From Hymenobacter sp. CRA2 (GTDB taxonomy: Bacteria; Bacteroidota; Bacteroidia; Cytophagales; Hymenobacteraceae), in contig NZ_MVBC01000015.1 in assembly GCF_002007105.1 (NCBI RefSeq), positions 62,001-126,000 of the forward strand: DNA of 64,000 nt, in the 5' to 3' direction. The notes beneath the pieces were generated by a model. The model was not told the origin of the DNA. It saw nothing but the letters and a program-made list of their open reading frames with translations, and searched no databases. Position numbers and translations under genes: made by a program. Shown one piece after another: positions 1 to 64,000 of the stretch (positions within the stretch are counted from its first letter, which is position 1; every line of letters starts with the position of its first letter).

Positions 1-142
1 GTAACAGTGTCTAGGCCATCGAAAGCCTACTTGGGTAATGCCAACAGTTGGGGCAATACGCAGTCCTGCGGCAGCATTGCATCGGGGCATTACTTCCATA
101 TGGACTGCTTCCATAGCCACTGCCATAGGTTCGGAAACGCTA

Positions 143-179
143 GAACGTGCTGCCAAGCTCACCGCTCGGCAGCACGTTC
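143..179. terminator. Inverted repeat, probable terminator of the MBL-fold gene
   Basis: Perfect 12-base arms (gaacgtgctgcc / ggcagcacgttc) around a 13-base loop, just beyond the stop of the leftward gene ending at 208. There is no clear T-run, so the terminator role is inferred from position. The first 140 bases hold nothing else I can support. Confidence 0.5.
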
Positions 180-207
180 CGTGGTGCCCGAGTCCCTTAT
201 TTAGCCG

Positions 208-999
208 CTATTTAGCCGCTGCGGTATACCAGTTGCGCAGCCGCACGTCAATTTTCTTATTAGCCGCGTTGACGGTTTTCTTGAAGCTTTCCACGTCGCT
301 CAGGCCGTTCTGGCCCCGGTAATGGTAAGGGTACACGATGGCCGGCTTGAAGGCCAGTACGCCCTGTGCGGCCTGTTGCACGTCCATGGTGTAAGGCAGG
401 TTCATGCACACAAACGCCACGTCGATGTTCTTGAGGGCGCGCATTTCCGGAATGTCTTCTGTGTCGCCGGACAGGTACACGTTTTTACCGCCCAGCGTCA
501 GCACGTAGCCGTTGCCGCGGCCTTTGGTGTGCATCGCGTCAGGTGCCTCGGGCAGGTTGTACATCGGTACGGCCGCCACCGTCATACCCAGCGTGTCGAG
601 CCGCTGGCCGTTGCGCAGGACGCGCCGTTGAGCCTTGTACTCGGCCGGTAACTTCTCGGCCACGGCCGGCGGCACCACCAGTAGGGCCTTGCTCAGGGAA
701 AGGCCGGCCAGCGTCTTCGGGTCCAGATGGTCGCCGTGAATGTCGGTAATCAGGACCACGTCGGGCGCGGCCAACCCGGCGTAGCCCTCGGCCCCGCCGT
801 AGGGGTCCACGTAGATGGTTTTGCCGTTCCAGGTAAACACCACGCTGCCGTGCGTGATGGGTTGCACCGTAAGCGGGCCTTGCTTGGTCGTAATCTGGTC
901 GGCGGCCACCCGCGAGGCGGCCGGTGCCGTTTGGGCCGATGCCCGAATAGTGAACGTAGCCAGAGCGGCCGTAAGAACAAGGGCAGACTGCATCTTCAT
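208..999 (-). CDS. Secreted MBL-fold metal-dependent hydrolase
   Basis: Metallo-beta-lactamase-fold protein of the UPF0173/UlaG-like type, 263 aa; the substrate cannot be told from sequence. After a signal peptide (MKMQSALVLTAALATF, ending near ASA) the protein has HGSVVFTWNGKTIYVDPYGG, a typical early strand pair, then ITDIHGDHLDPKT, the metal-binding HxHxDH variant with Asp replacing the middle His (DIHGDH). Later VYLSGDTEDIPEM supplies the Asp ligand, and YPYHYRGQ near the end supplies the last His. I chose the ATG at 999 because everything upstream in the same frame is Arg/Pro-rich and unlike the family, whereas this start gives a clean signal peptide. The signal peptide indicates periplasmic location. 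A stem-loop follows the stop. Confidence 0.85.
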   Translation of the reverse strand: MKMQSALVLTAALATFTIRASAQTAPAASRVAADQITTKQGPLTVQPITHGSVVFTWNGKTIYVDPYGGAEGYAGLAAPDVVLITDIHGDHLDPKTLAGLSLSKALLVVPPAVAEKLPAEYKAQRRVLRNGQRLDTLGMTVAAVPMYNLPEAPDAMHTKGRGNGYVLTLGGKNVYLSGDTEDIPEMRALKNIDVAFVCMNLPYTMDVQQAAQGVLAFKPAIVYPYHYRGQNGLSDVESFKKTVNAANKKIDVRLRNWYTAAAK

Positions 1000-1250
1000 G
1001 TAGACTGGTGGGTTTGGAGTTGGTGCTTGGAATTTGAGGATCAGGGGCGGTAGCCGCCATACTGGAAATGGTGATAGTAACCGGGTCGCCACCCACAAGT
1101 TTAGTTCGCCAAACCGCCGCAGCCCCCGTGCTGACCTCCGCGGCCGCTGTTCCCTGAACTGCAGCACGCCACCGCGCCGGACGGGGGCTGCCAGCATCCG
1201 ACAAGCCAAAGTATATTGGCGACGCCGTAGGCTATCCGACCGTGCCCATT

Positions 1251-1994
1251 ATGAAAGTCAGTTCCCTGGGGCTGTGCCTCGCCCTATCGTGGTTGGCCCT
1301 TGGCGTCCGTGCCCAGAGCCCAAATCAGAGCCTGAAAATTCTCAAGCCCACGCTGGGCTCCCGAAACGACTACTCCAAAGCCGAACAGGCGGCGTGGGAA
1401 AAAGCGCTGGCCACTAATGCGCAGCTGGAGGCGGGCAAGCTGAGCTACGAGAAGCTGCCGAAGGGTGAACGGCAGCGCATCGATCAGCTGGAGGATGGCG
1501 CCGGCCCGCTGACGCAGGGCCCCGGCTGCAGCTGGTACTGCGGCGGGCAGATGTACAAGGTCACGGCCAGCTCCCAGCTGCAGAACAAGGATGCCTACAA
1601 GCCCGACAACCTGCACGACTTCAGCCTGCTGACCGCCTGGGTGCCGAATACCGCCGCCGGAGTCATCGGGCAACGCATCAGCTTTTACTTCAAGCCTCTC
1701 TCGCCGCGGGTCAACCAAATAACCATTTACAACGGCTACCTCAAAAATCAGGAGCTGTACCAGGCCAACGCCCGCGTCAGGAAATTCAAGCTCTATCTCA
1801 ACGGCACGTATTACGCCACCCTGGAGCTAGCCGACACTTCCGCCGCGCAGACGTTCAGCATTGCCCCAGTCCGCTCCACGGTCAAGGGCAAAGACCTGGT
1901 GCTGACGCTGGAAATTCAGGAAGTGTACAAGGGCGACAAGTACCCCGACGTGGCCGTGAGCGAAATCAACTTCAGCGGCCTCGATGTGCATTAG
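1251..1994 (+). CDS. Secreted protein with NADase-type glycan-binding (discoidin-like) domain
   Basis: 247-residue exported protein. The N-terminus (MKVSSLGLCLALSWLALGVRAQ) is a signal peptide. A linker of about 70 residues is followed by a Cys-containing segment (GPGCSWYCGG) and a beta-rich domain with SSQLQNKDAYKPDNLHDF, LTAWVP, ITIYNGY and VAVSEINFSG. That pattern is seen in the galactose-binding-like module now called the NADase-type glycan-binding domain, related to F5/8 type C domains. Its role would be carbohydrate binding at the surface or in the periplasm; no catalytic domain is present. An upstream GTG at 1242 is in frame, but the ATG gives the better signal peptide. It is divergent from the MBL-fold gene and followed by a strong terminator. 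Confidence 0.75.
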   Translation: MKVSSLGLCLALSWLALGVRAQSPNQSLKILKPTLGSRNDYSKAEQAAWEKALATNAQLEAGKLSYEKLPKGERQRIDQLEDGAGPLTQGPGCSWYCGGQMYKVTASSQLQNKDAYKPDNLHDFSLLTAWVPNTAAGVIGQRISFYFKPLSPRVNQITIYNGYLKNQELYQANARVRKFKLYLNGTYYATLELADTSAAQTFSIAPVRSTVKGKDLVLTLEIQEVYKGDKYPDVAVSEINFSGLDVH

Positions 1995-2050
1995 GGGCGC
2001 GATGAGTAGGGCAGTGGATGAAATACGGCTGAACTGCTGATTACCAAAAG

Positions 2051-2095
2051 AAGCCGCCCCGGCTGCCTGCTGGCAACCGGGGCGGTTTCTTTTTG
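2051..2095. terminator. Bidirectional rho-independent terminator
   Basis: GC-rich stem (aagccgccccgg / ccggggcggttt) followed by tttctttt, with matching A-rich bases on the left. It lies between two converging genes and can serve both. Confidence 0.85.
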
Positions 2096-2108
2096 ATCCG
2101 AACCGGAA

Positions 2109-3065
2109 TTACTTGCGGCGGGCCATTACTTTCTCCACGGCGGCCACAATGGCCTGCTCGTTGAGGCCGTACTTTTCCATCAGCTCGTCGGGCGTGCCCG
2201 ATTCGCCGAAGGAGTCGTTCACGGCTACCATTTCCAGCGGCAGCGGCTCTACGCGGGCCAACAGCTGAGCAATGGAGTCGCCCAGGCCGCCGTTCATTTG
2301 GTGCTCCTCGGCCGTCACTACGCAGCGCGTCTTGCGGACCGAAGTCAGCACGGCTTCCTCGTCCAGGGGCTTGATGGTGTGGATGTTGATGATTTCGGCG
2401 TTGATGCCCTTGTCAGCCAGCAGGTGGCCGGCCAGGATGGCCTTCCACACCAGGTGGCCGGTGGCGAAGATGCTCACGTCGGTGCCCTCGTTCAGCATCA
2501 CAGCTTTGCCGATTTCAAACTTCTGGTCGGCGGGGGTGAAGTTAGGCACCACCGGGCGGCCGAAGCGCAGGTACACCGGGCCTTCGTAATCGGCAATGGC
2601 CAGGGTAGCGGCTTTGGTCTGGTTGAAGTCGCAGGGGTTGATGACGCACATATGGGGCAGCATTTTCATCATGCCCACGTCCTCCAGAATCTGGTGGGTG
2701 GCGCCATCTTCGCCCAGGGTCACGCCGGCGTGCGAGGCACAGATCTTCACGTTCTTGCCCGAGTAGGCAATGCTCTGGCGGATCTGGTCGTACACGCGGC
2801 CCGTCGAGAAGTTGGCGAAGGTGCCGGTGAAGGGAATCTTACCGCCGATGGTCAGGCCGGCGGCCAGGCCCATCATGTTGGCTTCGGCAATGCCCACCTG
2901 GAAGAAGCGCTCCGGGAAATCCTTCACGAAGGCGTCCATTTTCAGGGAGCCGATGAGGTCGGCGCAGAGGGCCACTACGTTGGGGTTGGTCTGGCCGAGC
3001 TGGTGCAGGCCGGCACCGAAGCCGGAACGGGTGTCTTTTTTCTCGGTGTAGGGGAAGTCTTTCAT
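2109..3065 (-). CDS. Transketolase, C-terminal half (pyrimidine-binding and C-terminal domains)
   Basis: 318-residue transketolase-family subunit. With the N-terminal subunit encoded at 4733-5617 it would make a functional split transketolase, the ThDP enzyme of the non-oxidative pentose phosphate pathway. The pyrimidine-binding domain is visible in QVGIAEANMMGLAAGLTIGG, which holds the Glu that activates ThDP, and in THQILEDVGMMKMLP. The C-terminal domain follows from about residue 185 (VSIFATGHLVWKAILAGHLL). The length suits a stand-alone C-half. The ATG at 3065 starts directly into a family-like N-terminus (MKDFPYTEKKDTRSGFGAGL). The VWA gene separates it from its partner gene, which is unusual. 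Confidence 0.9.
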   Translation of the reverse strand: MKDFPYTEKKDTRSGFGAGLHQLGQTNPNVVALCADLIGSLKMDAFVKDFPERFFQVGIAEANMMGLAAGLTIGGKIPFTGTFANFSTGRVYDQIRQSIAYSGKNVKICASHAGVTLGEDGATHQILEDVGMMKMLPHMCVINPCDFNQTKAATLAIADYEGPVYLRFGRPVVPNFTPADQKFEIGKAVMLNEGTDVSIFATGHLVWKAILAGHLLADKGINAEIINIHTIKPLDEEAVLTSVRKTRCVVTAEEHQMNGGLGDSIAQLLARVEPLPLEMVAVNDSFGESGTPDELMEKYGLNEQAIVAAVEKVMARRK

Positions 3066-3177
3066 ATTGGAAGGGAGGAAGTTTCAGTTAGAAGAAAAGT
3101 GGCCTGCTTGTGGTGTCACGCAGACCAAAGTAGATAACCACTCTGTAGGGCCGGAATGCCGCGTCAGTGCGCCATGG

Positions 3178-4587
3178 TTATTTCCCAAAAATGCTGACCG
3201 ACGTGGTTTGCCCACTACGGATGGTGAACGGCCGCACGTCCGTAAACCGGCTGCCCGTGGCGTTGCTGGTGCGGTACACCAGGCGGTACGGGCCCGGCTG
3301 CATAGGCAGGTTAATCTTGGACGAACCACCCTGCGGCAGGTCGTACACCCAGGTTTGCGAGTCGTCCTGGTTGAGGCGGTAGATGCTGCCGTAGCCTTTC
3401 AGGTCGCTGATGATGTTCAGGGTGCCCGGCGCGTCGTAGGTCACCGTGGTTTCCTGGCCCTGCTTCACGGTGATGCGCCGGATGATGCGCGGCAGCGTAA
3501 GGATTTCCACCTCGTAGTTGCCGGCCAGCAGCTTCTGCTTCGCCCCGAACGAGCGGGCCACCACCGTAGCCGGACTGGCCTGGGCGCGCACCACCGCCTG
3601 CACCACGCCGTAGGGGTTGGGCGAAAGGGGCGGGTTCTGCAGATTCAGCGTGCCCTGCGGGGTCTTGTAGGTCAGCACGTTGGCCTTGCCGGGCCGGATA
3701 GCCAGGTTTTGCTGGCGCACCGGCGGCACGGTGTTGATGACCAAGTCGTAGCTCTGCAGCGCGTCGATGTCGAGTACGTCGGGCTGGCCCTTGGCGTCGC
3801 GCCAGTGCACGTAGTTGTACTCCGGTTGGTCGGTGACGTTGTTGAGGAACGTCATGTTCACGTTCGACTCCACCGGCCGGCCCGTTTCGTCCGTCAGGTT
3901 CACGGCTACCGTGGTCTTGGCCAGGGTCTGGGCAATGACGTCGCCCAGGATGGCGCGGAACGTCTTCACGTCGGCCGCGTTGTAGTACTGGCCCAGGCAC
4001 TTGAGCTGCTCGCCAAACTCGCGCTCCGCCCCGATACCGATGACGAAGGGCTTCAGAAACACGTGCTTGCGCTGCAGGGCCAGGGCCGTGGCGCACGGGT
4101 CGCCCTTGCACGATTCGAGCCCGTCCGTAATCAGGATGAGCACGTTGCGTGCGTTGCGGTCGGCCGGAAAGTCGCCTGCCGACTGCAGCAGCGAGTAGGT
4201 GATGGGCGTGTTGCCCTGCGGCGTCAGGGCCTGCAGCTTTTGCTTGATGGCGGCCGCGTTTTTGCGGGCAAAGGGCACCTCCAGGCGCGAGTCCTCGCAG
4301 TTGTTGTCCTTGTTGGGGTACTGATGGCCGTAGGCGCGCAAGGCCAGCTCCAAGTTGGGGTAGGCGTTGAGCGAGTCGGCCATCTTGGCCAGCAAGGACT
4401 TGGCTACGTTCCAGCGTGGCTGCCCTTCCCACGGCGCGTTCATCGAGCCCGAGGCGTCGAGCACGAAGAGGATGCGCGTGGTTTTGGGCTGGCCCGACGG
4501 GGCGCCTTGCTGGGCACGCAGCGGCCCGGCCAGCAGCCAAAAGGCCGCCAGCAGAACCAGCTTCCAGGTAAGAATGCGTCGTGCCAT
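3178..4587 (-). CDS. VWA domain-containing exported protein
   Basis: 469 residues. A signal peptide (residues 1-25, ending AQQG) is followed by a von Willebrand factor A domain. The MIDAS motif is complete: DASGS at residues 44-48, later TYSLLQSAG, and LILITDGLESC. After the VWA domain (about residues 38-225) come beta-rich repeats that look like carboxypeptidase-regulatory or MG2-like modules (LAKTTVAVNLTDETGRPVES, YEVEILTLPRIIRRITVKQG). It is probably a periplasmic or surface metal-dependent adhesion or scaffold protein; its partner is unknown. It lies between the two transketolase halves on the same strand, with 112 and 145 bases on either side. The start codon is 4 bases after a repeat element (4592-4640). 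Confidence 0.8.
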   Translation of the reverse strand: MARRILTWKLVLLAAFWLLAGPLRAQQGAPSGQPKTTRILFVLDASGSMNAPWEGQPRWNVAKSLLAKMADSLNAYPNLELALRAYGHQYPNKDNNCEDSRLEVPFARKNAAAIKQKLQALTPQGNTPITYSLLQSAGDFPADRNARNVLILITDGLESCKGDPCATALALQRKHVFLKPFVIGIGAEREFGEQLKCLGQYYNAADVKTFRAILGDVIAQTLAKTTVAVNLTDETGRPVESNVNMTFLNNVTDQPEYNYVHWRDAKGQPDVLDIDALQSYDLVINTVPPVRQQNLAIRPGKANVLTYKTPQGTLNLQNPPLSPNPYGVVQAVVRAQASPATVVARSFGAKQKLLAGNYEVEILTLPRIIRRITVKQGQETTVTYDAPGTLNIISDLKGYGSIYRLNQDDSQTWVYDLPQGGSSKINLPMQPGPYRLVYRTSNATGSRFTDVRPFTIRSGQTTSVSIFGK

Positions 4588-4591
4588 GTGC

Positions 4592-4640
4592 GCCTCACCC
4601 CCCGGCCCCCTCTCCGGAAAGAAGAGGGGGAGCCTGACGA
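4592..4640 (-). repeat. Start-proximal palindromic repeat, copy 1 (family shared with 55065-55110)
   Basis: Read on the minus strand this begins tcgtcaggct, has a C-rich/G-rich stem (ccccctct / agaggggg), continues through ggccggggggtgaggc and stops 4 bases before the ATG of the VWA gene. The same element in the same orientation precedes the FdhF/YdeP gene. The closing ggggtgagg could act as a ribosome binding site, though this is not shown. Confidence 0.7.
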
Positions 4641-4732
4641 TGCAGGTACGAGAGGAGCCTAATGGTGAAAACAGTATTTACGCCGCGGCCATCAATGCCA
4701 TCCAGGCCAGTTGAAGCAGCGCGGGGAATGGT

Positions 4733-5617
4733 TTAGTAGTCCGATTTTTCCTCCACGATAAGCTGCTGCAGCGCTTTTTCCAGCTGCTCGTCGTTCGGGG
4801 CCACGCCGTGCCACTTGTGGCTGCCCATCATGAAGTCCACGCCGTAGCCCATCTGCGTGTCCATCAGCAGCATCACGGGTTTGCCCTGGCCCAGCAGCGA
4901 CAGAGCTTCGTCCAGCGCCGGCAACAGGGTTTCAAACTGGTTGCCGTCGGCTTCGAGCACTTGCCAGCCGAAAGCTTCAAACTTGGCGCGCAGGTCGCCC
5001 AGGCCGCCGATTTTGTCGGTCGGGCCGTCGATCTGCTGGCCGTTGCGGTCCACTACCGCAATCAGGTTGTCCACCTTGTGGTGCGGGGCGTACATGGCCG
5101 CTTCCCACACCTGGCCTTCTTCCAGTTCCCCGTCGCCCATCAGCACGAACACGCGGCGGTCGTCGTTGTTGAGCTTCTTGGCCTGGGCCGCGCCGATGGC
5201 CACGCTCAGGCCCTGGCCGAGCGAACCGGAGGCAACGCGCACGCCAGGTAGGTGCTCGTGGGTGGCAGGGTGGCCTTGCAGGCGCGAGTTCAGCTTGCGG
5301 AAGGTAGCCAGCTCACTCACCGGGAAGTAGCCCGAGCGGGCCAGCACCGAGTAAAATACCGGCGAGATGTGCCCGTTGGAGAGGAAGAACATATCCTGGC
5401 CGATGCCATTCATGTCGAAGGGCTCGGGGTGGTGCTTCATCACCTTGAAGTACAGCGCCACCAGCAGGTCGGTGCAGCCCAAAGAGCCGCCGGGGTGGCC
5501 GGAGTTGACGGCGTGCACCATGCGCACGATGTCGCGGCGTACCTGGGAGGCAATCTGCTTGAGTTCGGCCACGGAGCGCGTGGGAGTGGCGGCAGCGGGA
5601 GAAGGAGAAACGGACAT
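4733..5617 (-). CDS. Transketolase, N-terminal (ThDP diphosphate-binding) half
   Basis: 294 residues forming the Pyr/PP N-terminal domain of a split transketolase. Visible family signatures are IVRMVHAVNSGHPGGSLGCT near the N-terminus, SNGHISPVFYSVLARSG, GSLGQGLSVAIGAA, and the ThDP Mg-binding motif GDGELEEGQVWEA with VDRNGQQIDG (GDGx...N). It ends KWHGVAPNDEQLEKAL, the usual end of the N-half. The ATG at 5617 is preferred over the in-frame ATG at 5677 because residues added upstream resemble leader DNA rather than protein. Bases 5618-5645 upstream are pyrimidine-rich on the coding strand. Substrates are phosphorylated sugars; cytoplasmic. Confidence 0.9.
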   Translation of the reverse strand: MSVSPSPAAATPTRSVAELKQIASQVRRDIVRMVHAVNSGHPGGSLGCTDLLVALYFKVMKHHPEPFDMNGIGQDMFFLSNGHISPVFYSVLARSGYFPVSELATFRKLNSRLQGHPATHEHLPGVRVASGSLGQGLSVAIGAAQAKKLNNDDRRVFVLMGDGELEEGQVWEAAMYAPHHKVDNLIAVVDRNGQQIDGPTDKIGGLGDLRAKFEAFGWQVLEADGNQFETLLPALDEALSLLGQGKPVMLLMDTQMGYGVDFMMGSHKWHGVAPNDEQLEKALQQLIVEEKSDY

Positions 5618-5826
5618 ATAGGGGAAGAGTGAAAGAGCGAAAATGTGAAAAATCAGGCCGCTAACGGCATTGCGCACAAAGTCTTACGGCGCGAATGTGG
5701 GGCGGTAGCGGCCGTAGCGGCAGGGGGCTAAGTTCGGCCGGGGGCGCGGTTTGCGCAACTACGGCCGGGCTGAACCCTACCGAAAACGAAACCGGCGGGC
5801 CCTGGGAGGGTCCGCCGGCGGCCAAA

Positions 5827-6279
5827 TTACTTAAGCAGCTGTTCGGCGTGGTTTTTCGTGTCGGGGCGGCGGATAATGCGCTCCACGCGGCCTTCCGCGT
5901 CGAGCACAAACGTGGTGCGTGCCACGCCCCAATAGGTGCGGCCGTAGTTCTTTTTTTCCTGCCACACGCCGTAGGCTTCTACCAGCTGCTTCTCGGGGTC
6001 GGCCAGCAGTGGGAAGGGCAGTTCGTACTTCTCGGCAAAGCGCTGGTGCGAGGCCACGTCGTCGGTGCTCACGCCGAGCACCTGGATGCCGGCGGCTTTG
6101 AGCTGGGCCTCCCCGTCGCGCAGGGAGCAGGCCTGGGCCGTGCAGCCGGGCGTATCGTCCTTGGGGTAGAAGTACAGGGCCACGCGCTGGCCGCGGTAGT
6201 CCGCGAGGTGGTGCGTCTGGCCGTTTTGGTCCTGGGCCGTGAAGTCGGGGGCTTGGTCGCCGGGGCTAAGCGTAATCAT
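5827..6279 (-). CDS. bcp: Thioredoxin-dependent peroxiredoxin, Bcp/PrxQ type
   Basis: 150-residue peroxiredoxin that reduces H2O2 and organic hydroperoxides with electrons from thioredoxin. The N-terminus MITLSPGDQAPDF and YFYPKDDTPGCTAQACSLRD are diagnostic. Peroxidatic Cys46 and resolving Cys51 are five residues apart, as in atypical 2-Cys PrxQ/Bcp enzymes. VARTTFVLDAEGRVERI and the short C-terminus also fit. The start at 6279 is chosen because the in-frame upstream extension (MADAHYIRANRL) is not family-like. Cytoplasmic. It is followed on its left by the transketolase N-half, probably as a separate unit. Confidence 0.92.
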   Translation of the reverse strand: MITLSPGDQAPDFTAQDQNGQTHHLADYRGQRVALYFYPKDDTPGCTAQACSLRDGEAQLKAAGIQVLGVSTDDVASHQRFAEKYELPFPLLADPEKQLVEAYGVWQEKKNYGRTYWGVARTTFVLDAEGRVERIIRRPDTKNHAEQLLK

Positions 6280-6316
6280 CGGGCCCAAAGGTAAACGGTT
6301 GGCCCGGATGTAGTGC

Positions 6317-6349
6317 GCGTCGGCCACGGCTCATAGCCGTGGCCGACGC
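6317..6349. terminator. Stem-loop between lipocalin and bcp genes
   Basis: Perfect 15-base arms (gcgtcggccacggct / agccgtggccgacgc) with a 3-base loop, then ttttat on the plus strand. It sits downstream of the leftward lipocalin gene and upstream of bcp. The T-run is on the side opposite to lipocalin transcription, so its role is uncertain. Confidence 0.55.
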
Positions 6350-6410
6350 TTTTATGAACTACGCGTAGTCTGGGCTACTGCACGGGCGCCCCGCGTGGGG
6401 CCCCATGGTG

Positions 6411-6974
6411 CTAGGCCGTTTCCTGTTCGGGCTGCTGCGTGTAGATGAGGTTGCCCACATCGAAGCCCTTTTGCGCGGCCATTTCGATCAGGTTGCGCAG
6501 GGTGGGGTAGCCCAGATGCGGCGTGCGGCTCAGCACCCATAGGCCCGTGCGGTCGGGCGTACCCACGAGGGCGAAGCGGTAATCCTCGTCGAGCACCAAA
6601 ATCCAGTAGTCGCCCTCGAAAGGCCACTGAAACTGCACTTTCAGCTTGGCGTTGGTCTCGGCATCGACCACGCGGGCCACGCCCCGTACCTTTTTAGCGG
6701 GTGCATTTACAGAGTCCTTGTGGCAGGTGTTATGCACCTCAATTTTGCCATCGGCCATGGGGCGGTACTCGGCCGTGACGTGGGTGCAGCGCTTCTCAAA
6801 CCGTTGCGGCAGGCGGGCAATTTCGTACCACAAGCCGGCGTAGCGACGCAAATCGACGTGCGAGACAGTATCCAACTCTGGGTACCGGCGGCGGGTAAGG
6901 GCGTACACGGTGGCCCCGGCCAGCAGGGTGGCGGCGGTCCAAATAATAGGCTTACGGATGCGAGGGGTGGGCAT
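6411..6974 (-). CDS. Blc-like lipocalin, membrane-anchored
   Basis: 187-residue bacterial lipocalin. Residues 8-26 form one hydrophobic segment (IIWTAATLLAGATVYALTR), acting as signal anchor or uncleaved signal; there is no lipobox Cys, unlike E. coli Blc. The lipocalin GxW motif appears in DLRRYAGLWYEIARLP (residues 41-56), followed by the Blc-type Cys-containing FEKRCTHVTAEY, then CHKDS, FEGDYWILVLDEDYRFALVG and WVLSRTP. The family binds lysophospholipids or fatty acids in the envelope, often in membrane stress. It is monocistronic by spacing: a stem-loop lies at its 3' side and a divergent gap of about 220 bases at its 5' side. Confidence 0.85.
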   Translation of the reverse strand: MPTPRIRKPIIWTAATLLAGATVYALTRRRYPELDTVSHVDLRRYAGLWYEIARLPQRFEKRCTHVTAEYRPMADGKIEVHNTCHKDSVNAPAKKVRGVARVVDAETNAKLKVQFQWPFEGDYWILVLDEDYRFALVGTPDRTGLWVLSRTPHLGYPTLRNLIEMAAQKGFDVGNLIYTQQPEQETA

Positions 6975-7197
6975 GAAGGTGTGGGTTAGGTGTGGACAGG
7001 CCGTGTACGCAGCCCCCGCGCAGGCGTTCGAAAATGGCGGCCTGCCTTGAGTCTGGCAGGCTGTTTGTTGCGGGGCGAGGGGCCATGTTCCGATGCTTGC
7101 CTAAATTTGCCGACTGGCAGTCAACCAACACGGGCACGGCCGACTCTTCTTACCCGCTACCGGGTAGTAGCATTTGATATTCACACCTAACGCATAC

Positions 7198-7701
7198 ATG
7201 GCTTTCGACGCTACCAAACAGCAACTCTTCCTCCACACCGAGCAGCAGCTGCGCGAGCAGGGCTTCGGGATTGAGCGCCAGGATCAGACGCGGCCCTGGG
7301 GCGGGTTCTTCGTCATCGACGAAACCCAGGCCCAGCAGTTCGCCGATACCTACTTCGATGGCCTGTCGGTCGAGGAGCTGCGCATCTCGGGCAAGCTCAG
7401 CCCCAAGATTCTGATTGTGGCGCCGCAGCAGCGCCTCTCGTGGCAGTACCACCACCGCCGCGCCGAAATCTGGCGTGTGGTGCAGGGCCCGGTGGGCGTG
7501 GTCACCAGCGACACGGACGCCGAAGGCGAGGTGAAGACCTACCAGGTGGGCGAGCAGATTACCCTGCGCCAGGGCGAGCGGCACCGCCTCGTGGGCCTCG
7601 ACGGCTGGGGCATCCTGGCCGAAATCTGGCAGCACACCGACGCCCAGCAGCCTTCCGACGAGGACGACATCGTGCGCGTGCAGGACGACTTCGGCCGGTA
7701 G
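7198..7701 (+). CDS. Cupin, mannose-6-phosphate isomerase type II-like
   Basis: 167 residues. RPWGGFFVIDE near residue 35 and KILIVAPQQRLSWQYHHRRAEIWRVV with GEQITLRQGERHRLVG form a cupin barrel of the type fused to mannose-1-phosphate guanylyltransferase, but here it stands alone. The metal-binding pattern (QYHHRRAE...GERHRL) is complete. It may isomerise a sugar phosphate or simply bind a sugar ligand. The ATG at 7198 is preferred to the GTG/ATT-rich upstream extension. It is followed by a strong terminator and is divergent from the lipocalin gene. Confidence 0.75.
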   Translation: MAFDATKQQLFLHTEQQLREQGFGIERQDQTRPWGGFFVIDETQAQQFADTYFDGLSVEELRISGKLSPKILIVAPQQRLSWQYHHRRAEIWRVVQGPVGVVTSDTDAEGEVKTYQVGEQITLRQGERHRLVGLDGWGILAEIWQHTDAQQPSDEDDIVRVQDDFGR

Positions 7702-7783
7702 GCTGGTTTAGACACGAGTATAGAGAACTGAGAAGCGAGACGCGGCGACATCACCGCTGATCAATCAACATCCCAGTCAATAG

Positions 7784-7818
7784 AAAAGCCCCGCCGGATT
7801 GTTCCGGCGGGGCTTTTT
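7784..7818. terminator. Rho-independent terminator
   Basis: Stem aaaagccccgccgg / ccggcggggctttt with a 6-base loop and T-run. It lies between two convergent genes (cupin and glucose-6-phosphate isomerase) and is A/T-flanked on both sides, so it works in both directions. Confidence 0.9.
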
Positions 7819-7882
7819 GCTGTATGAAGCCTGAAACAGAAGAACGGGATTCGTCTGGCTTCGCAGGCCTTCTAGCTCTTGC

Positions 7883-9589
7883 CTAAGCCTTCAGCGCGGC
7901 CGTCAGCTTACGCACCCCCTCGAGCGCGTTGGCGCCGAGGTGCACGCGCAGGGTGCGGCGGTCGTAGCTGCGCAGGGCTTCCAGGTCGCCTTGGGCCTGG
8001 GCGTCCTTCAGCGTGCCGAAAGTGTAGGAGCGGCCGGGCAGGGGCAGGTCGGGGTTGTTGTCGGCGGTGAGCTGCAGGAACAGGCCGGTGTTCGGCCCGC
8101 CCTTGTGGTACTGGCCGGTGCTGTGCAAAAAGCGCGGGCCGTAGCCGAAGGTGGTGGCTGCGTGCAGGCGTTGCTGCAGCGTGGCGCGCAGCTCGTCGAT
8201 GGCGGCGTTCAGCTCAGGCGTCTCCGTCAGGTACGCCTGAATGGAAACGTAGTCGCCGGGGTTGGCCTGGAAAAACTGCCCGAGCAGGCCTTGGGCATCG
8301 GCGCCGGTAGTCGGGCCGTAGAAGCTCAGCCCGTCGGCCGCCAGCGCGGTAGACTCCTGGGGCAGGCTGCCTTTTTCAGCTACTTCTTTCATCAGCTTGT
8401 CGGTGGCGGTTTTAGCCGCCTGCACGTTGGGCTGGTCGAAGGGGTTGATTTCGAGCACGGCGCTGGCTACGGCCGTGGCCACTTCCCAGCGGAAAAACTC
8501 CTGTCCCAGATCCAGCGCGTCGTGCATACGAATGCTGATAACGGGGTGGCCAGCAGCCTCCAGGGTCTGCAGTTTTTGCTGGTTGTCAGCGTCGGCGTCG
8601 CCTGCGTAGCCCACGTACACGAACACGCGGTCATTGCCGTACAGGCTCACGTCGGCCAGCGGCTCGCCGGCCACGGGCAGGATGCCCACGCCGTGCTTGC
8701 CGGTGCTTTCGGCAATAAGCTGCTCCAGCCACAGGCCCAGGTCGCTCAGGCCTGCGGGCGTGATGAGCGTAAGCTTGTCGCGGCCCTGCTGGGCTAGTAC
8801 GCCCAGGGCCACGCCCAGCTCCAGGCCGGGGTTGCTGGTTACGTCGCCATTCGAGCCGTTGGCCTGCATCATGCCCACCGAGCGGCGCAGCAGCTCCTCG
8901 ATGTCGATGCCGTAGAGGGCGGCGGGCACCAGCCCGAAGTAGGAGAGGGCCGAGAAGCGGCCGCCTACCTCGGTGAAGTTCAGGAACACGCGGCGGTAGC
9001 CCAGGCTTTCGGCCGTAGCAATGAACTTGGAGCCGGGGTCGGTAATAGCCACGAAGTTTTCGCCGGCCTTGTCGCCTTTGATAGCTTTGATCCGGTCGTA
9101 GAAATAGTCGCCAAAGGCCAGGGGCTCGGCCGTGGTGCCCGATTTGCTGGCCACGATGCACAGCGTGGTTTCCAGCGGTACGGCCTTTTCAATCTGCTGC
9201 ACCGTGCCCGGGTCGGTGGTGTCGAGCACCAGCATTTCCAGGCCGCCTTCGGTCTTGGGGAAGGACTTCTCGAACACAATCGGAGCCATAGAGGAGCCGC
9301 CCATACCCATGACGATGACGTGGGTAAAGCCGGCGGCCTTCACTTCCTGCACAAACTGCTCAATCTCGCCCACGCGCTCCTGCATGGTTTCGGCCACGCG
9401 CAGCCAGCCCATGTAGGCCCGCAGCTCGGCCTGGGCCTGCGGGTCCTGCACCCACAGGTCGGCCTGTTTCTGCCAGAAACCAGCGGTGAAATTCTTGGCG
9501 TTGAATTCGGCAATTTTGGCGTCGACGGCGGCCTGGTACTGGCCCAGGTGCAGCTCGGCGGCGGGCACGGATTGTTGCGTTTCTCCCAT
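7883..9589 (-). CDS. pgi: Glucose-6-phosphate isomerase (type found in bifunctional transaldolase/isomerase)
   Basis: 568 residues with the SIS-fold isomerase pattern of tal-pgi fusion proteins rather than of classical Pgi: MGMGGSSMAPIVFEKSF (about residues 94-110), CIVASKSGTTAEPLAF, AIDELRATLQQRLHAATTFG, and FLHSTGQYHKGGPNTGLFLQ, with the catalytic His in the last. No transaldolase domain is present. It interconverts glucose-6-P and fructose-6-P in the cytoplasm. An open frame extends about 280 bases upstream, but the ATG at 9589 (MGETQQSVPAAELHLGQYQ) starts the family-like part. It is converging on a strong terminator and stands as its own transcription unit. Confidence 0.88.
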   Translation of the reverse strand: MGETQQSVPAAELHLGQYQAAVDAKIAEFNAKNFTAGFWQKQADLWVQDPQAQAELRAYMGWLRVAETMQERVGEIEQFVQEVKAAGFTHVIVMGMGGSSMAPIVFEKSFPKTEGGLEMLVLDTTDPGTVQQIEKAVPLETTLCIVASKSGTTAEPLAFGDYFYDRIKAIKGDKAGENFVAITDPGSKFIATAESLGYRRVFLNFTEVGGRFSALSYFGLVPAALYGIDIEELLRRSVGMMQANGSNGDVTSNPGLELGVALGVLAQQGRDKLTLITPAGLSDLGLWLEQLIAESTGKHGVGILPVAGEPLADVSLYGNDRVFVYVGYAGDADADNQQKLQTLEAAGHPVISIRMHDALDLGQEFFRWEVATAVASAVLEINPFDQPNVQAAKTATDKLMKEVAEKGSLPQESTALAADGLSFYGPTTGADAQGLLGQFFQANPGDYVSIQAYLTETPELNAAIDELRATLQQRLHAATTFGYGPRFLHSTGQYHKGGPNTGLFLQLTADNNPDLPLPGRSYTFGTLKDAQAQGDLEALRSYDRRTLRVHLGANALEGVRKLTAALKA

Positions 9590-9807
9590 CGGGGTATGAA
9601 GTAGAAAAAGAATGACGTAGGGGCAGGCCGCCCAGGCCTTCAACGAAAGGCCAACCGCGGCGGCTGCGGGGGTAAAAATGCACCTCCTTTCCGAAACGAT
9701 GGGGCTGGAAGCAGAATTTTCCGCCGGCAGAGGAAGATGGTATTTAGCAAGGCCTTGACTGCCACCGCGTAATTTGCCGACTCTGCCGCAGTGCTGGTCA
9801 GTCTGAT

Positions 9808-11341
9808 ATGCGAATAAGTTGCGTTGTTTATTTGGGCTTTTTATTGCTGATGCCCGGGTTGCTGCGGGCACAATCGGTGCCCCCTCCTAAAGGCTACAAG
9901 CTGCACCGGGTGCGGCGGCTACGCCCCGCGCCGCTGCCGCCCGGCGGACTGGTGCCGTACGACGGCTACTTCGAGTGGGGGCTGTCCGATACGCTGGGCC
10001 GGGTGTACGTGCAGCCCACGTTTCAGAACGAGCTTAAAGCCACGGCCGGGCCCTTCTGGCTGTCGGAGTGGGGATCTGTCACCACCACTTATCGGCGCAG
10101 CAGCCGGTGGAAAAACCAGCAAGGCGAATGGGAAATCTGGCTGAATGCCCGCGGGCAGTATCTGGTCGTACCGGCAGGTTTTGCCGCCTACCGCCAGCCT
10201 GCGGGCCAAGCCGCTGCGCCGCCACCTCACGGCCCCGCTGTACCGTTTCGAATCGGCTCTGGACACGGCCGCGCGTGGCCGGCGCTATTGGCACAACTGG
10301 CCCAGGGGCAAGGGCTGGGTGTACTCGCTGGGCGCCGATCTGTTCGCCGTGCGCGGCCCCAGCGGCCCGCGGTATGTCCGGCAGCTGCACCGCCGTAACC
10401 GCCGCCATCCGGTGCCGCACCCGCCGCCGGCGTACGGGCCCGCGCAGGCCCTGTTCGACAGCACCAGCCGCCGCCTCACCCCATACCGTTACGACCGGTT
10501 GCTGCCTATCAGCGACGGACGCATCCGCTTTGAGCGGTACGCGGCGCGGCGCACCTACGGCTACCTGGACCCGCGCGGCCGCGAAGTGCTCGGGCCGTAC
10601 GATGCCGCCGGGCCGTTTTCCCACGGCCGGGCCGTGGTCGTGACAGCCGGTGCCCCCACGCCCAACGACGACCAGTACGCGCTTATCGACACAACGGGCG
10701 CGTACGTGCTGGCCCCGCAGCCGCGGCGGCTGGACGGCCCCGATGCGCTGGGCTTCGTGCGCCGCGCGGTGCCCCGGGCCGGCAAGGGAAACGTGGCCGA
10801 GTACCTGCGACCCAACGGGCAGCCGGCTTTCCCCGGTCGCTATTTTGGTTGGGGCGACGAATTCAAAACCGATTCCGCGGCCGTGCCCGACACGCTCGGC
10901 CGGCCCGGTATTCTCTACAGCGACGGCCGCTGGCTGCCCCGGCCCGCGCCCGCCAAGCCCATAATCAGGGCCGCGCCCCGGCCCACGGTGCAGGAGGCGC
11001 TTAACGACCGGTTCCGGCTGATCAAAAGTGACGGCCAGCCGCTCAACGCCGAAACCTACGCCTGGGCCAAGGCGCTAGCTGGTGACTGGTTTGCAGCCCG
11101 CCCAACGCCCGAGGCGGCTATGCTGCTACTTACGCCCGCCGGCCAGCCCTACCCGCTGCCGCCCGGCTACGAACCCGATCTGATGGAGCACAGCGTGGCC
11201 AATGCCGCCGAAGTGCCTTTCGCCAACGGCTTGTTGAAAGTGCGCTGGGGTAAGCCTTTCCGGGAAGGCGGGGAGCCTCGGCGCGAAGCCTACATGACCC
11301 GCAGCGGCCGCATTCTTACCAGCGACCTGAAGGGCGATTAA
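9808..11341 (+). pseudogene. WG-repeat-containing exported protein, frameshifted
   Basis: Two overlapping open frames together read as one protein. The first (from ATG 9808, stop 10398) begins with a signal peptide (VVYLGFLLLMPGLLRAQS) and a WG-like unit (LGRVYVQPTFQNELK). The reading then makes sense only in the next frame from about 10190, continuing LTAPLYRFESALD and carrying WG-type units (YGYLDPRGREVLGPYD, GPFSHGRAVVV) to the stop at 11341. One extra base somewhere in 10180-10205 would explain it. Whether this is a true pseudogene, a sequencing error or a programmed shift cannot be told here; no slippery heptamer is obvious. An intact product would be about 510 residues, exported, with unknown function. 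Confidence 0.65.
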
Positions 11342-11362
11342 GCTCAGAAGCTAAATAGGAAA

Positions 11363-11405
11363 GCGGGTAGGGTATTTTCGGATGACTCGAAAATACCCTA
11401 CCCGC
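11363..11405. terminator. Perfect 18-bp inverted repeat, bidirectional terminator
   Basis: Arms gcgggtagggtattttcg and cgaaaataccctacccgc with a 7-base loop, placed between the convergent WG-repeat gene and the M23 peptidase gene. The stem has no separate T-run but is long and perfect. Confidence 0.75.
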
Positions 11406-11426
11406 TCCGTTGCGGCGCAAGCCGAC

Positions 11427-13397
11427 CTACAGCTGCAGGTTAATCACGCGCTCGTTGCCGGCCTGGTCGGTGAGGCGCAGGCGGGCGGGGCCGCGCAGGG
11501 CCGGGCCCAGCGTGTCGCCGCGCTCGGTGAAAAGCGTGGCGTTCTTGTTTTCGTAGCGCAGCAGCCGGAAGCGTCCCCCGATTTCCAGCTGGTAGCTGGC
11601 CAAGCCCGAAAGATTGTCGCTGACTTTGAATACCAGCCCGCCGGCGCGGCTGATGAGACGGGCCGAGGGCGGAATCGTGTCGGTGAGGATGCGGAACTGG
11701 CCGTAGTTGCGGGTGTTGAAACTGAGCAGCTCACCGTCCCACTGGCCGCCGGCCCAGCTGGCCGTGCCGCCACGAATGAGGTAAGCCGCCGCGTGGGCTT
11801 TGTCGGTTACGGGCTCGGCGGGCTTCAGCGTCACGCGCATGGCGTGCTGAATGGGCGTGCGTGGGTTCTGGATGGTCCAGGTCTTGTCCTTGAAGCCCGT
11901 TTGCAGGTAAAGCGTGTCGTAGTTGGTACGCGGGGCGAAAATTACGTTCACCAGGTTGTTGGCAAACAGCTGCTCCTCGCCGGCCGGAATGGCCGCCACC
12001 CGGTCGAAGCGCTGGTCGTTGGCAATGCCGGGGAAGCGCAGGTACTCAGGCAGGCCGGCGCGCAGGTCGTAGAGGTACACGGTCCGGCTCTGGTCGGTGT
12101 AGCTGGGCTTGAGCTGCAATTGCCGGTCGCCGCGCAACAGAGTTAAGTTGGGGGCTTGGCGCGTGGTGTCGTCCACGGTCACGCGCAGGATGTTGCGCAG
12201 CACGTCGTAGCGCAGCGTGGGCTTGCGCACAGTCGCTGAGCGCGTCTGCCAGTAGTCGGCGGGCACGCCGCGCAGCACCACGTGCAGCGGGGTGGTGTTG
12301 CCGTAGGCGTCCTGCAGGCGCATTTCCACGTCGTAGATTTTGCCTGGTTCCACCCGCAGCTTGCCCTTGGAGGGTCCGGTGTGGTAGATCGGCAGGTCGT
12401 TGCCGTCATCCACCCACAACTTCTCGAAGGTGCGCCGTGCACTCATCAGGTACTCGTAGTCGATGTGCTGGTTGACCACCCGCGTTTCGTCCGGAAAGCC
12501 GATGCCGTTGATGACGTGCCCGTACAGCGGTTGCCCGTTCACCTGCACGTCCACTTTGTACAGCCCGTTCTTGTTCCAGGCGTTATCGAAGCGGTCAAAC
12601 GCCTGCAGCAGCAGGCCTACGGTGCCGTAAGCCGGAATGGTATCGGCCACCGAGAAGCCGGTGCCCGCCTTGCCTACGGGCGTAAACAGGCGCTTCTCGA
12701 AGCGGCCCTGCACCCGCGCATCAATGCTTAGCGGCTCCACGGCCATGCCCACCACGGTGGGGGCCACGTGGTCCTGAATTTCGCTGAAGCCGCCCCACTG
12801 CAGCGGGTTGAGCTGATTGTCCTTGGCGTCGCGCACTTCCCAGTGCAGGTGCGGCCCGGCCGAGCCGCCCGTGTTGCCCGACAAGGCCACGATGTCGCCG
12901 CGCTTCACCGGGAACTGGTTGGGCTCGAAGAACAGCTCCAGCTCGTAGCTGCGCTTCTCGTACTGGCGGCGCAGCATTTCCTGTGCCACCGGGCCGCGGA
13001 AGTGGTTGAGGTGTCCGTACACCGTCGTCAGCCCGTTGGGATGGGTGATGTAGAGCACGTTGCCGTAGCCGAAGCTGCTTTGCTTCATGCGCGAGATGTA
13101 GCCGTCGGCGGCGGCGTACACCGGCAAATCCACCCCGCCGTTGGTCTTGATGTCGAGCCCGCCGTGGAAGTGGTTGGGCCGCAGCTCGCCCATGCTGGCA
13201 GCCAGCAGGTTGGGCTTGCCGGGCTGAATGGGGAAGAGGAAGTAGTCTTTGAGCGCGCTGCTGGTATCAGGCGGGGCCACGGCCGACTTGGCGGCCTGGG
13301 GCTTGTCGGTTTTGGCGTCGGGGTCGGCGGAGCAGGAGAGGGGCAGCGCCGGCAAGGCCAGCAGCAGCAGCTTGGCAGCAAGATGATTCAACAACAC
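11427..13397 (-). CDS. M23-family metallopeptidase, lipoprotein
   Basis: 656 residues. A lipoprotein signal ends LPLSC at Cys22. The LytM/peptidase M23 domain follows at about residues 60-185 with the zinc ligands in NHFHGGLDIK (HxxxD) and GPHLHWEVRD (HxH), plus YGHLNHF. The remaining 460 residues are beta-rich with motifs such as VKRGDIVALSGNTG and repeated Ig-like strands (KVDVQVNGQPLYG, TVDDTTRQAPNLTLLRG), as in large Bacteroidota M23 proteins. It probably cleaves peptidoglycan cross-links from the periplasmic or outer-membrane side. It shares no operon: a terminator follows, and a large inverted repeat separates it from the FAH gene. Confidence 0.88.
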   Translation of the reverse strand: MLLNHLAAKLLLLALPALPLSCSADPDAKTDKPQAAKSAVAPPDTSSALKDYFLFPIQPGKPNLLAASMGELRPNHFHGGLDIKTNGGVDLPVYAAADGYISRMKQSSFGYGNVLYITHPNGLTTVYGHLNHFRGPVAQEMLRRQYEKRSYELELFFEPNQFPVKRGDIVALSGNTGGSAGPHLHWEVRDAKDNQLNPLQWGGFSEIQDHVAPTVVGMAVEPLSIDARVQGRFEKRLFTPVGKAGTGFSVADTIPAYGTVGLLLQAFDRFDNAWNKNGLYKVDVQVNGQPLYGHVINGIGFPDETRVVNQHIDYEYLMSARRTFEKLWVDDGNDLPIYHTGPSKGKLRVEPGKIYDVEMRLQDAYGNTTPLHVVLRGVPADYWQTRSATVRKPTLRYDVLRNILRVTVDDTTRQAPNLTLLRGDRQLQLKPSYTDQSRTVYLYDLRAGLPEYLRFPGIANDQRFDRVAAIPAGEEQLFANNLVNVIFAPRTNYDTLYLQTGFKDKTWTIQNPRTPIQHAMRVTLKPAEPVTDKAHAAAYLIRGGTASWAGGQWDGELLSFNTRNYGQFRILTDTIPPSARLISRAGGLVFKVSDNLSGLASYQLEIGGRFRLLRYENKNATLFTERGDTLGPALRGPARLRLTDQAGNERVINLQL

Positions 13398-13458
13398 AGA
13401 GGCAACAACGGGCTTTGAGCGGCCAATGGGGTGGAGCCGCGGAAAGAAAAAATCAGGT

Positions 13459-13623
13459 AGGCTAAAGCCAGAAGCTAGTTCCCCTCCTCCGTTGAGGAGG
13501 GGCTAGGGGTGGTTGAAAGGCCAGGGTTAGCAATCTAAAAAACAGATGACGTCCATACGTCAAGGTCAACCACCGCCAACCCCTCCTCAGCTGAGGAGGG
13601 GAACTAGCTTCTGGCTTTAGCCT
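13459..13623. repeat. Large nested inverted repeat between M23 and FAH genes
   Basis: Bases 13459-13489 and 13593-13623 are exact reverse complements (31 bases, starting aggctaaagccagaagctag). The similarity extends inward: each arm contains a second palindrome (cccctcctc ... gaggagggg) and then gtggttga, so the paired arms cover about 55 bases around an approximately 50-base centre. It lies at the 3' end of the leftward FAH gene and upstream of the M23 gene. It resembles REP-type dispersed elements; no ORF or transposase is inside. Confidence 0.8.
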
Positions 13624-13633
13624 CTTTAGCTTG

Positions 13634-14248
13634 TTATTTCACGCTCACGTCGAAGAACTGCTCGTCCTCGATGTAGCCCACCAGCTGGTCGCCGACTTTG
13701 ATCGGGCCCACGCCGCTGGGCGTGCCGGTGAAAATCAGGTCGCCCATCTTCAGGGTGATGAACTGGGAGATGTAGCTGATGATCTTATTGAAGTCGTGCA
13801 GCATCAGCGAGGAATTGCCCTGCTGGCGCACTTCGCCGTTGACCTCCAGGCGGAAGTTGATGTTTTTCAGGTCGCTGAACTCCGAAACGGGCTTGAAGTT
13901 GGCGCCCAGCGGAGCGGAGCCGTCGAAGCCTTTGGCCAGCTCCCAGGGCAGGCCTTTGCTTTTGAGCTTGCTCTGCAGGTCGCGCGCCGTCAGGTCCAGG
14001 CCCAGGCCGATGGCATCGTAGTACGTGTGGGCAAACTGCTCCTCGATGTGGCGGCCGTTCTTGCTGATACGCAGCACCAGCTCTACCTCGTGATGAATGT
14101 CCTGGGTGAAGTCGGGGTAGAAGAAGGGCTGGTTGCGCTGCAGCAGCGCCGTGTCGGGCTTGGCAAAGATGACGGGGGCGTCAGGCACTTCGTTCTGGAG
14201 CTCGGCGATGTGCTCGGCGTAGTTGCGACCGATGCAGAGGATTTTCAT
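13634..14248 (-). CDS. Fumarylacetoacetate hydrolase family protein
   Basis: 204 residues, the short stand-alone FAH fold. MKILCIGRNYAEHI, the acidic metal site HHEVELVLRIS, YYDAIGLGLDLTARDLQ, GLPWELAKGFDGSAPLG and DLIFTGTPSGVGPIKVGD are all diagnostic. Members hydrolyse or decarboxylate beta-diketo acids (acylpyruvase, oxaloacetate decarboxylase, homoprotocatechuate enzymes); which one cannot be decided. Cytoplasmic, Mg/Mn-dependent. The first Met gives the canonical start. No aromatic-degradation genes are adjacent. Confidence 0.88.
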   Translation of the reverse strand: MKILCIGRNYAEHIAELQNEVPDAPVIFAKPDTALLQRNQPFFYPDFTQDIHHEVELVLRISKNGRHIEEQFAHTYYDAIGLGLDLTARDLQSKLKSKGLPWELAKGFDGSAPLGANFKPVSEFSDLKNINFRLEVNGEVRQQGNSSLMLHDFNKIISYISQFITLKMGDLIFTGTPSGVGPIKVGDQLVGYIEDEQFFDVSVK

Positions 14249-14502
14249 GGGCGAAGAAATTCAGCGGAAAAACGGGCCCCGAGGGCGCTGTAAGCAAAAG
14301 TACAGGATTGAAGCCGCCGGCAAAACCGCGCGGCCCGCGCCCCGCCTTACGCGAAAGCAACTGAACGCGTTAGGCCGTAATACAACATTTGCCCCGGCGT
14401 GCGTCGTATAGCACGCACCCGGCCGGACCGGCGCAGAATGCGTATTCTCGCCCCCGGAAGCGGTATTTCACCCGTTTGCCAACCCCGACACTTCTTCACC
14501 CC

Positions 14503-15294
14503 ATGTTCAAAAAATTCCTACTGGCCGTGGCGCTGTGCGCAACCGCCGGCTGCTCGTCCGTGCCGATAACCGGGCGCAACCAACTCAGCCTCGTTTCCGA
14601 CCAGGAAATCAACACGATGTCGGCCGACGAATACCAGAAAGTGCTGCAAACCAGCCGACTGTCGAGCAACGCCAGCCAAACCGCCATGGTGCGCCGCGTA
14701 GGCCAGCGCATTCAGCAGGCCGTAGAAACGTACTTCCGCCAGCAAAACCAATCGGCCCAGCTGGAAGGCTACCAGTGGGAGTACAACCTCATCGAAGACC
14801 CGCAGGAAAACGCCTGGTGTATGCCCGGCGGTAAGGTGGCCGTGTACACCGGCATTCTGCCCATTACGGAGGATGAAAACGGCCTGGCCGTAGTGCTGGG
14901 CCACGAAATTGCCCACGCCGTGGCCCGCCACAGCAACGAGCGGATGAGCCAGCAGATGGCGGCGCAAGGCCTCGGCGGCGTGCTGTCGGCAGCCGTGGGG
15001 CAGAACCCCTCGGCCACCCAAAACGTGTTTCTGCAGGCCGTGGGCGTTGGCTCGCAGGTGGGCCTGCTGAAGTTCAGCCGTACCCAGGAGTCGGAAGCCG
15101 ACCACCTAGGCCTGATTTTTATGGCTATGGCCGGCTACAACCCCGATACGGCCGTGTCCTTCTGGCAGCGGATGGCGGCCAAGCAGCAGGCCGGCAACAT
15201 CGAGCTGCTTTCCACCCACCCCTCCGATGCCACGCGCATTGCCGCCATCCAACGCGAGCTGCCCGAGGCGCGTAAGTACTACACCGCCCGCTAA
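14503..15294 (+). CDS. M48-family metallopeptidase, lipoprotein
   Basis: 263 residues. Lipoprotein signal with Cys17 (ATAGC) followed by the characteristic SSVPITGRNQLSLVSDQE. The zinc site is HEIAH (residues 134-138) with the third ligand in ESEADHLGLIFMA. Related to the LoiP/BepA-like periplasmic M48C peptidases that take part in outer-membrane quality control. The ATG at 14503 is preferred to the upstream in-frame codon because it starts the lipoprotein signal. The next gene begins only 15 bases after its stop, suggesting an operon with 15310-16052. Confidence 0.88.
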   Translation: MFKKFLLAVALCATAGCSSVPITGRNQLSLVSDQEINTMSADEYQKVLQTSRLSSNASQTAMVRRVGQRIQQAVETYFRQQNQSAQLEGYQWEYNLIEDPQENAWCMPGGKVAVYTGILPITEDENGLAVVLGHEIAHAVARHSNERMSQQMAAQGLGGVLSAAVGQNPSATQNVFLQAVGVGSQVGLLKFSRTQESEADHLGLIFMAMAGYNPDTAVSFWQRMAAKQQAGNIELLSTHPSDATRIAAIQRELPEARKYYTAR

Positions 15295-15309
15295 CGGGCC
15301 TTTTTGCCA

Positions 15310-15927
15310 GTGCTGAAATCACCACACCTGCGCCTCGCCCTTGCCGCCGTCACCGCGCTGACGTTGGGGCTGGGCGCCTGCGAAACCACCAAGCGCGGCT
15401 TCCCCGAATCCAGTACCCCCGGCACGGAAAGCGAGGAAACGGCGGCTGCCAACCCAAACGTGCGTCAAAACAAGCGCGAGCGTAAGGAAACCGAAGACCT
15501 GCGTATCCTCGACTCGCCCAACCGCTTAGTCGGGGCCGTGGTGGAAAGCAAAGTCCAGTACAAAGTGCCGCGCGAGATACTGATGCAGAACTTCAACCGG
15601 CAGTTCAGCGACGGCACCGTCATCGACAAAGCGCAGGTGCGCCCGGTGCAGGGCTCGGCCAAGGAAAAACCGACGTATTTCCTCGTCGGGATGGGCCTGC
15701 GCAACGGCATGTACCGCGCCATGGCCATTCCGCTGGCGCTGTCCACCGACAACGAGCTGTACCTCAGCTCCGATGCGGAACGCTACGTGGTGGAGGGCCG
15801 CGGCTGCCAGATGTGCTTCTTCAACTTCGAGCGCGGCGCCATTGTGGGCACTACCTGCGAGGATAACTCCGGCGGCTGCAACCTCACTATTGAGCGCAAA
15901 AACACCTTTTTCCCGCCCAAACGATGA
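15310..15927 (+). CDS. Putative lipoprotein of unknown function
   Basis: About 205 residues. No ATG is available at the 5' end; GTG at 15310 (or TTG at 15304) gives a lipoprotein signal ending LGLGAC at Cys24. The rest is soluble with an N-terminal charged stretch (KRERKETEDLR) and four Cys near the C-terminus (GCQMCFF, TTCEDNSGGC), which could form disulfides. I do not recognise the family. It starts just after the M48 stop and its own TGA overlaps the ATG of the next small frame (ATGA), so the three genes look translationally linked. Confidence 0.65.
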   Translation: MLKSPHLRLALAAVTALTLGLGACETTKRGFPESSTPGTESEETAAANPNVRQNKRERKETEDLRILDSPNRLVGAVVESKVQYKVPREILMQNFNRQFSDGTVIDKAQVRPVQGSAKEKPTYFLVGMGLRNGMYRAMAIPLALSTDNELYLSSDAERYVVEGRGCQMCFFNFERGAIVGTTCEDNSGGCNLTIERKNTFFPPKR

Positions 15928-16052
15928 GCCGCAAGTGGATCATGCGCCTGGCACTGACAGCGGTAGCGCTGCTGGTCACCACCGACCGGCGCCGCCGGGC
16001 CGAGCCGCCCAAACCGCCTAAGCCAGTAGATGAACCCGGCGACGACAAATAA
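15924..16052 (+). CDS. Small 42-residue protein overlapping the lipoprotein stop
   Basis: Too short for most gene callers. The ATG overlaps the upstream TGA as ATGA, a classical sign of coupled translation. The product has a hydrophobic segment (MRLALTAVALLVT) after a basic start, then a basic patch and a proline/lysine/acid tail (PPKPPKPVDEPGDD). It could be a small membrane or secreted peptide. Evidence is position and composition only. Confidence 0.4.
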   Translation: MSRKWIMRLALTAVALLVTTDRRRRAEPPKPPKPVDEPGDDK

Positions 16053-16100
16053 AACGCGGGCCCGCGTTGGTTATAAGCTGAACACTGGTTATTCAAATCT

Positions 16101-16382
16101 ATGCTGCGTCGCTTGCTGCTGGTTGCCTGTGTGGGCGGGCTCGGCATTCTGCTCTATGTCGTCGTTGCCGCGCCCTTCATGGTCACGTGGGGGCACCCAA
16201 AAGACACTTGGGTAAAGCTGGCCATGCTGATTTGCCACTTCCCAGTGCCCGAAACGTCTGGGCCCGATGTTTCCCTCTGGCCACTGGTGCTGAACAGCGT
16301 TATCTGGGCGTTGGGCTTATATGCGCTTTACGCGGGGCTAAAGCAGGCCACACGGAGAATTGTCGCTTTGGCTAAACGGTAG
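16101..16382 (+). CDS. Small membrane protein, two transmembrane segments
   Basis: 93 residues with hydrophobic segments at about residues 4-27 and 56-79 (NSVIWALGLYALYAGL), a short loop between them and a basic C-terminus. The family is unknown. Its last 11 bases overlap the 3' end of the convergent alpha/beta hydrolase gene. It begins 48 bases after the small frame at 15924-16052. Confidence 0.55.
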   Translation: MLRRLLLVACVGGLGILLYVVVAAPFMVTWGHPKDTWVKLAMLICHFPVPETSGPDVSLWPLVLNSVIWALGLYALYAGLKQATRRIVALAKR

Positions 16383-17070
16383 CCGCTGCAAACTCTCGAA
16401 CGCGCAGCGCCAACCCCGGCAGGTCGGCGCGCTCCAGGGCGTGTATGGTGTTCGGCAGCACCTCAAACGTGGCATTCTGCAGGTAAGCAGCGAACTGCCG
16501 CGAGGCCTCTACGCCGGCCGTGGTATCCAGCTCGCCCACCAGCACCTGCAGCGGTATGGTCAGCTGCGACAAGTTTAGCTCATTGAGCGGCGGAGCCTCG
16601 CCCAGCTCGCGCAGCATGGCGGCCGTGGCTTCCACCACCGCGTGCCACTCCGTAGGGGCGTGCGTGCGCTGCAGGTGCTCCACGTACTGCGGAATTTTGG
16701 CCTGCATCTTGGCCGGGTCCAGCATCCCGGTTTCCGTGGCCACCGTTTCGGGCGACCAGTCGAACTTGGTGCCATAGGTAGTGATGCTGCGGATGCGGCC
16801 CGGGTCGGTGGCGGCGCTGAGCACGGCCGCGTAGCCGCCCATGCTGTAGCCGAACACGTGCACATCGTCGAGTTGGTGCTCGGCCAGGAAGTAGCTCACC
16901 TCGGCCGCAAAGTGCGTCATGGTGAAGTGCTCCGGGTCGAGCGGGCGGCCGCCGTGGCCCGGAAAGGAAAAAGTATGCACGGCAAAGTCGGCGGCCAGCG
17001 CGTTGGCCAGGGGCTGCAGCTGCTGGGCCGAGCCCAGGGCGCCGTGGAGGAGGAGAAGGGGCTGTTTCAT
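16372..17070 (-). CDS. Alpha/beta hydrolase
   Basis: 232 residues. LLLLHGALGSAQQL gives the oxyanion-hole HG, FGYSMGGYAA holds the nucleophile Ser76 in GxSxG, VLVGELDTT carries the acid and LPNTIHALERADLP the catalytic His. Closest in style to MenH-like or esterase-type small hydrolases; the substrate is unknown. The ATG at 17070 starts right at the first strand (MKQPLLLLHG). It lies downstream of mpl on the same strand but is separated by 129 bases that contain a long inverted repeat. Confidence 0.85.
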   Translation of the reverse strand: MKQPLLLLHGALGSAQQLQPLANALAADFAVHTFSFPGHGGRPLDPEHFTMTHFAAEVSYFLAEHQLDDVHVFGYSMGGYAAVLSAATDPGRIRSITTYGTKFDWSPETVATETGMLDPAKMQAKIPQYVEHLQRTHAPTEWHAVVEATAAMLRELGEAPPLNELNLSQLTIPLQVLVGELDTTAGVEASRQFAAYLQNATFEVLPNTIHALERADLPGLALRVREFAAATV

Positions 17071-17087
17071 GGCGGGGCTAAAGGTAG

Positions 17088-17170
17088 CGCGGGCCTGACC
17101 TTCCGCGGCTTCGGCCAAGCTACCCAAATGATGTGAGTAGTCTACGCCAAAACGGAAGGTCAGGCCCGCG
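17088..17170. repeat. Inverted repeat with 18-base arms between mpl and the hydrolase gene
   Basis: Bases 17088-17105 (cgcgggcctgaccttccg) and 17153-17170 are exact reverse complements around a 47-base loop. It is at the 3' side of mpl and upstream of the hydrolase start at 17070, so it could end mpl transcription or shape the hydrolase leader. Confidence 0.6.
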
Positions 17171-17199
17171 TTGGGCTAGCCTGTTAGTTTATTCGCGGC

Positions 17200-18582
17200 T
17201 CAGTTGCCGGTCACCTGCCCCGCCAGTTGGGCCAGATCCAGCCCGTCGAAGGTGCCCGAGGTCATCATCAGCAGGTTGGCGTTGTGCCAGTCCTGCTGCT
17301 GCAGAAACTCAGCCAGCTGCCGGCTGTCGGTAAACACGCGCAGATCGGGGCGGTGGAAGGCCTCGGCCACCTGCACCTCGCTCAGCGGAGGCAGGCGCTT
17401 GTGGGCCAGCACCTGCGGGTTGAAGTACACCACGGCCACGTCGGGCGCATCGAAAGTGCCCTCGTACTGGGGCAGGAAGGCCGGGTTCAGCGAGCTGAAG
17501 GTGTGCAGCTCCAGGCAGGCCACCAGCTTGCGCTCCGGAAACTGCCGCTTCAGGGCCGCCGAGGTGGCTTTCAGCTTGCTGGGCGCGTGGGCAAAGTCCT
17601 TGTACACCACCGAGGAGGTGCCCTGCTTCACCAGCTCCAGCCGGCGCGCCGCACCACGGAAGGAGGCAATGGCTTCGTAGAAGTCCTTGCCCTTGATGCC
17701 CAGTTGCTTGCACACCTCGCGGGCGGCCGAAATATTGCGCAGGTTATGCTCGCCAAACACCTGAATCGGCACCAGCTCGTCCTTTTTGGTGATGAGGAAG
17801 GTCTGCCCGTTTTTGATGATGTTTTCGTGCGGGCCGTAGCCCACGTACTTCACGTCGGGGTTGGAGGGCACGCTTACCAGCTGGGCCTGCTCGTCGTCCT
17901 GATCGAAGATGAGCACGCCGGCCTTGGGCGTCATCCGGGCGAAAATGGCGAACTGCTCGCGGTAGATTTCCTCGGTGGGGAACACGTTGATGTGGTCCCA
18001 GCTGATGCCGGAAATCACCCCGATGTGGTGCTGGTAGAGGTGAAACTTCGGCCGGCGGTCCACCGGCGACGAGAGGTATTCGTCGCCCTCGATGACGATG
18101 ATGGGCGCGTCGTCGGAGAGCTGCACCATCAAATCGAAGCCCTCCAGCTGGGCGCCCACGGCGTAGTCGAACCGGCGGCCGTGGTGGCGCAGCACGTGCA
18201 GAATCAGCGAGGTAATGCTGGTTTTGCCGTGCGAACCGCCGATGACGATGCGCTGCTTGTCCTTCGAGGCCTCGTGAATAAACTCGGGGAAGGAAAAGAT
18301 GCGCAGGCCCAGCTCCTGGGCGCGGTGCAGCTCGGGGTTGTCGGGGCGGGCGTGCATGCCCACGATGACGGCGTCGAGGTCCGGGGTGATGCGTTCGGCA
18401 TTCCAGCCCATCTCGGCCGGTAGCAGCCCGGCCTGTTGCAGGCGGGTGCGGGCCGGGTCGAAGATTTCGTCGTCGGAGCCGGTGACGTGCACGCCTTGCT
18501 GGTGCAGGGCCAAAGCCAGGTTGTGCATGATGCTGCCGCCCACCGCAATGAGGTGGACGCGCCGGTACGTGGGGTGAGCCAT
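17200..18582 (-). CDS. mpl: Mpl: UDP-N-acetylmuramate:L-alanyl-gamma-D-glutamyl-meso-DAP ligase
   Basis: 460-residue Mur ligase of the Mpl subgroup, which re-attaches recovered murein tripeptide to UDP-MurNAc during peptidoglycan recycling, using ATP. The N-terminal Rossmann part (VHLIAVGGSIMHNLALALHQ, then VTGSDDEIFDP), the P-loop GGSHGKTSIT (Lys120), the central IVIEGDEYLSSPVDRRPKFH and SGISWDHINVFPT, and the C-terminal RRLELVKQG and YKDFAHAPSK match Mpl better than MurC, notably GSxMxNLA and the DEYxSSPxDxRPKF motif. Cytoplasmic. It is the upstream gene of a leftward pair; a 324-base gap separates it from divergent dnaB. Confidence 0.9.
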   Translation of the reverse strand: MAHPTYRRVHLIAVGGSIMHNLALALHQQGVHVTGSDDEIFDPARTRLQQAGLLPAEMGWNAERITPDLDAVIVGMHARPDNPELHRAQELGLRIFSFPEFIHEASKDKQRIVIGGSHGKTSITSLILHVLRHHGRRFDYAVGAQLEGFDLMVQLSDDAPIIVIEGDEYLSSPVDRRPKFHLYQHHIGVISGISWDHINVFPTEEIYREQFAIFARMTPKAGVLIFDQDDEQAQLVSVPSNPDVKYVGYGPHENIIKNGQTFLITKKDELVPIQVFGEHNLRNISAAREVCKQLGIKGKDFYEAIASFRGAARRLELVKQGTSSVVYKDFAHAPSKLKATSAALKRQFPERKLVACLELHTFSSLNPAFLPQYEGTFDAPDVAVVYFNPQVLAHKRLPPLSEVQVAEAFHRPDLRVFTDSRQLAEFLQQQDWHNANLLMMTSGTFDGLDLAQLAGQVTGN

Positions 18583-18675
18583 GCGGGCAGTCGGAGTACG
18601 CTACGTAGTGGAGACGCCGGCCATAAAGCCGGCCCGGCCGTAAACAGCCGGGCGGCAAAGATAGACTGCAGATAT

Positions 18676-18785
18676 AAACAGATGATTTGAACGGATAAAA
18701 CGGGTGTTTCCCAAGCAGGAAGCGGGTTTGGCCAGCCTATGGTTTGTTGGGCCGAATCCGTTTCATCCGCCAAGCCCATCTGTTT
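18676..18785. repeat. Imperfect inverted repeat in the mpl-dnaB intergenic region
   Basis: Bases 18676-18703 pair with 18758-18785 in 21 of 28 positions (left arm begins aaacagatgatttgaacgga). The 324 bases from 18583 to 18906 hold no gene; besides this repeat and a -10 candidate for dnaB I see nothing in them. Confidence 0.45.
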
Positions 18786-18855
18786 TCATCCGAGGCCGGG
18801 GAAAGTAGCGAAAACTACGTCCGCAATCAACGCCAATAAATAGCCGGCTCGGCCG

Positions 18856-18863
18856 TATTTTTG
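18856..18863 (+). promoter_or_regulatory. Possible dnaB promoter -10 (TAnnTTTG type)
   Basis: tatttttg fits the Bacteroidota -7/-10 consensus TAnnTTTG exactly and lies 43 bases before the dnaB ATG. No good -33 TTG was found at the expected spacing, so this is tentative. Confidence 0.35.
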
Positions 18864-18906
18864 ACACCCCTTTCCGTATTTTCGGACCGAGAGGAGCAGC
18901 CGCACG

Positions 18907-20517
18907 ATGATGGACGAGAGCAATAGCCGCGTTAAACAACTGGCCGCCAGGGCCCACAAAGCCTGGAACCGTCCGGTGATGCCCGCCGCGCCCACCGGCA
19001 AACTGCCCCCGCAGGCCCTCGACCTCGAGGCCGCCGTGCTGGGCGCGCTGATGCTGGAGAAAGACGCGCTAACGAGCGTCATCGACATCCTCAAGCCCAA
19101 GAGCTTCTACAAGGAAGCCCACCAACAGATTTTCCAGGCCATTCTGAGCCTGTTCGACAAAACCGAGCCCATCGACATCCTGACGGTGACGCAGGAGCTG
19201 CGCGCCATGGGCACGCTCGAAATGGCCGGCGGCCCGCAGTACGTGGCCCAGCTCACCTACCGCATTCAGTCGGCGGCCAACATCGAGACGCACGCGCGCA
19301 TCATCACCGAGCACGCCATCAAGCGCGAGCTGATTGCCATTGCCTCGAACGTGCACCGCGACGCCTACGAGGACACCCAGGACGTGTTTAACCTGCTCGA
19401 TCAGACCGAGCAGGCGCTGTTCGAGGTGTCGGAGTCGAACATTCGCAAGAACTTCGACGACATGCGCAGCCTGATGGGCAAGGCCATCAAGGAGCTGGAA
19501 GAGAAGAGCAAGCAGACCGGCGGTCTTACAGGCGTCACGTCGGGCATGATGGCCCTGGACCGCGTCACGTCGGGCTGGCAGAAGTCGGACCTGATCATCA
19601 TCGCGGCCCGCCCGGCCATGGGTAAGACGGCCTTCGTGCTGTCGTGCATGCGCAACGCGGCGGTGATGGACAAGAAAGCGGTGGCCTTCTTCTCGCTGGA
19701 AATGTCCTCGATTCAGCTCGTGAACCGCCTGATTTCGGCCGAGGCCGAGCTGGATTCCGAGAAAATCAAGAAGGGCAACCTGGCCGACTACGAGTGGCAG
19801 CAGCTCAACCACAAGATTGCCACGCTTTCGAACGCGCCCATTTTCATCGACGATACCCCCGGCCTGAGCATCCGCGAGCTGCGCACCAAGTGCCGCCGTC
19901 TGAAGTCGCACCACGACATTCAGATGATCATCATCGACTACCTGCAGCTGATGACCGGCAACGGGGACGGCAAGCCCGGCGGCAACCGCGAACAGGAAAT
20001 TGCCTCGATTTCGCGCGCCCTGAAGGGCATTGCCAAGGAACTGAACATCCCCGTTATTGCCCTCTCGCAGCTCTCGCGCTCGGTGGAAACCCGCGGCGGC
20101 GACAAGCGCCCGCAGCTCAGTGACCTGCGCGAATCCGGCTCCATCGAGCAGGACGCCGACATGGTAATGTTCCTCTACCGCCCCGAGTACTACGGCATCA
20201 CCGAGGACGAAATGGGCAACCCCACGCAGGGCGTGGGCGAGGTTATCATCGCCAAGCACCGTAACGGCGGCCTCGACAACGTGCCGCTGAAGTTTATCGG
20301 CCGCTTCACCAAGTTCCAGGACCTTGACGATATGGGTGGCGGTTTTGCGCCCGAGGCCAGCTACAACACCGGGCAGCTGCCGGCCAGCACCTTCGACGAG
20401 CCCGACCCGGGCTTCGCGCCGAACACCATCCGGCTGGGCTCACGCATGAACGACTCGTCGCCCTCGCCGCAGCCTTTCCCCAAAAGCAACTTTGGCAACG
20501 AAGACCCACCGTTTTAA
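18907..20517 (+). CDS. dnaB: Replicative DNA helicase DnaB
   Basis: 536-residue hexameric helicase that unwinds DNA at the replication fork. The N-terminal DnaB domain (PPQALDLEAAVLGALMLEKD to about residue 140) is followed by the RecA-like core with Walker A in ARPAMGKTAF (about residues 234-243), AFFSLEMSSIQLVNR, Walker B in MIIIDYLQLM, SQLSRSVETRGGDKRPQLSDLRESG and the final AKHRNGGLDNVPLKF. A serine/proline-rich tail follows. No intein. The ATG at 18907 is followed by a second ATG codon; either could start. A terminator follows at 20544. Confidence 0.96.
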   Translation: MMDESNSRVKQLAARAHKAWNRPVMPAAPTGKLPPQALDLEAAVLGALMLEKDALTSVIDILKPKSFYKEAHQQIFQAILSLFDKTEPIDILTVTQELRAMGTLEMAGGPQYVAQLTYRIQSAANIETHARIITEHAIKRELIAIASNVHRDAYEDTQDVFNLLDQTEQALFEVSESNIRKNFDDMRSLMGKAIKELEEKSKQTGGLTGVTSGMMALDRVTSGWQKSDLIIIAARPAMGKTAFVLSCMRNAAVMDKKAVAFFSLEMSSIQLVNRLISAEAELDSEKIKKGNLADYEWQQLNHKIATLSNAPIFIDDTPGLSIRELRTKCRRLKSHHDIQMIIIDYLQLMTGNGDGKPGGNREQEIASISRALKGIAKELNIPVIALSQLSRSVETRGGDKRPQLSDLRESGSIEQDADMVMFLYRPEYYGITEDEMGNPTQGVGEVIIAKHRNGGLDNVPLKFIGRFTKFQDLDDMGGGFAPEASYNTGQLPASTFDEPDPGFAPNTIRLGSRMNDSSPSPQPFPKSNFGNEDPPF

Positions 20518-20543
20518 GCCTCGGCCAGAAATTCGAACTTGTA

Positions 20544-20576
20544 ACCCGCGCCGCAAACTGTGGCGCGGGTTTTTCT
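20544..20576 (+). terminator. Rho-independent terminator of dnaB
   Basis: Stem acccgcgcc / ggcgcgggt with a 9-base loop followed by tttttct, 27 bases after the dnaB stop. Confidence 0.85.
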
Positions 20577-20659
20577 TTGCCGTAGCGGCTGGCGCCAGAG
20601 CCGTGCAGCCTACCGGCGGAGCCCTTGTCAGTGGCACTACCTCCCTAACCTTCCTGCCG

Positions 20660-21856
20660 ATGGCCTTTTTTACGCGTGCTGACTTTCGGAAATGTGTCGT
20701 TGCCGGGCACCTGCTGCTGGGTATTGGCCTGGCGGCTGGGCCGGTTCCGGTCGGCGCCCAGGCCATAACTGCTGCCTCCAAGCAGAGCTCCGCGGCATTG
20801 CGCCAGACGCTACAGGCCAAGCTCGACGAGTTGCACCGCAACGGGCATTTTCCCGGTGCTACCGTGGGCGTGGTGCTGGCCGATGGCAGCAGCTTCGCGC
20901 TGGCTACCGGGCTGGCCGATAAAGAAGCCAACCGGCCCATGAAGCCGACGGACCTGATGCTGCAGGGCAGCGTGGGCAAGACGTACGCCGCCGCACTGGC
21001 CATGCAGCTGGTAGCGTCGGGACAGCTAAACCTGGATGCGAAAGTGGCGCAATACCTGGGCACCGAGCCGTGGTTCAGCCGCTTGCCCAACGCTCAGGAT
21101 ATTACCGTCCGCATGCTCATGAACCACACCAGCGGCTTGGTGCGCTACGAGTTCAAGGAGCAGTTTTTGAAGGACCTTAAGGCCCAGCCCGACAAGGTGT
21201 GGCAGCCCGCCGAACTGCTGGCCTACCTCTTCGATGCGCCGGCGCCCTTTGCCGCGGGGCAGGGCTGGGACTATTCCGACACGAACTACATCGTGCTGGG
21301 TATGATCATCGAGAAAGTAACCGGAAAAAATTATTACGACTTGGTGGCGCAGCGGCTACTGAAACCGCTAAAGTTGCGCCACACCGTGCCCACCGACCGC
21401 CGCCGGATTCCGGGCGTGGTGCAGGGCTACGCGGGACCCAATAACGAGTTCAGCGGCACCGATGCCATGCTGCAGAACGGCCGCTTCGTTATCAACCCGC
21501 AGTTTGAGTGGACGGGTGGCGGCATAGCCTCCACCACCGAAGACCTGGCCCGCTGGGCCAAGGCCATGTACGAAGGACGGGCGTTCGACGCGAAAATGCT
21601 ACCCGAAATGCTGACCGGCGTGGCCGCGCCCATGCTCGGCAACGAAGCCAAGTACGGACTGGGCGTCATTCTGCGGCCCACCAGCCTTGGGCCGAGCTAC
21701 GGGCACAGCGGCTTCTTTCCCGGCTACCTGACGGAAATGATTTACCTGCCCGAACAGAAAATGGCCCTGGCTGTGCAGTTCAACAGCAGCACGCCCAAAG
21801 CCATTGGTAAGTCGCCGTTCCGGTTCCTAGTGGAACTGGCCGAAGCAGCACAGTAA
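20660..21856 (+). CDS. Secreted serine hydrolase (class C beta-lactamase/DD-peptidase-like)
   Basis: 398 residues. Signal peptide to about residue 34 (GPVPVGAQA). The catalytic SxxK is S104-V-G-K107 in LQGSVGKTYAA, the YxN motif is YSDTNYIVLGM, and the third motif is HSGFFPG in place of KTG. Beta-lactamase (PF00144-like) family proteins of this type cleave D-amino-acid peptides, esters or peptidoglycan fragments; true beta-lactam resistance is not implied. The ATG at 20660 is chosen because it gives the signal peptide; the open frame upstream reads through the dnaB terminator. Its neighbours offer no functional hint. Confidence 0.85.
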   Translation: MAFFTRADFRKCVVAGHLLLGIGLAAGPVPVGAQAITAASKQSSAALRQTLQAKLDELHRNGHFPGATVGVVLADGSSFALATGLADKEANRPMKPTDLMLQGSVGKTYAAALAMQLVASGQLNLDAKVAQYLGTEPWFSRLPNAQDITVRMLMNHTSGLVRYEFKEQFLKDLKAQPDKVWQPAELLAYLFDAPAPFAAGQGWDYSDTNYIVLGMIIEKVTGKNYYDLVAQRLLKPLKLRHTVPTDRRRIPGVVQGYAGPNNEFSGTDAMLQNGRFVINPQFEWTGGGIASTTEDLARWAKAMYEGRAFDAKMLPEMLTGVAAPMLGNEAKYGLGVILRPTSLGPSYGHSGFFPGYLTEMIYLPEQKMALAVQFNSSTPKAIGKSPFRFLVELAEAAQ

Positions 21857-21993
21857 AGGCTGATATTCGCAGCGGCCACAGCCTTGATGCGACGGGGCCG
21901 CACGGGTAAACCGGTGGTAGATTTGTCTCTGACGGACGTTCAGCGCATGGTTGCGGCTAGTTAAGCAACATAGTTGTCCCCCGTTTCTAAGCG

Positions 21994-22036
21994 AACCGGC
22001 CCGGCCAGCTTCGTCACGAAGCTGGCCGGGCCGGTT
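21994..22036. terminator. Near-perfect 43-base palindrome, bidirectional terminator
   Basis: 21-base arms (aaccggcccggccagcttcg...) around a single central base, followed by ttttac. It lies between the convergent serine hydrolase and PepSY genes. The 136 bases between the hydrolase stop and this palindrome hold nothing recognisable. Confidence 0.8.
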
Positions 22037-22056
22037 TTACTTATTCGCTGCCGTGA

Positions 22057-23328
22057 TTAAGCCGTAGCCACTACTTGCTGCTTGCGCGTCTTCTTACGCT
22101 CTTTCTTCAGGCGGTTCAGCCACATAATCACGCCCGTTACCGGGAACGTCACGCCGAGTACACACACCACGAGGGCAATAATCTTGGAGGGCATACCGAA
22201 GATGGCGCCGGTGTGCACCGGCTTGAAGGTGCGGCGTACGCGCTGGCCGAGGTTGCGGTCCTGGAAGTCCAGCTTGCCCAGCGGCCGGCCCGTGTACTGG
22301 TCGAGGTACAGCTCATCGGTGGCGCCTTCGTAGGCGGCGTTGGCCGTGGTGGTCATCACGCGCACGGCTTCGGCCGAGTCCTTCGGGAGGCTGATGGCGT
22401 AGGAGAGGGCACCCGGTACCTGCTGCTGGGCCACCGTGTAGGCCTGATCAAAGCCCAGTTTGCCTGCGCCAAGCACCACTTCCGACTTCGGGGCTTCGGG
22501 GCCCTTCGGGTTGGAATTCGTTACGGCGAAGATGCCGTTGTTGAACCACTCAAACGACCACGCCAGGCCGGTGAAGGCGAAGACGAAGAGGAACAGGGCC
22601 GAGTAGAAGCCGAGCACGATGTGCAGGTCGTGGTTGAGGCGCTTGAAGCTTGCGTCCCACTTCACCAGCAGGCGCTGCTTCAGGATTTTGCCCGTGGCCG
22701 GCCACCACAGCACGATGCCGGTGGCGATGATGAAGAGGAACAGCAACGTGCTCACGCCCACGATGAGCTTGCCCACCGGGCCGCCCACCATGCCGCGGTG
22801 CAGGGCCATCATGGTGAAGAAGAACGTGTCGCGGTACACGTAGGGGCCCACCACGGCGCCGGTGTAGGGATTCACGAAGTACTGCGGGCCGCGGCCACCC
22901 TCACCGCCTCCGCCTTTGCCACCTTTCTCGCCACCCTTGCCTTCACGGCCGCCTGCGTTTGCCTGCTCACCACCGCGGCCCGCGCGGTGCTCCCTGCCGC
23001 CTTCGCCGCGGCGCATGCTGCCCTCACGGCCTTCCTTGCCGCCAGGGCCACCGCCGGCCAGCGTAATTTCGGCCGTGCGCAGCGGGTCGGCGTACAGCTT
23101 GAGGCTGGTCACCTTGGCCTTGGGCACTTTGGCCTGCACGGCGGCCACCAGCTGGGCGGGCGAGAGGCGCTGCGCCCCGGCCTGCTCCACGAAGTAACGC
23201 TCCGGGTGCAGGGCCTGCTCCAGCTCCTTTTCGAAGACGAGCACGGCGCCGGTGAAGCACACCACGGCGATGATCAGGCCCGATATCAGGCTGAGGTAGA
23301 GGTGAATGTTGCGGAAGAAAATCTTCAT
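22057..23328 (-). CDS. PepSY-associated transmembrane protein
   Basis: 423 residues. N-terminal transmembrane segment (residues 10-31), then a periplasmic PepSY region, further membrane segments (LIVGVSTLLFLFIIATGIVLWW, LGFYSALFLFVFAFTGLAW) and a final one (IIALVVCVLGVTFPVTGVIMWL). HRGMVGG and NHDLHIVLGFYS contain His residues typical of this family, which is thought to move electrons or assist siderophore-iron reduction. Residues 91-147 are an unusual Gly/Arg/Glu/Lys low-complexity insert. It lies 96 bases downstream of the TonB receptor gene on the same strand, so the two probably form an iron-uptake operon. Confidence 0.85.
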   Translation of the reverse strand: MKIFFRNIHLYLSLISGLIIAVVCFTGAVLVFEKELEQALHPERYFVEQAGAQRLSPAQLVAAVQAKVPKAKVTSLKLYADPLRTAEITLAGGGPGGKEGREGSMRRGEGGREHRAGRGGEQANAGGREGKGGEKGGKGGGGEGGRGPQYFVNPYTGAVVGPYVYRDTFFFTMMALHRGMVGGPVGKLIVGVSTLLFLFIIATGIVLWWPATGKILKQRLLVKWDASFKRLNHDLHIVLGFYSALFLFVFAFTGLAWSFEWFNNGIFAVTNSNPKGPEAPKSEVVLGAGKLGFDQAYTVAQQQVPGALSYAISLPKDSAEAVRVMTTTANAAYEGATDELYLDQYTGRPLGKLDFQDRNLGQRVRRTFKPVHTGAIFGMPSKIIALVVCVLGVTFPVTGVIMWLNRLKKERKKTRKQQVVATA

Positions 23329-23424
23329 GGCAGGGCTGCGGTGGCTAGGTGTGCCAAACCCACCGAGCCCGGTGGATAACCGGAGCCCGATGGGTTGGCG
23401 GCACTAAATCAGGGAGAGGTAAAG

Positions 23425-25992
23425 TTACAGCTTGTAGGAGAGCGTGGCCGAGAAGTTGCGCGGTGCGATGGGGTTCACGCTGTTGTCGTCGTGCAGGTTG
23501 TAGCTCAACTCATTCAGCAGGTTGGCGAGTTTCACCCGCAGCGAGAAACGCTGATAGGTGTAGCCCACCGAGGCATCCAGCTGCACGTAGTTAGGGATGG
23601 TGATGAGCTTGAAGGCGTCGCCGTTGGCCCAGGGCATACCCGTGGCGGGGTCGTAGGTGCGGGAGTTGCGGCCGGCCAGCTTGTCGCCCACGTAGTAACC
23701 GGTCACGCCCACGTTCAGCCCCTTCAGCGCCGAGTTGTCGAAGGTGTAGAACAGGCTCAGGTTGGCCGTATGCGCGGGGTTGTAGCGCAGGCGGCTGTTG
23801 TTTTCGTAGATGTTGCTCTTGGTGTAGGCCGTGTGGTTGTAGCTGTAGCCGGCAATGACCGACCAGCCCAGGTAAGGCTTGCTTTGCACGTCTACTTCCA
23901 CGCCCTTGCTGGTTACTTCGCCGGCCAGCTCCTTCACGTTCGAGTCAAGGTTCTGCTTTACGGAGCCGTCAGGATTGAGCACCGGCTGGCCGTTGGCCAG
24001 TACCGGGCCGAGGTAGGTCTGGGCCAGGTTGCTGTTCACGATGCGGTAGGCCGTCACGTTAGCCGAGAGCAGGCCGTTGAACAGGTCGTTCTTGATGCCC
24101 ACTTCGTACTGGTCGAAGGTCGACGGGGCGAGCGTCGCGCCGTAGGCGTCGCGGCCGGTGTTGGGCTGGAAGGAGTTCGAGTACGAGGCAAACACCGAGG
24201 TCGTCTTCAGCGGCTGGTATACCAAGCCGAGGCGTGGCGAGAAGGCGTTGTCGAAACGGCGAGTGGGCGCGTAGGTCACCGTGCCGGCTGCGTTGTTGTA
24301 GGTGAACAGGTCGCTCGGCGTTTCCTGGTAGCTCCAGCGCAGGCCGGCCAGCACCTTGAGCTTCTCCGAAATGCTCAGCAGGTCCTGCACGTAGAAACCG
24401 GCGCGGCGGGTATTGCCCTTGGTCAGGGTGTTGCGCAGCAGCGCGTCGTAGCCGGTCACGCGGTTGTTGGGCTGGCCCAGCACCTTGTTGGGGTTCAGAA
24501 CGTTGATCGAATCATACGCCTGCGCAACGTAGGCCAGGGAGTTGGTCTGGTACTGGTCGGCATCGGCACCCACCAGCAGGGTGTGGCCCAGGAAGCCGGT
24601 GTGGAAGTTGCCGGTCAGGTCCAGCTGCGCCAGGTAGTAGTTCTCGGTGGTTTCGCTGCGCTGCAGGTTGCGGCCCCAGTCGCCGTAGAGGCTGGGCTTG
24701 GGGTGCTTGGGCGAGACGACCACGCTGCCGCGCTTCACCTCGGGCATGGTGCCGTTGTTGATGTTGGTGGGGCGGGCCGCCGAGCGCAGCTCGTTGTCGT
24801 AGCGCTGGAAGCCGCCCACAGCGCGGATTTGCCAGGCGTCGCTGATACGGCTGGTGAGCGTGGCGGTGGCGCTGGTCTGGGTGGTGGCGTTGCGGGCGTC
24901 GGGCAGGTTCAGGAAGCGGCTGCGCGAATCCAGAATCACGTAGTCGATGGCGCCAATGCCGAAGTCCGGCGTGCGGTTGTCACGCAGGTAGTCGCCCTCC
25001 AGTACCAGCGTGGTTTTGGGCGTGAGCTTGAAAAGCAGGGAAGGGTTCACATAGAAGCGCTCCGACTGCACCTCGTCGCGGTAGCTGTTGCCTCGCTCGT
25101 AGGTGGTGTTCAGGCGGTAGGCCACCTTGTCGCTCTTGCCCACGGCGCCGTACACGTCCACCATCGGCTTCCAGAAGCCAAACGAGCCAACGCGCAGGCC
25201 CACGGCGCCGCCTTGCTCGAAGCGCGGCTTCTTGGTCACCAGGTTCAGCACGCCGCCGGCGGCCACGTTGCCGTATAGGATGGCGGCGCTGCCCTTCAGT
25301 ACTTCCAGGCTTTCGAGCGAGGAGGCTTCGGGCATGATGCCGTTGTTGAAGCGGACCCCGTTCTTGAAGGTATTATTCGAGCCGTAGGAGAAGCCGCGGC
25401 TGCCCAGCTCTTCCTGGGTGCCGCCGGTGGTGCTGGTCACGTAGATGCCGGGTGCATTCACGATGGCGTCGCTCAGGCGCAGCACCTGCTGCTGCTCCAG
25501 GGTTTCCTGGTTGATGGTCACCACGGCCTGGGGCAGGTCCAGCGGGCGGATGGGCATTTTGCTCACGCCCGTGGGCCGTTGGTTGATGGTGCGCGCCTCG
25601 GTGATTTTGACTTCGGTCAGCTGGTTGGTGCTCTTCACCAGCGTCACCGTCGGTACGCTCACGGTACCGCGGGTGGGCACTTCGATTTCCACTTCCTGCG
25701 TCACGTAGCCCAGGTAGGCAATGGCCAGCGTTTGCTTGCCTGCCGGCAGGCGCAGCCGGAAGGAGCCGTCGGCTTCCGTGCTGGTGCCAATGGTGGTACC
25801 CTTCACCATCACCGATACTTGCTCGGCGGACTCGCCATCGGCTAGTGCCACGCGGCCGACTGCTTGGCCGTGAGCGGGTTGGGGGGCGGTGGGCTCGTCG
25901 CCACCGGGTTGGCTGATATAGCTAAGTTTGGTCTGGGCAGTGACGGCCAAAGGAGCCATTGCCAATAGCAAGAAAGGTAGGGAGCGGGTCAT
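23425..25992 (-). CDS. TonB-dependent siderophore receptor
   Basis: 855-residue outer-membrane receptor. Signal peptide (residues 1-19), then a carboxypeptidase-regulatory-like domain (VGRVALADGESAEQVSVMVKG to about residue 115), a plug domain (LPQAVVTINQETLEQQ, NAPGIYVTSTTGGTQEELGSRGF in separate parts, EVLKGSAAILYGNVAAGGVLNL) and a 22-strand-type barrel ending with aromatic NFSATLSYKL. FhuA/FpvA-type receptors of this class take up ferric siderophores using TonB energy. No TonB gene is in the window. The downstream PepSY protein supports an iron role. The final strand with C-terminal Leu after Lys is slightly atypical, but the barrel appears complete. Confidence 0.92.
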   Translation of the reverse strand: MTRSLPFLLLAMAPLAVTAQTKLSYISQPGGDEPTAPQPAHGQAVGRVALADGESAEQVSVMVKGTTIGTSTEADGSFRLRLPAGKQTLAIAYLGYVTQEVEIEVPTRGTVSVPTVTLVKSTNQLTEVKITEARTINQRPTGVSKMPIRPLDLPQAVVTINQETLEQQQVLRLSDAIVNAPGIYVTSTTGGTQEELGSRGFSYGSNNTFKNGVRFNNGIMPEASSLESLEVLKGSAAILYGNVAAGGVLNLVTKKPRFEQGGAVGLRVGSFGFWKPMVDVYGAVGKSDKVAYRLNTTYERGNSYRDEVQSERFYVNPSLLFKLTPKTTLVLEGDYLRDNRTPDFGIGAIDYVILDSRSRFLNLPDARNATTQTSATATLTSRISDAWQIRAVGGFQRYDNELRSAARPTNINNGTMPEVKRGSVVVSPKHPKPSLYGDWGRNLQRSETTENYYLAQLDLTGNFHTGFLGHTLLVGADADQYQTNSLAYVAQAYDSINVLNPNKVLGQPNNRVTGYDALLRNTLTKGNTRRAGFYVQDLLSISEKLKVLAGLRWSYQETPSDLFTYNNAAGTVTYAPTRRFDNAFSPRLGLVYQPLKTTSVFASYSNSFQPNTGRDAYGATLAPSTFDQYEVGIKNDLFNGLLSANVTAYRIVNSNLAQTYLGPVLANGQPVLNPDGSVKQNLDSNVKELAGEVTSKGVEVDVQSKPYLGWSVIAGYSYNHTAYTKSNIYENNSRLRYNPAHTANLSLFYTFDNSALKGLNVGVTGYYVGDKLAGRNSRTYDPATGMPWANGDAFKLITIPNYVQLDASVGYTYQRFSLRVKLANLLNELSYNLHDDNSVNPIAPRNFSATLSYKL

Positions 25993-26022
25993 TCAGTTAT
26001 TTAGACTGATTCAAAAGTGATG

Positions 26023-26054
26023 CAAAGCAACGCACTGTTTAGATTCCGTCCAAA
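26023..26054 (-). promoter_or_regulatory. Possible promoter of the TonB receptor operon
   Basis: On the minus strand, tttg (26054-26051) is followed after 20 bases by ttgctttg (26030-26023), one mismatch from TAnnTTTG. Spacing fits the Bacteroidota -33/-7 pattern. A Fur box could not be identified with confidence. Confidence 0.3.
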
Positions 26055-26122
26055 CAAACCTCGCTACAAATTGAAACTTTTCTAAATAAGCTGATGAAAA
26101 TCACCTTGAACGGTAGTCGCCA

Positions 26123-26163
26123 AAAAGAGAACCGCGCCGGAACCAGTTGGCCCGACGCGGTTT
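26123..26163 (-). terminator. Terminator of the LLM oxidoreductase gene
   Basis: On the minus strand an aaccgcg-type stem (aaaccgcg ... cgcggttct) is followed by ctttttgg, just after the leftward stop at 26190. Confidence 0.65.
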
Positions 26164-26189
26164 AGGTGTCATCAGAAAGGTTACGCCAG

Positions 26190-27224
26190 CTAGACCGTTG
26201 CCGCCACCAGAGCCAGCTCGAAGGCTTCCGCGAGCAGCTGATAGGAGCGGAGCCGATCCTCGAAGTCGGCCGTGATGGTGACCACCACGATTTCCTCGAC
26301 TTGGTAGCTGCGGGCCAGCTCGGTAAGCTGCCGGTGTAGCTGTTCGGGCGTACCGCTCAGGATGCGGCCGCGGTTGTAGGCCAGCCGGCCGCGTTCCTCG
26401 TCGGTATACGGGTAGTCGCGGGCTTCCTCGTAGGTGGGGAAGGGGCCGCGACGGTTCTGCTCGATGCGCAGCATCTGCAGCTCCATGGCGGCGCGCAGCT
26501 CGTTGGCCTTCTGCTCGGTATCGGCGCAGAGCACGAACACGGCCACGTTGGCGGTGGGCTGCTGAAAAAACGCCGACGGCTGAAACCGGTCGCGATACAG
26601 CTGCATGAGCTTGGGGCCGCTGTTGGGGTTGATGAACTGCGCGAAGGAAAACGCCATGCCCAGGTGAGCCGCGAACAGGCCGCTCTGGCCACTGGAGCTG
26701 AGCAGCCACGGCTCGGGCACGGTGGGCGCCTGGGGCATGGCCTTTACCTTGGCGTGCACCGTGTCGGGCACTTCCTCGTCGAAGAGGTAAGCCTTCAGGT
26801 CCATCAGCTGTTCGGCAAATTCCTCGTCGCTGAACTGGTTGCCGGGGTTGAGCACGTGCGCGGTAAAGCGGTCGGAGCCGGGCGCGCGGCCAATGCCCAT
26901 ATCGATGCGGCCGGGGAAAAGCGTTTCGAGCATGCGAAAGTTCTCGGCCACCTTCAGGGCGGAGTAGTGGGGCAGCATCACCCCGCCCGAGCCCACGCGG
27001 ATGCGCTCCGTCTGGCCGGCCAGATGAGCAATGAGTACTTCCGGCGTGGTGCCGGCCAGAAACTGCGTGTTGTGGTGTTCCGAAACCCAAAAGCGCGTGT
27101 AGCCGAGGCGGTCGGCCAGCTGGGCCAGCTGCACCGTTTCCAGAATGGCTTGTCGGGGCGTGGCGCCGGGGCGTACGGGCGACTGGTCGAGCACGCTCAG
27201 GCGGAGGGGCGGGGTGGTTTCCAT
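26190..27224 (-). CDS. LLM-class flavin-dependent oxidoreductase
   Basis: 344-residue luciferase-like monooxygenase of the YhbW/MsnO8-type subgroup. LSVLDQSPVRPGATPRQAI, LGYTRFWVSEHHNTQFLAG, VGSGGVMLPHYSALKVAENF and GRIDMGIGRAPGSD are family-diagnostic. Members use FMNH2 or F420; this subgroup is usually FMN-linked with unknown substrate. Cytoplasmic. It is divergent from the Crp/Fnr regulator gene (116-base gap), which could control it. Confidence 0.9.
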   Translation of the reverse strand: METTPPLRLSVLDQSPVRPGATPRQAILETVQLAQLADRLGYTRFWVSEHHNTQFLAGTTPEVLIAHLAGQTERIRVGSGGVMLPHYSALKVAENFRMLETLFPGRIDMGIGRAPGSDRFTAHVLNPGNQFSDEEFAEQLMDLKAYLFDEEVPDTVHAKVKAMPQAPTVPEPWLLSSSGQSGLFAAHLGMAFSFAQFINPNSGPKLMQLYRDRFQPSAFFQQPTANVAVFVLCADTEQKANELRAAMELQMLRIEQNRRGPFPTYEEARDYPYTDEERGRLAYNRGRILSGTPEQLHRQLTELARSYQVEEIVVVTITADFEDRLRSYQLLAEAFELALVAATV

Positions 27225-27340
27225 AGCTGCGGGGTGAATGGCTAGGGAAGCATAACCGTCGGGCCCGGGCGGTGGTTCAGCCGATGTCCTTGCCCATTAC
27301 CCGCACCGGATGACGTACCGTCCGCCCGATATTGCGCTCT

Positions 27341-27937
27341 ATGAACTCCTTCGCGCCCCAAGCCGTGCTCCTCGATTACTTTCGTCAGCACCTGTCGGAT
27401 GCCACGGCGGCGCAGCTCACGGCTATCGAGGCCATATTTGAGCCGCGCCATCTGGCCCGGCACGAAGAGCTGGTGCGCGCGGGCGACGTCGCGCGCGTGG
27501 GCGCGTTCGTAGCGCGCGGGTGCCTGCGTTCCTTCGTGGTCGATGGCAAAGGCAAGGAGCACATCATTCAGTTTGCGCCCGAGCACTGGTGGATATCCGA
27601 TCCGAACAGCCTCAGCCGCCGCGAGCCCGCCCAGTTTACCATCGATGCGGTGGAAGATTCCGAAGTGCTGCTGTTCGACGCGACCTTCTTCCGCAAGCTC
27701 AGCCAGATTACGCCGGCTTTCACCGAGTTCTTTCACCAGCTGCTGCAAAATAACGTGCGCACCCTGCAGCGGCGCCTGGTGCTCACGCTCAGCGCTTCGG
27801 CCGAGCAGCGCTACGTGGATTTTCAGCACACGTATCCCACGCTGGCCCGGCGCCTGCCCCAGCGCATGATTGCCGCGTATCTGGGCGTCACGCCGGAGTC
27901 GTTGAGCCGCATCCGCCGCGAGCTGGCGGGGCACTGA
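27341..27937 (+). CDS. Crp/Fnr-family transcriptional regulator
   Basis: 198 residues. N-terminal cyclic-nucleotide-binding-like beta barrel (about residues 20-115: RGCLRSFVVDGKGKEHIIQF, DAVEDSEVLLFDATFF) then a linker helix and a C-terminal helix-turn-helix ending in RMIAAYLGVTPESLSRIRRE. The HTH matches the short Bacteroidota Crp-like group that generally does not bind cAMP and has no Fe-S Cys cluster (no Cys pattern for Fnr). ATG at 27341 chosen over the in-frame TTG at 27332. It may regulate the divergent flavin oxidoreductase gene. Confidence 0.88.
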   Translation: MNSFAPQAVLLDYFRQHLSDATAAQLTAIEAIFEPRHLARHEELVRAGDVARVGAFVARGCLRSFVVDGKGKEHIIQFAPEHWWISDPNSLSRREPAQFTIDAVEDSEVLLFDATFFRKLSQITPAFTEFFHQLLQNNVRTLQRRLVLTLSASAEQRYVDFQHTYPTLARRLPQRMIAAYLGVTPESLSRIRRELAGH

Positions 27938-28022
27938 AGGGACGCTGGCTCCGCGGCCGCGTGAAAGGTAGGCGCGCGACGCAAGGTGCGTCGCGAAGTC
28001 GAAGTGCCTCAAAGTGCCTCAG

Positions 28023-28526
28023 TTAGCTATGAGAACCGGCTGGTGCGACGGGGGTAAACTGCTCGATCAGCTCCTGCCACTGCGGAAACTCCCCGTTCAG
28101 GGCTGCCCGGCTGGCCAGTTCGAAATCGGCGAAGTCAAAGCCTGGAGCCACCGTGCAGCTCACCAGGGCGAAGCCCGCGCCGTGCCGGACGCGGGCCCCA
28201 AACCACGCGCCGGCCGGCACGACGGCCTGAGGCACTTCGCCGCGGGCGAAATCGGAACCCAGAATGATGCTGGTAGCCTGCTGGCCGCTTAGCACGACGA
28301 TTTCCAGCGGCTGGCCCTGGTGAAAAAACCACAGCTCGTCGGACTTGATGCGGTGGAAATGGGATTTGTCGGCGTTTTCCAGCAGGTAGTAGATGGCCGT
28401 GCTTACGTTGCGCGTCTGACCGACTTCATCAGCTGTGGTATGCGCCGAGCGATACGTTTCGCGGTAGTAGCCGCCCTCCGGGTGGGGCGTAAGGTGCAGG
28501 TGCCGGATGATTTCCTGAGCCGTCAT
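28023..28526 (-). CDS. Cupin-domain protein, DUF985/YML079w-like
   Basis: 167 residues. HLTPHPEGGYYRETYRS is the family's N-terminal signature; DKSHFHRIKSDELWFFHQG gives the cupin core with the conserved HxH...E set, followed by PLEIVVLSG and SCTVAPGFDFADFELAS. The barrel binds small ligands in cupins such as YML079w; its enzyme activity is not established. The start at 28526 gives the canonical MTAQEIIRHL. It is convergent with the Crp/Fnr gene. Confidence 0.85.
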   Translation of the reverse strand: MTAQEIIRHLHLTPHPEGGYYRETYRSAHTTADEVGQTRNVSTAIYYLLENADKSHFHRIKSDELWFFHQGQPLEIVVLSGQQATSIILGSDFARGEVPQAVVPAGAWFGARVRHGAGFALVSCTVAPGFDFADFELASRAALNGEFPQWQELIEQFTPVAPAGSHS

Positions 28527-28698
28527 GGAGTAAGCTGGAAGCGGATGGGAGCGGGAAGATACTGTAAGCCTGAGCAAGCTGCTGCGGCCGGGTGCAGGCG
28601 TGGTCTACCTGCTGCCGGCGGCCATTTCTTACCATACATCAAGGCGCGGGCCTACGGGGCGGGGTACCTTTGTCATGTACCAACTCGGAAGCTGCCCG

Positions 28699-29583
28699 AT
28701 GGACCGCAAAGCCTTCCTGAAAGCCCTGGCGCTGCTTCCCTTTGCTTCGGCCATGAACCTGCAAAACCTTCATAAAGTATCCTCGTCGTTTCAGCGCAGC
28801 ACCAAGATGCCCGTGCTCTTTATCGGGCACGGCTCGCCGATGAATGCGCTGGAAGACAACACGTTTACCCGCGCTCTGAAGAAGATGGGTGAGGATATTC
28901 GCCAGCGGCAAAAGCCCAACGCCATTCTTGTCGTGTCGGCGCACTGGCTCACGCGCGGCTCCTTCGTGACGCTGAACGAGCGGCCCGAAACCATCCACGA
29001 CTTCGGCGGCTTCCCGCAGGAGCTCTTTGCCATGCAGTACCCCGCGCCCGGCGCGCCCGAGTACGCGCAGCAAACCATGGCCCTGGTGCCCGACCTGCAC
29101 GGCTCCGACGAGTGGGGCCTCGACCACGGCACCTGGACGGTGCTGCACCACCTGTTCCCGGCCGCCGACGTGCCCGTGTTCCAGCTCAGCCTTGACGTGC
29201 ACAAGACGCCCGCGCAACACTTCGCTCTGGCCGCCCAGCTGCAAGAGTTGCGGAAGCGCGGCGTGCTCATCATCGGCTCGGGCAACGTGGTGCACAACCT
29301 GCGCCAGAGCATGCAGAAGCTCATGGCCGGCGACGCCTCGCCCTATGCCTGGGCGGTAGAATTCGACGAATGGGTGAAAGGCCGCATCGATCAGCGCGAC
29401 TTTACGGCCCTGTTCGACGTGCAGAAAGCCGGTGCCAGCGGCCCGCTGTCGGTGCCCACGCCCGACCACTACTGGCCGCTGCTTTACTCCCTGGCGCTGG
29501 CCGACCGGGACGAGCCCATCAGCCACGCCTTTGAGGAAGTCAGCTTCGGCGGGCTGAGCATGCGCACGGTGGCCATCGGGTAA
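28699..29583 (+). CDS. 4,5-DOPA-extradiol-dioxygenase-like protein (YgiD type)
   Basis: 294 residues of the class III extradiol dioxygenase fold. PVLFIGHGSPMNALEDNTF (His44), NAILVVSAHWLTRG, ERPETIHDFGGFP, EWGLDHGTWTVLHHLFP and IIGSGNVVHNLR carry the conserved metal-binding and acid-base His residues of LigB/YgiD enzymes that cleave catechols such as L-DOPA. Zn or Fe; cytoplasmic. The first 18 residues (KAFLKALALLPFASA) look weakly signal-like and are common in Bacteroidota members. ATG at 28699 chosen; an in-frame ATG at 28675 is also possible. A palindrome-rich 382-base region follows. Confidence 0.88.
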   Translation: MDRKAFLKALALLPFASAMNLQNLHKVSSSFQRSTKMPVLFIGHGSPMNALEDNTFTRALKKMGEDIRQRQKPNAILVVSAHWLTRGSFVTLNERPETIHDFGGFPQELFAMQYPAPGAPEYAQQTMALVPDLHGSDEWGLDHGTWTVLHHLFPAADVPVFQLSLDVHKTPAQHFALAAQLQELRKRGVLIIGSGNVVHNLRQSMQKLMAGDASPYAWAVEFDEWVKGRIDQRDFTALFDVQKAGASGPLSVPTPDHYWPLLYSLALADRDEPISHAFEEVSFGGLSMRTVAIG

Positions 29584-29672
29584 GTTCGAGCTACGAACAG
29601 GCCCGGCGCCCCGCCGCGGCCAGCCATTACCTGCCGTGTCACGGCCATGGTTGGGCTTAGCAATGCCAATAC

Positions 29673-29720
29673 CAAAACGGAAATGCCTGCCTAAGCGCTT
29701 AGGCAGGCATTTCCGTTTTG
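29673..29720. repeat. Perfect 48-base palindrome
   Basis: caaaacggaaatgcctgcct... reads identically on both strands over 48 bases with no loop; the centre is aagcgctt. It lies between the convergent YgiD-like and moeA genes. Downstream, 29721-29850 carry related pieces: aacgttggtcta twice about 43 bases apart, ttgtcaaa twice, aaaacggaaa again, and a second near-palindrome cccctaagcg/cttaagggg at 29811-29829. The region holds no gene. Confidence 0.85.
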
Positions 29721-29850
29721 ACAACGTTGGTCTACAGGCTTAGGCAAGCATTGTCAAAACGGAAACGTTGGTCTAAGCCCTTAGCCTGCCGTTGTCAAAT
29801 GCGCATGCCACCCCTAAGCGCTTAAGGGGCCGTAGCGAAAACGGAAATGC
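29721..29850. repeat. Degenerate direct repeats around aacgttggtcta
   Basis: Two imperfect direct repeats, about 43 bases each, run 29723-29765 and 29766-29808. Both have aacgttggtcta near the start, a ttag core and ttgtcaaa at the end. They partly match the arms of the neighbouring palindrome. There are no uniform spacers, so it is not a CRISPR array. The remaining bases to 29965 show no gene. Confidence 0.5.
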
Positions 29851-29965
29851 TGTTCTACACCTTTAAGAGCAACTGGCGGGCAACGTGCCTTGTCTTGGCA
29901 AGCCATTGACAGGCCTTGCAGACTCGGCGCGTAAGAAGCAGCGCCGCCTACCGGCACCAGCGGAA

Positions 29966-31189
29966 TCAATGGCCGCGAAACCGCCACACGGGCAGCACCT
30001 CGCCGGTCCGAAACTCCGTCAGCTCGGCCGGTAGTTCCACGAATCCGTCGCTGGGCAAGAGGCTGGCCTGGTCGCCGGAACCGTGGGCGCGCTCGGGGTA
30101 GGCCATGAGGCGGCCATCGGGGCCGGGGCGCAGGCTCACCAGCAGAAAATGCGTCAGGCGGGGGCGGAAGATGACGTCGGCGGCCAGGGCCGCTAGCTCG
30201 GGAGCGGCAAAGCGCGGCGCGGGCAGCTGCACGGCCCGCAGCCAGGGCGCGGCGTAGCGGTAATAGTTGATGAACGTCGATACGGGGTTGCCGGGCAGGG
30301 CAAACACCACGGCGCCCGTGGGGTGGCGGCCAAACCAGAATGGCTTGCCCGGCCGCTGCTGCACCTCGTGAAAAATCTGCGCGGCGCCGGCTGCTTGCAG
30401 GGCCGCGGGCAGGTAATCGGCCTTGCCCTTCGACACACCGCCGCTGAGCAGCACCGCGTCGTAGTCGCGCAGCAGTGGCGGCAGGCCCGTGGCCAGTGCC
30501 GCGGGGTCGTCGTCGAAGTGCAGGATGGTGGCTTCGGCTCCCGCCTGGCGCACGGCGGCCAGCAGCATGTAGGCGTTGGAGCGGCGAATCTGGTGCGCGG
30601 CCGGCTCCTCCGTGATGTCCACCAGCTCGTCGCCGGTGCTTACCACGGCCACGCGGGGGCGGCGGGCTACGTCCAGCATGACGGCCCCGACGGTGGCGGC
30701 CACGGCAATTTCGGCCGGACCGAGCACGGTGCCCGCCGGCAGCAGCAAGTCGCCCTGCGGCCGGTCGGAGCCGCGGCGGTGCACGTTGTGGCCCGCGGCG
30801 GGCGGCGGTACCTGCACCACGGCCACGCGGGGGCCGTCGGGCTGCTCCTCGATGCGCAGGTCTTCGTAGCGCACCACCGTATCGGTGCCCGGCGGCAGCA
30901 CGGCCCCGGTCATGATTTCGACGGCCGCCTGCATGTCGGTGAGCGGCTCGGGCGCCTGCCCGGCAAACTGCGTGCGTTCGATAACGAAGCTGGTCTGGCC
31001 GGCGGCCACGGCGGCGTGATTCAGCGCGATGCCGTCCATCGTTACCCGGTCGAAGGGCGGAAAGTCGCGGTCGGCGTGCAGCGGGGTGCGCAGTACCCGG
31101 CCGGTGGCCTCGGTGAGCAGAATGCGTTCGGGGGGCAGCGGCGCGGCGGTAGCCTGCACGAGGCGGGTGGCTTCTTCAACGGAAATCAT
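29966..31189 (-). CDS. moeA: Molybdopterin molybdotransferase MoeA
   Basis: 407 residues. MoeA inserts molybdate into adenylylated molybdopterin in the cytoplasm. N-terminal domain motifs MISVEEATRLV, DRDFPPFDRVTMDGIAL, EIMTGAVLPPGTDTVVRYED; central MoCF-biosynthesis domain with VAVVSTGDELVD, RRSNAYML, LLSGGVSKGKADYLP, PGKPFWFG and VFALPGNPVSTF; C-terminal beta domain ends the protein. The length matches the family. ATG at 31189 is the canonical MoeA start. It is divergent from moaC (178-base gap), a shared regulatory space. No mogA/moaB partner is seen in the window. Confidence 0.95.
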   Translation of the reverse strand: MISVEEATRLVQATAAPLPPERILLTEATGRVLRTPLHADRDFPPFDRVTMDGIALNHAAVAAGQTSFVIERTQFAGQAPEPLTDMQAAVEIMTGAVLPPGTDTVVRYEDLRIEEQPDGPRVAVVQVPPPAAGHNVHRRGSDRPQGDLLLPAGTVLGPAEIAVAATVGAVMLDVARRPRVAVVSTGDELVDITEEPAAHQIRRSNAYMLLAAVRQAGAEATILHFDDDPAALATGLPPLLRDYDAVLLSGGVSKGKADYLPAALQAAGAAQIFHEVQQRPGKPFWFGRHPTGAVVFALPGNPVSTFINYYRYAAPWLRAVQLPAPRFAAPELAALAADVIFRPRLTHFLLVSLRPGPDGRLMAYPERAHGSGDQASLLPSDGFVELPAELTEFRTGEVLPVWRFRGH

Positions 31190-31367
31190 GCGGGCAAAGC
31201 GGAAAAGCAGCAATTCGGGGCCGGAAGGTAGCGCCCGGGGCCGGCTTTACGTATCCGAAGCCGGGGCGGCCGCGCCCGGCGGCGCGTCTTGGCGGGCCGG
31301 GTTACCTTTGGCCGCCTTGGTTGTTATCATTCTGCGCCGCGGCCTGCGGTGCCCGGCTGCTTTGCTT

Positions 31368-31874
31368 ATGTCCGATTCTAGTTCCTCCCCCAAACTAACC
31401 CACCTCAACGCCGCCGGCCAGCCGGCCATGGTCGACGTGGGCCAGAAGGCTGCCACGCGCCGCGTGGCCCGGGCCCGCAGCCGCGTGGTGCTCGGCGCCG
31501 ATATCCTGGCGCTGGTGCAGCAGGGCGACCTGCCCACGCGCAAAGGGCCGGTGTTTCAAACGGCCATCCTGGCCGGCATCATGGGCGCCAAGAAAACCGC
31601 CGACCTGATTCCGCTCTGCCACCCGCTCGGCCTCGACAACTGCCAAGTAACCGTGACCGTAACTCCGCCCGACGCAGTGGTCATCGAGTGCACGGCGACG
31701 GTGACGGGCAAAACCGGCGTGGAAATGGAAGCCCTGACCGGTGCTTCGGTGGCCGCCCTGACCATCTACGACATGTGCAAGGCCCTCTCGCACGACATCG
31801 TCATTGAGCAGACGCGCCTGCTGTCGAAAACCGGCGGCAAGAGCGACTTTCTGCACGTAGACAAAGCAGAGTAG
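31368..31874 (+). CDS. moaC: Cyclic pyranopterin monophosphate synthase MoaC
   Basis: 168 residues. With MoaA it converts GTP to cyclic pyranopterin monophosphate. Motifs LTHLNAAGQPAMVDVGQKAA, ILAGIMGAKKTADLIPLCHP, VEMEALTGASVAALTIYDMC and LLSKTGGKSDF contain the conserved active-site Lys, Asp and His residues. ATG at 31368 chosen since upstream residues in frame are Arg/Gly-rich shadow of moeA. A palindromic repeat element follows. Confidence 0.95.
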   Translation: MSDSSSSPKLTHLNAAGQPAMVDVGQKAATRRVARARSRVVLGADILALVQQGDLPTRKGPVFQTAILAGIMGAKKTADLIPLCHPLGLDNCQVTVTVTPPDAVVIECTATVTGKTGVEMEALTGASVAALTIYDMCKALSHDIVIEQTRLLSKTGGKSDFLHVDKAE

Positions 31875-31923
31875 AAAAGAACGCGCTGTCGAGTAGTTGT
31901 CAGTGCAGTGCCAGCAGTCTATC

Positions 31924-32104
31924 AAAGACCGTCATGCAGAGCGCAGCGAAGCATCTTGCGTGCTTCGTTGCACGGCGAAATAATAACGTCATGTCGAGCG
32001 AAGTCAAGACAGCTCGCCGGATAGTAACTCCCTCTGTTGAACAGGAAGTTACTATCGGCCGTCAGCACGCGAGATGCTTCGCTGTGCTCTGCATGACGGT
32101 CTTT
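31924..32104. repeat. Approximately 180-base nested palindromic repeat
   Basis: Outer arms 31924-31956 and 32072-32104 pair in 32 of 33 positions (aaagaccgtcatgcagagc...). Inside sits gatagtaact / agttactatc (32020-32029, 32047-32056) and a unit cgtcatgtcgagcgaag at 31988 that is shared with the repeats at 39776 and 42813. No ORF is supported inside; it fills most of the 296 bases between moaC and the mobA fusion. Confidence 0.75.
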
Positions 32105-32170
32105 CCCAGGTTGTTCAACGACGCCTGCGAGCAGCTTGACTGCGCCGCTACATGACGCCCTGATTTTATC

Positions 32171-33355
32171 ATGGAACCTCAGAATCTCAAGACCCACCAA
32201 AAACACGCCGCTCTGGCCCGGCCGGATATCGGCGAGTTCGGCCGCCACGAGCTGGGCATCCTCGGCGCGCCCTGCGGCGTCATCAAGGAGCTGGCGGCGC
32301 GTCTGCTACCGCTGCTCACGCCCGCTTTGCGCGTGGCTTACGTCGATGCCGACCACGCCGCCGGCGACGAGGCAGAGGCTGGCGGCAGCGGTGGGGCCGA
32401 TGCTATTCTGCAAGCTGGTGCCACGGCCGAACTGACCGACAAGATTCATTTCCGCCGCCTCGATGTGCGCCGCGGCATGGATAAGTTTATCCAGCCGCAG
32501 TGGCTGAACGAGCAAAGCCTGGTGCTGGTCAACGGCAACCACTTCCGCGCCCGGCAGCAGGTGGTTATCATCGACCCGCGCAAGCCCCTGGACAAGAAGC
32601 TGGACCGGCTGACCGACGTGCAACTCGTGCTGTTGTCGGAAGGGCAGACGGAGGTGCCGGCCGTGTTGCAGCACCATTTGCCCATCGGGGCCCCGCTGAC
32701 CGTGCTGCCGCTGGCCGATACGGCCGCCATTGCGGCCTGGGTGCAGCAGTGGCACCAGCGCCACCAGCCGCCGCTGCGCGGCCTGGTGCTGACGGGCGGC
32801 CGCAGCCAGCGCATGCAGGAGGACAAAGACCGCCTGCGCTACCACGGCCACGAGCAGCGGCAGCACGCCGCCGCCCTGCTGGCGCCCTTCTGCCAGGAGG
32901 TGTTTATTTCCTGCCGCCCCGAGCAAGCCGCTGAGCTACCTACTGGCCTCACTCCGCTGCCCGACCAGTTTCTGGACCTCGGCCCGATGAGCGGCATCCT
33001 CTCAGCCTTCCGCCACGACCCCAACGCCGCCTGGCTGGTGGTAGCCTGCGACCTGCCTTTTCTGACGCAGCAGACCCTGCAGTACCTGGTGGCGCACCGC
33101 AACGCCGGCCGCGTAGCCACGGCCTTTCAGAGCCCCGACAACGAATTTCCGGAGCCGCTCATCACCATTTGGGAGCCGCGCAGCTACCCTGTGCTGCTGC
33201 AGTTTCTGGGGCTGGGCTATTCCTGTCCGCGCAAAGCCCTCATCAACTCCGATACCGAGCTGCTGACCGCGCCCGACCCGGCGGAGTTGCGCAACGTGAA
33301 TACGCCCGCCGAGCGCGACGCCGCCCGGCAGGAGCTGGGGCCGCTGGCACAGTAG
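32171..33355 (+). CDS. MobA-type nucleotidyltransferase with N-terminal MobB-like domain
   Basis: 394 residues. Residues from about 200 to the end are a MobA fold: GLVLTGGRSQRMQEDKDRL is the NTP-binding loop (GGxxxRM, DK), then LDLGPMSGILSAF, VVACDLPFLT (metal-binding Asp), FPEPLITIWEP and the closing NVNTPAE. The first ~200 residues resemble MobB-type P-loop proteins (ELGILGAPCGVIKELAARLL, RVAYVDADH, LVLVNGNHF), but the Walker A is degenerate (GAPCGVIK rather than GxxxxGKT). It probably makes molybdopterin dinucleotide for the enzyme encoded downstream; guanine is favoured by the RM motif. The paoA-like gene follows after a hairpin. Confidence 0.8.
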   Translation: MEPQNLKTHQKHAALARPDIGEFGRHELGILGAPCGVIKELAARLLPLLTPALRVAYVDADHAAGDEAEAGGSGGADAILQAGATAELTDKIHFRRLDVRRGMDKFIQPQWLNEQSLVLVNGNHFRARQQVVIIDPRKPLDKKLDRLTDVQLVLLSEGQTEVPAVLQHHLPIGAPLTVLPLADTAAIAAWVQQWHQRHQPPLRGLVLTGGRSQRMQEDKDRLRYHGHEQRQHAAALLAPFCQEVFISCRPEQAAELPTGLTPLPDQFLDLGPMSGILSAFRHDPNAAWLVVACDLPFLTQQTLQYLVAHRNAGRVATAFQSPDNEFPEPLITIWEPRSYPVLLQFLGLGYSCPRKALINSDTELLTAPDPAELRNVNTPAERDAARQELGPLAQ

Positions 33356-33376
33356 CCTAGGTTTCAACGCCCGATT

Positions 33377-33433
33377 GCAACCCGTCCCGCGACTGAATTC
33401 CTGCTAGGGGAATTCAGTCGCGGGACGGGTTGC
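33377..33433 (+). terminator. Perfect 25-bp stem-loop after the mobA fusion gene
   Basis: Arms of 25 exactly complementary bases (gcaacccgtcccgcgactga...) with a 7-base loop, 21 bases after the stop; ccttcttct follows. Probably terminates the mobA unit. The rest of the 309-base gap to 33664 shows no gene and must hold the promoter of the three-subunit operon. Confidence 0.75.
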
Positions 33434-33664
33434 CTTCTTCTAACGCTGTTCTTACCGGGTAAGCAGGGGCAGGATGATTGAGAATCAGGCAGCAGCTGGA
33501 CGGTTGGATTCGGGCGTGGTAGGTCGCTATAGTCCAACGAATAGTGCGCAAAACCCAACGCCAGCGCTGATAGACGCGTAATCCGGGCTATTGGGTTGTC
33601 GTAAGGGTTAGCTTGACTGCCGCACGGGCCCACTACCGTCCTCTTATCCCAACCAAGCGCCTTT

Positions 33665-34198
33665 ATGAGCACAGTTTCCACATCCAGCGCCGCGGATGAC
33701 CAGCTGCGGCCCCCCGTACCGCCAAGCTCCGTCACGCTGCGCATCAACGGCGAGGACCGCACCTTGCACATCGCGCCCTGGACCACGCTGCTCGATGCGC
33801 TGCGCGAGTACGCCGGCCTCACCGGCACCAAGAAAGGCTGTGACCACGGCCAGTGCGGCTCCTGCACCGTGCTCGTCGACGGCAAGCGCATCAATTCCTG
33901 CCTCACGCTGGCTGCCCTGCAGGAAGGCTCCGACATCACCACCATCGAAGGCCTGGGCCAGGAAGGCCAGCTGCACCCGCTGCAGCAAGCTTTCCTCGAC
34001 CACGATGCCTTCCAGTGCGGCTACTGCACGCCGGGCCAGATCTGCTCGGCCCAAGGGCTCATCAACGAGGGCAAGGCGCGCACCGAAGACGAAATCCGGG
34101 AGCTGATGAGCGGCAACATCTGCCGCTGCGGTGCCTACGTGGGCATTCTGAACGCCGTGAAGGAAGTAGTGGACGCCCAACAAGCCAGCCGCCGATGA
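33665..34198 (+). CDS. (2Fe-2S) subunit of a xanthine-dehydrogenase-family enzyme (PaoA-like)
   Basis: 177 residues. Two [2Fe-2S] clusters: plant-type KKGCDHGQCGSCTVLVDGKR with further Cys, and the alpha-helical CGYCTPGQICS ... CRCGAY. This small subunit passes electrons from the Mo site to FAD. E. coli PaoA has a Tat signal; here the N-terminus (MSTVSTSSAADDQLRP) has none, so a cytoplasmic enzyme is likely. Its TGA overlaps the ATG of the FAD subunit (ATGA), showing a coupled operon of three genes. Confidence 0.93.
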   Translation: MSTVSTSSAADDQLRPPVPPSSVTLRINGEDRTLHIAPWTTLLDALREYAGLTGTKKGCDHGQCGSCTVLVDGKRINSCLTLAALQEGSDITTIEGLGQEGQLHPLQQAFLDHDAFQCGYCTPGQICSAQGLINEGKARTEDEIRELMSGNICRCGAYVGILNAVKEVVDAQQASRR

Positions 34199-35217
34199 AC
34201 CCGTTTACCCTGAACCGCCCCGAGACGGTGGACGCCGCCGTGCGCAGCGTCACCGGCTACCTGCGGCCCGCCTTTATTGCCGGCGGCACCAATATCCTCG
34301 ACCTGATGAAGGAAAACGTGGAGCATCCCACGCACCTCATCGGGCTGAACAAGCTGCCGCTGAACACCATCGAAGCCACCGCCGACGGTGGGCTACGGCT
34401 GGGCGCCACGGCCACCAACGCGGATACCGCCTGGCACCCCGAAGTGCAGCAGCGTTACCCGCTGCTGAGCCAAGCCATCCTGGCCGGAGCCTCGCCGCAG
34501 CTACGCAACATGGCCACCAACGGCGGCAACCTGATGCAGCGCACCCGCTGCTACTACTTCTACGACACGGCCACGCCCTGCAACAAGCGGGAGCCCGGCT
34601 CCGGCTGCGGCGCCATCGGCGGCTTCAACCGCATTCACGCTATCCTGGGCGCCTCCAAACACTGCATTGCCACACACCCCTCCGATATGTGCATTGCCCT
34701 GGCCGCGCTCGAAGCCGTGGTACACGTGAAGAGCAAGGACGGGGAGCGGCAAATCAAGTTCGAGGACTTCCACCGCCTGCCCGACGACCAGCCCGAGCGC
34801 GACAACACCCTGGAGCCCGGCGAGCTGATTACGGCCATCGAGCTGCCCGCGAAGGGCTTCGCCGAGCACTTCAGCTACCTCAAGCTGCGCGACCGGCAGA
34901 GCTACGCCTTTGCGCTGGTGTCGGTGGCCGCCGCGCTGGAGCTGAACGGCAACACCATCACCGATGCGCGCCTGGCGCTGGGCGGCGTGGCCCACAAGCC
35001 GTGGCGCGACAAGAAGGCCGAGGCCCTGCTCATCGGGCAGCCGGCCACTGAGGCGACGTTCCGCCAAGCGGCCGAAGCCGTGATGAAGGACGCAGTAGGG
35101 CAGGGGCTCAACGACTTTAAGATCGAGCTGGGCAAGCGCGCCATCGTGCGCGCCCTGAAGCAGGCCACCGCCGGGGAGCATAAAGCAGCCGACATCTTTA
35201 CCAACAGCAATCCATGA
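34195..35217 (+). CDS. FAD-binding subunit of a xanthine-dehydrogenase-family enzyme (PaoB-like)
   Basis: 340 residues. FIAGGTNILDLMKENV is the FAD diphosphate loop; RNMATNGGNLMQRTRC continues the FAD site. CYYFYDTATPCNKREPGSGC has the Cys spacing seen in PaoB/HcrB-type subunits that carry an extra [4Fe-4S] cluster. The C-terminal CO-dehydrogenase flavoprotein domain (FSYLKLRDRQSYAFALVSVA) is complete. Both ends overlap neighbours by ATGA, so the start at 34195 is firm. It carries electrons from the 2Fe-2S centres to the acceptor. Confidence 0.93.
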   Translation: MNPFTLNRPETVDAAVRSVTGYLRPAFIAGGTNILDLMKENVEHPTHLIGLNKLPLNTIEATADGGLRLGATATNADTAWHPEVQQRYPLLSQAILAGASPQLRNMATNGGNLMQRTRCYYFYDTATPCNKREPGSGCGAIGGFNRIHAILGASKHCIATHPSDMCIALAALEAVVHVKSKDGERQIKFEDFHRLPDDQPERDNTLEPGELITAIELPAKGFAEHFSYLKLRDRQSYAFALVSVAAALELNGNTITDARLALGGVAHKPWRDKKAEALLIGQPATEATFRQAAEAVMKDAVGQGLNDFKIELGKRAIVRALKQATAGEHKAADIFTNSNP

Positions 35218-37454
35218 GCACCAGCAGCAGCAATACCAACTACGTCGGCAAAGCCCCGAACCGCGTCGAGGGCCCGGCCAAAGTCACCGGCGCGGCCAAG
35301 TATTCGGGCGAATTTGAGGTGCCCGATCTGGTGTACGGCGTGGTGGTGAGCAGCCCCATTGCCAAAGGCAAAATCCTGAAAATCCACGCCGATAAGGTGC
35401 TCAGCCTGCCGGGCGTGCTACAGGTGTTTTCGCACGAAAACGTGCCCCATCAGGCGTGGTTCGACCGCAACTACAAGGACGACGTGGCTCCCGGCGGCTC
35501 GCCCTTCCGCCCCCTGCACGACGACGAGGTGAAGTTCAGCCAGCAGCCCGTGGCCCTGGTCGTGGCCGATACCTTCGAAGTGGCCCGCTACGCGGCTAGC
35601 ATCCTCGAAATCGAGTACAAGGAGGAAAAGCACGAAACCGACATCGAAAGCCAGCGCGACAAGGGCCACGCCCCGAGCAAGGGCAAGTCGGGATACAAGC
35701 CGCCGTCCAGCCGCGGCAACGCCGCCAAAGCCATTGAGAAGGCCGAGCACCGCATCCGCCACGAGTACATCCATGGCACGCAGCATCACAACCCCATGGA
35801 GCTGTACGCCAGCACGGTGCACTACCACCCCGACGGCAAGCTGACCATCTACGACAAAACCCAGGGCGTGCTGAACTGCCAGCAGTACGTCACGAAGGTA
35901 TTTGGGCTGAGCAAGGACGAGGCGCGGGTTATCAACCTCTACAACGGGGGCGCTTTCGGCTCGGGCCTGCGCCCGCAGTACGAGCTGTTCCTGTCGGTAA
36001 TGGCTGCGCTGGAGCTGCGGCGCTCGGTGCGCGTCACGCTCACGCGCCAGCAGATGTTTTCCATCGGCCACCGCCCGCACACCCTGCAGACGCTGGAAAT
36101 GGGCACCAACCCCGACGGCACGCTGGCTGGCCTGAAGCACTACGCCCTGCACGAAACCTCGCGCTTCGAGGAGTACACCGAAAACGTGGTGAACTGGTCG
36201 GGCATGCTCTACCAGTGCGACAACGTGCAGCTGGGCAATCAGGTGGCTGCGCTCGACGTGTACACCCCCCAGGACATGCGCGCGCCCGGCGCCGCCACCG
36301 GCTCCTTTGCCCTGGAAGTGGCGATGGACGAAATGGCCTACGCCGCCGGCCTCGACCCGGTGGATTTCCGCCTGCGCAACTACGCCGAAACCGACCAGAG
36401 CGAAAAGCTACCCTTCAGCAGCAAGCGCCTGCGCGAGTGCTACCGCCAGGGCGCCGAAAAATTCGGCTGGGACCGTCGTCCGCTCAAGCCGCGCTCCATG
36501 CGCGAGGGCAACAAGCTCGTGGGCTGGGGCATGGCCGGCGGCGTATGGGACGCGCAGATGCAGAAAGCTGCCGCCAAAGCCAGCATCACGGCCGATGGCA
36601 AGCTGACGGTGACCAGCGCCGCCGGCGAAAACGGCACCGGCACCTACACCATCATGACGCAGATTGCGGCCGAAACCCTGGGTCTGCCCCTGGAAGCCGT
36701 AACCTTCAAGCTCGGCGACACCGACATGCCCGAAGCCCCCGTGCAGGGCGGCTCCTGGACGGCCGCCTCCGTGGGCACCGCCGTGCAGAAAGCCTGCCTC
36801 GCCGTAGCCGACAAGCTGCTGAAGCAAGCCAAAAAGATGGACGACTCCCCCCTGAAAGGCGCCGACCTGGAAGACGTGGAGTTTGTCAACGGCCTGATCC
36901 GGCTGCGCAAGGCGCCCGAGCAGTCGGTGGTGCTGCGCGACGTGCTGCAAGTCAGCGGCGAGCGGCAGATAGAGGCTGACTCCACGGCCATTCCGAACCT
37001 GCTGAACATGGCCCGCTACTCCATGCACTCCCACAACGCGGTATTCGCCGAAGTGCAAGTAGACGAGGAGCTAGGCACCATTCACGTCACGCGGGTAGTC
37101 AACGCGCTGGCCATCGGGCGGGTGCTCAACCCGAAGACCGCCCGCTCGCAGGTGCTCGGCTCGGTGGTGTGGGGCATCAGCATGGCCCTGATGGAGGAAA
37201 CCGTGACCGACCACCGCTTCGGTCGCTACATGAACCACAACCTCTCGGAGTACCACGTGCCCACCAACGCCGACATCCGCGACATCGACGTGATTTTTGT
37301 GGAGGAGGAAGACCCCTACGTGAACCCGCTGGGCGTGAAGGGCGTCGGCGAATTGGGCCTGCTGGGCGTGGCCGCCGCCATCAACAACGCCGTCTTCCAC
37401 GCCACCGGCAAGCGCGTCCGCGACCTGCCGATTTATATCGATAAGCTGCTGTAG
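35214..37454 (+). CDS. Molybdopterin-binding large subunit, xanthine-dehydrogenase family (PaoC-like)
   Basis: 746 residues. N-terminal aldehyde-oxidase a/b hammerhead domain (RVEGPAKVTGAAKYSGEFEV) and the two molybdopterin-binding domains: NPMELYASTVHYH, NGGAFGSGLRPQ, DMRAPGAATGSFALEVAMDE, GGSWTAASVGTAVQ, and the catalytic-Glu segment GVKGVGELGLLGVAAAINNA. Length suits PaoC/YagR. It hydroxylates aldehydes or purine-like substrates at a Mo centre; the substrate is undecided, though PaoABC similarity favours aromatic aldehydes. An arm-shaped terminator follows. XdhC (43257) and the mobA fusion nearby would supply sulfurated dinucleotide cofactor. Confidence 0.93.
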   Translation: MSTSSSNTNYVGKAPNRVEGPAKVTGAAKYSGEFEVPDLVYGVVVSSPIAKGKILKIHADKVLSLPGVLQVFSHENVPHQAWFDRNYKDDVAPGGSPFRPLHDDEVKFSQQPVALVVADTFEVARYAASILEIEYKEEKHETDIESQRDKGHAPSKGKSGYKPPSSRGNAAKAIEKAEHRIRHEYIHGTQHHNPMELYASTVHYHPDGKLTIYDKTQGVLNCQQYVTKVFGLSKDEARVINLYNGGAFGSGLRPQYELFLSVMAALELRRSVRVTLTRQQMFSIGHRPHTLQTLEMGTNPDGTLAGLKHYALHETSRFEEYTENVVNWSGMLYQCDNVQLGNQVAALDVYTPQDMRAPGAATGSFALEVAMDEMAYAAGLDPVDFRLRNYAETDQSEKLPFSSKRLRECYRQGAEKFGWDRRPLKPRSMREGNKLVGWGMAGGVWDAQMQKAAAKASITADGKLTVTSAAGENGTGTYTIMTQIAAETLGLPLEAVTFKLGDTDMPEAPVQGGSWTAASVGTAVQKACLAVADKLLKQAKKMDDSPLKGADLEDVEFVNGLIRLRKAPEQSVVLRDVLQVSGERQIEADSTAIPNLLNMARYSMHSHNAVFAEVQVDEELGTIHVTRVVNALAIGRVLNPKTARSQVLGSVVWGISMALMEETVTDHRFGRYMNHNLSEYHVPTNADIRDIDVIFVEEEDPYVNPLGVKGVGELGLLGVAAAINNAVFHATGKRVRDLPIYIDKLL

Positions 37455-37460
37455 AAATCC

Positions 37461-37504
37461 TAGCGCGTGCTGCAGGGCTGAAACAATGTCCTGAGCACGC
37501 GCTA
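37461..37504 (+). terminator. Terminator of the pao-like operon
   Basis: tagcgcgtgct / agcacgcgcta (11 bases) with further pairing cagg / cctg, 6 bases after the stop. AT-rich DNA begins immediately after it. Confidence 0.7.
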
Positions 37505-37509
37505 TTAAT

Positions 37510-38454
37510 CTAAAATATAGGATTGTATTTTATGAACTGCCAGATATTTAGATAATGTTGAAGTATATCTTCTGTTATTAACAGCTTGTCTATTGTTGTT
37601 AGGTTTGAAAAAACGTTATCTGTGAGAGGTACGTCTGTTGTGCTAATTCTATTAATTGATGCAGATAATATGGATTTATAATTTTTGGATTTTGTGGATT
37701 TAAATCCTAGGTATAACGGTAGTGAGTTAAATAAATTATTCGTGTTTTCTTCTAATTGAGTGTTTTTATGCTCTGATATTCGTTTCAGGAATGAATTTAA
37801 GGTTTCGGAGGATGAATCCATTAAGTTTTCAGGTTTGCTGTGAAAGCCGACTTTTAATTCTTTGCAATAAGAATAATGGTGGCTGGTGTTTTTGTCGTAT
37901 ATTTTGCTGTGAGGTGGGATGGTTAATGAATTTTTAAAAACCTTTACGTTGTCAAAATTATGTGCATAAGAAGAGCTGTCTAGAATAATAATATTGTGGA
38001 AGTGCGTTGGTATTACATCTTCTCTATATTGCTTTATAGACAACAAGTCCTGTTTCTTGTAAAATAATGGTGCGACATAAGCTGCGTGGTGCTTTTGTGA
38101 TAATTCATGCATAACGTTGTGTTGTTTGTAGCCATTTTCTTTTTTCAATAATTCAAAAGCGAAAAACCCTTTTTGAGTAGGTAGGCTGATCTTATTTCTA
38201 TCTGAAAGTAGTTTGCCTGAAAAACTTGGGGTAAAAAAATATGACCTTTTAAATTGAATATAGAAGGGTACTATTGTAGTTAGTACGCCGTCATAGCCAA
38301 GTTCATTTTCATCTGCTTGGGAAATTCTGCTAATGCCAACGCTTTTGTCTTTATAATAAAAGGTTCTGTTTAGGCCTGTCTCAAGAGCAGATATAAAGTC
38401 TTCCTCGATGAAATCAGGTTTGTGTGTTTCTCCTTTTTTTAGTAATGAAGTCAA
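37510..38454 (-). CDS. Orphan protein in AT-rich island, possible restriction-nuclease-like fold
   Basis: 314 residues in DNA much richer in A/T than its surroundings (line 37561-37620 has 17 G/C of 60; a flanking line has 37). I do not recognise a named family. Near the N-terminus, E25, D55 (GYDGVL) and Q67-x-K69 (FYIQFKRS) are spaced like the E...D...(E/Q)xK core of PD-(D/E)XK nucleases. Further on are AAYVAPLFYKKQDL, a hydrophobic strand IIILDSSS and a His-rich HHYSYCKEL. The first possible start is TTG; open reading continues 5' without stop to about 38526 (SNIPPPLKRR precedes), so the gene may use an unusual start or be 5'-truncated. Probably acquired by transfer. Confidence 0.6.
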   Translation of the reverse strand: MTSLLKKGETHKPDFIEEDFISALETGLNRTFYYKDKSVGISRISQADENELGYDGVLTTIVPFYIQFKRSYFFTPSFSGKLLSDRNKISLPTQKGFFAFELLKKENGYKQHNVMHELSQKHHAAYVAPLFYKKQDLLSIKQYREDVIPTHFHNIIILDSSSYAHNFDNVKVFKNSLTIPPHSKIYDKNTSHHYSYCKELKVGFHSKPENLMDSSSETLNSFLKRISEHKNTQLEENTNNLFNSLPLYLGFKSTKSKNYKSILSASINRISTTDVPLTDNVFSNLTTIDKLLITEDILQHYLNIWQFIKYNPIF

Positions 38455-38654
38455 TGTTCTTCGTTTAAGAGGTGGAGGTATATTTGAGTGACTTGGTTTT
38501 ATTGCAACAATAAGTAGGTATGATTATTGATAAATCATATATTATTTGCAATGGGTTTGGTTGTTTTTCGGGTTAATTTTGTATGTATTTTTAAGAGGCG
38601 TTTGTGGTTGAATAATACTTGTGCTGAATAGTTCTTCTGACTAAAGTAATATGA

Positions 38655-38679
38655 TTGCCCACGTTGCTTGGTATATTTG
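38655..38679 (+). promoter_or_regulatory. Possible promoter of the aldo/keto reductase gene
   Basis: tatatttg at 38672-38679 fits TAnnTTTG exactly, 30 bases before the ATG; a ttg at 38655 is only 14 bases upstream, shorter than the usual 19-20. It lies within the AT-rich island. Confidence 0.35.
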
Positions 38680-38709
38680 ATGGCAATATACTTTTCGTAA
38701 CTGACTTTT

Positions 38710-39702
38710 ATGATATACCTCCCCGCCGCCACTCGCTACCGTGATATGACCTACCGCCGCTGCGGCCGCAGCGGGCTGAAGCTACCCGCCGTGTCCCTGG
38801 GCCTGTGGCACAACTTCGGCGACGTGGACCAACTGGCTACCGGCCGCGCCACCCTGCGCCGGGCTTTCGACAGCGGCGTGACACACTTCGACCTGGCCAA
38901 CAACTACGGCCCGCCGCCCGGCTCGGCCGAGCTCAACTTCGGCCGCATCCTGCGCGAAGACTTGGCCACGTACCGCGACGAGCTGATCATTTCCACCAAG
39001 GCCGGTTACCACATGTGGGAGGGGCCTTACGGCGAGTGGGGCTCGAAGAAATACCTGGTCAGCAGCCTCGACCAGAGCCTCAAGCGCATGGGCCTGAACT
39101 ACGTGGATATCTTCTACCACCACCGCCCCGACCCCGACACGCCGCTGGAAGAAACCATGGGTGCCCTCGACCTTATCGTGCGCCAAGGCAAGGCCTTGTA
39201 CGTGGGCATCAGCAACTACCAGCCGGCCGAAGCTGCCGAGGCCTTCCGCCTGCTGCGCCAGCTAGGCACGCCCTGCCTGATTCACCAGCCCAAGTACTCC
39301 ATGTTCGAGCGGTGGGTGGAAGACGGCCTGCTCGATTTGCTCGGCCAGGAAGGTGTCGGCTGCATTCCGTTTTCGCCGCTGGCCCAGGGCCTGCTCACCG
39401 ATAAGTACCTCGGCGGCATCCCCACCGACTCGCGCGTGGCTAAGGGCGTGGGCTTCCTCACCGAGCAGCAACTGACGCCGGAACGCCTCACGCAGGTGCA
39501 GCGCCTAAATGAGCTGGCCCAGCAGCGTGGCCAAAGCCTGGCACAGATGGCCCTGGCTTGGGTACTCAAGGACGAGCGGGTGACGTCGGTACTCATCGGG
39601 GCCAGCCGCCCCGAGCAGCTCAGCGACTCCCTGCGCTGCCTCGACAATCTACAGTTCACCCCTGAAGAGCTAGCCGCCATCGAACAGGTTCTGGCTCAGT
39701 AA
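38710..39702 (+). CDS. gpr: Aldo/keto reductase, YghZ/Gpr-like (L-glyceraldehyde 3-phosphate reductase type)
   Basis: 330 residues, single (beta/alpha)8 barrel using NADPH. Family-specific start MIYLPAATRYRDMTYRRCGR resembles the N-terminus of E. coli YghZ, which supports the ATG at 38710 over the ATG at 38746. Catalytic residues are Asp and Tyr in FDLANNYGPPPGSAE, Lys in STKAGYHMW and His in FYHHRPD. GISNYQPAE, SPLAQGLLTDKYL and VLIGASRPEQL complete the fold. YghZ detoxifies L-glyceraldehyde 3-phosphate and methylglyoxal. Sits alone next to the AT-rich island; a palindromic repeat follows. Confidence 0.9.
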   Translation: MIYLPAATRYRDMTYRRCGRSGLKLPAVSLGLWHNFGDVDQLATGRATLRRAFDSGVTHFDLANNYGPPPGSAELNFGRILREDLATYRDELIISTKAGYHMWEGPYGEWGSKKYLVSSLDQSLKRMGLNYVDIFYHHRPDPDTPLEETMGALDLIVRQGKALYVGISNYQPAEAAEAFRLLRQLGTPCLIHQPKYSMFERWVEDGLLDLLGQEGVGCIPFSPLAQGLLTDKYLGGIPTDSRVAKGVGFLTEQQLTPERLTQVQRLNELAQQRGQSLAQMALAWVLKDERVTSVLIGASRPEQLSDSLRCLDNLQFTPEELAAIEQVLAQ

Positions 39703-39775
39703 GCGGAGAAACAAGCTGCTACGTCACGCTGAACGCCGGCGGCGCAGCCCCACTGATTGGTCAGGGCGTCTTGGT

Positions 39776-39880
39776 CGTCATGTCGAGCGCAGCCGAGACA
39801 TCTCGCCGGATAGTAATCTGCTCGTTGAGTTACTACCTCACATCAGCCCGCGAGATGTCTCGGCTATGCTCGACAGGACG
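39776..39880. repeat. Approximately 105-base imperfect palindromic repeat
   Basis: Arms 39776-39806 and 39850-39880 pair in 28 of 31 positions (cgtcatgtcgagcgcagccg...). The centre includes ggatagtaat / gttactac. It is the same family as 42813-42922 and as the inner unit of 31924-32104. It occupies the gap between gpr and the convergent TPR lipoprotein gene; the remaining bases show nothing. Confidence 0.8.
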
Positions 39881-39969
39881 GGCTTATTGCTTGGATTATC
39901 CAAAGCGGTAAGAACGAGTCTACAAGCAGGCCATAGGTGGCGCATAGGCTTATGCTGTTTGCGTAATCT

Positions 39970-41676
39970 TCAAATAAACTGCAGCTGCAGGTTCGTCAAA
40001 AACAAGCGCGCGGCGGCCAATTCCGGACGGGCAGTTTCGGCGGCCGGCGCTACGGTCAGCAATTGCTGGTAGTAGAGGGTGGCTTTTTTAGATTGGCCGG
40101 CTTTTTCGGCGGCGGTGGCGGCGCCGTAAAGGGCGTTGAAGCGGTTAGGGTGTTTCTGTAAGGTGGCCTCGTAGGCGGCCAGGGCAGCGGCGGGCTGCTG
40201 CAGCTCCAGCAGCATGTCGGCCAGTAGCTCCCGGGCGGGCAGCACTTCGCTGGGCGTCACGGGGTGCTTTTCGGTTTGATCTTCCAGGTCGGCGGCTTGC
40301 TGCATGCGCTGCAACGCGGCGGCATGTTTGCCTTTGGCCAGTAGCAGCCAGGCCTCGGCGGCGCGTTGCTGCACATCGACCTGCCGGGCCTTGTACGCGT
40401 CGTGCTGCTGGAGCAGCGCCGCGTGCAGGGCACTCAGCTGCGCCACTTCGGTACGGGCCTGCGCGGCGTGGCCGGTGCGGGCTGAGCCCAGGGCGCGGGC
40501 AAAGTGCGTGATGGCGCGCTGCCAGGGAAACTCGTCCCAGGCGAAATTGGCCGGCCGCAGCGGCATTTGCGCGGCCGCGTCCCACTGCTTGGTTTCCAGC
40601 ACGCAGCGGGCCGGAATGGCCGCGTAGGCGTACGCGACTTTAAAGGTGACCGGCGTCACCTGCCGGATGGTGTCGAGGTAGCGCCAGTAGGAGCGGGCCC
40701 GCTGGGTGTCGCCCTGCTGCAGGTAAGCGTACACGAGGTAATCCAGGCTGTGCAGCTCTTCGTCCCAGTGGCCCGGCAGCCCGGCGCTTTCGGCGTAGCA
40801 CTGGGCCGAAGCCGCCGCGGCCAGGTTGGAACCGATGCATTCCTGCCACAGGCCCAGGCGGGTGAAAATGTGCGAGGGCATGTGCAGCGCGTGGGCCGAC
40901 GACGGCGCTACCGAAGCGTAGTGGCGCGCCGCGGGCAGGGCCAGGGCCGCCAGCTCGGGGTAGTCGTAGGTGTGGATGAGGTAGTGCACGATGCCCGGAT
41001 GATTGGGCTGCTGCCGCTGCAGGCGTTGCAGCAGGGCGCCGGCTTTGCGCTGGTTGCGGAAGGTTTTGTCGGTGGGCGCAGCGGAGGCGTCGAGGGCCAG
41101 GGCGTAAAAGATGGTGGCTTCGGTATCGCGCGGAAAGTTGGTGGCGAGGCGCGTCATGGCCTGCGCAAACCGCACGCTGCGGGTGTGGTGGTCGGTCCGC
41201 TGATGGTCGGCGTAAAAGGCCGTTAGAGCGTCGATATAAGCTGTTTCACGGGCTGATTTGCCCGGTAGCTGCTGCGCCAGGGCCACGGCGCGGGCCCCCT
41301 TGGCCAGCTCGGCCGGGGTGGGCGGCGTCCAGAGCGGGTGGTAATTGCACATGGCCACGCCCCAGTAAGCCATGGCGCAGCCCGGGTCCTGATCGATGAT
41401 GCGGGCGAAAACTTTTTCGGCCGCGTCGTACTCGAAAGAGTGAAGCAAGGCCACGGCCAGGGAAAAGTCTGCCTTGATCTTATCCGAGCCCGTCACCTCG
41501 AAGGCCACGCTACCAAACTGCTTGTCGGCCGGGCCGCACAGGGAGATGTTGCCGCGCTTGAGGTCAAGGGCAGTGAGCGTCGCTGACGACACGGTTTGGC
41601 TTTTTCGCTCGCAGGCCGTAAGCAGCGTGCACATACCGAAACCCAGCCACCAGGCAAATTTGAGCGCGTTGGTCAT
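39970..41676 (-). CDS. TPR-repeat lipoprotein
   Basis: 568 residues. Lipoprotein signal ending LLTAC at Cys22. The mature part is helical with TPR-like units: FSLAVALLHSFEYDAAEKVF, DPGCAMAYWGVAMCNYHPLW, AHALHMPSHIFTRLGLWQEC, LHSLDYLVYAYLQQGDTQRA and C-terminal PAAALAAYEATLQKHPNRF with GQSKKATLYYQQLL. The Trp/His/Cys-rich early motif (CNYHPLWTPP) and HMPSHIF recur in a Bacteroidota family of unknown function. An outer-membrane-linked scaffold is likely. No operon partner is clear. Confidence 0.75.
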   Translation of the reverse strand: MTNALKFAWWLGFGMCTLLTACERKSQTVSSATLTALDLKRGNISLCGPADKQFGSVAFEVTGSDKIKADFSLAVALLHSFEYDAAEKVFARIIDQDPGCAMAYWGVAMCNYHPLWTPPTPAELAKGARAVALAQQLPGKSARETAYIDALTAFYADHQRTDHHTRSVRFAQAMTRLATNFPRDTEATIFYALALDASAAPTDKTFRNQRKAGALLQRLQRQQPNHPGIVHYLIHTYDYPELAALALPAARHYASVAPSSAHALHMPSHIFTRLGLWQECIGSNLAAAASAQCYAESAGLPGHWDEELHSLDYLVYAYLQQGDTQRARSYWRYLDTIRQVTPVTFKVAYAYAAIPARCVLETKQWDAAAQMPLRPANFAWDEFPWQRAITHFARALGSARTGHAAQARTEVAQLSALHAALLQQHDAYKARQVDVQQRAAEAWLLLAKGKHAAALQRMQQAADLEDQTEKHPVTPSEVLPARELLADMLLELQQPAAALAAYEATLQKHPNRFNALYGAATAAEKAGQSKKATLYYQQLLTVAPAAETARPELAAARLFLTNLQLQFI

Positions 41677-41767
41677 AGTCAGGAAGCATTAATAGAAGGG
41701 CGTAGCCCGGCAGCCCGCGAAGCGCGGCCCGGTAGGGCCACTGGGCCGCATAGCTGGGGCCCGAGGA

Positions 41768-42613
41768 CTATTTTTCGCCGTAAACCACCACGGTGCCGTA
41801 GGTCAGGGCCGTGTCGCCGTCGGTGCACTGCTGGTCGATCAGCGCAAAGACGTCCTGCTTGATGGCGGCCTGCGTAGACTCGTCGGCCTGGGCCAAGGCG
41901 GCTACTACCGGCGCGGCCACCTCATTCATAAACTGCCAGTACTCCTCCTTGCTGCGGCAGCGCAGCCGGCCGGTCACGGGCGTTTCGGTCGCGTTGCGGA
42001 AGCCCGCCTCGCGTAGCAGCCCGGCCAGAAAGCCAGGCCGGCCGCAGCGGAACATGCCCGGCGCCTCGGGAGCTGGCGCCGGCAGCGGCAGGTAGCGGCC
42101 GATAGTGCTCATGATGGCCGTAATCCAGGTGTTTTCCTCGGGCACGCTCCACACGGAAGCGGCCAGGCGCCCGCCGGGCTTGAGCACGCGGAGCATTTCG
42201 CGGGCCGCCAGCCGCATATCGGGGAAGAACATGAAGCCGAAGCGGCAGCTCACGGCGTCGAACAGCTCGTCGGCGAAGGGCAGCGCGCACACGTCGCAGG
42301 CCACGGTTTCGTAGTTCCGGATGCCGCGGGCCGCTGCTTTGTCGCGGGCCACCGCCAGCATGTTTTCGGAGAGGTCCGTCAGGATGACTTTGCCGTCGCG
42401 GGCCAGGGTGGCAATGCTCAGGCCCGGCTCCCCGGTGCCGGCTGCCACGTCGAGCACCAGATCGGTGGGGCGCAGGTGCAGGTCGCGGATGATTTCCTCG
42501 CCCATGGGCCGCAGCCAGTCCATGGTAAAATCATCCCATTTGCGCCAGCCAGCCGAGAACTTATCCCAGGTAGCTTTTTGCTGTTCACGAATTTGTTCGA
42601 GTTGTGCTTCCAT
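41768..42613 (-). CDS. Class I SAM-dependent methyltransferase
   Basis: 281 residues. SAM motif I VLDVAAGTGEPGLSI, motif II ILTDLSENMLAVAR, motif IV/post I CDVCALPFADELFDAVSCRF, and VLKPGGRLAASVW identify a UbiE/COQ5-like methyltransferase. The C-terminal GMFRCGRPGFLAGLLREAGF fits that subgroup. The substrate is unknown; it could be a small molecule. ATG at 42613 (MEAQLEQIREQQKATWDKFS) is chosen since the frame further upstream is unlike the family. Cytoplasmic. Ends 91 bases from the TPR lipoprotein start on the same strand. Confidence 0.85.
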   Translation of the reverse strand: MEAQLEQIREQQKATWDKFSAGWRKWDDFTMDWLRPMGEEIIRDLHLRPTDLVLDVAAGTGEPGLSIATLARDGKVILTDLSENMLAVARDKAAARGIRNYETVACDVCALPFADELFDAVSCRFGFMFFPDMRLAAREMLRVLKPGGRLAASVWSVPEENTWITAIMSTIGRYLPLPAPAPEAPGMFRCGRPGFLAGLLREAGFRNATETPVTGRLRCRSKEEYWQFMNEVAAPVVAALAQADESTQAAIKQDVFALIDQQCTDGDTALTYGTVVVYGEK

Positions 42614-42812
42614 CGCACAGGGGTGTTTGGAGTGGGAAAGGGGGGAGGCGGAGGCAGCAAGAGAAATCCGCCCGGCGAAGTCAGCGTTGACGAAGCCGAG
42701 GCAGCTCGGAGCCCAATAGATGGGCAAGGCGCAGGTTTCCAGAAGTTAAGAGAAAATTTGGAAACCGAAATATTATCCCGGGTAGTGTCGGTTCGTCGAA
42801 CGACGTGGGAAA

Positions 42813-42922
42813 GGTTCGTCCTGTCGAGCGCAGCCGAGACATCTCGCGTGCTGATGTCCGATAGTAACCTCAACGAGAAGAATACTATCCGGCAAGATGT
42901 CTCGACTGCGCTCGACATGACC
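42813..42922. repeat. Approximately 110-base imperfect palindromic repeat
   Basis: Arms at 42813-42844 and 42895-42922 (gtcctgtcgagcgcagccga... / ...gcgctcgacatgacc) with an inner gatagta / tactatc pair at 42860-42889. Same family as 39776-39880. The 643 bases from 42614 to 43256 contain this element but no gene I can support. Confidence 0.75.
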
Positions 42923-43256
42923 AACTTTCCCGAATCGGCTAAAGCCAGTATGCGAGCTGCTGCATGCGTCCGACAGGGCGGGCTGGAACTCAACGAAGCA
43001 GCCAAAATGCTTGCCCACGCCAATCTTCGGTCCGACAAGCGGGCGACAACACGGCGCAGGACGTGCTGCTTGCCTGCTGCCTCCCTTAAGGTGGCAGTTC
43101 GGTGCTGAGCACCCAAACCACCCCAGGCGGCGCACAACCGCTACCGGCGCGGCGGCGTACTGCCCTACAATCATTCTGCCCGGCTGGGAAGAAATGGCGA
43201 GCCGCTTGTTGTTTCCCGCGCGGCTATTATCGTCTCGGCCTGCTCCACTCCACACC

Positions 43257-44480
43257 ATGACCGAACTCCAACGCCTGCTCGCCGCCTACGACGACTACCA
43301 AGCCGCCGGCCGCGCCTGCGCCCTGGCCACGGTAGTGGAGGTGGAAGGCTCGGCCTACCGCCGTCCCGGCGCCCGCATGCTCGTCACCGACGACGGCCAC
43401 CTGACCGGGGCCATTAGCGGCGGCTGCCTCGAGGGCGACGCCCGCCAGCGTGCCCGCCAGGCCCTGCAGCGCCGACAGCCCGCGCTGGTCACCTACGACA
43501 CCTCCGACGAAGACGACCCCCGTCACGGCCTGGGCCCCGGCTGCCAGGGTGTGGTGCGTATTCTGCTGGAACCGCTGGATTTTCAGGACCCCGACAACCC
43601 GCTGGAGCTGCTGCGCGGCTTTGCCCGCCACCCCGAGCCGGCCGTGCTGGCCACCGTGTTTCGCTGCGCCGCCGGCCAGGCCACGGCCGACCTGGGCCAG
43701 CGTCTCTTGCTCATGCCCGATGGCCAAGTGCGCGGCTCCGTCCTCGACAACCTCGACCTCACCGCCCAGCTCCGCCGCGACGCCGACCAAGCCCTGCAGC
43801 AGGATCAGTCGCTGATCCGCGAGTACCCGGCCCCAAACAGCAGCACGGTGCGCGTGTTTCTGGAGGTGCTGCGCCCGCCGCTGCGCCTCACGGTGTACGG
43901 CGCCGGCAACGACGCCCAGCCGCTGGTGCGCCTCGCCGCCTCGCTCGGCTGGCACGTCACCGTTATCGACGGCCGCCCGCGCCAGGCCGCGGCGGAGCGT
44001 TTCCCCGAAGCTGCCGCCGTGCAGGTGGTACCGCTCGGGGAAGTGCCCGCCCTGCCGCTCTCCGCCGACTACGCCGTGCTGCTCACCCACAACTATGCCT
44101 ACGACCTGGCCGTGCTTCAGCGCCTCCTCGGCGCGCCCACCAGCTACATCGGCCTGCTAGGTCCGCGCCAAAAGGCGGCCCGCCTGCTCGAAGAGCTGAG
44201 CCAGGAAGTGCCCGATGCGGAAGCGCGTCTGCAAGGGCGGCTCTACAGCCCTATCGGCCTGAATCTGGGTGGCGAAACGCCCGAGGAAATTGCCCTGTCC
44301 ATCGTGGCCGAAATTCAGGCCGTGCGCCAGGGCCGCCCCGGGGGCATGCTCACCCGCTCCAACGACCCTATTCATGCCCGCCCCACCCACGTAGCCGCGC
44401 CCGATTCGGAAGCGGCCGGGGCAGGCAAGCAGCCGCGCTACCGCCACGTGGTGGTGACGGAGCCTAGCTGCGGCGTCTGA
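43257..44480 (+). CDS. XdhC-family molybdenum cofactor sulfuration/chaperone protein
   Basis: 407 residues. N-terminal XdhC/CoxI domain (ALATVVEVEGSAYRRPGARM, ISGGCLEGDARQRA, GPGCQGVVRILLEPL) and C-terminal Rossmann domain (LTVYGAGNDAQPLVRLAASL, LLTHNYAYDLAVLQRLL, YIGLLGPRQKAARLL). XdhC proteins bind Mo cofactor, protect the sulfurated form and hand it to xanthine-dehydrogenase-family enzymes; PaoD is a homologue. The neighbouring PaoABC-like operon is the natural client. ATG at 43257 starts the canonical sequence; an open frame upstream is non-family. Confidence 0.9.
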   Translation: MTELQRLLAAYDDYQAAGRACALATVVEVEGSAYRRPGARMLVTDDGHLTGAISGGCLEGDARQRARQALQRRQPALVTYDTSDEDDPRHGLGPGCQGVVRILLEPLDFQDPDNPLELLRGFARHPEPAVLATVFRCAAGQATADLGQRLLLMPDGQVRGSVLDNLDLTAQLRRDADQALQQDQSLIREYPAPNSSTVRVFLEVLRPPLRLTVYGAGNDAQPLVRLAASLGWHVTVIDGRPRQAAAERFPEAAAVQVVPLGEVPALPLSADYAVLLTHNYAYDLAVLQRLLGAPTSYIGLLGPRQKAARLLEELSQEVPDAEARLQGRLYSPIGLNLGGETPEEIALSIVAEIQAVRQGRPGGMLTRSNDPIHARPTHVAAPDSEAAGAGKQPRYRHVVVTEPSCGV

Positions 44481-44502
44481 TTACATTTCCTTAAAAATCA
44501 CG

Positions 44503-44544
44503 GAGGCCACCCCAGCTGCATAATTATGTAGCTGGGGTGGCCTC
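44503..44544. terminator. Bidirectional stem-loop between xdhC and the RtcB-like gene
   Basis: gaggccaccccagct / agctggggtggcctc, 15-base arms with a 12-base loop, between convergent genes. Preceded by ttaaaaatca; T-run is weak. Confidence 0.7.
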
Positions 44545-44564
44545 GGTAGTTACTCTGGCGGCGG

Positions 44565-45605
44565 TTACACGCCCGTGAATTTTACCGTGACGATGGGCTG
44601 GGTTTCGTCGCAGCAGACGAGGTGGGGCTGGGTAGCCAGCAACGCTGCGGAGTCTTTGTACGCGAAGTCGAATTCCTGCAGAATGCTGCTGTCGAAGTCG
44701 CCCTGGCGGTTGAGCAGCTCCGAAAAGCGGTGCCGGTAAGCGTCCTTGTCCGCTTTTTTGAGCGAGTGCCAGTGCTTGAGCGTATCGGTGCGGCTGTAGC
44801 GGCGGCCGGCGCCGTGGGCGCAGCTCCACAGCGCCTGCTTGGTGCCCGCGTGCCAGCGGTTGGGCTTCACGATCAGCGAGCCACGGCTCATGGACAGCGG
44901 AATTACCACCTCGCCGTCGGCGACCAGCTGCGTGCTACCCTTGCGGTGAATCACGCCCTCCGGCCGAAACTCCAGCAGGTTGTGGCAACTATCGGCAAAC
45001 GTGGTAGTACCGGCGCGCACGTAGCCGTTGCGTTGCAGGAAGTCATACGTTTTGTCAACGAATTCCCGCCGGCGGCTGGCCGCGTAGCGCAGCACCCGCT
45101 CGTACTCCTGCACGTATTCGGGCGTGGCCAGCTCGATGGGCAGAAAGTCGTGGCCGGGGTTGTGTTCGTGCAGCAGGCGCAGGTTCTCCTGGTACATGTA
45201 AATGCCCAGGTTGCGGCTGCCCGTGTGCACGATGATGTACAGGTAGTCAACCGACTCTTCCAGCGACAGAAAATGATTGCCGCCGCCCAGGCCTTCGTTG
45301 GTCATGCCGTGCACCGCCCGTTCCAGGGCCCGGTAGTGCCGGATTTTATCGAAGGGGCGCAGCACGTCGGGGCGAGGAATGCGCAGGTAGGCCACGCCGC
45401 AGCCCATATCCTTGCCCGTAACCAGCGGATAAAATACGTCGGTGGTCTGGAAGGCCACGCCTACCGGGATGGACCGCTCTGAGCAGAAATGGATATCGGG
45501 GAATACGGCAATCCGCCCGATGGTGGGGTTTTTCTCGAATGCGAGAAGGGACTGTAGCGCGTTCTGCTCCACGGCGCTACTATCCGTAAAATAGACCGTT
45601 TTCAC
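44565..45605 (-). CDS. RtcB-family protein (RNA ligase-like)
   Basis: About 346 residues, shorter than E. coli RtcB (about 408). VTGKDMGCGVAYLR has the Asp/Cys metal site, EGLGGGNHFLSLE and IIVHTGSRNLG the His ligands, IHRKGSTQLVADGEVVIPLS the substrate loop, and CAHGAGRRYSR the guanylylated-His motif (HGAGR). RtcB joins RNA 3'-phosphate/2',3'-cyclic-phosphate ends with 5'-OH, using GTP and Mn; the residues for this appear present. No RtcA or RtcR-like regulator is adjacent. No ATG is near; GTG at 45605 gives VKTVYFTDSSAVEQ, while TTG at 45659 is in frame further upstream. The start is uncertain. Confidence 0.8.
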   Translation of the reverse strand: MKTVYFTDSSAVEQNALQSLLAFEKNPTIGRIAVFPDIHFCSERSIPVGVAFQTTDVFYPLVTGKDMGCGVAYLRIPRPDVLRPFDKIRHYRALERAVHGMTNEGLGGGNHFLSLEESVDYLYIIVHTGSRNLGIYMYQENLRLLHEHNPGHDFLPIELATPEYVQEYERVLRYAASRRREFVDKTYDFLQRNGYVRAGTTTFADSCHNLLEFRPEGVIHRKGSTQLVADGEVVIPLSMSRGSLIVKPNRWHAGTKQALWSCAHGAGRRYSRTDTLKHWHSLKKADKDAYRHRFSELLNRQGDFDSSILQEFDFAYKDSAALLATQPHLVCCDETQPIVTVKFTGV

Positions 45606-45750
45606 GCTGTCTGTTTTACGAGTTAGAAAAGGAAGAAGGCGCGCCGGGAGCAGCCGCAAGAAATGCGCGCGGTATCAGGACCTCAGCAATAGGTCAGAGG
45701 CAAAGGTAGAAAATGGTAATCAGTTGATACCAACCGGTCATCTATTGTGT

Positions 45751-45854
45751 GTCATCCTGAGCTAAAGGCGAAGGACCTTACTACGGCTGAACGAGTCGTT
45801 AAAACGGTTGTCGTTCATTGGTGATAAGGTCCTCCGCGTGCCGCTCAGGATGAC
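45751..45854. repeat. Approximately 104-base imperfect palindromic repeat (gtcatcctgag type)
   Basis: gtcatcctgag...aaggacctta (45751-45780) is mirrored by taaggtcctc...ctcaggatgac (45825-45854). Inner aacga/tcgtt pairing follows. The tcatcctgag/ggacct pattern is a distinct REP-like family with the same overall length as 39776-39880. It lies upstream of the RtcB-like gene and downstream of moaE. Confidence 0.7.
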
Positions 45855-45891
45855 AGAAGCTAAAGGCTTCAGGTCGTTCCCGGGTAGAGGC

Positions 45892-46308
45892 TTATGGGTG
45901 CGCGGCCACCCACACGGTGCCGTCCTCGTACTCCTCTTTTTTCCAGATGGGCACCACTTCCTTCAGGGTGTCGATGATGTACTGGCAGGCAGCAAACGAC
46001 TCGGCGCGGTGCGGGGTCGATACGGCTACCACCACGGCCACGTCGCCGATTTCCAGCGTGCCTTTGCGGTGCACCACCGCTACTTTTTGCAGCATGGGCC
46101 ACCGCTCCATGGCCTGCTCGGCCACCTTGCGCAGCTGGTGCACGGCCATCTGGTCGTAGGCCTCGTAGTGCAGGCGCACCACGCGGCGCCCGGTGCTGCG
46201 GTTGCGGATGGTACCGATAAAGGAGTTGACCGCCCCGGCGCCGTCGGCCTGTACGGCGTCGAGCACGGCGGCCACGTGGATGGGCTGGTCGGTAAGTTCG
46301 ATGAGCAT
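45892..46308 (-). CDS. moaE: Molybdopterin synthase large subunit MoaE
   Basis: 138 residues. MoaE catalyses dithiolene formation on cyclic pyranopterin monophosphate using sulfur from MoaD thiocarboxylate. ADGAGAVNSFIGTIRNRSTG, VRLHYEAYDQMAVHQLRKVA, VAVVHRKGTLEIGDVAVVVA and VPIWKKEEYEDGTVWV hold the conserved Arg, His and Lys residues. It sits 91 bases downstream of moaD on the same strand. The start codon at 46308 is directly preceded by a palindromic repeat (46311-46395). Confidence 0.95.
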   Translation of the reverse strand: MLIELTDQPIHVAAVLDAVQADGAGAVNSFIGTIRNRSTGRRVVRLHYEAYDQMAVHQLRKVAEQAMERWPMLQKVAVVHRKGTLEIGDVAVVVAVSTPHRAESFAACQYIIDTLKEVVPIWKKEEYEDGTVWVAAHP

Positions 46309-46310
46309 GG

Positions 46311-46395
46311 GGAGGAAGGAAGAATGAGGAATGAAAAAGGAAAAAGGGTAGCAAGCTCGCCGAGCTCATCCTTCCTCACTCTCCCTTCCTCATTA
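46311..46395 (-). repeat. Start-proximal palindromic repeat before moaE (family shared with 53587-53700)
   Basis: On the minus strand ttcattcctcattcttcctt ends two bases before the moaE ATG, and the start of the element contains the mirror sequence aatgaggaa (ttcctcatt at 46386-46394). A copy in the same relation to a start codon precedes fdhD. It fills the spacer between moaD and moaE. Confidence 0.65.
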
Positions 46396-46399
46396 AGAT

Positions 46400-46642
46400 T
46401 TAGCCGCCGCTGACGGGCGGAATCAGGGCTATTTCGTCGCGTTCGTGCAGCGGGGCGTCGGGCTGGGCGTATTCGTTGTTGACGGCTACGGCGAGGCTGC
46501 GCAGCTCGCCCAGCGCCGGGTACGTCTGCTGCAGCCCGGCCAGCAGCTGCTGCACCGATTGGCCCTCGGGCACGGTCAGCTCCAGCTGGGGCTGGCCCAC
46601 GATTTCGCGGGTGATGCCAAACAAGGCAATGGATAACTTCAT
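46400..46642 (-). CDS. moaD: MoaD/ThiS-family sulfur carrier (molybdopterin synthase small subunit)
   Basis: 80 residues with a ubiquitin-like fold. It ends in the required Gly-Gly (IPPVSGG), which is adenylylated by MoeB and then turned into a thiocarboxylate. LELTVPEGQSVQQLLAGLQQ and VAVNNEYAQPD fit MoaD. The ATG at 46642 (MKLSIALFG) is used; a GTG two codons upstream is also possible. It is divergent from moaA, with 124 bases between, and heads a moaD-moaE unit. Confidence 0.93.
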   Translation of the reverse strand: MKLSIALFGITREIVGQPQLELTVPEGQSVQQLLAGLQQTYPALGELRSLAVAVNNEYAQPDAPLHERDEIALIPPVSGG

Positions 46643-46766
46643 GGGCACTTAACCGGAAAAGTCGGTTCTTGGGTTGCGAAAATCGGCGAAATCGAACACA
46701 ATTGCCGCCTGCACGTTGTTTGGGGTGCAGCGCTGCCGCCTGGCAGCGCCTGGGCCTTTCCTCGCC

Positions 46767-47783
46767 ATGTCTGATTTTACCCCGTCCGCGCTCTTCGACA
46801 ACCACGGCCGCCCGCTGGAGTACGTGCGGCTGGCCGTAACGGACCGCTGCAACCTGCGCTGCTTCTACTGCATGCCCGAAGAGGGAATTCAGTACCTGCC
46901 CAAGCGCGAGCTGCTCAGCTACGAGGAAATGGAGCGGCTGGTAAGCATCCTGGCCGGGCTGGGCGTGCGCAAGGTGCGCCTTACCGGCGGTGAGCCGTTC
47001 GTGCGCCGTGACCTGGTGCCCTTCATGGAGCGCCTGAGTCAGATTCCCGGCATCGAGGAGCTTACGCTAACCACCAACGGCGTGCTCACCGCTCCGCACG
47101 TGCCCGCGCTGGCCCGTATGGGCGTGCGCTCGGTCAACCTCAGCCTCGACACGCTGGACCGCACCCGCTTCGCCCGCATCACGCGCCGCGACGAGCTGCC
47201 GCGCGTGCTCGACACGCTTTACGCCCTGCTGGCGGCCGATATCCGCGTCAAAATCAACGCCGTGGTGATGGACGGACAGAACACCGAGGACCTGCTGCCC
47301 CTGGCCGAGCTGACGCGCGAGCTGCCCGTGGACGTGCGCTTTATCGAGGAAATGCCCTTCAACGGCGGCTCGCACGAAGCCACGCCCGCCACCTTGCCCT
47401 GGAACCACCGCCGCATCCACGAGCATCTGGAGCAGCACTTCGGCGCGCTGGTGCCCGAGGCTGGCCGCCCCGGCGACACGGCCGCGCACTACGCCGTGGC
47501 CGGCCACCAGGGCCGTTTGGGCATCATCGCGGCGTACTCGCGCACGTTCTGCGGCTCCTGCAACCGCATTCGGCTCACGGCCGAGGGCGGCGTCAAAACC
47601 TGCCTCTATGACCAGGGCGTGCTCGACCTGCGCGCCCTGCTGCGCAGCGGCGCTACCGACGACGAGATTCGGCAGGCCCTAACGCAGGCGTTCCGCCACC
47701 GCGCCGCTAACGGCTTCGAGGCAGAGCAGCGCCGCCCCGTGCACCAGCTCAGCTTCGAGTCCATGTCGACGATTGGGGGGTAG
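46767..47783 (+). CDS. moaA: GTP 3',8-cyclase MoaA
   Basis: 338-residue radical SAM enzyme that begins Mo cofactor synthesis by rearranging GTP. The N-terminal cluster motif CNLRCFYC binds the SAM [4Fe-4S] centre; a second C-terminal cluster is in FCGSCNRIRLTAEGGVKTCL. VRLAVTDRCN, KVRLTGGEPFVRRD, LTTNGVL and NAVVMDGQN are standard. It ends MSTIGG; the terminal Gly-Gly is required in MoaA activity. ATG at 46767 is preferred because residues added by the upstream in-frame start are unlike the family. It is followed 45 bases later by an alpha/beta hydrolase. Confidence 0.96.
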   Translation: MSDFTPSALFDNHGRPLEYVRLAVTDRCNLRCFYCMPEEGIQYLPKRELLSYEEMERLVSILAGLGVRKVRLTGGEPFVRRDLVPFMERLSQIPGIEELTLTTNGVLTAPHVPALARMGVRSVNLSLDTLDRTRFARITRRDELPRVLDTLYALLAADIRVKINAVVMDGQNTEDLLPLAELTRELPVDVRFIEEMPFNGGSHEATPATLPWNHRRIHEHLEQHFGALVPEAGRPGDTAAHYAVAGHQGRLGIIAAYSRTFCGSCNRIRLTAEGGVKTCLYDQGVLDLRALLRSGATDDEIRQALTQAFRHRAANGFEAEQRRPVHQLSFESMSTIGG

Positions 47784-47828
47784 AGCGCGCCGCTCGTATT
47801 TTGCTGGCCTAGTCCGCCTTGTCCGTCG

Positions 47829-48632
47829 ATGAAATTCCTGGCTATACTGCTGGCCATAGCCGCTGCGCTCTACGTGCTCGTCTGCCTGCTGCTCTATTTT
47901 CAGCAGGAGCGGTTGCTGTTTTTTCCCGATAAGCTCCCGGCTGATTACCGCTTCCGCTTTCCCGGCCGCTTCGAGGAGCGGTGGGTGCGCGCCGCCGATG
48001 GTACCCGCCTGCACGGCCTGCTTTTTCAGGCCGATGAGCCGCGCAAAGGCCTGATTTTCTATCTGCACGGCAACGGCGGCGCCCTCGACAGCTGGGGCGA
48101 CGTGGCACCCATCTACACCCGGCTGGGCTTCGACGTGTTCCTGCTCGATTACCGCGGCTACGGCAAAAGCGAGGGCCGCATCAGCAGCGAAGCCCAACTG
48201 CTCGGTGACGCAGACGCGGCTTACCGCCAACTGCTGCCTGAATACCCCGAAGCAAAAACCGTGGTGCTGGGCTATTCGCTCGGCACGGGGCTGGCGGCGT
48301 GGGTAGCGGCCCGCCACCACCCGGGGCTATTGATTTTGCAGGCGCCTTACTATAGCATGCAGGATATGGCCCGCAGTCATTACCCGTGGGTGCCGGGCTT
48401 TTTGGTGCGCTATCCGCTACGGACCTACCAGGTGCTGCCGCAAGTGCAGGCGCCGGTGGTGCTCTTCCACGGCGAGCAGGACGAAGTCATTTATCCCGGC
48501 TCCTCGCACAAGCTGCGGGCGCTGCTGCCGGCCACGGCGGAGCTGATTATGCTGCCCGGCGCCGGGCACAACGGCATGACCGATAATCCGCAGTACCAGC
48601 GGGCGTTGCGGCAGCTGCTCAGGGGAGAGTAG
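47829..48632 (+). CDS. Membrane-anchored alpha/beta hydrolase
   Basis: 267 residues. An N-terminal hydrophobic segment (residues 3-24: FLAILLAIAAALYVLVCLLLYF) anchors the protein. The hydrolase core shows IFYLHGNGGALDSWG (oxyanion), DYRGYGKSEG, the nucleophile in VLGYSLGTGLAAW, FHGEQDEVIYPGSS with the Asp, and GAGHNGMTD with the His. This matches the BEM46/YfhR group of unknown physiological substrate. It begins 45 bases after moaA and may be cotranscribed with it. Confidence 0.88.
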   Translation: MKFLAILLAIAAALYVLVCLLLYFQQERLLFFPDKLPADYRFRFPGRFEERWVRAADGTRLHGLLFQADEPRKGLIFYLHGNGGALDSWGDVAPIYTRLGFDVFLLDYRGYGKSEGRISSEAQLLGDADAAYRQLLPEYPEAKTVVLGYSLGTGLAAWVAARHHPGLLILQAPYYSMQDMARSHYPWVPGFLVRYPLRTYQVLPQVQAPVVLFHGEQDEVIYPGSSHKLRALLPATAELIMLPGAGHNGMTDNPQYQRALRQLLRGE

Positions 48633-48724
48633 CTGCCTCGCCCATCCGTTGTCTATGCCGGCTCGACTGGTGATTTTCGGCTACCCTCGTACATTCGCCT
48701 ACGGCCACCTCTTCGATCCACACC

Positions 48725-49141
48725 ATGCCTATTCCCTCGCGCCCCGATTTTAAAGCCGCCCTGCGTACCCACGCGACCAGCCAGACCACTCCCGAGCAGT
48801 TCGACGAGCTGCTGCAGCCGCTGCTGGCGGCCTGGGAAGCCGTGTTGGCATTTCAGCCGCTGAGCACGATGCCGGTGGCGCCGCCGTGGTCGGAGCCGGC
48901 GCTGGCCTTCGAAGCAGCTTGGGCCGATACCAACTCTTTGATTGTGGCCGTACGGGTGAAGGCCGAGCACGGCACGCCCGCCCAAATCATGCTGCGCCGC
49001 GCCGGGCAGCTCGAGTACGCTTTCGGCACCAGCTACGAGCACCTGGCCGAAGCCATTCAGCAGCGCCTGAGCCGTCACCACGTCAAGCGGACCGCCAGCA
49101 CCGCCCCGGCCGCTACGGACGACGCCTCGGCCGACCAATAA
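48725..49141 (+). CDS. Hypothetical protein
   Basis: 138 residues with no family I recognise. It has no signal peptide or membrane segment. Helical N-terminus (FKAALRTHATSQTTPEQFDE), a middle with many Ala/Leu (LLQPLLAAWEAVLAFQPL) and a charged, disordered Ala/Asp C-terminus. Codon usage matches the neighbours, and the frame is preceded by a plausible upstream gap; 92 bases follow the hydrolase stop. It converges on the transporter gene. Confidence 0.55.
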   Translation: MPIPSRPDFKAALRTHATSQTTPEQFDELLQPLLAAWEAVLAFQPLSTMPVAPPWSEPALAFEAAWADTNSLIVAVRVKAEHGTPAQIMLRRAGQLEYAFGTSYEHLAEAIQQRLSRHHVKRTASTAPAATDDASADQ

Positions 49142-49158
49142 CAGCCCGTACCTCAGCG

Positions 49159-49193
49159 GCGCAGCGCCAGCCCGGGCAGGGCCAGCGCTGCGC
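49159..49193. terminator. Stem-loop between convergent genes
   Basis: gcgcagcgc / gcgctgcgc, 9-base arms with a 17-base loop that itself contains agcccgggca. It ends two bases before the transporter stop at 49195. No clear T-run. Confidence 0.5.
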
Positions 49194-49194
49194 A

Positions 49195-50358
49195 TTACTT
49201 ACCCAGGCCCACCCAGCCGCGCTGCATGGCGTAGTACACCCCCGTGCCCACTACCAGCCCCACCAGGTAGCCGTAGGGAAGGCCGCTACACAGCAGCCCG
49301 ACGAGCAGTGCCACCAGCAAATCGGTGCGCGAGCCGGCAATGTCGCGCACCAGGGCCGCCAGCGTCAGGGCTTCGAATAGCAGCAGCACGCCCAGAATCG
49401 GCAGGGGAAAAATCTGAACGATCTGCTGAAAGCCCTGGCTGAAAAACAGGCCCAGTACCAGAAACAGGCTGCCGTAAAGCAGCACCGAGCCGCCCGTGCG
49501 CGCCCCAAAGGCGTAGTGACCCACCAGCCCGCCCGAACCGTGGCACACCGGAAAACCGCCGAGGAAAGGGTTTACCAGGTTCATCAGCGCGTAGGTAAAG
49601 CTGATTTGGCGGATGGTGACCTGCCGCTCCGGGAAATGGTCGTGCAGCACCTGCCGGGTAGCCAGAATGGAATTGCCGAGGGAAAGGGGAATCTGCGGCA
49701 GGGCCAGCAGCACGGCGCCGGTCAGAATATCGGCGGGAACGGGTACGCGCGGCGTGGGCAGGTGCAGGCCGATGGCGCGCTGGGCCGTAGCCAGGTCGAG
49801 CTTGAATAGCAGGCCGTAAGCTACGCCGAGGCCGATAACCAGCAGGGCCGCCGGCACGCGCCGGTTGCCGAGCAGCACCACCGTAATCAGAAAGCCAGCC
49901 GCTGCCAGCGCGTAGCCGCCGAGGCCATCGGCGGGCACGTACTCTTTCAGGGCCAAGGTGGTGAGCTGCAGGGCCAGGCCGAACTGAATGCCGCGCACCA
50001 CGGGCTTGGGCACCAGCCGGGCCAGGGCGTCAATCAGCCCCGTGGCCGTCAGCACCAGCATGCTCACCCCGATGGCCAGCCCGCCGCCGTAGATGACGCG
50101 GCCCGGCAGCTTTTGGGCAATGACCAGGGCCGCAAAGGCCTTGAGCGGTTGCACCGGCATGGGCAGCCCGTACCACAGCCCCGAAAACACCTGCATCAAC
50201 CCGAACATGACCAGCACGCTGGCGCTATCCACGCCCGAGGCCGCGATGATGCCGATGAGCAGGGGCAAGTCGGTCCCCAGGTCGCCGAAGGCGCCGGCCA
50301 GCTCGTTGCGGTCGAAGCGGATGCGCGGGCGGGTAGGAGTAAAGGTGGTTTGCGGCAT
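49195..50358 (-). CDS. MOT1-type molybdate (or sulfate) transporter
   Basis: 387 residues with about ten hydrophobic segments. The family motif ELAGAFGDLGTDLPLLIG near the N-terminus and LPMPVQPLKAFAALVI shortly after are the two signatures of the SulP-related MOT1 molybdate transporters. Later segments include VVLLGNRRVPAALLVIGLG, GFPVCHGSGGLVGHYAFGAR and VALLVGLLCSGLPYGYLVG. In the absence of any ModABC genes here it is the likely molybdate supplier for the cofactor genes around it. Inner membrane. It follows moeB on the same strand after 182 bases. Confidence 0.88.
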   Translation of the reverse strand: MPQTTFTPTRPRIRFDRNELAGAFGDLGTDLPLLIGIIAASGVDSASVLVMFGLMQVFSGLWYGLPMPVQPLKAFAALVIAQKLPGRVIYGGGLAIGVSMLVLTATGLIDALARLVPKPVVRGIQFGLALQLTTLALKEYVPADGLGGYALAAAGFLITVVLLGNRRVPAALLVIGLGVAYGLLFKLDLATAQRAIGLHLPTPRVPVPADILTGAVLLALPQIPLSLGNSILATRQVLHDHFPERQVTIRQISFTYALMNLVNPFLGGFPVCHGSGGLVGHYAFGARTGGSVLLYGSLFLVLGLFFSQGFQQIVQIFPLPILGVLLLFEALTLAALVRDIAGSRTDLLVALLVGLLCSGLPYGYLVGLVVGTGVYYAMQRGWVGLGK

Positions 50359-50540
50359 GGGTGCGTTACGGGCGTCGGTTTAGCCGCAAAGTGGCGTAAC
50401 TGAGGCCGGAAATTGAGCAGGTTTACAACCTGCATGGAGCACTTGGGCGGTTTGGGAAAATATGCAGGCCGAAAGCCCGCCTGATGTTAAGCATCGGTTG
50501 CGCCTACGGCTAAACCGGCGCCAGCGGATAGCAGATAAGC

Positions 50541-51623
50541 CTACTCCGGCCAGGCCAGAATGCCACCGTCGAGGTTCAGCAGGTTGGTGTAGCCAAACTC
50601 CGTTTGCAGTTGGGCAATGGCCTTGGCGCTACGTGCCCCGGAGCGACAATACACTACCACTGGCTGATGGCGCGGAATGGCCCCGGCTGCGCTGCGCAAG
50701 GTGCCCAGGGGCAGCAGCGTAGCGCCGGGCAGGTGCCGCGTCTCAAACTCGGCCGGCTCGCGCACATCGAGCAGGAAGGGCGGCGCATCGGACTGCAATT
50801 GGGTGAGCAGCTCGGCGGCACTGATGCTGGCCGGGGCGGCGCAGCTCGGGTCGGCGTAATCGGCGGGCGGGGCCGAGTCGAGGGTGATTTGGCTGTACTC
50901 CGGGTGGCGGGCAAAGCGCAGGGTACGCGTCTGGAACGTCAGCGCGTCGAGCACCCACAGGCGCCCACTGAGCACGTCGCCGAGGTCGAGGATGACTTTA
51001 AGCGCCTCGGTGGCCTGGGCCGTACCAATGAGGCCGGGCAGCACGCCGAGTACGCCGGTGGCGTCGCAGTTGGGGGCTTCGGCCGGGCCGGGCGGCTGCG
51101 GAAACAGGCAACGGTAGGTGGGGCCGCCGCGGTAATTGAACACCGATACCTGCCCCTCGAACTTGTAGATGGCCCCCGATACCAAGGGCTTATCGAGCAG
51201 CACGCAGGCGTCGTTGAGCAGATAGCGGGTGGCGAAGTTGTCAGTGGCGTCTACCACCACGTCGTAGGTCGTTACCAGCTCGCGCACGTTGGCCGGCGTA
51301 ACACGTACGGGATGCACCTCGCACTGCACCAACGGGTTGAGGCGCTGCACTTCGCGGGCGGCCGTGGCGGCTTTGGACTGGCCCAGGTCGGCGGGGCCGT
51401 AGAGAATCTGGCGCTGCAGGTTGCTTAGCTCCACTTGGTCGGCATCGGCAATGCCGAGGGTGCCTACGCCGGCGGCGGCCAGGTACTGCAGCACCGGGCA
51501 ACCCAGCCCGCCAGCGCCCACCACCAGCACGCGGGCGGCCTGGAGTTTGAGCTGGCCGGCCTCGCCGATTTCGGTGAGCTGCAAGTGGCGGCGGTAGCGG
51601 TGACGTTCGTCGGGAGTAAGCAC
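50541..51623 (-). CDS. moeB: ThiF/MoeB adenylyltransferase with C-terminal rhodanese domain
   Basis: 360 residues. The N-terminal E1-like domain adenylylates the C-terminal Gly of MoaD: RVLVVGAGGLGCPVLQYLAA (nucleotide loop), GIADADQVELSNLQRQIL, VVDATDNFATRYLLNDAC and YKFEGQVSVFNY. A rhodanese domain (about residues 265-360: FLLDVREPAEFETRHLPGA, VVYCRSGARSAKAIAQL with active-site Cys) could supply sulfur for thiocarboxylate formation. The zinc Cys pairs of classical MoeB are only partly visible. MoeB and ThiF use similar architectures, but the cluster favours molybdopterin synthesis. It is divergent from the OFA transporter gene. Confidence 0.88.
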   Translation of the reverse strand: MLTPDERHRYRRHLQLTEIGEAGQLKLQAARVLVVGAGGLGCPVLQYLAAAGVGTLGIADADQVELSNLQRQILYGPADLGQSKAATAAREVQRLNPLVQCEVHPVRVTPANVRELVTTYDVVVDATDNFATRYLLNDACVLLDKPLVSGAIYKFEGQVSVFNYRGGPTYRCLFPQPPGPAEAPNCDATGVLGVLPGLIGTAQATEALKVILDLGDVLSGRLWVLDALTFQTRTLRFARHPEYSQITLDSAPPADYADPSCAAPASISAAELLTQLQSDAPPFLLDVREPAEFETRHLPGATLLPLGTLRSAAGAIPRHQPVVVYCRSGARSAKAIAQLQTEFGYTNLLNLDGGILAWPE

Positions 51624-51997
51624 GGGCGGAGAAACAGGGTGACTAGGGCCGGAAGATACGGCGGGACCGAACGCGCGGCGCCCGAAGTCATCTAACTCTC
51701 CCGGGCTTCAAAAGTTGGTTTTCGCCGCATAGGTAGCAACCGAGCCGTCCCGTGCCGGTAACTATGGAGTAACCACAGCTTATTTCGCCAAGGAAAGGCA
51801 AGTCGCTGATACGCAAGGACAATGCGTGCTTCTGCCAGGAAACTTCATCTGCTCTTCATCAGCCAGTTAGGGGTTTTTGCTCGCGCATCAGCCCCCCGAC
51901 AACGCCCGGCACGGCAGCCCGTACGCTATCAGCACTGCTGCCCTGAGTCGCTCAGCCTGCTCAGGCCTTTTCTACCACAACCACCGCACCGTTTCTC

Positions 51998-53413
51998 ATG
52001 GCCGAAGCCTCCCTTCTGGACCGCAGCCGCATCGTGGCGGGCCCGGGCTTTAACCGCTGGCTGATTCCGCCCGCGGCCCTCGCCATTCACCTTGCCATTG
52101 GGCAGGCGTACGCGTTCAGCGTCTTCAAAAACCCGTTGATGTCGCTGCTCAGCCACGACGTGGACCACCCCGCGCCCGACGACTGGACGGCCGGGCAGGT
52201 CGGCTGGATTTTCTCCATTGCCATCGTGCTGCTGGGCCTCTCGGCGGCCGTGTTTGGCACCTGGCTGGAGCGGGTGGGCCCGCGCAAGGCCATGCTGGCC
52301 TCGGCGCTGTGCTTTGCCGGCGGCTTTTTCATCGGCTCCTACGGCGTGCATATTCACTCGCTGCCGCTGCTCTACTTCGGCTACGGTGTGGTGGGCGGCA
52401 TCGGGCTGGGCATCGGCTACATCTCGCCGGTGAGCACGCTCATCAAGTGGTTTCCCGACCGGCCGGGCGTGGCTACCGGCATGGCCATCATGGGCTTTGG
52501 TGGCGGCGCCATGATTGCCTCGCCCTTGTCGCTGACCCTGATGAACCAATTTAAAAATGCCTCCGACAACGGTGTAGCGGCCACTTTTATCGCGCTGGGC
52601 GTTATCTACCTGCTCTTCATGCAGCTGGGCGTGTGGACCATCCGGGTGCCGGCCGAGGGCTGGCGGCCGGCCGGTTATGTGCCCGCGGCCAATCACAACG
52701 AAATGATTACGACCGGCAACGTGCTGGCTAGCCAAGCCATCAAAACGCCACAGTTCTGGCTATTGTGGGTGGTGCTGTGCATGAACGTCACGGCCGGCAT
52801 CGGTATCCTCGAAACGGCCTCGCCCATGATTCAGGAAATCTTTTCCGACAAGGTATTAGGCGCGGGCCGGGGCATCACGGCCGCGGCGGCCGGCGGCTTT
52901 GTGGGCTTGCTGAGCTTGTTCAACCTGCTGGGCCGCTTTTTCTGGTCATCGGCCTCCGACAAAATCGGGCGCAAGCGCATTTACCTGATCTATTTCGGCC
53001 TGGGCATCGTGCTGTATGCCCTGCTGCCTACGCTGGGGCGCAATGCCTCGCTGGCCTTGTTTGTAGTAGCCTGCTGCCTGATTCTGAGCATGTACGGTGG
53101 GGGCTTTTCCACTATGCCGGCGTTTCTGAGCGACCTGTTTGGCAAGAAGGAGGTAGGCGCCATCCACGGGCGCGTGCTCACGGCCTGGAGCACGGCCGGC
53201 GTGCTGGGCCCGCTGCTGGTCAACTACCTGCACGAAAACGCCAAGGCGAAACAGCTGGAAGGCGCTGCTGCGTTCCAGAACGTGTTTTACACCATGGCCG
53301 GGCTGCTGGTGGTCGGCTTCATTGCCGATTTGCTGATCCGGGCCGTGAACGACAAGTACTTCGTGCACGAAACGGTGACGCGCGCCCAGGCCGAGGCCGC
53401 ACCGGCGCACTAG
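51998..53413 (+). CDS. OFA-family MFS transporter (oxalate/formate antiporter type)
   Basis: 471 residues, 12 predicted transmembrane segments. AAALAIHLAIGQAYAFSVF-like start, WTAGQVGWIFSIAIVLLGLS, FGTWLERVGPRKAMLAS (loop 2-3 signature), VSTLIKWFPDRPGVATGMAI and GGGAMIASPLSL are characteristic of the OFA group, whose members exchange oxalate, formate or related monocarboxylates. With the tiny gene downstream and fdhD/fdhF nearby, formate or oxalate transport is plausible. Preceded by 374 bases of gene-free DNA shared with moeB, in which I saw no clear promoter. Confidence 0.88.
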   Translation: MAEASLLDRSRIVAGPGFNRWLIPPAALAIHLAIGQAYAFSVFKNPLMSLLSHDVDHPAPDDWTAGQVGWIFSIAIVLLGLSAAVFGTWLERVGPRKAMLASALCFAGGFFIGSYGVHIHSLPLLYFGYGVVGGIGLGIGYISPVSTLIKWFPDRPGVATGMAIMGFGGGAMIASPLSLTLMNQFKNASDNGVAATFIALGVIYLLFMQLGVWTIRVPAEGWRPAGYVPAANHNEMITTGNVLASQAIKTPQFWLLWVVLCMNVTAGIGILETASPMIQEIFSDKVLGAGRGITAAAAGGFVGLLSLFNLLGRFFWSSASDKIGRKRIYLIYFGLGIVLYALLPTLGRNASLALFVVACCLILSMYGGGFSTMPAFLSDLFGKKEVGAIHGRVLTAWSTAGVLGPLLVNYLHENAKAKQLEGAAAFQNVFYTMAGLLVVGFIADLLIRAVNDKYFVHETVTRAQAEAAPAH

Positions 53414-53445
53414 ACCGTTGATTTCCTCCAAGCTGCTTCTAAGTC

Positions 53446-53586
53446 ATGGAACCGCAACCAAATTCTGCTCAGTCCACCGAATCTTCCTCCTCGCTCAAGG
53501 TCGCGCTGGCTTGGCTGTACGTCGGCGTCCCCCTGCTGTGGGGCGTTTCGCAGACCTTCATTAAAGCCCTGGCGCTGTTTAAGTAA
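53446..53586 (+). CDS. MFS transporter small subunit, 46 residues
   Basis: Small frame directly after the OFA transporter (32-base gap). One hydrophobic segment (WLYVGVPLLWGVSQTFIKAL) with the conserved look of the small one-helix protein that accompanies OFA-family transporters, after a short hydrophilic Ser-rich N-terminus. It probably binds the transporter in the inner membrane; its exact role is not established. The start ATG at 53446 gives the only sensible product. Confidence 0.75.
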   Translation: MEPQPNSAQSTESSSSLKVALAWLYVGVPLLWGVSQTFIKALALFK

Positions 53587-53700
53587 GCAGGAATGGAAAA
53601 GGGAAGAATGAACAATTCAGGCCTCTGCCGGCTAGTTAACCTAGCACTCGGCTTCCCGCACTCCGGTTCTTCTTTCTTCATTCCTAATTCTTCCTCAACC
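53587..53700 (+). repeat. Start-proximal palindromic repeat before fdhD (family shared with 46311-46395)
   Basis: ggaatggaaaagggaagaatg at the left is mirrored by ttcattcctaattcttcctc at 53678-53697. It ends 6 bases before the fdhD ATG, in the same orientation as the copy before moaE. The 117-base spacer between the small transporter subunit and fdhD consists almost entirely of this element. Confidence 0.6.
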
Positions 53701-53703
53701 TCA

Positions 53704-54567
53704 ATGTCTGCGCCCGTATTTCTGCCGCCTACCAGCTACGAGTACGCCACCGTGCAGCGCGTGACGGCCGATGCCCGCGCCGATGCCTCCGACGTGCTGG
53801 CCGCCGAAGAGCCGTTGGAAATCCGCATCGGCTACGGGCCGGCCGGGCAGCGCGAGCACCGCACCCTGGCCGTAACCATGCGCACCCCCGGCCACGACCT
53901 GGAACTGGCCGCCGGCTTTCTGCTCACCGAGGGCCTCATCCGGCAGCGCCAAGACTTGCTGGGCCTGCTGCACTGCCCCGACGTGGAAAAGCCCGAGGAG
54001 CGCGAAAACGTGGTGCGCGCCGAGCTGGCCGCCACCGTGCCCTTGGACCTGCCGCGCCTGGAGCGGCACTTCTACACCAGTAGCAGCTGCGGCGTGTGCG
54101 GCAAAACCAGCATCGACGCCGTGCACGCGGCCGCCTGCCCGGTGCTGCCCACTGCTGGCCCGCTGGTGGCGGCCGAGGTGATTCATCAGCTGCCGGAGCG
54201 GCAGCGCGAGGCCCAGGCCGTGTTTGAGCAGACCGGCGGACTGCACGCCGCCGCGCTGTTTTCGACCACCGGGGAACTGCTGCTGCTGCGCGAAGACGTG
54301 GGCCGGCACAACGCCCTCGACAAGCTCATTGGGGCGGCACTGCTGGACGAGCAGGTGCCGCTGCACGAGCATATTTTGCTGGTCAGTGGCCGGGCCTCCT
54401 TCGAGCTGGTGCAGAAAGCGGCCGTGGCCGGCATTGCGGTGCTGGCTGCCGTGGGCGCGCCGAGCAGCCTAGCCGTGCAAGCCGCCGAGAACTTTGGCAT
54501 GACGCTGCTGGGCTTCGTGCGTCAGCAGCGCTACAACATCTACTCTCACCCCTGGCGAATCGTGTAA
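53704..54567 (+). CDS. fdhD: Formate dehydrogenase accessory sulfurtransferase FdhD
   Basis: 287 residues. FdhD carries sulfur from IscS to the Mo cofactor of formate dehydrogenase-type enzymes. LEIRIGYGPAGQREHRTLAV, MRTPGHDLELAAGFLLTEGL, the redox-active SSSCGVCGKTSID (CxxC) and EDVGRHNALDKLIGAALL are diagnostic, as is VSGRASFELVQKAAVAGI. ATG at 53704 chosen; the frame extends 37 codons upstream through the repeat but that stretch is not protein-like. It begins an fdhD-small gene-fdhF run that supports the client enzyme 550 bases downstream. Confidence 0.94.
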   Translation: MSAPVFLPPTSYEYATVQRVTADARADASDVLAAEEPLEIRIGYGPAGQREHRTLAVTMRTPGHDLELAAGFLLTEGLIRQRQDLLGLLHCPDVEKPEERENVVRAELAATVPLDLPRLERHFYTSSSCGVCGKTSIDAVHAAACPVLPTAGPLVAAEVIHQLPERQREAQAVFEQTGGLHAAALFSTTGELLLLREDVGRHNALDKLIGAALLDEQVPLHEHILLVSGRASFELVQKAAVAGIAVLAAVGAPSSLAVQAAENFGMTLLGFVRQQRYNIYSHPWRIV

Positions 54568-54598
54568 TGGGCTCCGGTCCGTTGCGCTACTTGTGCCC

Positions 54599-54940
54599 AT
54601 GAAACTCCGCATCGAAGACAACACCCTGCGCCTGCGCCTCTCCGAGGAAGAAGTGGCGCAGTTTGCCGCCGCCGGCCGCGTGGCCGCGGTGGTGCCCCTG
54701 GCGCCCGGCCCCGAGGGCCAGCTCACCTACGCCCTGCAGCAAACCGACGATGATTCGACGGCCGCCGCGCAAACCTTGCGCGTGGCCTACACGCCCGGCG
54801 CCTTATCGGTGCTGGTGCCCAAAGCGCTGGGTCAAGCCTGGCTGGGCCCGGAGCAGATCAGCCTCACGGCTACCGTCGACATGGCCGACGGCCACGACCT
54901 ACGTATACTGGTAGAGAAAGACCTCGGCTGCCGCCACTGA
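54599..54940 (+). CDS. Small conserved protein between fdhD and fdhF (DUF7009-like)
   Basis: 113 residues. MKLRIEDNTLRLRLSEEEVA, then VLVPKALGQAWLGPEQISL and a short RILVEKDLGCRH end. This resembles a small family (DUF7009 as I recall it) often found next to fdhD; its function is unknown. No signal or membrane segment. ATG at 54599 is used over the in-frame GTG at 54593. Spacing of 31 bases after fdhD suggests co-transcription. Confidence 0.7.
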   Translation: MKLRIEDNTLRLRLSEEEVAQFAAAGRVAAVVPLAPGPEGQLTYALQQTDDDSTAAAQTLRVAYTPGALSVLVPKALGQAWLGPEQISLTATVDMADGHDLRILVEKDLGCRH

Positions 54941-55064
54941 GTAACATCAGTAGCCGGTACTAGGCCGCTGATTTCGGCACGGGCTGGATACCCGCCGATA
55001 ATTCAGCTGACGAACTTATTTCCTCCATTCACCCACGCACCCACCTAAAAACAGCCTCCCATAG

Positions 55065-55110
55065 TCGTCAGGCTCCTCCTCTCCGGCGAGAGGGGGCCGG
55101 GGGGTGAGGC
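55065..55110 (+). repeat. Start-proximal palindromic repeat, copy 2 (family shared with 4592-4640)
   Basis: tcgtcaggctcctcctctcc continues into a gagaggggg-type stem and ends ggggtgaggc 6 bases before the FdhF/YdeP ATG. The same element, same orientation, precedes the VWA gene. The 176 bases from 54941 hold only this. Confidence 0.7.
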
Positions 55111-55116
55111 CTCAAT

Positions 55117-57672
55117 ATGGAAAAGTCTCCCGCCCAAGACCCCAGCCAATCCGGCAAAACCCACGAGCAGCACGCCGCCAGCAACGCGCCCAAGAGCGGC
55201 GAGCGGCCCAGCCAGGGTGCTGCCCCCACCAACGACCACTACGACAACGGCGGCAAGCCCGACGCCGACAAGCGCCCCATGCACGCTCCCGATACCCTCG
55301 GGGCCAAGCACAAATACCCGGTGCTGGCCCAGCCCCCGGAGGCCTTTACCGGCCTCACCCTCGGCAAGCCCAGCAAAGTAGCCGCCGGCCTGACGGCCGT
55401 TATCAAGTCCATGGAGTTCAGCTGGAGCGAAGCCGGCCTGACGCGCGGCACGCACGCGCTCATGAAGCTCAACCAGATGGACGGATTCGACTGCTCCAGC
55501 TGCGCCTGGCCCGACCCCGACACCCACCGCTCCGTGGCCGAGTTCTGCGAGAACGGCGCCAAGTCGACCGCCTCGGATACCGACCACCGCACCATCGGGC
55601 CGGAGTTTTTCGCCCAGCACAGCGTGGCCGACCTTTCGCGCTTCACCGACCGCGACCTGAACAACGCCGGCCGCATCACGCACCCCATGGTGCTGCGCCC
55701 CGGCGCCACGCACTACGCGCCCATCAGCTGGGAAGAAGCCTTTCACTTGGTGGCCGATAACCTGAATGCGCTGAATTCGCCCGACGAGGCGGCCTTCTAC
55801 ACGTCCGGCAAGGTGCCCAACGAGCCGGCCTACGCCTACCAGCTGTTTGTGCGCGAGTTCGGCACCAACAACCTGCCCGACTGCTCCAACATGTGCCACG
55901 AGAGCAGCGGCGCGGCCCTCACCAACACCACCGGCCTGGGCAAGGGCTCCGTCACGCTCAACGACATCTACGAGGCGGAGGTCATCATCATCATGGGCCA
56001 GAACCCCGGCACCAACCACCCGCGCATGCTCACGGCCCTGCAAAAGGCCAAGCGCAACGGGGCCAAAATCATCAGCGTGAACCCGCTGATGGAAGCCGGG
56101 CTGAACCACTTCCGCAACCCGCAGGACTTCATGAACCCGCTGAAGGCCCTGGGCGCCCTGGTGGGCGACGGCACCCAGATAACCGACCTGTGGCTGCAGG
56201 TGAAGGTGAATGGCGACATGGCCGTGCTGCGCGGCATCATGAAGTATTTGCTCGAAGCCGAGGAGCGCAACCCCGGCCAGGTTATTGACCACGACTTCAT
56301 CCGCGAGTACTCGGCCCACTACGAGGAGTTCCTTACCGAGCTGCACAACACCAGTTGGGAAGATATCGAGCAGATGAGCGGCGTGCCGCGCGAGCAGCTG
56401 CTGGAAGCGGCCAACATCCTCGGGCCGAAAAAGAAAATTATCACCTGCTGGGCCATGGGCCTCACGCAGCAGAAAAACGCCGTGTACAGCATCGGTGAAA
56501 TTGTGAACCTGCACCTGATGAAGGGCGCGGTGGGCATTCCGGGCGCCGGCCTGTGCCCGGTGCGCGGCCACTCCAACGTGCAGGGCGACCGGACCATGGG
56601 CATCTGGGAGCGGCCCCACAAGGAATTCCTCGACGCGCTGGAAAACGAGTTTGACTTCCAGCCTCCGCGGGAACACGGCCTCGACTCGGTGGAAACCGCC
56701 AAGGCCATGTACGACGGCCGCATCAAGGTGTTCCTGAGCTTCGGCGGCAACTACCTCTCGGCCATGCCCGACACGGAGTTCATCGCCGAAGGCATGCGCA
56801 AGCAGAAACTCACGGCCTTCATTGCACCCAAGCTCAACCGCGGCCACCTCGTGACGGGCGAAACCTCGCTGCTGCTGCCCTGCCTAGTGCGCGCCGAAAT
56901 CGATGTGCAGCGCTCGGGCAAGCAGTTCGTGACCTGCGAAAACTCCATGGGCGTGGTGGAAGCCTCGCACGGCGTGCTGCAACCCATCGAGGGGCAGGTG
57001 CTCAGCGAAACGGCCATCGTGTGCGGCATAGCTATTGCCACCCTCGGCGAAAAGACCAAGACCGATTGGGTGGAGATGATGGAGAACTACGACGTCATCC
57101 GCGACCATATCGCCCGCACCATTCCGGGCTTCGAGGACTTCAACCAGAAGGTACGCCGGCCCGGCGGCTTTTACCTGCCCAACGGCCCACGGGAGCGAAA
57201 ATTCACGACCGAAAACGGCAAGGCCAACTTCACCGTCACCGAGTTCAAGAAGCACGAGCTGGCGCCCGGGCAGTTGGTCTTGTTCAGCCTGCGCAGCCAC
57301 GACCAGTTCAACACCATCATCTACGACTACAACGACCGGTACCGGGGCGTGTACGGCGAGCGGCGCGTCATCTTCATGAACCCCGAGGACATGCGTGAGC
57401 GAAACATCCGCGAACGGCAGCTGGTCACCATTACCAGCCATTTCGAGGGGCAGCAGCGCTACGCCGAGCGCTTCATTGCGGTGCCCTACGACATGCCCCG
57501 CGGCAACTGCGCCGCCTACTACCCCGAGATGAACGTACTGGTGCCCGTGGCCAGCGTGGCCGACGTGAGCAACCAGCCCACTTCCAAATGGGTGGTGGTA
57601 ACGGTGGCCCCGCTGCCCGAAACCCTGCCCGCCGGCACGACCACGTCGGCACGGCTGGCGGCTGTGGTATAA
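55117..57672 (+). CDS. FdhF/YdeP-family molybdopterin oxidoreductase
   Basis: 851 residues. A disordered N-terminus (about 60 residues of Pro/Asp/Ala) precedes the enzyme. GFDCSSCAWPDPDTH carries the short FeS/cofactor-binding segment of the YdeP group, then VPNEPAYAYQLFVREFG, NMCHESSGAALTNTTGLGKG, IIMGQNPGTNHPRM and AGLCPVRGHSNVQGDRTMG bind the bis-MGD cofactor; the C-terminal molybdopterin dinucleotide domain ends the protein. Related to formate dehydrogenase H and YdeP (acid-resistance-linked); substrate is not certain. fdhD upstream is the sulfur donor. Cytoplasmic: no signal. A repeat lies just upstream of the ATG. Confidence 0.92.
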   Translation: MEKSPAQDPSQSGKTHEQHAASNAPKSGERPSQGAAPTNDHYDNGGKPDADKRPMHAPDTLGAKHKYPVLAQPPEAFTGLTLGKPSKVAAGLTAVIKSMEFSWSEAGLTRGTHALMKLNQMDGFDCSSCAWPDPDTHRSVAEFCENGAKSTASDTDHRTIGPEFFAQHSVADLSRFTDRDLNNAGRITHPMVLRPGATHYAPISWEEAFHLVADNLNALNSPDEAAFYTSGKVPNEPAYAYQLFVREFGTNNLPDCSNMCHESSGAALTNTTGLGKGSVTLNDIYEAEVIIIMGQNPGTNHPRMLTALQKAKRNGAKIISVNPLMEAGLNHFRNPQDFMNPLKALGALVGDGTQITDLWLQVKVNGDMAVLRGIMKYLLEAEERNPGQVIDHDFIREYSAHYEEFLTELHNTSWEDIEQMSGVPREQLLEAANILGPKKKIITCWAMGLTQQKNAVYSIGEIVNLHLMKGAVGIPGAGLCPVRGHSNVQGDRTMGIWERPHKEFLDALENEFDFQPPREHGLDSVETAKAMYDGRIKVFLSFGGNYLSAMPDTEFIAEGMRKQKLTAFIAPKLNRGHLVTGETSLLLPCLVRAEIDVQRSGKQFVTCENSMGVVEASHGVLQPIEGQVLSETAIVCGIAIATLGEKTKTDWVEMMENYDVIRDHIARTIPGFEDFNQKVRRPGGFYLPNGPRERKFTTENGKANFTVTEFKKHELAPGQLVLFSLRSHDQFNTIIYDYNDRYRGVYGERRVIFMNPEDMRERNIRERQLVTITSHFEGQQRYAERFIAVPYDMPRGNCAAYYPEMNVLVPVASVADVSNQPTSKWVVVTVAPLPETLPAGTTTSARLAAVV

Positions 57673-57677
57673 GTAAA

Positions 57678-57740
57678 ATCGTCTGTCATCCTGTATCTGT
57701 CATTCGCGTTGCGGACGACAGATGCAGGATGACAGACGAT
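57678..57740. repeat. Imperfect 24-base inverted repeat after the FdhF/YdeP gene
   Basis: atcgtctgtcatcctgtatc... at 57678-57701 pairs with 57717-57740 in 23 of 24 positions around a 15-base loop. It precedes a strong terminator. Confidence 0.6.
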
Positions 57741-57755
57741 CAGGAGTACTGCAAG

Positions 57756-57791
57756 AAAAAGCCCGCGGAAGATGCTTCCGCGGGCTTTTTT
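57756..57791. terminator. Rho-independent terminator, bidirectional
   Basis: aaaaagcccgcggaag / cttccgcgggcttttt with a 3-base loop and T-run, between the FdhF/YdeP gene and the small leftward gene. Confidence 0.9.
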
Positions 57792-57840
57792 GCGAAGGTA
57801 GGGTCAGGTTTGGTTGTGGAAGAGAGGAGCGAACAAGAAG

Positions 57841-58071
57841 CTAGTTTTGGCGTTCGGCCAGCCAGCGCAGGCAGGCTTCGTGGTCAGCGGGGCCGCGGTA
57901 CACGAGGCGGCCGTTTTTCAGGTCGCCGGCGTACACCTCGACTTCGGGCGAAGCCTGAGGCACGTACACCCGCACCGATTCGCGGCGCCCGGGCCGCACG
58001 TACGTGGCGCCCGGAGCTTCGGGCCAGGAAATTTCGTAGAACCCGGCGTTGACCAACTGCACATCAAGCAT
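57841..58071 (-). CDS. Small hypothetical protein
   Basis: 76 residues, no signal or membrane segment. NAGFYEISWPEAPGATYVRP and VYAGDLKNGRLVYRGPADHE look like a small beta-rich domain; C-terminus WLAERQN. I do not recognise a family. It is preceded on the coding strand by AT-richer DNA (about 58080-58140) that may hold its promoter. Gene status is supported by coding-type composition and the flanking bidirectional terminator. Confidence 0.5.
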   Translation of the reverse strand: MLDVQLVNAGFYEISWPEAPGATYVRPGRRESVRVYVPQASPEVEVYAGDLKNGRLVYRGPADHEACLRWLAERQN

Positions 58072-58260
58072 AGCTATGTTGAAATGTTTGTTGTGACAAG
58101 CATATTTTATCGCGGCAAAGTTCCAAAAGGTTTCCCGCGGCTACTACTGATTTTGTTTTTGCGACTAATACGGAGGTTCGGCGGCTGGCTTGCCCGGTAG
58201 TCGGCGGCAGCAGCTCGACTGGCGTGATTTTGGCGGCGGGGTAGTATAAAAGGCAGCTGG

Positions 58261-58285
58261 GGGTTGCAAACGTTTGCGCAAACCC
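58261..58285. promoter_or_regulatory. Possible LacI-family operator
   Basis: gggttgcaaacgtttgcgcaaaccc contains the perfect 12-base palindrome gcaaacgtttgc (58266-58277) and an overlapping tttgcgcaaa. This resembles LacI/GalR-type operators. It lies about 190 bases upstream of the GH63-like gene and upstream of the small leftward gene, inside a 405-base gene-free stretch (58072-58476). A second inverted repeat tacgtagcgc / gcgctacgta lies at 58301-58338. Confidence 0.4.
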
Positions 58286-58476
58286 GACATCAGCCCGAAA
58301 TACGTAGCGCGCTAACAATCCGGTAGCTGCGCTACGTACAAGCCCGAAAAATCTGCGGGAGCAGCAAAAAAACCGGACAACTGAAATGGAATTCCGTACA
58401 CCCCATTTGCTGCCGCAGCCTCACTTCAATTTGATGCTTCAGTTCCCGCCCCGGCGGGTACTACGCTATACCTTAC

Positions 58477-61152
58477 ATGACGCAGGAACAACTACGCCTG
58501 GCTGAGACCAAAGCCGGCACCGCGGCTTGGCAAAAATTTGGACCCTACCTGACCGAACGCCAATGGGGCACGGTTCGCGAAGACTACAGCGCTGACGGTA
58601 ACGCCTGGAATTTCGTGTCGCACGACATGGCCCGCAGCTATGCTTACCGCTGGGGCGAGGAGGGCATCGGCGGCATTTCGGATGATCAGCAGCTGCTGTG
58701 CTTCGGTGTAGCCCTGTGGAACGGTACCGACCCCATGCTCAAGGAGCGCCTGTTTGGGGTAACCAACGGGCAGGGCAACCACGGCGAGGACGTGAAGGAG
58801 TGCTATTACTACTTAGATAGCACGCCCACGCACTCCTACATGAAAATGCTCTACAAGTACCCGCAGCGCCAGTTTCCCTACCAGAAGCTGCTGCAGGAAA
58901 ACGCCCGCCGCTCGCGGCAGGAGCCCGAGTACGAGCTGCTCGATACCGGCGTGTTCGACAAGGACCGCTACTACGACGTGTTCGTGGAGTATGCCAAGGC
59001 CGGGCCCGACGACCTACTGATCAAAATCTCGGTGCACAACCGCGGGCCCAAAACCGCCCGCCTGCACGTGCTGCCGCAGCTCTGGTTCCGCAACACCTGG
59101 AGCTGGGGCTACGACCCGTACCGCCCCAAGCTGAGCACGCCCGCGCCCGGCGTGGTGCGCGCCGAGCACCGCGACCTGGGCGAGTACCACCTGTACTGCG
59201 ACCATAACCCCGCGCTGCTCTTCTGCGACAACGACACCAACGGCGCCCTGCTCTACGAGCTGGAAGGCAAGGGGCAATACTTCAAGGATGGCATCAACAA
59301 CTACGTGGTGAAGGGCGACCGGAAGGCCGTCAACAAGGCCCAGGTGGGCACTAAGGCCGCCGCGCAGTATGTGCTGTCGGTGCCGCGCGGCGGCACCAAG
59401 CACGTGTGCCTGCGCCTGAGCAAGCAGGAGCTGGCTCAGCCGTTTGCCGACTTCAAAGCCCTGTTTGCCCAGCGCCGCCACGAGGCCGACGAGTTCTTCG
59501 ACTGCCTGCAGGACAAGCTGCCCGACGCCGATGCGCGCAACATCCACCGGCAGGCGCTGGCCGGCATGCTCTGGAGCAAGCAGTATTACTACTACGACAT
59601 GACCCAGTGGCTCGACGGCGACCCGGGCGTGTTCACGCCGCCCGCCGAGCGCCGCAAGGGCCGCAACAACAACTGGCGCCACCTGCGCAACGCCGACATC
59701 GTGTCCATGCCCGACAAGTGGGAGTACCCCTGGTACGCGGCCTGGGATTTGGCCTTCCACTGCGTGCCGCTGGCTATGGTCGACTCGGAGTTTGCCAAAA
59801 ACCAGCTGCGTCTGCTCACCCGCGACTGGTACATGCACCCAAACGGGCAGCTGCCGGCCTACGAGTGGAATTTTGCCGACGTGAACCCGCCGGTGCACGC
59901 CTGGGCCACCTGGCGCGTGTACCAGATGGACAAAAAGCTCAACGACGGGCAGGGCGACCTGCAGTTCCTGGAAACGGTGTTTCACCGCCTGATGCTGAAC
60001 TTCACCTGGTGGGTGAACCGCAAGGACCGCAACGACCACAACATCTTCGAGGGCGGCTTCCTGGGCCTGGACAACATCGGCGTGTTTGACCGCTCGGCCC
60101 CGCTGCCCACGGGCGGCTACATCGAGCAGGCCGACGGTACCTCCTGGATGGCCATGTACGCGCTGAACATGATGCGCATCGCCCTGGAGCTAGCTCGGCA
60201 AAATCCCGTGTACCAGGATATTGCCGGCAAGTTCTTCGAGCACTTCCTCTACATCGCCGAGGCCATGACCAAGGCCGGCGACGGCAGCTTCAACCTCTGG
60301 GATGAGGAAGACCAGTTCTTCTACGACGTGCTGCATCTGCCTGACGACGAGCGGGTAAAACTCAAGGTGCGCAGCATCGTGGGCCTGATTCCGCTCTTCG
60401 CGGTGGAGGTGCTCGACGAAGGGCTGCTGGAGGCCATGCCGGCTTTCACGCAGCGGCTGCGCTGGCTGCTCGACAACCGCCCGCATCTGGCGGCGCTGGT
60501 GTCGCGCTGGCAGGAGCCGGGCAAGGGCGAGCGGCACTTGCTGAGCCTGCTGCGTCGCCACCGCCTGGAGAAGCTACTTATCCGCATGCTCGACGAGGCC
60601 GAATTCCTTTCTGAGCACGGCATCCGGGCCCTCTCGCGCTACCACCACGAGCAGCCCTACGTGTACAACACGCTCGATGCACAGTTCGTGGTGAAGTACG
60701 AGCCGGGCGAGTCCGAGTCCAACCTGTTCGGCGGCAACTCAAACTGGCGCGGCCCGGTGTGGTTCCCCATCAACTACCTCATCATCGAGTCGTTGCAGCG
60801 CTTTCACTTCTACTACGGCGACGCTTTCACGGTGGAGTACCCCACGGGCTCCGGCCAGTTTCTGACCCTGAACGGCGTGGCCAACGCCCTGGCCGAGCGC
60901 CTCACCCGCATCTTCCGCCGCGACGAGCAGGGCCAGCGCCCCGCCTTCGGCCAGTACGACAAGCTACAGCAGGACCCGCACTTCAAGGACTATTTGCTCT
61001 TCCACGAGTACTTCCACGGCGACGACGGCCACGGCCTCGGCGCCAGCCACCAAACCGGCTGGACTGGCCTGGTAGCACGGCTGCTGCAGCCGCTCACGCC
61101 CATTGGCGGAGCTATTGAGCGGCCGCAGCAAACCGCCGTGGCAGTGCCGTAG
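58477..61152 (+). CDS. GH63-like (MGH1-type) glucosidase
   Basis: 891 residues, no signal peptide. AYRWGEEGIGGISDDQQLLC, GNHGEDVKECYYYLDSTPTH, YPWYAAWDLAFHCVPLAMVD, WEFNFADVN-like EWNFADVNPPVHAWA, GGFLGLDNIGVFDRSAPLP and NLFGGNSNWRGPVWFPINYL identify the mannosylglycerate hydrolase 1-like / GH63 (alpha/alpha)6-barrel enzymes of Bacteria. Such enzymes act on alpha-glucosides or glucosylglycerate; the exact substrate is not predictable. Cytoplasmic. A terminator follows, and a possible LacI operator lies upstream. Confidence 0.88.
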   Translation: MTQEQLRLAETKAGTAAWQKFGPYLTERQWGTVREDYSADGNAWNFVSHDMARSYAYRWGEEGIGGISDDQQLLCFGVALWNGTDPMLKERLFGVTNGQGNHGEDVKECYYYLDSTPTHSYMKMLYKYPQRQFPYQKLLQENARRSRQEPEYELLDTGVFDKDRYYDVFVEYAKAGPDDLLIKISVHNRGPKTARLHVLPQLWFRNTWSWGYDPYRPKLSTPAPGVVRAEHRDLGEYHLYCDHNPALLFCDNDTNGALLYELEGKGQYFKDGINNYVVKGDRKAVNKAQVGTKAAAQYVLSVPRGGTKHVCLRLSKQELAQPFADFKALFAQRRHEADEFFDCLQDKLPDADARNIHRQALAGMLWSKQYYYYDMTQWLDGDPGVFTPPAERRKGRNNNWRHLRNADIVSMPDKWEYPWYAAWDLAFHCVPLAMVDSEFAKNQLRLLTRDWYMHPNGQLPAYEWNFADVNPPVHAWATWRVYQMDKKLNDGQGDLQFLETVFHRLMLNFTWWVNRKDRNDHNIFEGGFLGLDNIGVFDRSAPLPTGGYIEQADGTSWMAMYALNMMRIALELARQNPVYQDIAGKFFEHFLYIAEAMTKAGDGSFNLWDEEDQFFYDVLHLPDDERVKLKVRSIVGLIPLFAVEVLDEGLLEAMPAFTQRLRWLLDNRPHLAALVSRWQEPGKGERHLLSLLRRHRLEKLLIRMLDEAEFLSEHGIRALSRYHHEQPYVYNTLDAQFVVKYEPGESESNLFGGNSNWRGPVWFPINYLIIESLQRFHFYYGDAFTVEYPTGSGQFLTLNGVANALAERLTRIFRRDEQGQRPAFGQYDKLQQDPHFKDYLLFHEYFHGDDGHGLGASHQTGWTGLVARLLQPLTPIGGAIERPQQTAVAVP

Positions 61153-61166
61153 GTTGGTAATTCGCT

Positions 61167-61210
61167 ACGCCAGACGGCCACGGAACTTCGGTTTCGTGGC
61201 CGTCTGGCGT
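61167..61210 (+). terminator. Terminator after the glucosidase gene
   Basis: acgccagacggccacg / cgtggccgtctggcgt, 16-base arms with a 12-base loop, then taagt; 15 bases after the stop. Confidence 0.7.
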
Positions 61211-61358
61211 TAAGTATGCCCAGCAGAAACAGACGAGGACGCCTGGGCAGGTAGGGTAGGAGCAATCCGGCGTAGGCAACGGTCGGCGAGGAAAAGGCAT
61301 CTTGCACCCCGATAAGCTGCTTTTCGGCGGCGTGCATTTCCCTAGCCAACTCCGTCCT

Positions 61359-63824
61359 GTGCTCTATTATACCCGTCACTTAAGCTTGGTCGCCTGCTTA
61401 CTGCCAGCCGCGGCCTGGGGGCAGGCGCCTACGCCGGCTGTTACCACCCACGAAACTCCCACCCGCCTCAACGACCTGGTGCACACGCGGCTGGCGCTGC
61501 GCTTCGACTACGCCAAGCGTTACGCCTATGGGCAGGAGTGGGTCACGCTGAAGCCGCACGCCTACGCCACCGACTCGCTGCAGCTCGACGCTAAAGGCAT
61601 GGACATCAAGGCGGTGGCGCTGGTGCAGGGCGACGCCCGACGGCCACTCCAATACCGCTACAACGGGCAGGTGCTGCGCATCGGGCTGGGCCGCACGGTG
61701 AAGCCTGGCGAGCAGTACACCGTGTACCTCGACTACGTGGCCAAGCCCGACGAGCTGCACGCCAAGGGCAGCGCCGCCATCCGCGCCGCAAAGGGCCTGT
61801 ACTTCATCAATCCCGACAGCACCGTGGCCAGCAAGCCCCGGCAGATCTGGACCCAGGGCGAGACGGAGGCCTCGTCGGTGTGGTTTCCGACCATTGACCG
61901 GCCCAACCAGAAAACCACCGCCGATATCAGCCTCACGGTGCCCGCCCGCTATGTGACGCTGAGCAACGGCCGCCTGACCGGGCAGCAAACCAACGCTGAC
62001 GGTACCCGCACCGACCGGTGGCAGCAGGAACAGCCGCACGCGCCCTACCTCTTTATGCTGGCCGTGGGTGACTTCCGCATCAAGCGGGAGCAGTGGCGGG
62101 GCAAGGAAATCAGCTACTACCTGGAGCCGCAGTACGCCGCGCAGGCTCAGGCCATTTTCGGTCATACCCCCGAGATGCTGGAGTTTTTCTCCAACCGCCT
62201 CGGCGTGGAGTTTCCGTGGAGCAAGTACGCCCAGGTGGTGGTGCGCGACTACGTGTCGGGGGCCATGGAAAACACCAGCGCCTCGCTGTTCGGCGAACAG
62301 GCCCAGGCCTCAGCCCGCGAGCTGCTCGACTGGGAATACTCCGGCGTGGAGCGCGAAATTGCTCACGAGCTGTTCCACCAGTGGTTCGGCGACTACGTGA
62401 CCTGCGAAAGTTGGGGCCAGCTGACGGTGAACGAGTCCTTCGCCAACTACAGCGAAATCCTCTGGGCCGAGCACAAGCTGGGCACCGACGCGGCCAGCCA
62501 CCAAGCTTACCGCAGCCTGTACGCCTACCTGGCCAACCCGGCCAACTTCGCCAAGCCGCTGGTGCGCCGCGAGTATGCCGATAAGGAAGACCTGTTCGAT
62601 GCGGTGACTTACCAGAAGGGCGGGCGCATCCTGCACATGCTGCGCCACGAGTTGGGCGACGCGGTGTTCTTCCGCGGCCTGAACCTCTACCTCACCCGGC
62701 AGGCCTTCGGCACCGGCGAGGCGGAGCAGCTGCGCCTCGCGTTGGAAGACGCCTCCGGCCGCGACCTGACGGGCTTTTTTCAGCAGTGGTATTACCGCCC
62801 CGGCCACCCCGTCGTCACCATCGAGTACGGCCCCTGGGATGCCAGTGCCCGCACGCAGAGCGTGACCGTGCGCCAGACGCAGCCTGGTCCCGCCTACACG
62901 TTGCCGCTGGACGTGGACGTGTACACCGGCGGCCGTGCCCAGCGCCACCGCGTAGTGCTCAGCGCGGCCAGCCAGACGTTCAGCTTCCCGGCCGCCACGC
63001 GCCCCGACCTAGTCAACCTGGATGCTGACAACGTGCTGCTCTGGCAAAAAACCGACCACAAGCCGCTCAGCGCCTTTGTCTACCAGTACGCCCACGCCCC
63101 CGGCTACCTTGATCGGCTCGAAGCCATCAAGGCCTGCCTGGCCCATGCCGACGACGCCTCGGCCCGCCAAACGCTGCTGGCCGCCCTCGGCGACAAGTAT
63201 TACGCCTTGCGCTGGACAGTACTCGAAAACGTGAACCTAGTGAAGCAGCCGGCGCTGCGCAAAGCCCTGCTGCCCACCGTGCAGCGCCTCGCCACGGCCG
63301 ACCCTGACCCGCACGTGCAGGCCGAAGCGCTGAAAGTGCTCAGCACCTTGAACGACAAACGCTACGCGCGCACGTTCACGGCCGCGCTCGGCAGCCGGTC
63401 GTACGCCGTGCAAGGGGCAGCGTTGCGGGCCCTGGCCGGCGTGGATTTGCCCCGCACCGTGCAGCGGGCCGCCGCATTTGAGGCCGACCACCGCGCTGCC
63501 CTTACGGAGGCACTGGTGAGCGTGTATGCCCAGGCCGGCGACCCGGCTCGGCTGCCCTTCGTCATCAAGCAGGTAGATGCTGCCGCGCCGCTGGCTCGTC
63601 TGCGTATGATGCCCGACCTCAGCCAACTGCTGGGCCGCACAACCGACGCCGGGACTTTTGCCCAGGGCGTCGACCGCATGAAGGCCATGGCCATCGAGTA
63701 CAAGCCCTATGGCGTCGATAAGCCCATCCTGGAGCTGCTGCAGAAGCTGCAGACGCAGGCTAAGGGAGCCGCGCAACAGCAAACGGTGGCGCAGGCCATG
63801 CGGGATATCGAGCAGGCGAAATAG
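61359..63824 (+). CDS. M1-family metallopeptidase (aminopeptidase N-like), exported
   Basis: 821 residues. No ATG starts the protein; GTG at 61359 gives a signal peptide (LYYTRHLSLVACLLPAAAWG), while TTG at 61302 is further upstream. The zinc site is HELFH (His336, His340, Glu337) with the third ligand Glu359 in VNESFANYSE, 18 residues on. VSGAMENTSASLF is the exopeptidase GAMEN motif. The C-terminal ~250 residues carry HEAT-like helices (QALADLLNDKRYARTFTAAL-type units), as in Bacteroidota secreted M1 enzymes. It removes N-terminal amino acids from peptides in the periplasm or at the surface. The start is uncertain. Confidence 0.88.
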   Translation: MLYYTRHLSLVACLLPAAAWGQAPTPAVTTHETPTRLNDLVHTRLALRFDYAKRYAYGQEWVTLKPHAYATDSLQLDAKGMDIKAVALVQGDARRPLQYRYNGQVLRIGLGRTVKPGEQYTVYLDYVAKPDELHAKGSAAIRAAKGLYFINPDSTVASKPRQIWTQGETEASSVWFPTIDRPNQKTTADISLTVPARYVTLSNGRLTGQQTNADGTRTDRWQQEQPHAPYLFMLAVGDFRIKREQWRGKEISYYLEPQYAAQAQAIFGHTPEMLEFFSNRLGVEFPWSKYAQVVVRDYVSGAMENTSASLFGEQAQASARELLDWEYSGVEREIAHELFHQWFGDYVTCESWGQLTVNESFANYSEILWAEHKLGTDAASHQAYRSLYAYLANPANFAKPLVRREYADKEDLFDAVTYQKGGRILHMLRHELGDAVFFRGLNLYLTRQAFGTGEAEQLRLALEDASGRDLTGFFQQWYYRPGHPVVTIEYGPWDASARTQSVTVRQTQPGPAYTLPLDVDVYTGGRAQRHRVVLSAASQTFSFPAATRPDLVNLDADNVLLWQKTDHKPLSAFVYQYAHAPGYLDRLEAIKACLAHADDASARQTLLAALGDKYYALRWTVLENVNLVKQPALRKALLPTVQRLATADPDPHVQAEALKVLSTLNDKRYARTFTAALGSRSYAVQGAALRALAGVDLPRTVQRAAAFEADHRAALTEALVSVYAQAGDPARLPFVIKQVDAAAPLARLRMMPDLSQLLGRTTDAGTFAQGVDRMKAMAIEYKPYGVDKPILELLQKLQTQAKGAAQQQTVAQAMRDIEQAK

Positions 63825-63923
63825 CGGCGCCCGGTGGCTGGCAACGGCTGCAGGCATTGGCAAGACTGAACAATTCAGCCGTGGCTGGGTTGCTACGCCC
63901 GATTGTCACCTTGCCAAAACCCT

Positions 63924-64000
63924 ATGAGCTACCCCAACGCCGTTGAGCTAAGCGTCGCCGACGGCACCACCATGCAGGCCTACACGGCCTTCCCCGAAGC
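63924..64000 (+). CDS. Partial: dienelactone-hydrolase-like protein, N-terminus
   Basis: Starts at ATG 63924 and runs off the window end. Only 25 complete residues are visible (MSYPNAVELSVADGTTMQAY, TAFPEA partly), which resemble the start of dienelactone hydrolase-family alpha/beta hydrolases. 99 bases separate it from the M1 peptidase. Function is tentative. Confidence 0.5.
   Translation, partial: MSYPNAVELSVADGTTMQAYTAFPE

Follow-up and report, generated by a model that had tools for sequence, protein, structure and literature searches.

The stretch of DNA analysed here (64 kb, Hymenobacter-like to judge by its genes; hereafter the window) contains an AT-rich island at positions 37505..38705, inside which there is exactly one intact gene. 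The island has a GC content of 0.325, whereas 601 other 1,201-base segments of the 64 kb have a mean of 0.639, a standard deviation of 0.024 and a minimum of 0.573 (z = -13 for the island); the sharp fall in base composition between high-GC flanks described in an earlier note on this DNA was therefore confirmed. Both edges are abrupt when followed in 60-base steps, with GC dropping on the side of the neighbouring paoC-like gene, a name taken over from the earlier note (0.53 at 37440, 0.33 at 37480), and climbing on the far side (0.33 at 38660, 0.72 at 38720). The orphan gene (37510..38454, minus strand) has a GC3 of 0.315 versus 0.875 in the paoC-like gene. The island is real and its composition is foreign. 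On the basis of its reading frame, its relatives and their invariant residues, the gene is a candidate nuclease of the PD-(D/E)XK type, from a family that has no name. A perfect 11-base inverted repeat (TAGCGCGTGCT / AGCACGCGCTA), read from the sequence at 37461..37504, is located between two convergent genes and may act as a two-way terminator; a terminator scan that required a loop of 3-8 bases and a T run did not include it in its list.

According to the list of open reading frames (ORFs), the product of the orphan gene has 314 amino acids, with a TTG start at 38452-38454 and a stop codon at 37510-37512. These 314 codons form an intact frame in which the family-invariant residues are retained. 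The frame also stays open for 23 codons 5' of the TTG (337 codons altogether) without an ATG, and for this reason the start had appeared odd in the earlier note. These observations hold; however, the TTG sits at the start position of the family, as it matches, without gaps, the ATG position of the four closest relatives (loci L029-L032), and the 15 residues from the TTG up to and including an invariant PDF are the same in number as in those relatives. Owing to this gap-free match, the TTG is the likely start, and the open frame upstream of it is probably a chance occurrence. Beyond the start, an AT-rich non-coding stretch (38455..38709), delimited from the sequence and the GC steps, ends at the first ATG of ORF 38710-39702, which we take, from reading by eye, to encode an aldo/keto reductase. 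No promoter above chance level was found upstream of the orphan gene using a sigma-70-like scan and a search for TTTG: sigma-70-like matches in 38455..38709 were no more numerous than in shuffled sequence, and TTTG does not occur in the 256 bases upstream of the gene.

A search of 57 other genomes, among them seven congeners, did not find the orphan gene. Six of these congeners (loci L068-L073) have a paoC-like gene with 82-86% conservation, the seventh (G005) having been left out of the locus comparison with a paoC match of only 72%. In all six, the match stops at window positions 37453-37455, which is the stop codon of paoC, and homology to the window restarts at approximately 40,016-40,106 in four loci and at 43,251-43,256 in the other two, with differing ORFs in between in each of the six loci examined. 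ORF 38710-39702 is likewise absent from this place in the six congener loci, and thus the whole stretch from paoC to the next shared genes is variable. The foreign-looking insertion that had been proposed is supported by the absence of the gene elsewhere and by the variation of the site among congeners. Of the empty site envisaged for relatives, the absence of the island gene was observed, but in the six congeners other ORFs come after paoC. The interval (37455-40000 in the window and its counterparts in L068-L073) appears to be a small hotspot for acquired genes. An ORF read by eye as Arr-like follows paoC in two congener genomes (G006 and G007).

The family to which the orphan gene belongs is rare, occurring in Bacteroidota, Ignavibacteriae and one Acidobacteria metagenome-assembled genome (MAG). 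When 395 genomes of the phylum were searched with the protein, 22 had matches at E values of up to 0.1, of which the own genome and two believable relatives (G126 and G424) were retained, with E values of 1.7e-5 or better. The other 19 genomes, with best E values of 0.002 to 0.097 and in many cases internal stops, were dropped. A profile scan of GTDB contigs provided seven loci: L029 (Chryseobacterium sp. Leaf180) and L030-L032 (three Bacteroidota MAGs), with 51-56% identity to the window protein, and L033 (the Acidobacteria MAG), L034 (a Bacteroidetes MAG) and L035 (an Ignavibacteriae MAG), with 27-29% identity. The L035 gene and the G126 gene are the same gene. More distant members were obtained by profile search from G163, G561 and G979. 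Profile searches found the family in four of 395, three of 395, one of 294 and three of 390 genomes, in sets that overlap and that all count the own genome except for the set of 294. Among L030, L031 and L032, dN is 0.023-0.034 versus a dS of 0.22-0.42, indicating purifying selection on the family there. The G424 gene is split by contig ends into two pieces and was omitted from the alignments of eight and 11 members used below (A3 and A7). Two contig ends cut the family gene in this genome (L004 and L024), and a repeat may lie inside or beside it.

The earlier description of the protein as belonging to no family that could be named was borne out, as the window protein has no match in Pfam, PADLOC or NCBIfam at E values of up to 10. 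Its sole sequence match in the PDB (nucleoside diphosphate kinase, E = 1) and a match to PHROG 38776 (E = 0.016) were taken as chance. For the family, the profile has no sequence relative in the PDB, none of the eight members of alignment A3 matches Pfam and none of 11 members matches PADLOC-DB 2.0.0 at E values of up to 1. A SUa-2TM match confined to the L081 member (E = 0.029) was under the cut-off, and the NCBIfam (best E = 0.001) and PHROG (best E = 0.013) matches concern one member each and look like chance. In tblastn searches, neither plasmids nor phages matched the window protein or the L080 and L081 members, plasmids did not match the L033 member, and scans of IMG/VR gave no relatives of the family. 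In the portions of the literature that were accessible, no publication was tied to the family, which has no name to search by.

Some relatives have ends that resemble those of integron cassettes. In L030, L035 and L079, complementary cores of 10-11 bases begin with GTT before the start and end with AAC after the stop. The cores are 10 bases long in L030 and 11 in L035 (0 of 2000 shuffles in each case) and 10 in L079 when an overlapping partner ORF is counted in (two of 2000 shuffles); these shuffle counts are optimistic, because the test was devised after the ends of these three loci had been seen and because L079 needs the partner ORF. No complementary GTT/AAC core is present within 150 bases of either end of the window copy, and the exact end test was also failed by L029, L031, L032, L033, L034, L080 and L081, as well as by G424 (four bases). 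In L031, the family gene lies in a run of same-strand genes set apart by repeats of 105-166 bases; some of these repeats can pair into long, imperfect hairpins and end in GTTAG. A 106-base repeat is present both before and after the family gene in L030, and only an upstream core was read by eye in L032 and L034. The best explanation is that the family is transferred among bacteria and that, in some relatives, it travels as a cassette with integron-type ends.

A strict scan for attC sites (GTTRRRY) found no site adjoining any family gene, and the ends are thus attC-like rather than proven attC sites. The only two strict sites were both in L028, the nearest being approximately 210 bases beyond the piece of the G424 gene and, by eye, unlike a cassette end. 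A relaxed scan gave sites above the shuffles in L031 (three), L079 (three) and L028 (eight and seven on the two strands, with shuffle maxima of three and four) and none in the window stretch searched. One of the three L079 sites looks like a terminator hairpin. The run in L031 (4176-16253), with its long attC-like repeats between genes, also contains an IS-type transposase and an ORF that is HNH-like by eye.

Known defence genes were found by PADLOC or Pfam near the family gene at six of 12 loci (the window, L029-L035, G424, L079, L080 and L081), the neighbours being hand-picked and with no random-locus control. The PADLOC scan covered two proteins each at L029 and L030, four each at L031, L032 and L079, three at L034 and one at L081, as well as all seven ORFs at L080, the family member included. 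No defence system was seen at the other six loci, where the scan took in part of the neighbours at L030 and L081 and none of those at L033, L035, G424 and the window. The L080 member is located within a BREX operon (BrxC-PglX-member-PglZ-BrxL), three bases from pglX and five from pglZ, and BrxC is matched there from profile position 298 onward. In L032, a type II methylase and restriction enzyme precede the member by 133 bases, and in L034 the member lies 1.4 kb before type I restriction-modification (R-M) genes and PrrC. The next gene in L031 is PD-T4-1; AbiTii, AbiP and a caspase are within 2 kb of the L079 member; and an Mrr-nSTAND3 protein and an Old-like ATPase are 3.9 and 6.5 kb from the L029 member, with IS3-like ORFs between. 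A lone methylase approximately 4.4 kb from the L030 member was excluded from the count. As the scan was partial, the proteins were picked by eye and no random control was used, the association of the family with defence is suggestive, and the BREX and R-M cases are the strongest. The role in defence that the earlier note had guessed therefore gains neighbourhood evidence at the loci of relatives, but none from the window itself. The L079 member belongs to a low-GC, mostly same-strand gene run (700-11370), next to which lies a gene with a GC content of 53%. The run contains attC-like sites (2607-2692 and 4088-4211) and what reads by eye as a PIN-type toxin. A 171-aa ORF in this run (6202-6717) shares 20 bases with the end of the family gene and is a possible partner.

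The invariant residues were identified in alignment A7, the 11 members of which have identities to the window protein of down to 21%. Those shared by all 11 are Glu17, Asp55, Tyr65, Gln67, Phe68, Lys69 and Ser71 (E17, D55, Y65, Q67, F68, K69 and S71), followed by Q111-H112-N113, Y126, A128, P129, P149, I179, P181, H192, H205 and I304. PD-(D/E)XK nucleases are defined by a conserved D ... (D/E/Q)-x-K motif, which is usually accompanied by a first-helix acidic residue. An arrangement E...D-x11-Q-x-K with a hydrophobic stretch around Q-x-K has the look of such a site, and glutamine occupies the third place of the motif in Mrr proteins. Each of these positions is found among the invariant residues: E17 (codon at 38404..38406, minus strand) is the candidate for the acidic residue of the first helix, and the codons from D55 to S71 (DGVL...FYIQFKRS; 38242..38292, minus strand), read from the translation and its invariance, would encode the catalytic core D-x11-Q-x-K with D55, Q67 and K69. 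Of the nuclease-site pattern first proposed, D55 and Q67-x-K69 were thus retained, but E25 is glutamate in only five of 11 members, and the conserved acidic residue is E17.

The pattern of E17, D55, Q67 and K69 fits a PD-(D/E)XK nuclease, and membership of the superfamily is a motif-level candidate that is not established. AlphaFold, run on eight sequences, gave a mean pLDDT of 39.8 (38.8 with another member placed first). Comparison by hhalign gave no match with Mrr_cat (score 11.0, probability 0.1%) or with DUF4365, although the reference alignments were small, with six Mrr_cat and two DUF4365 sequences, so that the failed comparison is weak evidence against a nuclease. The L079, L080 and L081 members have no match to Mrr_cat (PF04471). 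With no usable fold and a failed comparison with Mrr_cat, the nuclease assignment stays at the level of the motif. The order of an acidic helix residue, D and then Q-x-K can also be read in the Mrr_cat domains of L082, L083 and L029; in contrast, the family has no sequence or profile match to Mrr_cat. The C-terminal part with its two invariant histidines is not known as a component of the Mrr_cat domain.

The explanation that we favour, to which about an even chance is given, is that the orphan gene, a single acquired gene after paoC, encodes an anti-phage nuclease that is mobile, probably acts on its own and belongs to a family without a name. The gene would have arrived by horizontal transfer directly behind paoC, a place taken by other genes in congeners. 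The N-terminal part of the protein (approximately residues 13-135) would form a metal-dependent DNA nuclease site of the PD-(D/E)XK type from E17, D55, Q67 and K69, and the remainder, with H192, H205 and perhaps the QHN of residues 111-113, would sense or bind the target. The protein would then restrict incoming phage or plasmid DNA, probably without partner genes. We infer the nuclease chemistry, the DNA substrate, the anti-phage role, the role of the C-terminal part and the route by which the window copy arrived. Held somewhat more tentatively is a wider proposal, according to which the family as a whole would be a previously undescribed group of compact single-gene anti-phage nucleases, combining the E-D-QxK site with a new histidine domain, carried by integron-type cassettes across Bacteroidota and neighbouring phyla and recruited into BREX and R-M loci. 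If this is true, the orphan gene gives access to a small, as yet unnamed family of defence proteins that was missed by PADLOC and that offers clear residues for mutation and natural versions for comparison.

The active part of the protein could be marked equally well by the invariant QHN and the two histidines. The protein may accordingly be a mobile defence protein other than a nuclease, such as an abortive-infection toxin or a phosphodiesterase, in which the N-terminal residues would bind a nucleotide or protein trigger and the QHN and the histidines would be active. We consider this rather unlikely. It would explain why QHN, H192 and H205 are as invariant as D55, Q67 and K69 and why the nuclease profiles give no match, and the presence of AbiTii and AbiP among the L079 neighbours is consistent with it; however, the E...D-x11-Q-x-K set resembles the nuclease site outlined above, and no hallmark of a known toxin or of a 2H phosphoesterase was recognized by eye.

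The member inside the BREX operon of L080, the members beside R-M genes and the member with an overlapping partner ORF could also indicate an accessory gene of BREX or restriction systems, dependent on partners and stranded in the window. This is distinctly improbable, since the neighbours are not the same at the different loci and since L030 and L035 have the gene by itself between cassette-like ends and L031 has it by itself between repeats. The L080 member has the same operon place as the extra genes of Salmonella BREX, namely an ATPase and a DUF4435 gene between pglX and pglZ, which are not needed for methylation according to the accessible part of that report (PMC9009780), a dispensability that also argues against an accessory role. 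However, the protein differs from those of Salmonella, and BREX was seen at one of the 12 family loci, the other flanks having been scanned in part or not at all. That the gene is a passenger or a decaying gene with no function in its present host is very improbable, as its 314-codon frame is intact with the family-invariant residues kept, although the lack of a promoter above chance, the TTG start, the unadapted GC3 and the lack of cassette ends would be expected of such a gene.

The anti-phage cassettes of integrons are among the closest known parallels to the mobile anti-phage nuclease that we favour. In Vibrio, phage defence was obtained from at least 16 of 179 V. cholerae and nine of 57 V. 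parahaemolyticus integron cassettes, as given in the available portion of that study (PMC12409362). The family shares with these cassettes the one- or two-gene units with cassette-like ends (L030, L035 and L079) and the defence genes among its neighbours. It differs in being found in Bacteroidota and Ignavibacteriae, in the window copy having no cassette ends and in core sites such as GTTAGCG, which depart from GTTRRRY. Furthermore, BREX is absent from integrons in the part of the same study that was available (PMC12409362), whereas one family member is located in BREX.

The available portion of the IntegronFinder 2.0 report describes one complete integron in Bacteroidetes (Salinibacter ruber), a group in which previously only lone integrases had been recorded, and further integrons in Chlorobi and Ignavibacteriae (PMC9024848). 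If our proposal is true, integron-type cassettes of Bacteroidota and Ignavibacteriae would be tied to phage defence. An integron integrase over the curated cut-off was found in one of 11 family-bearing genomes, namely G126, which is the L035 genome, where it is located on another contig (446.6 bits); none over the cut-off was found in the own genome. In L030, a 286-aa tyrosine recombinase (4446-5306) is the divergent neighbour of the family gene with its repeat. Its position identifies it as the match recorded as G1311:C193, which is split into two pieces of 117 and 99 bits and falls under the cut-off, and alignment shows that it does not have a stretch present in the true IntI of G126. This recombinase may act on an integron-like array that has no classical IntI.
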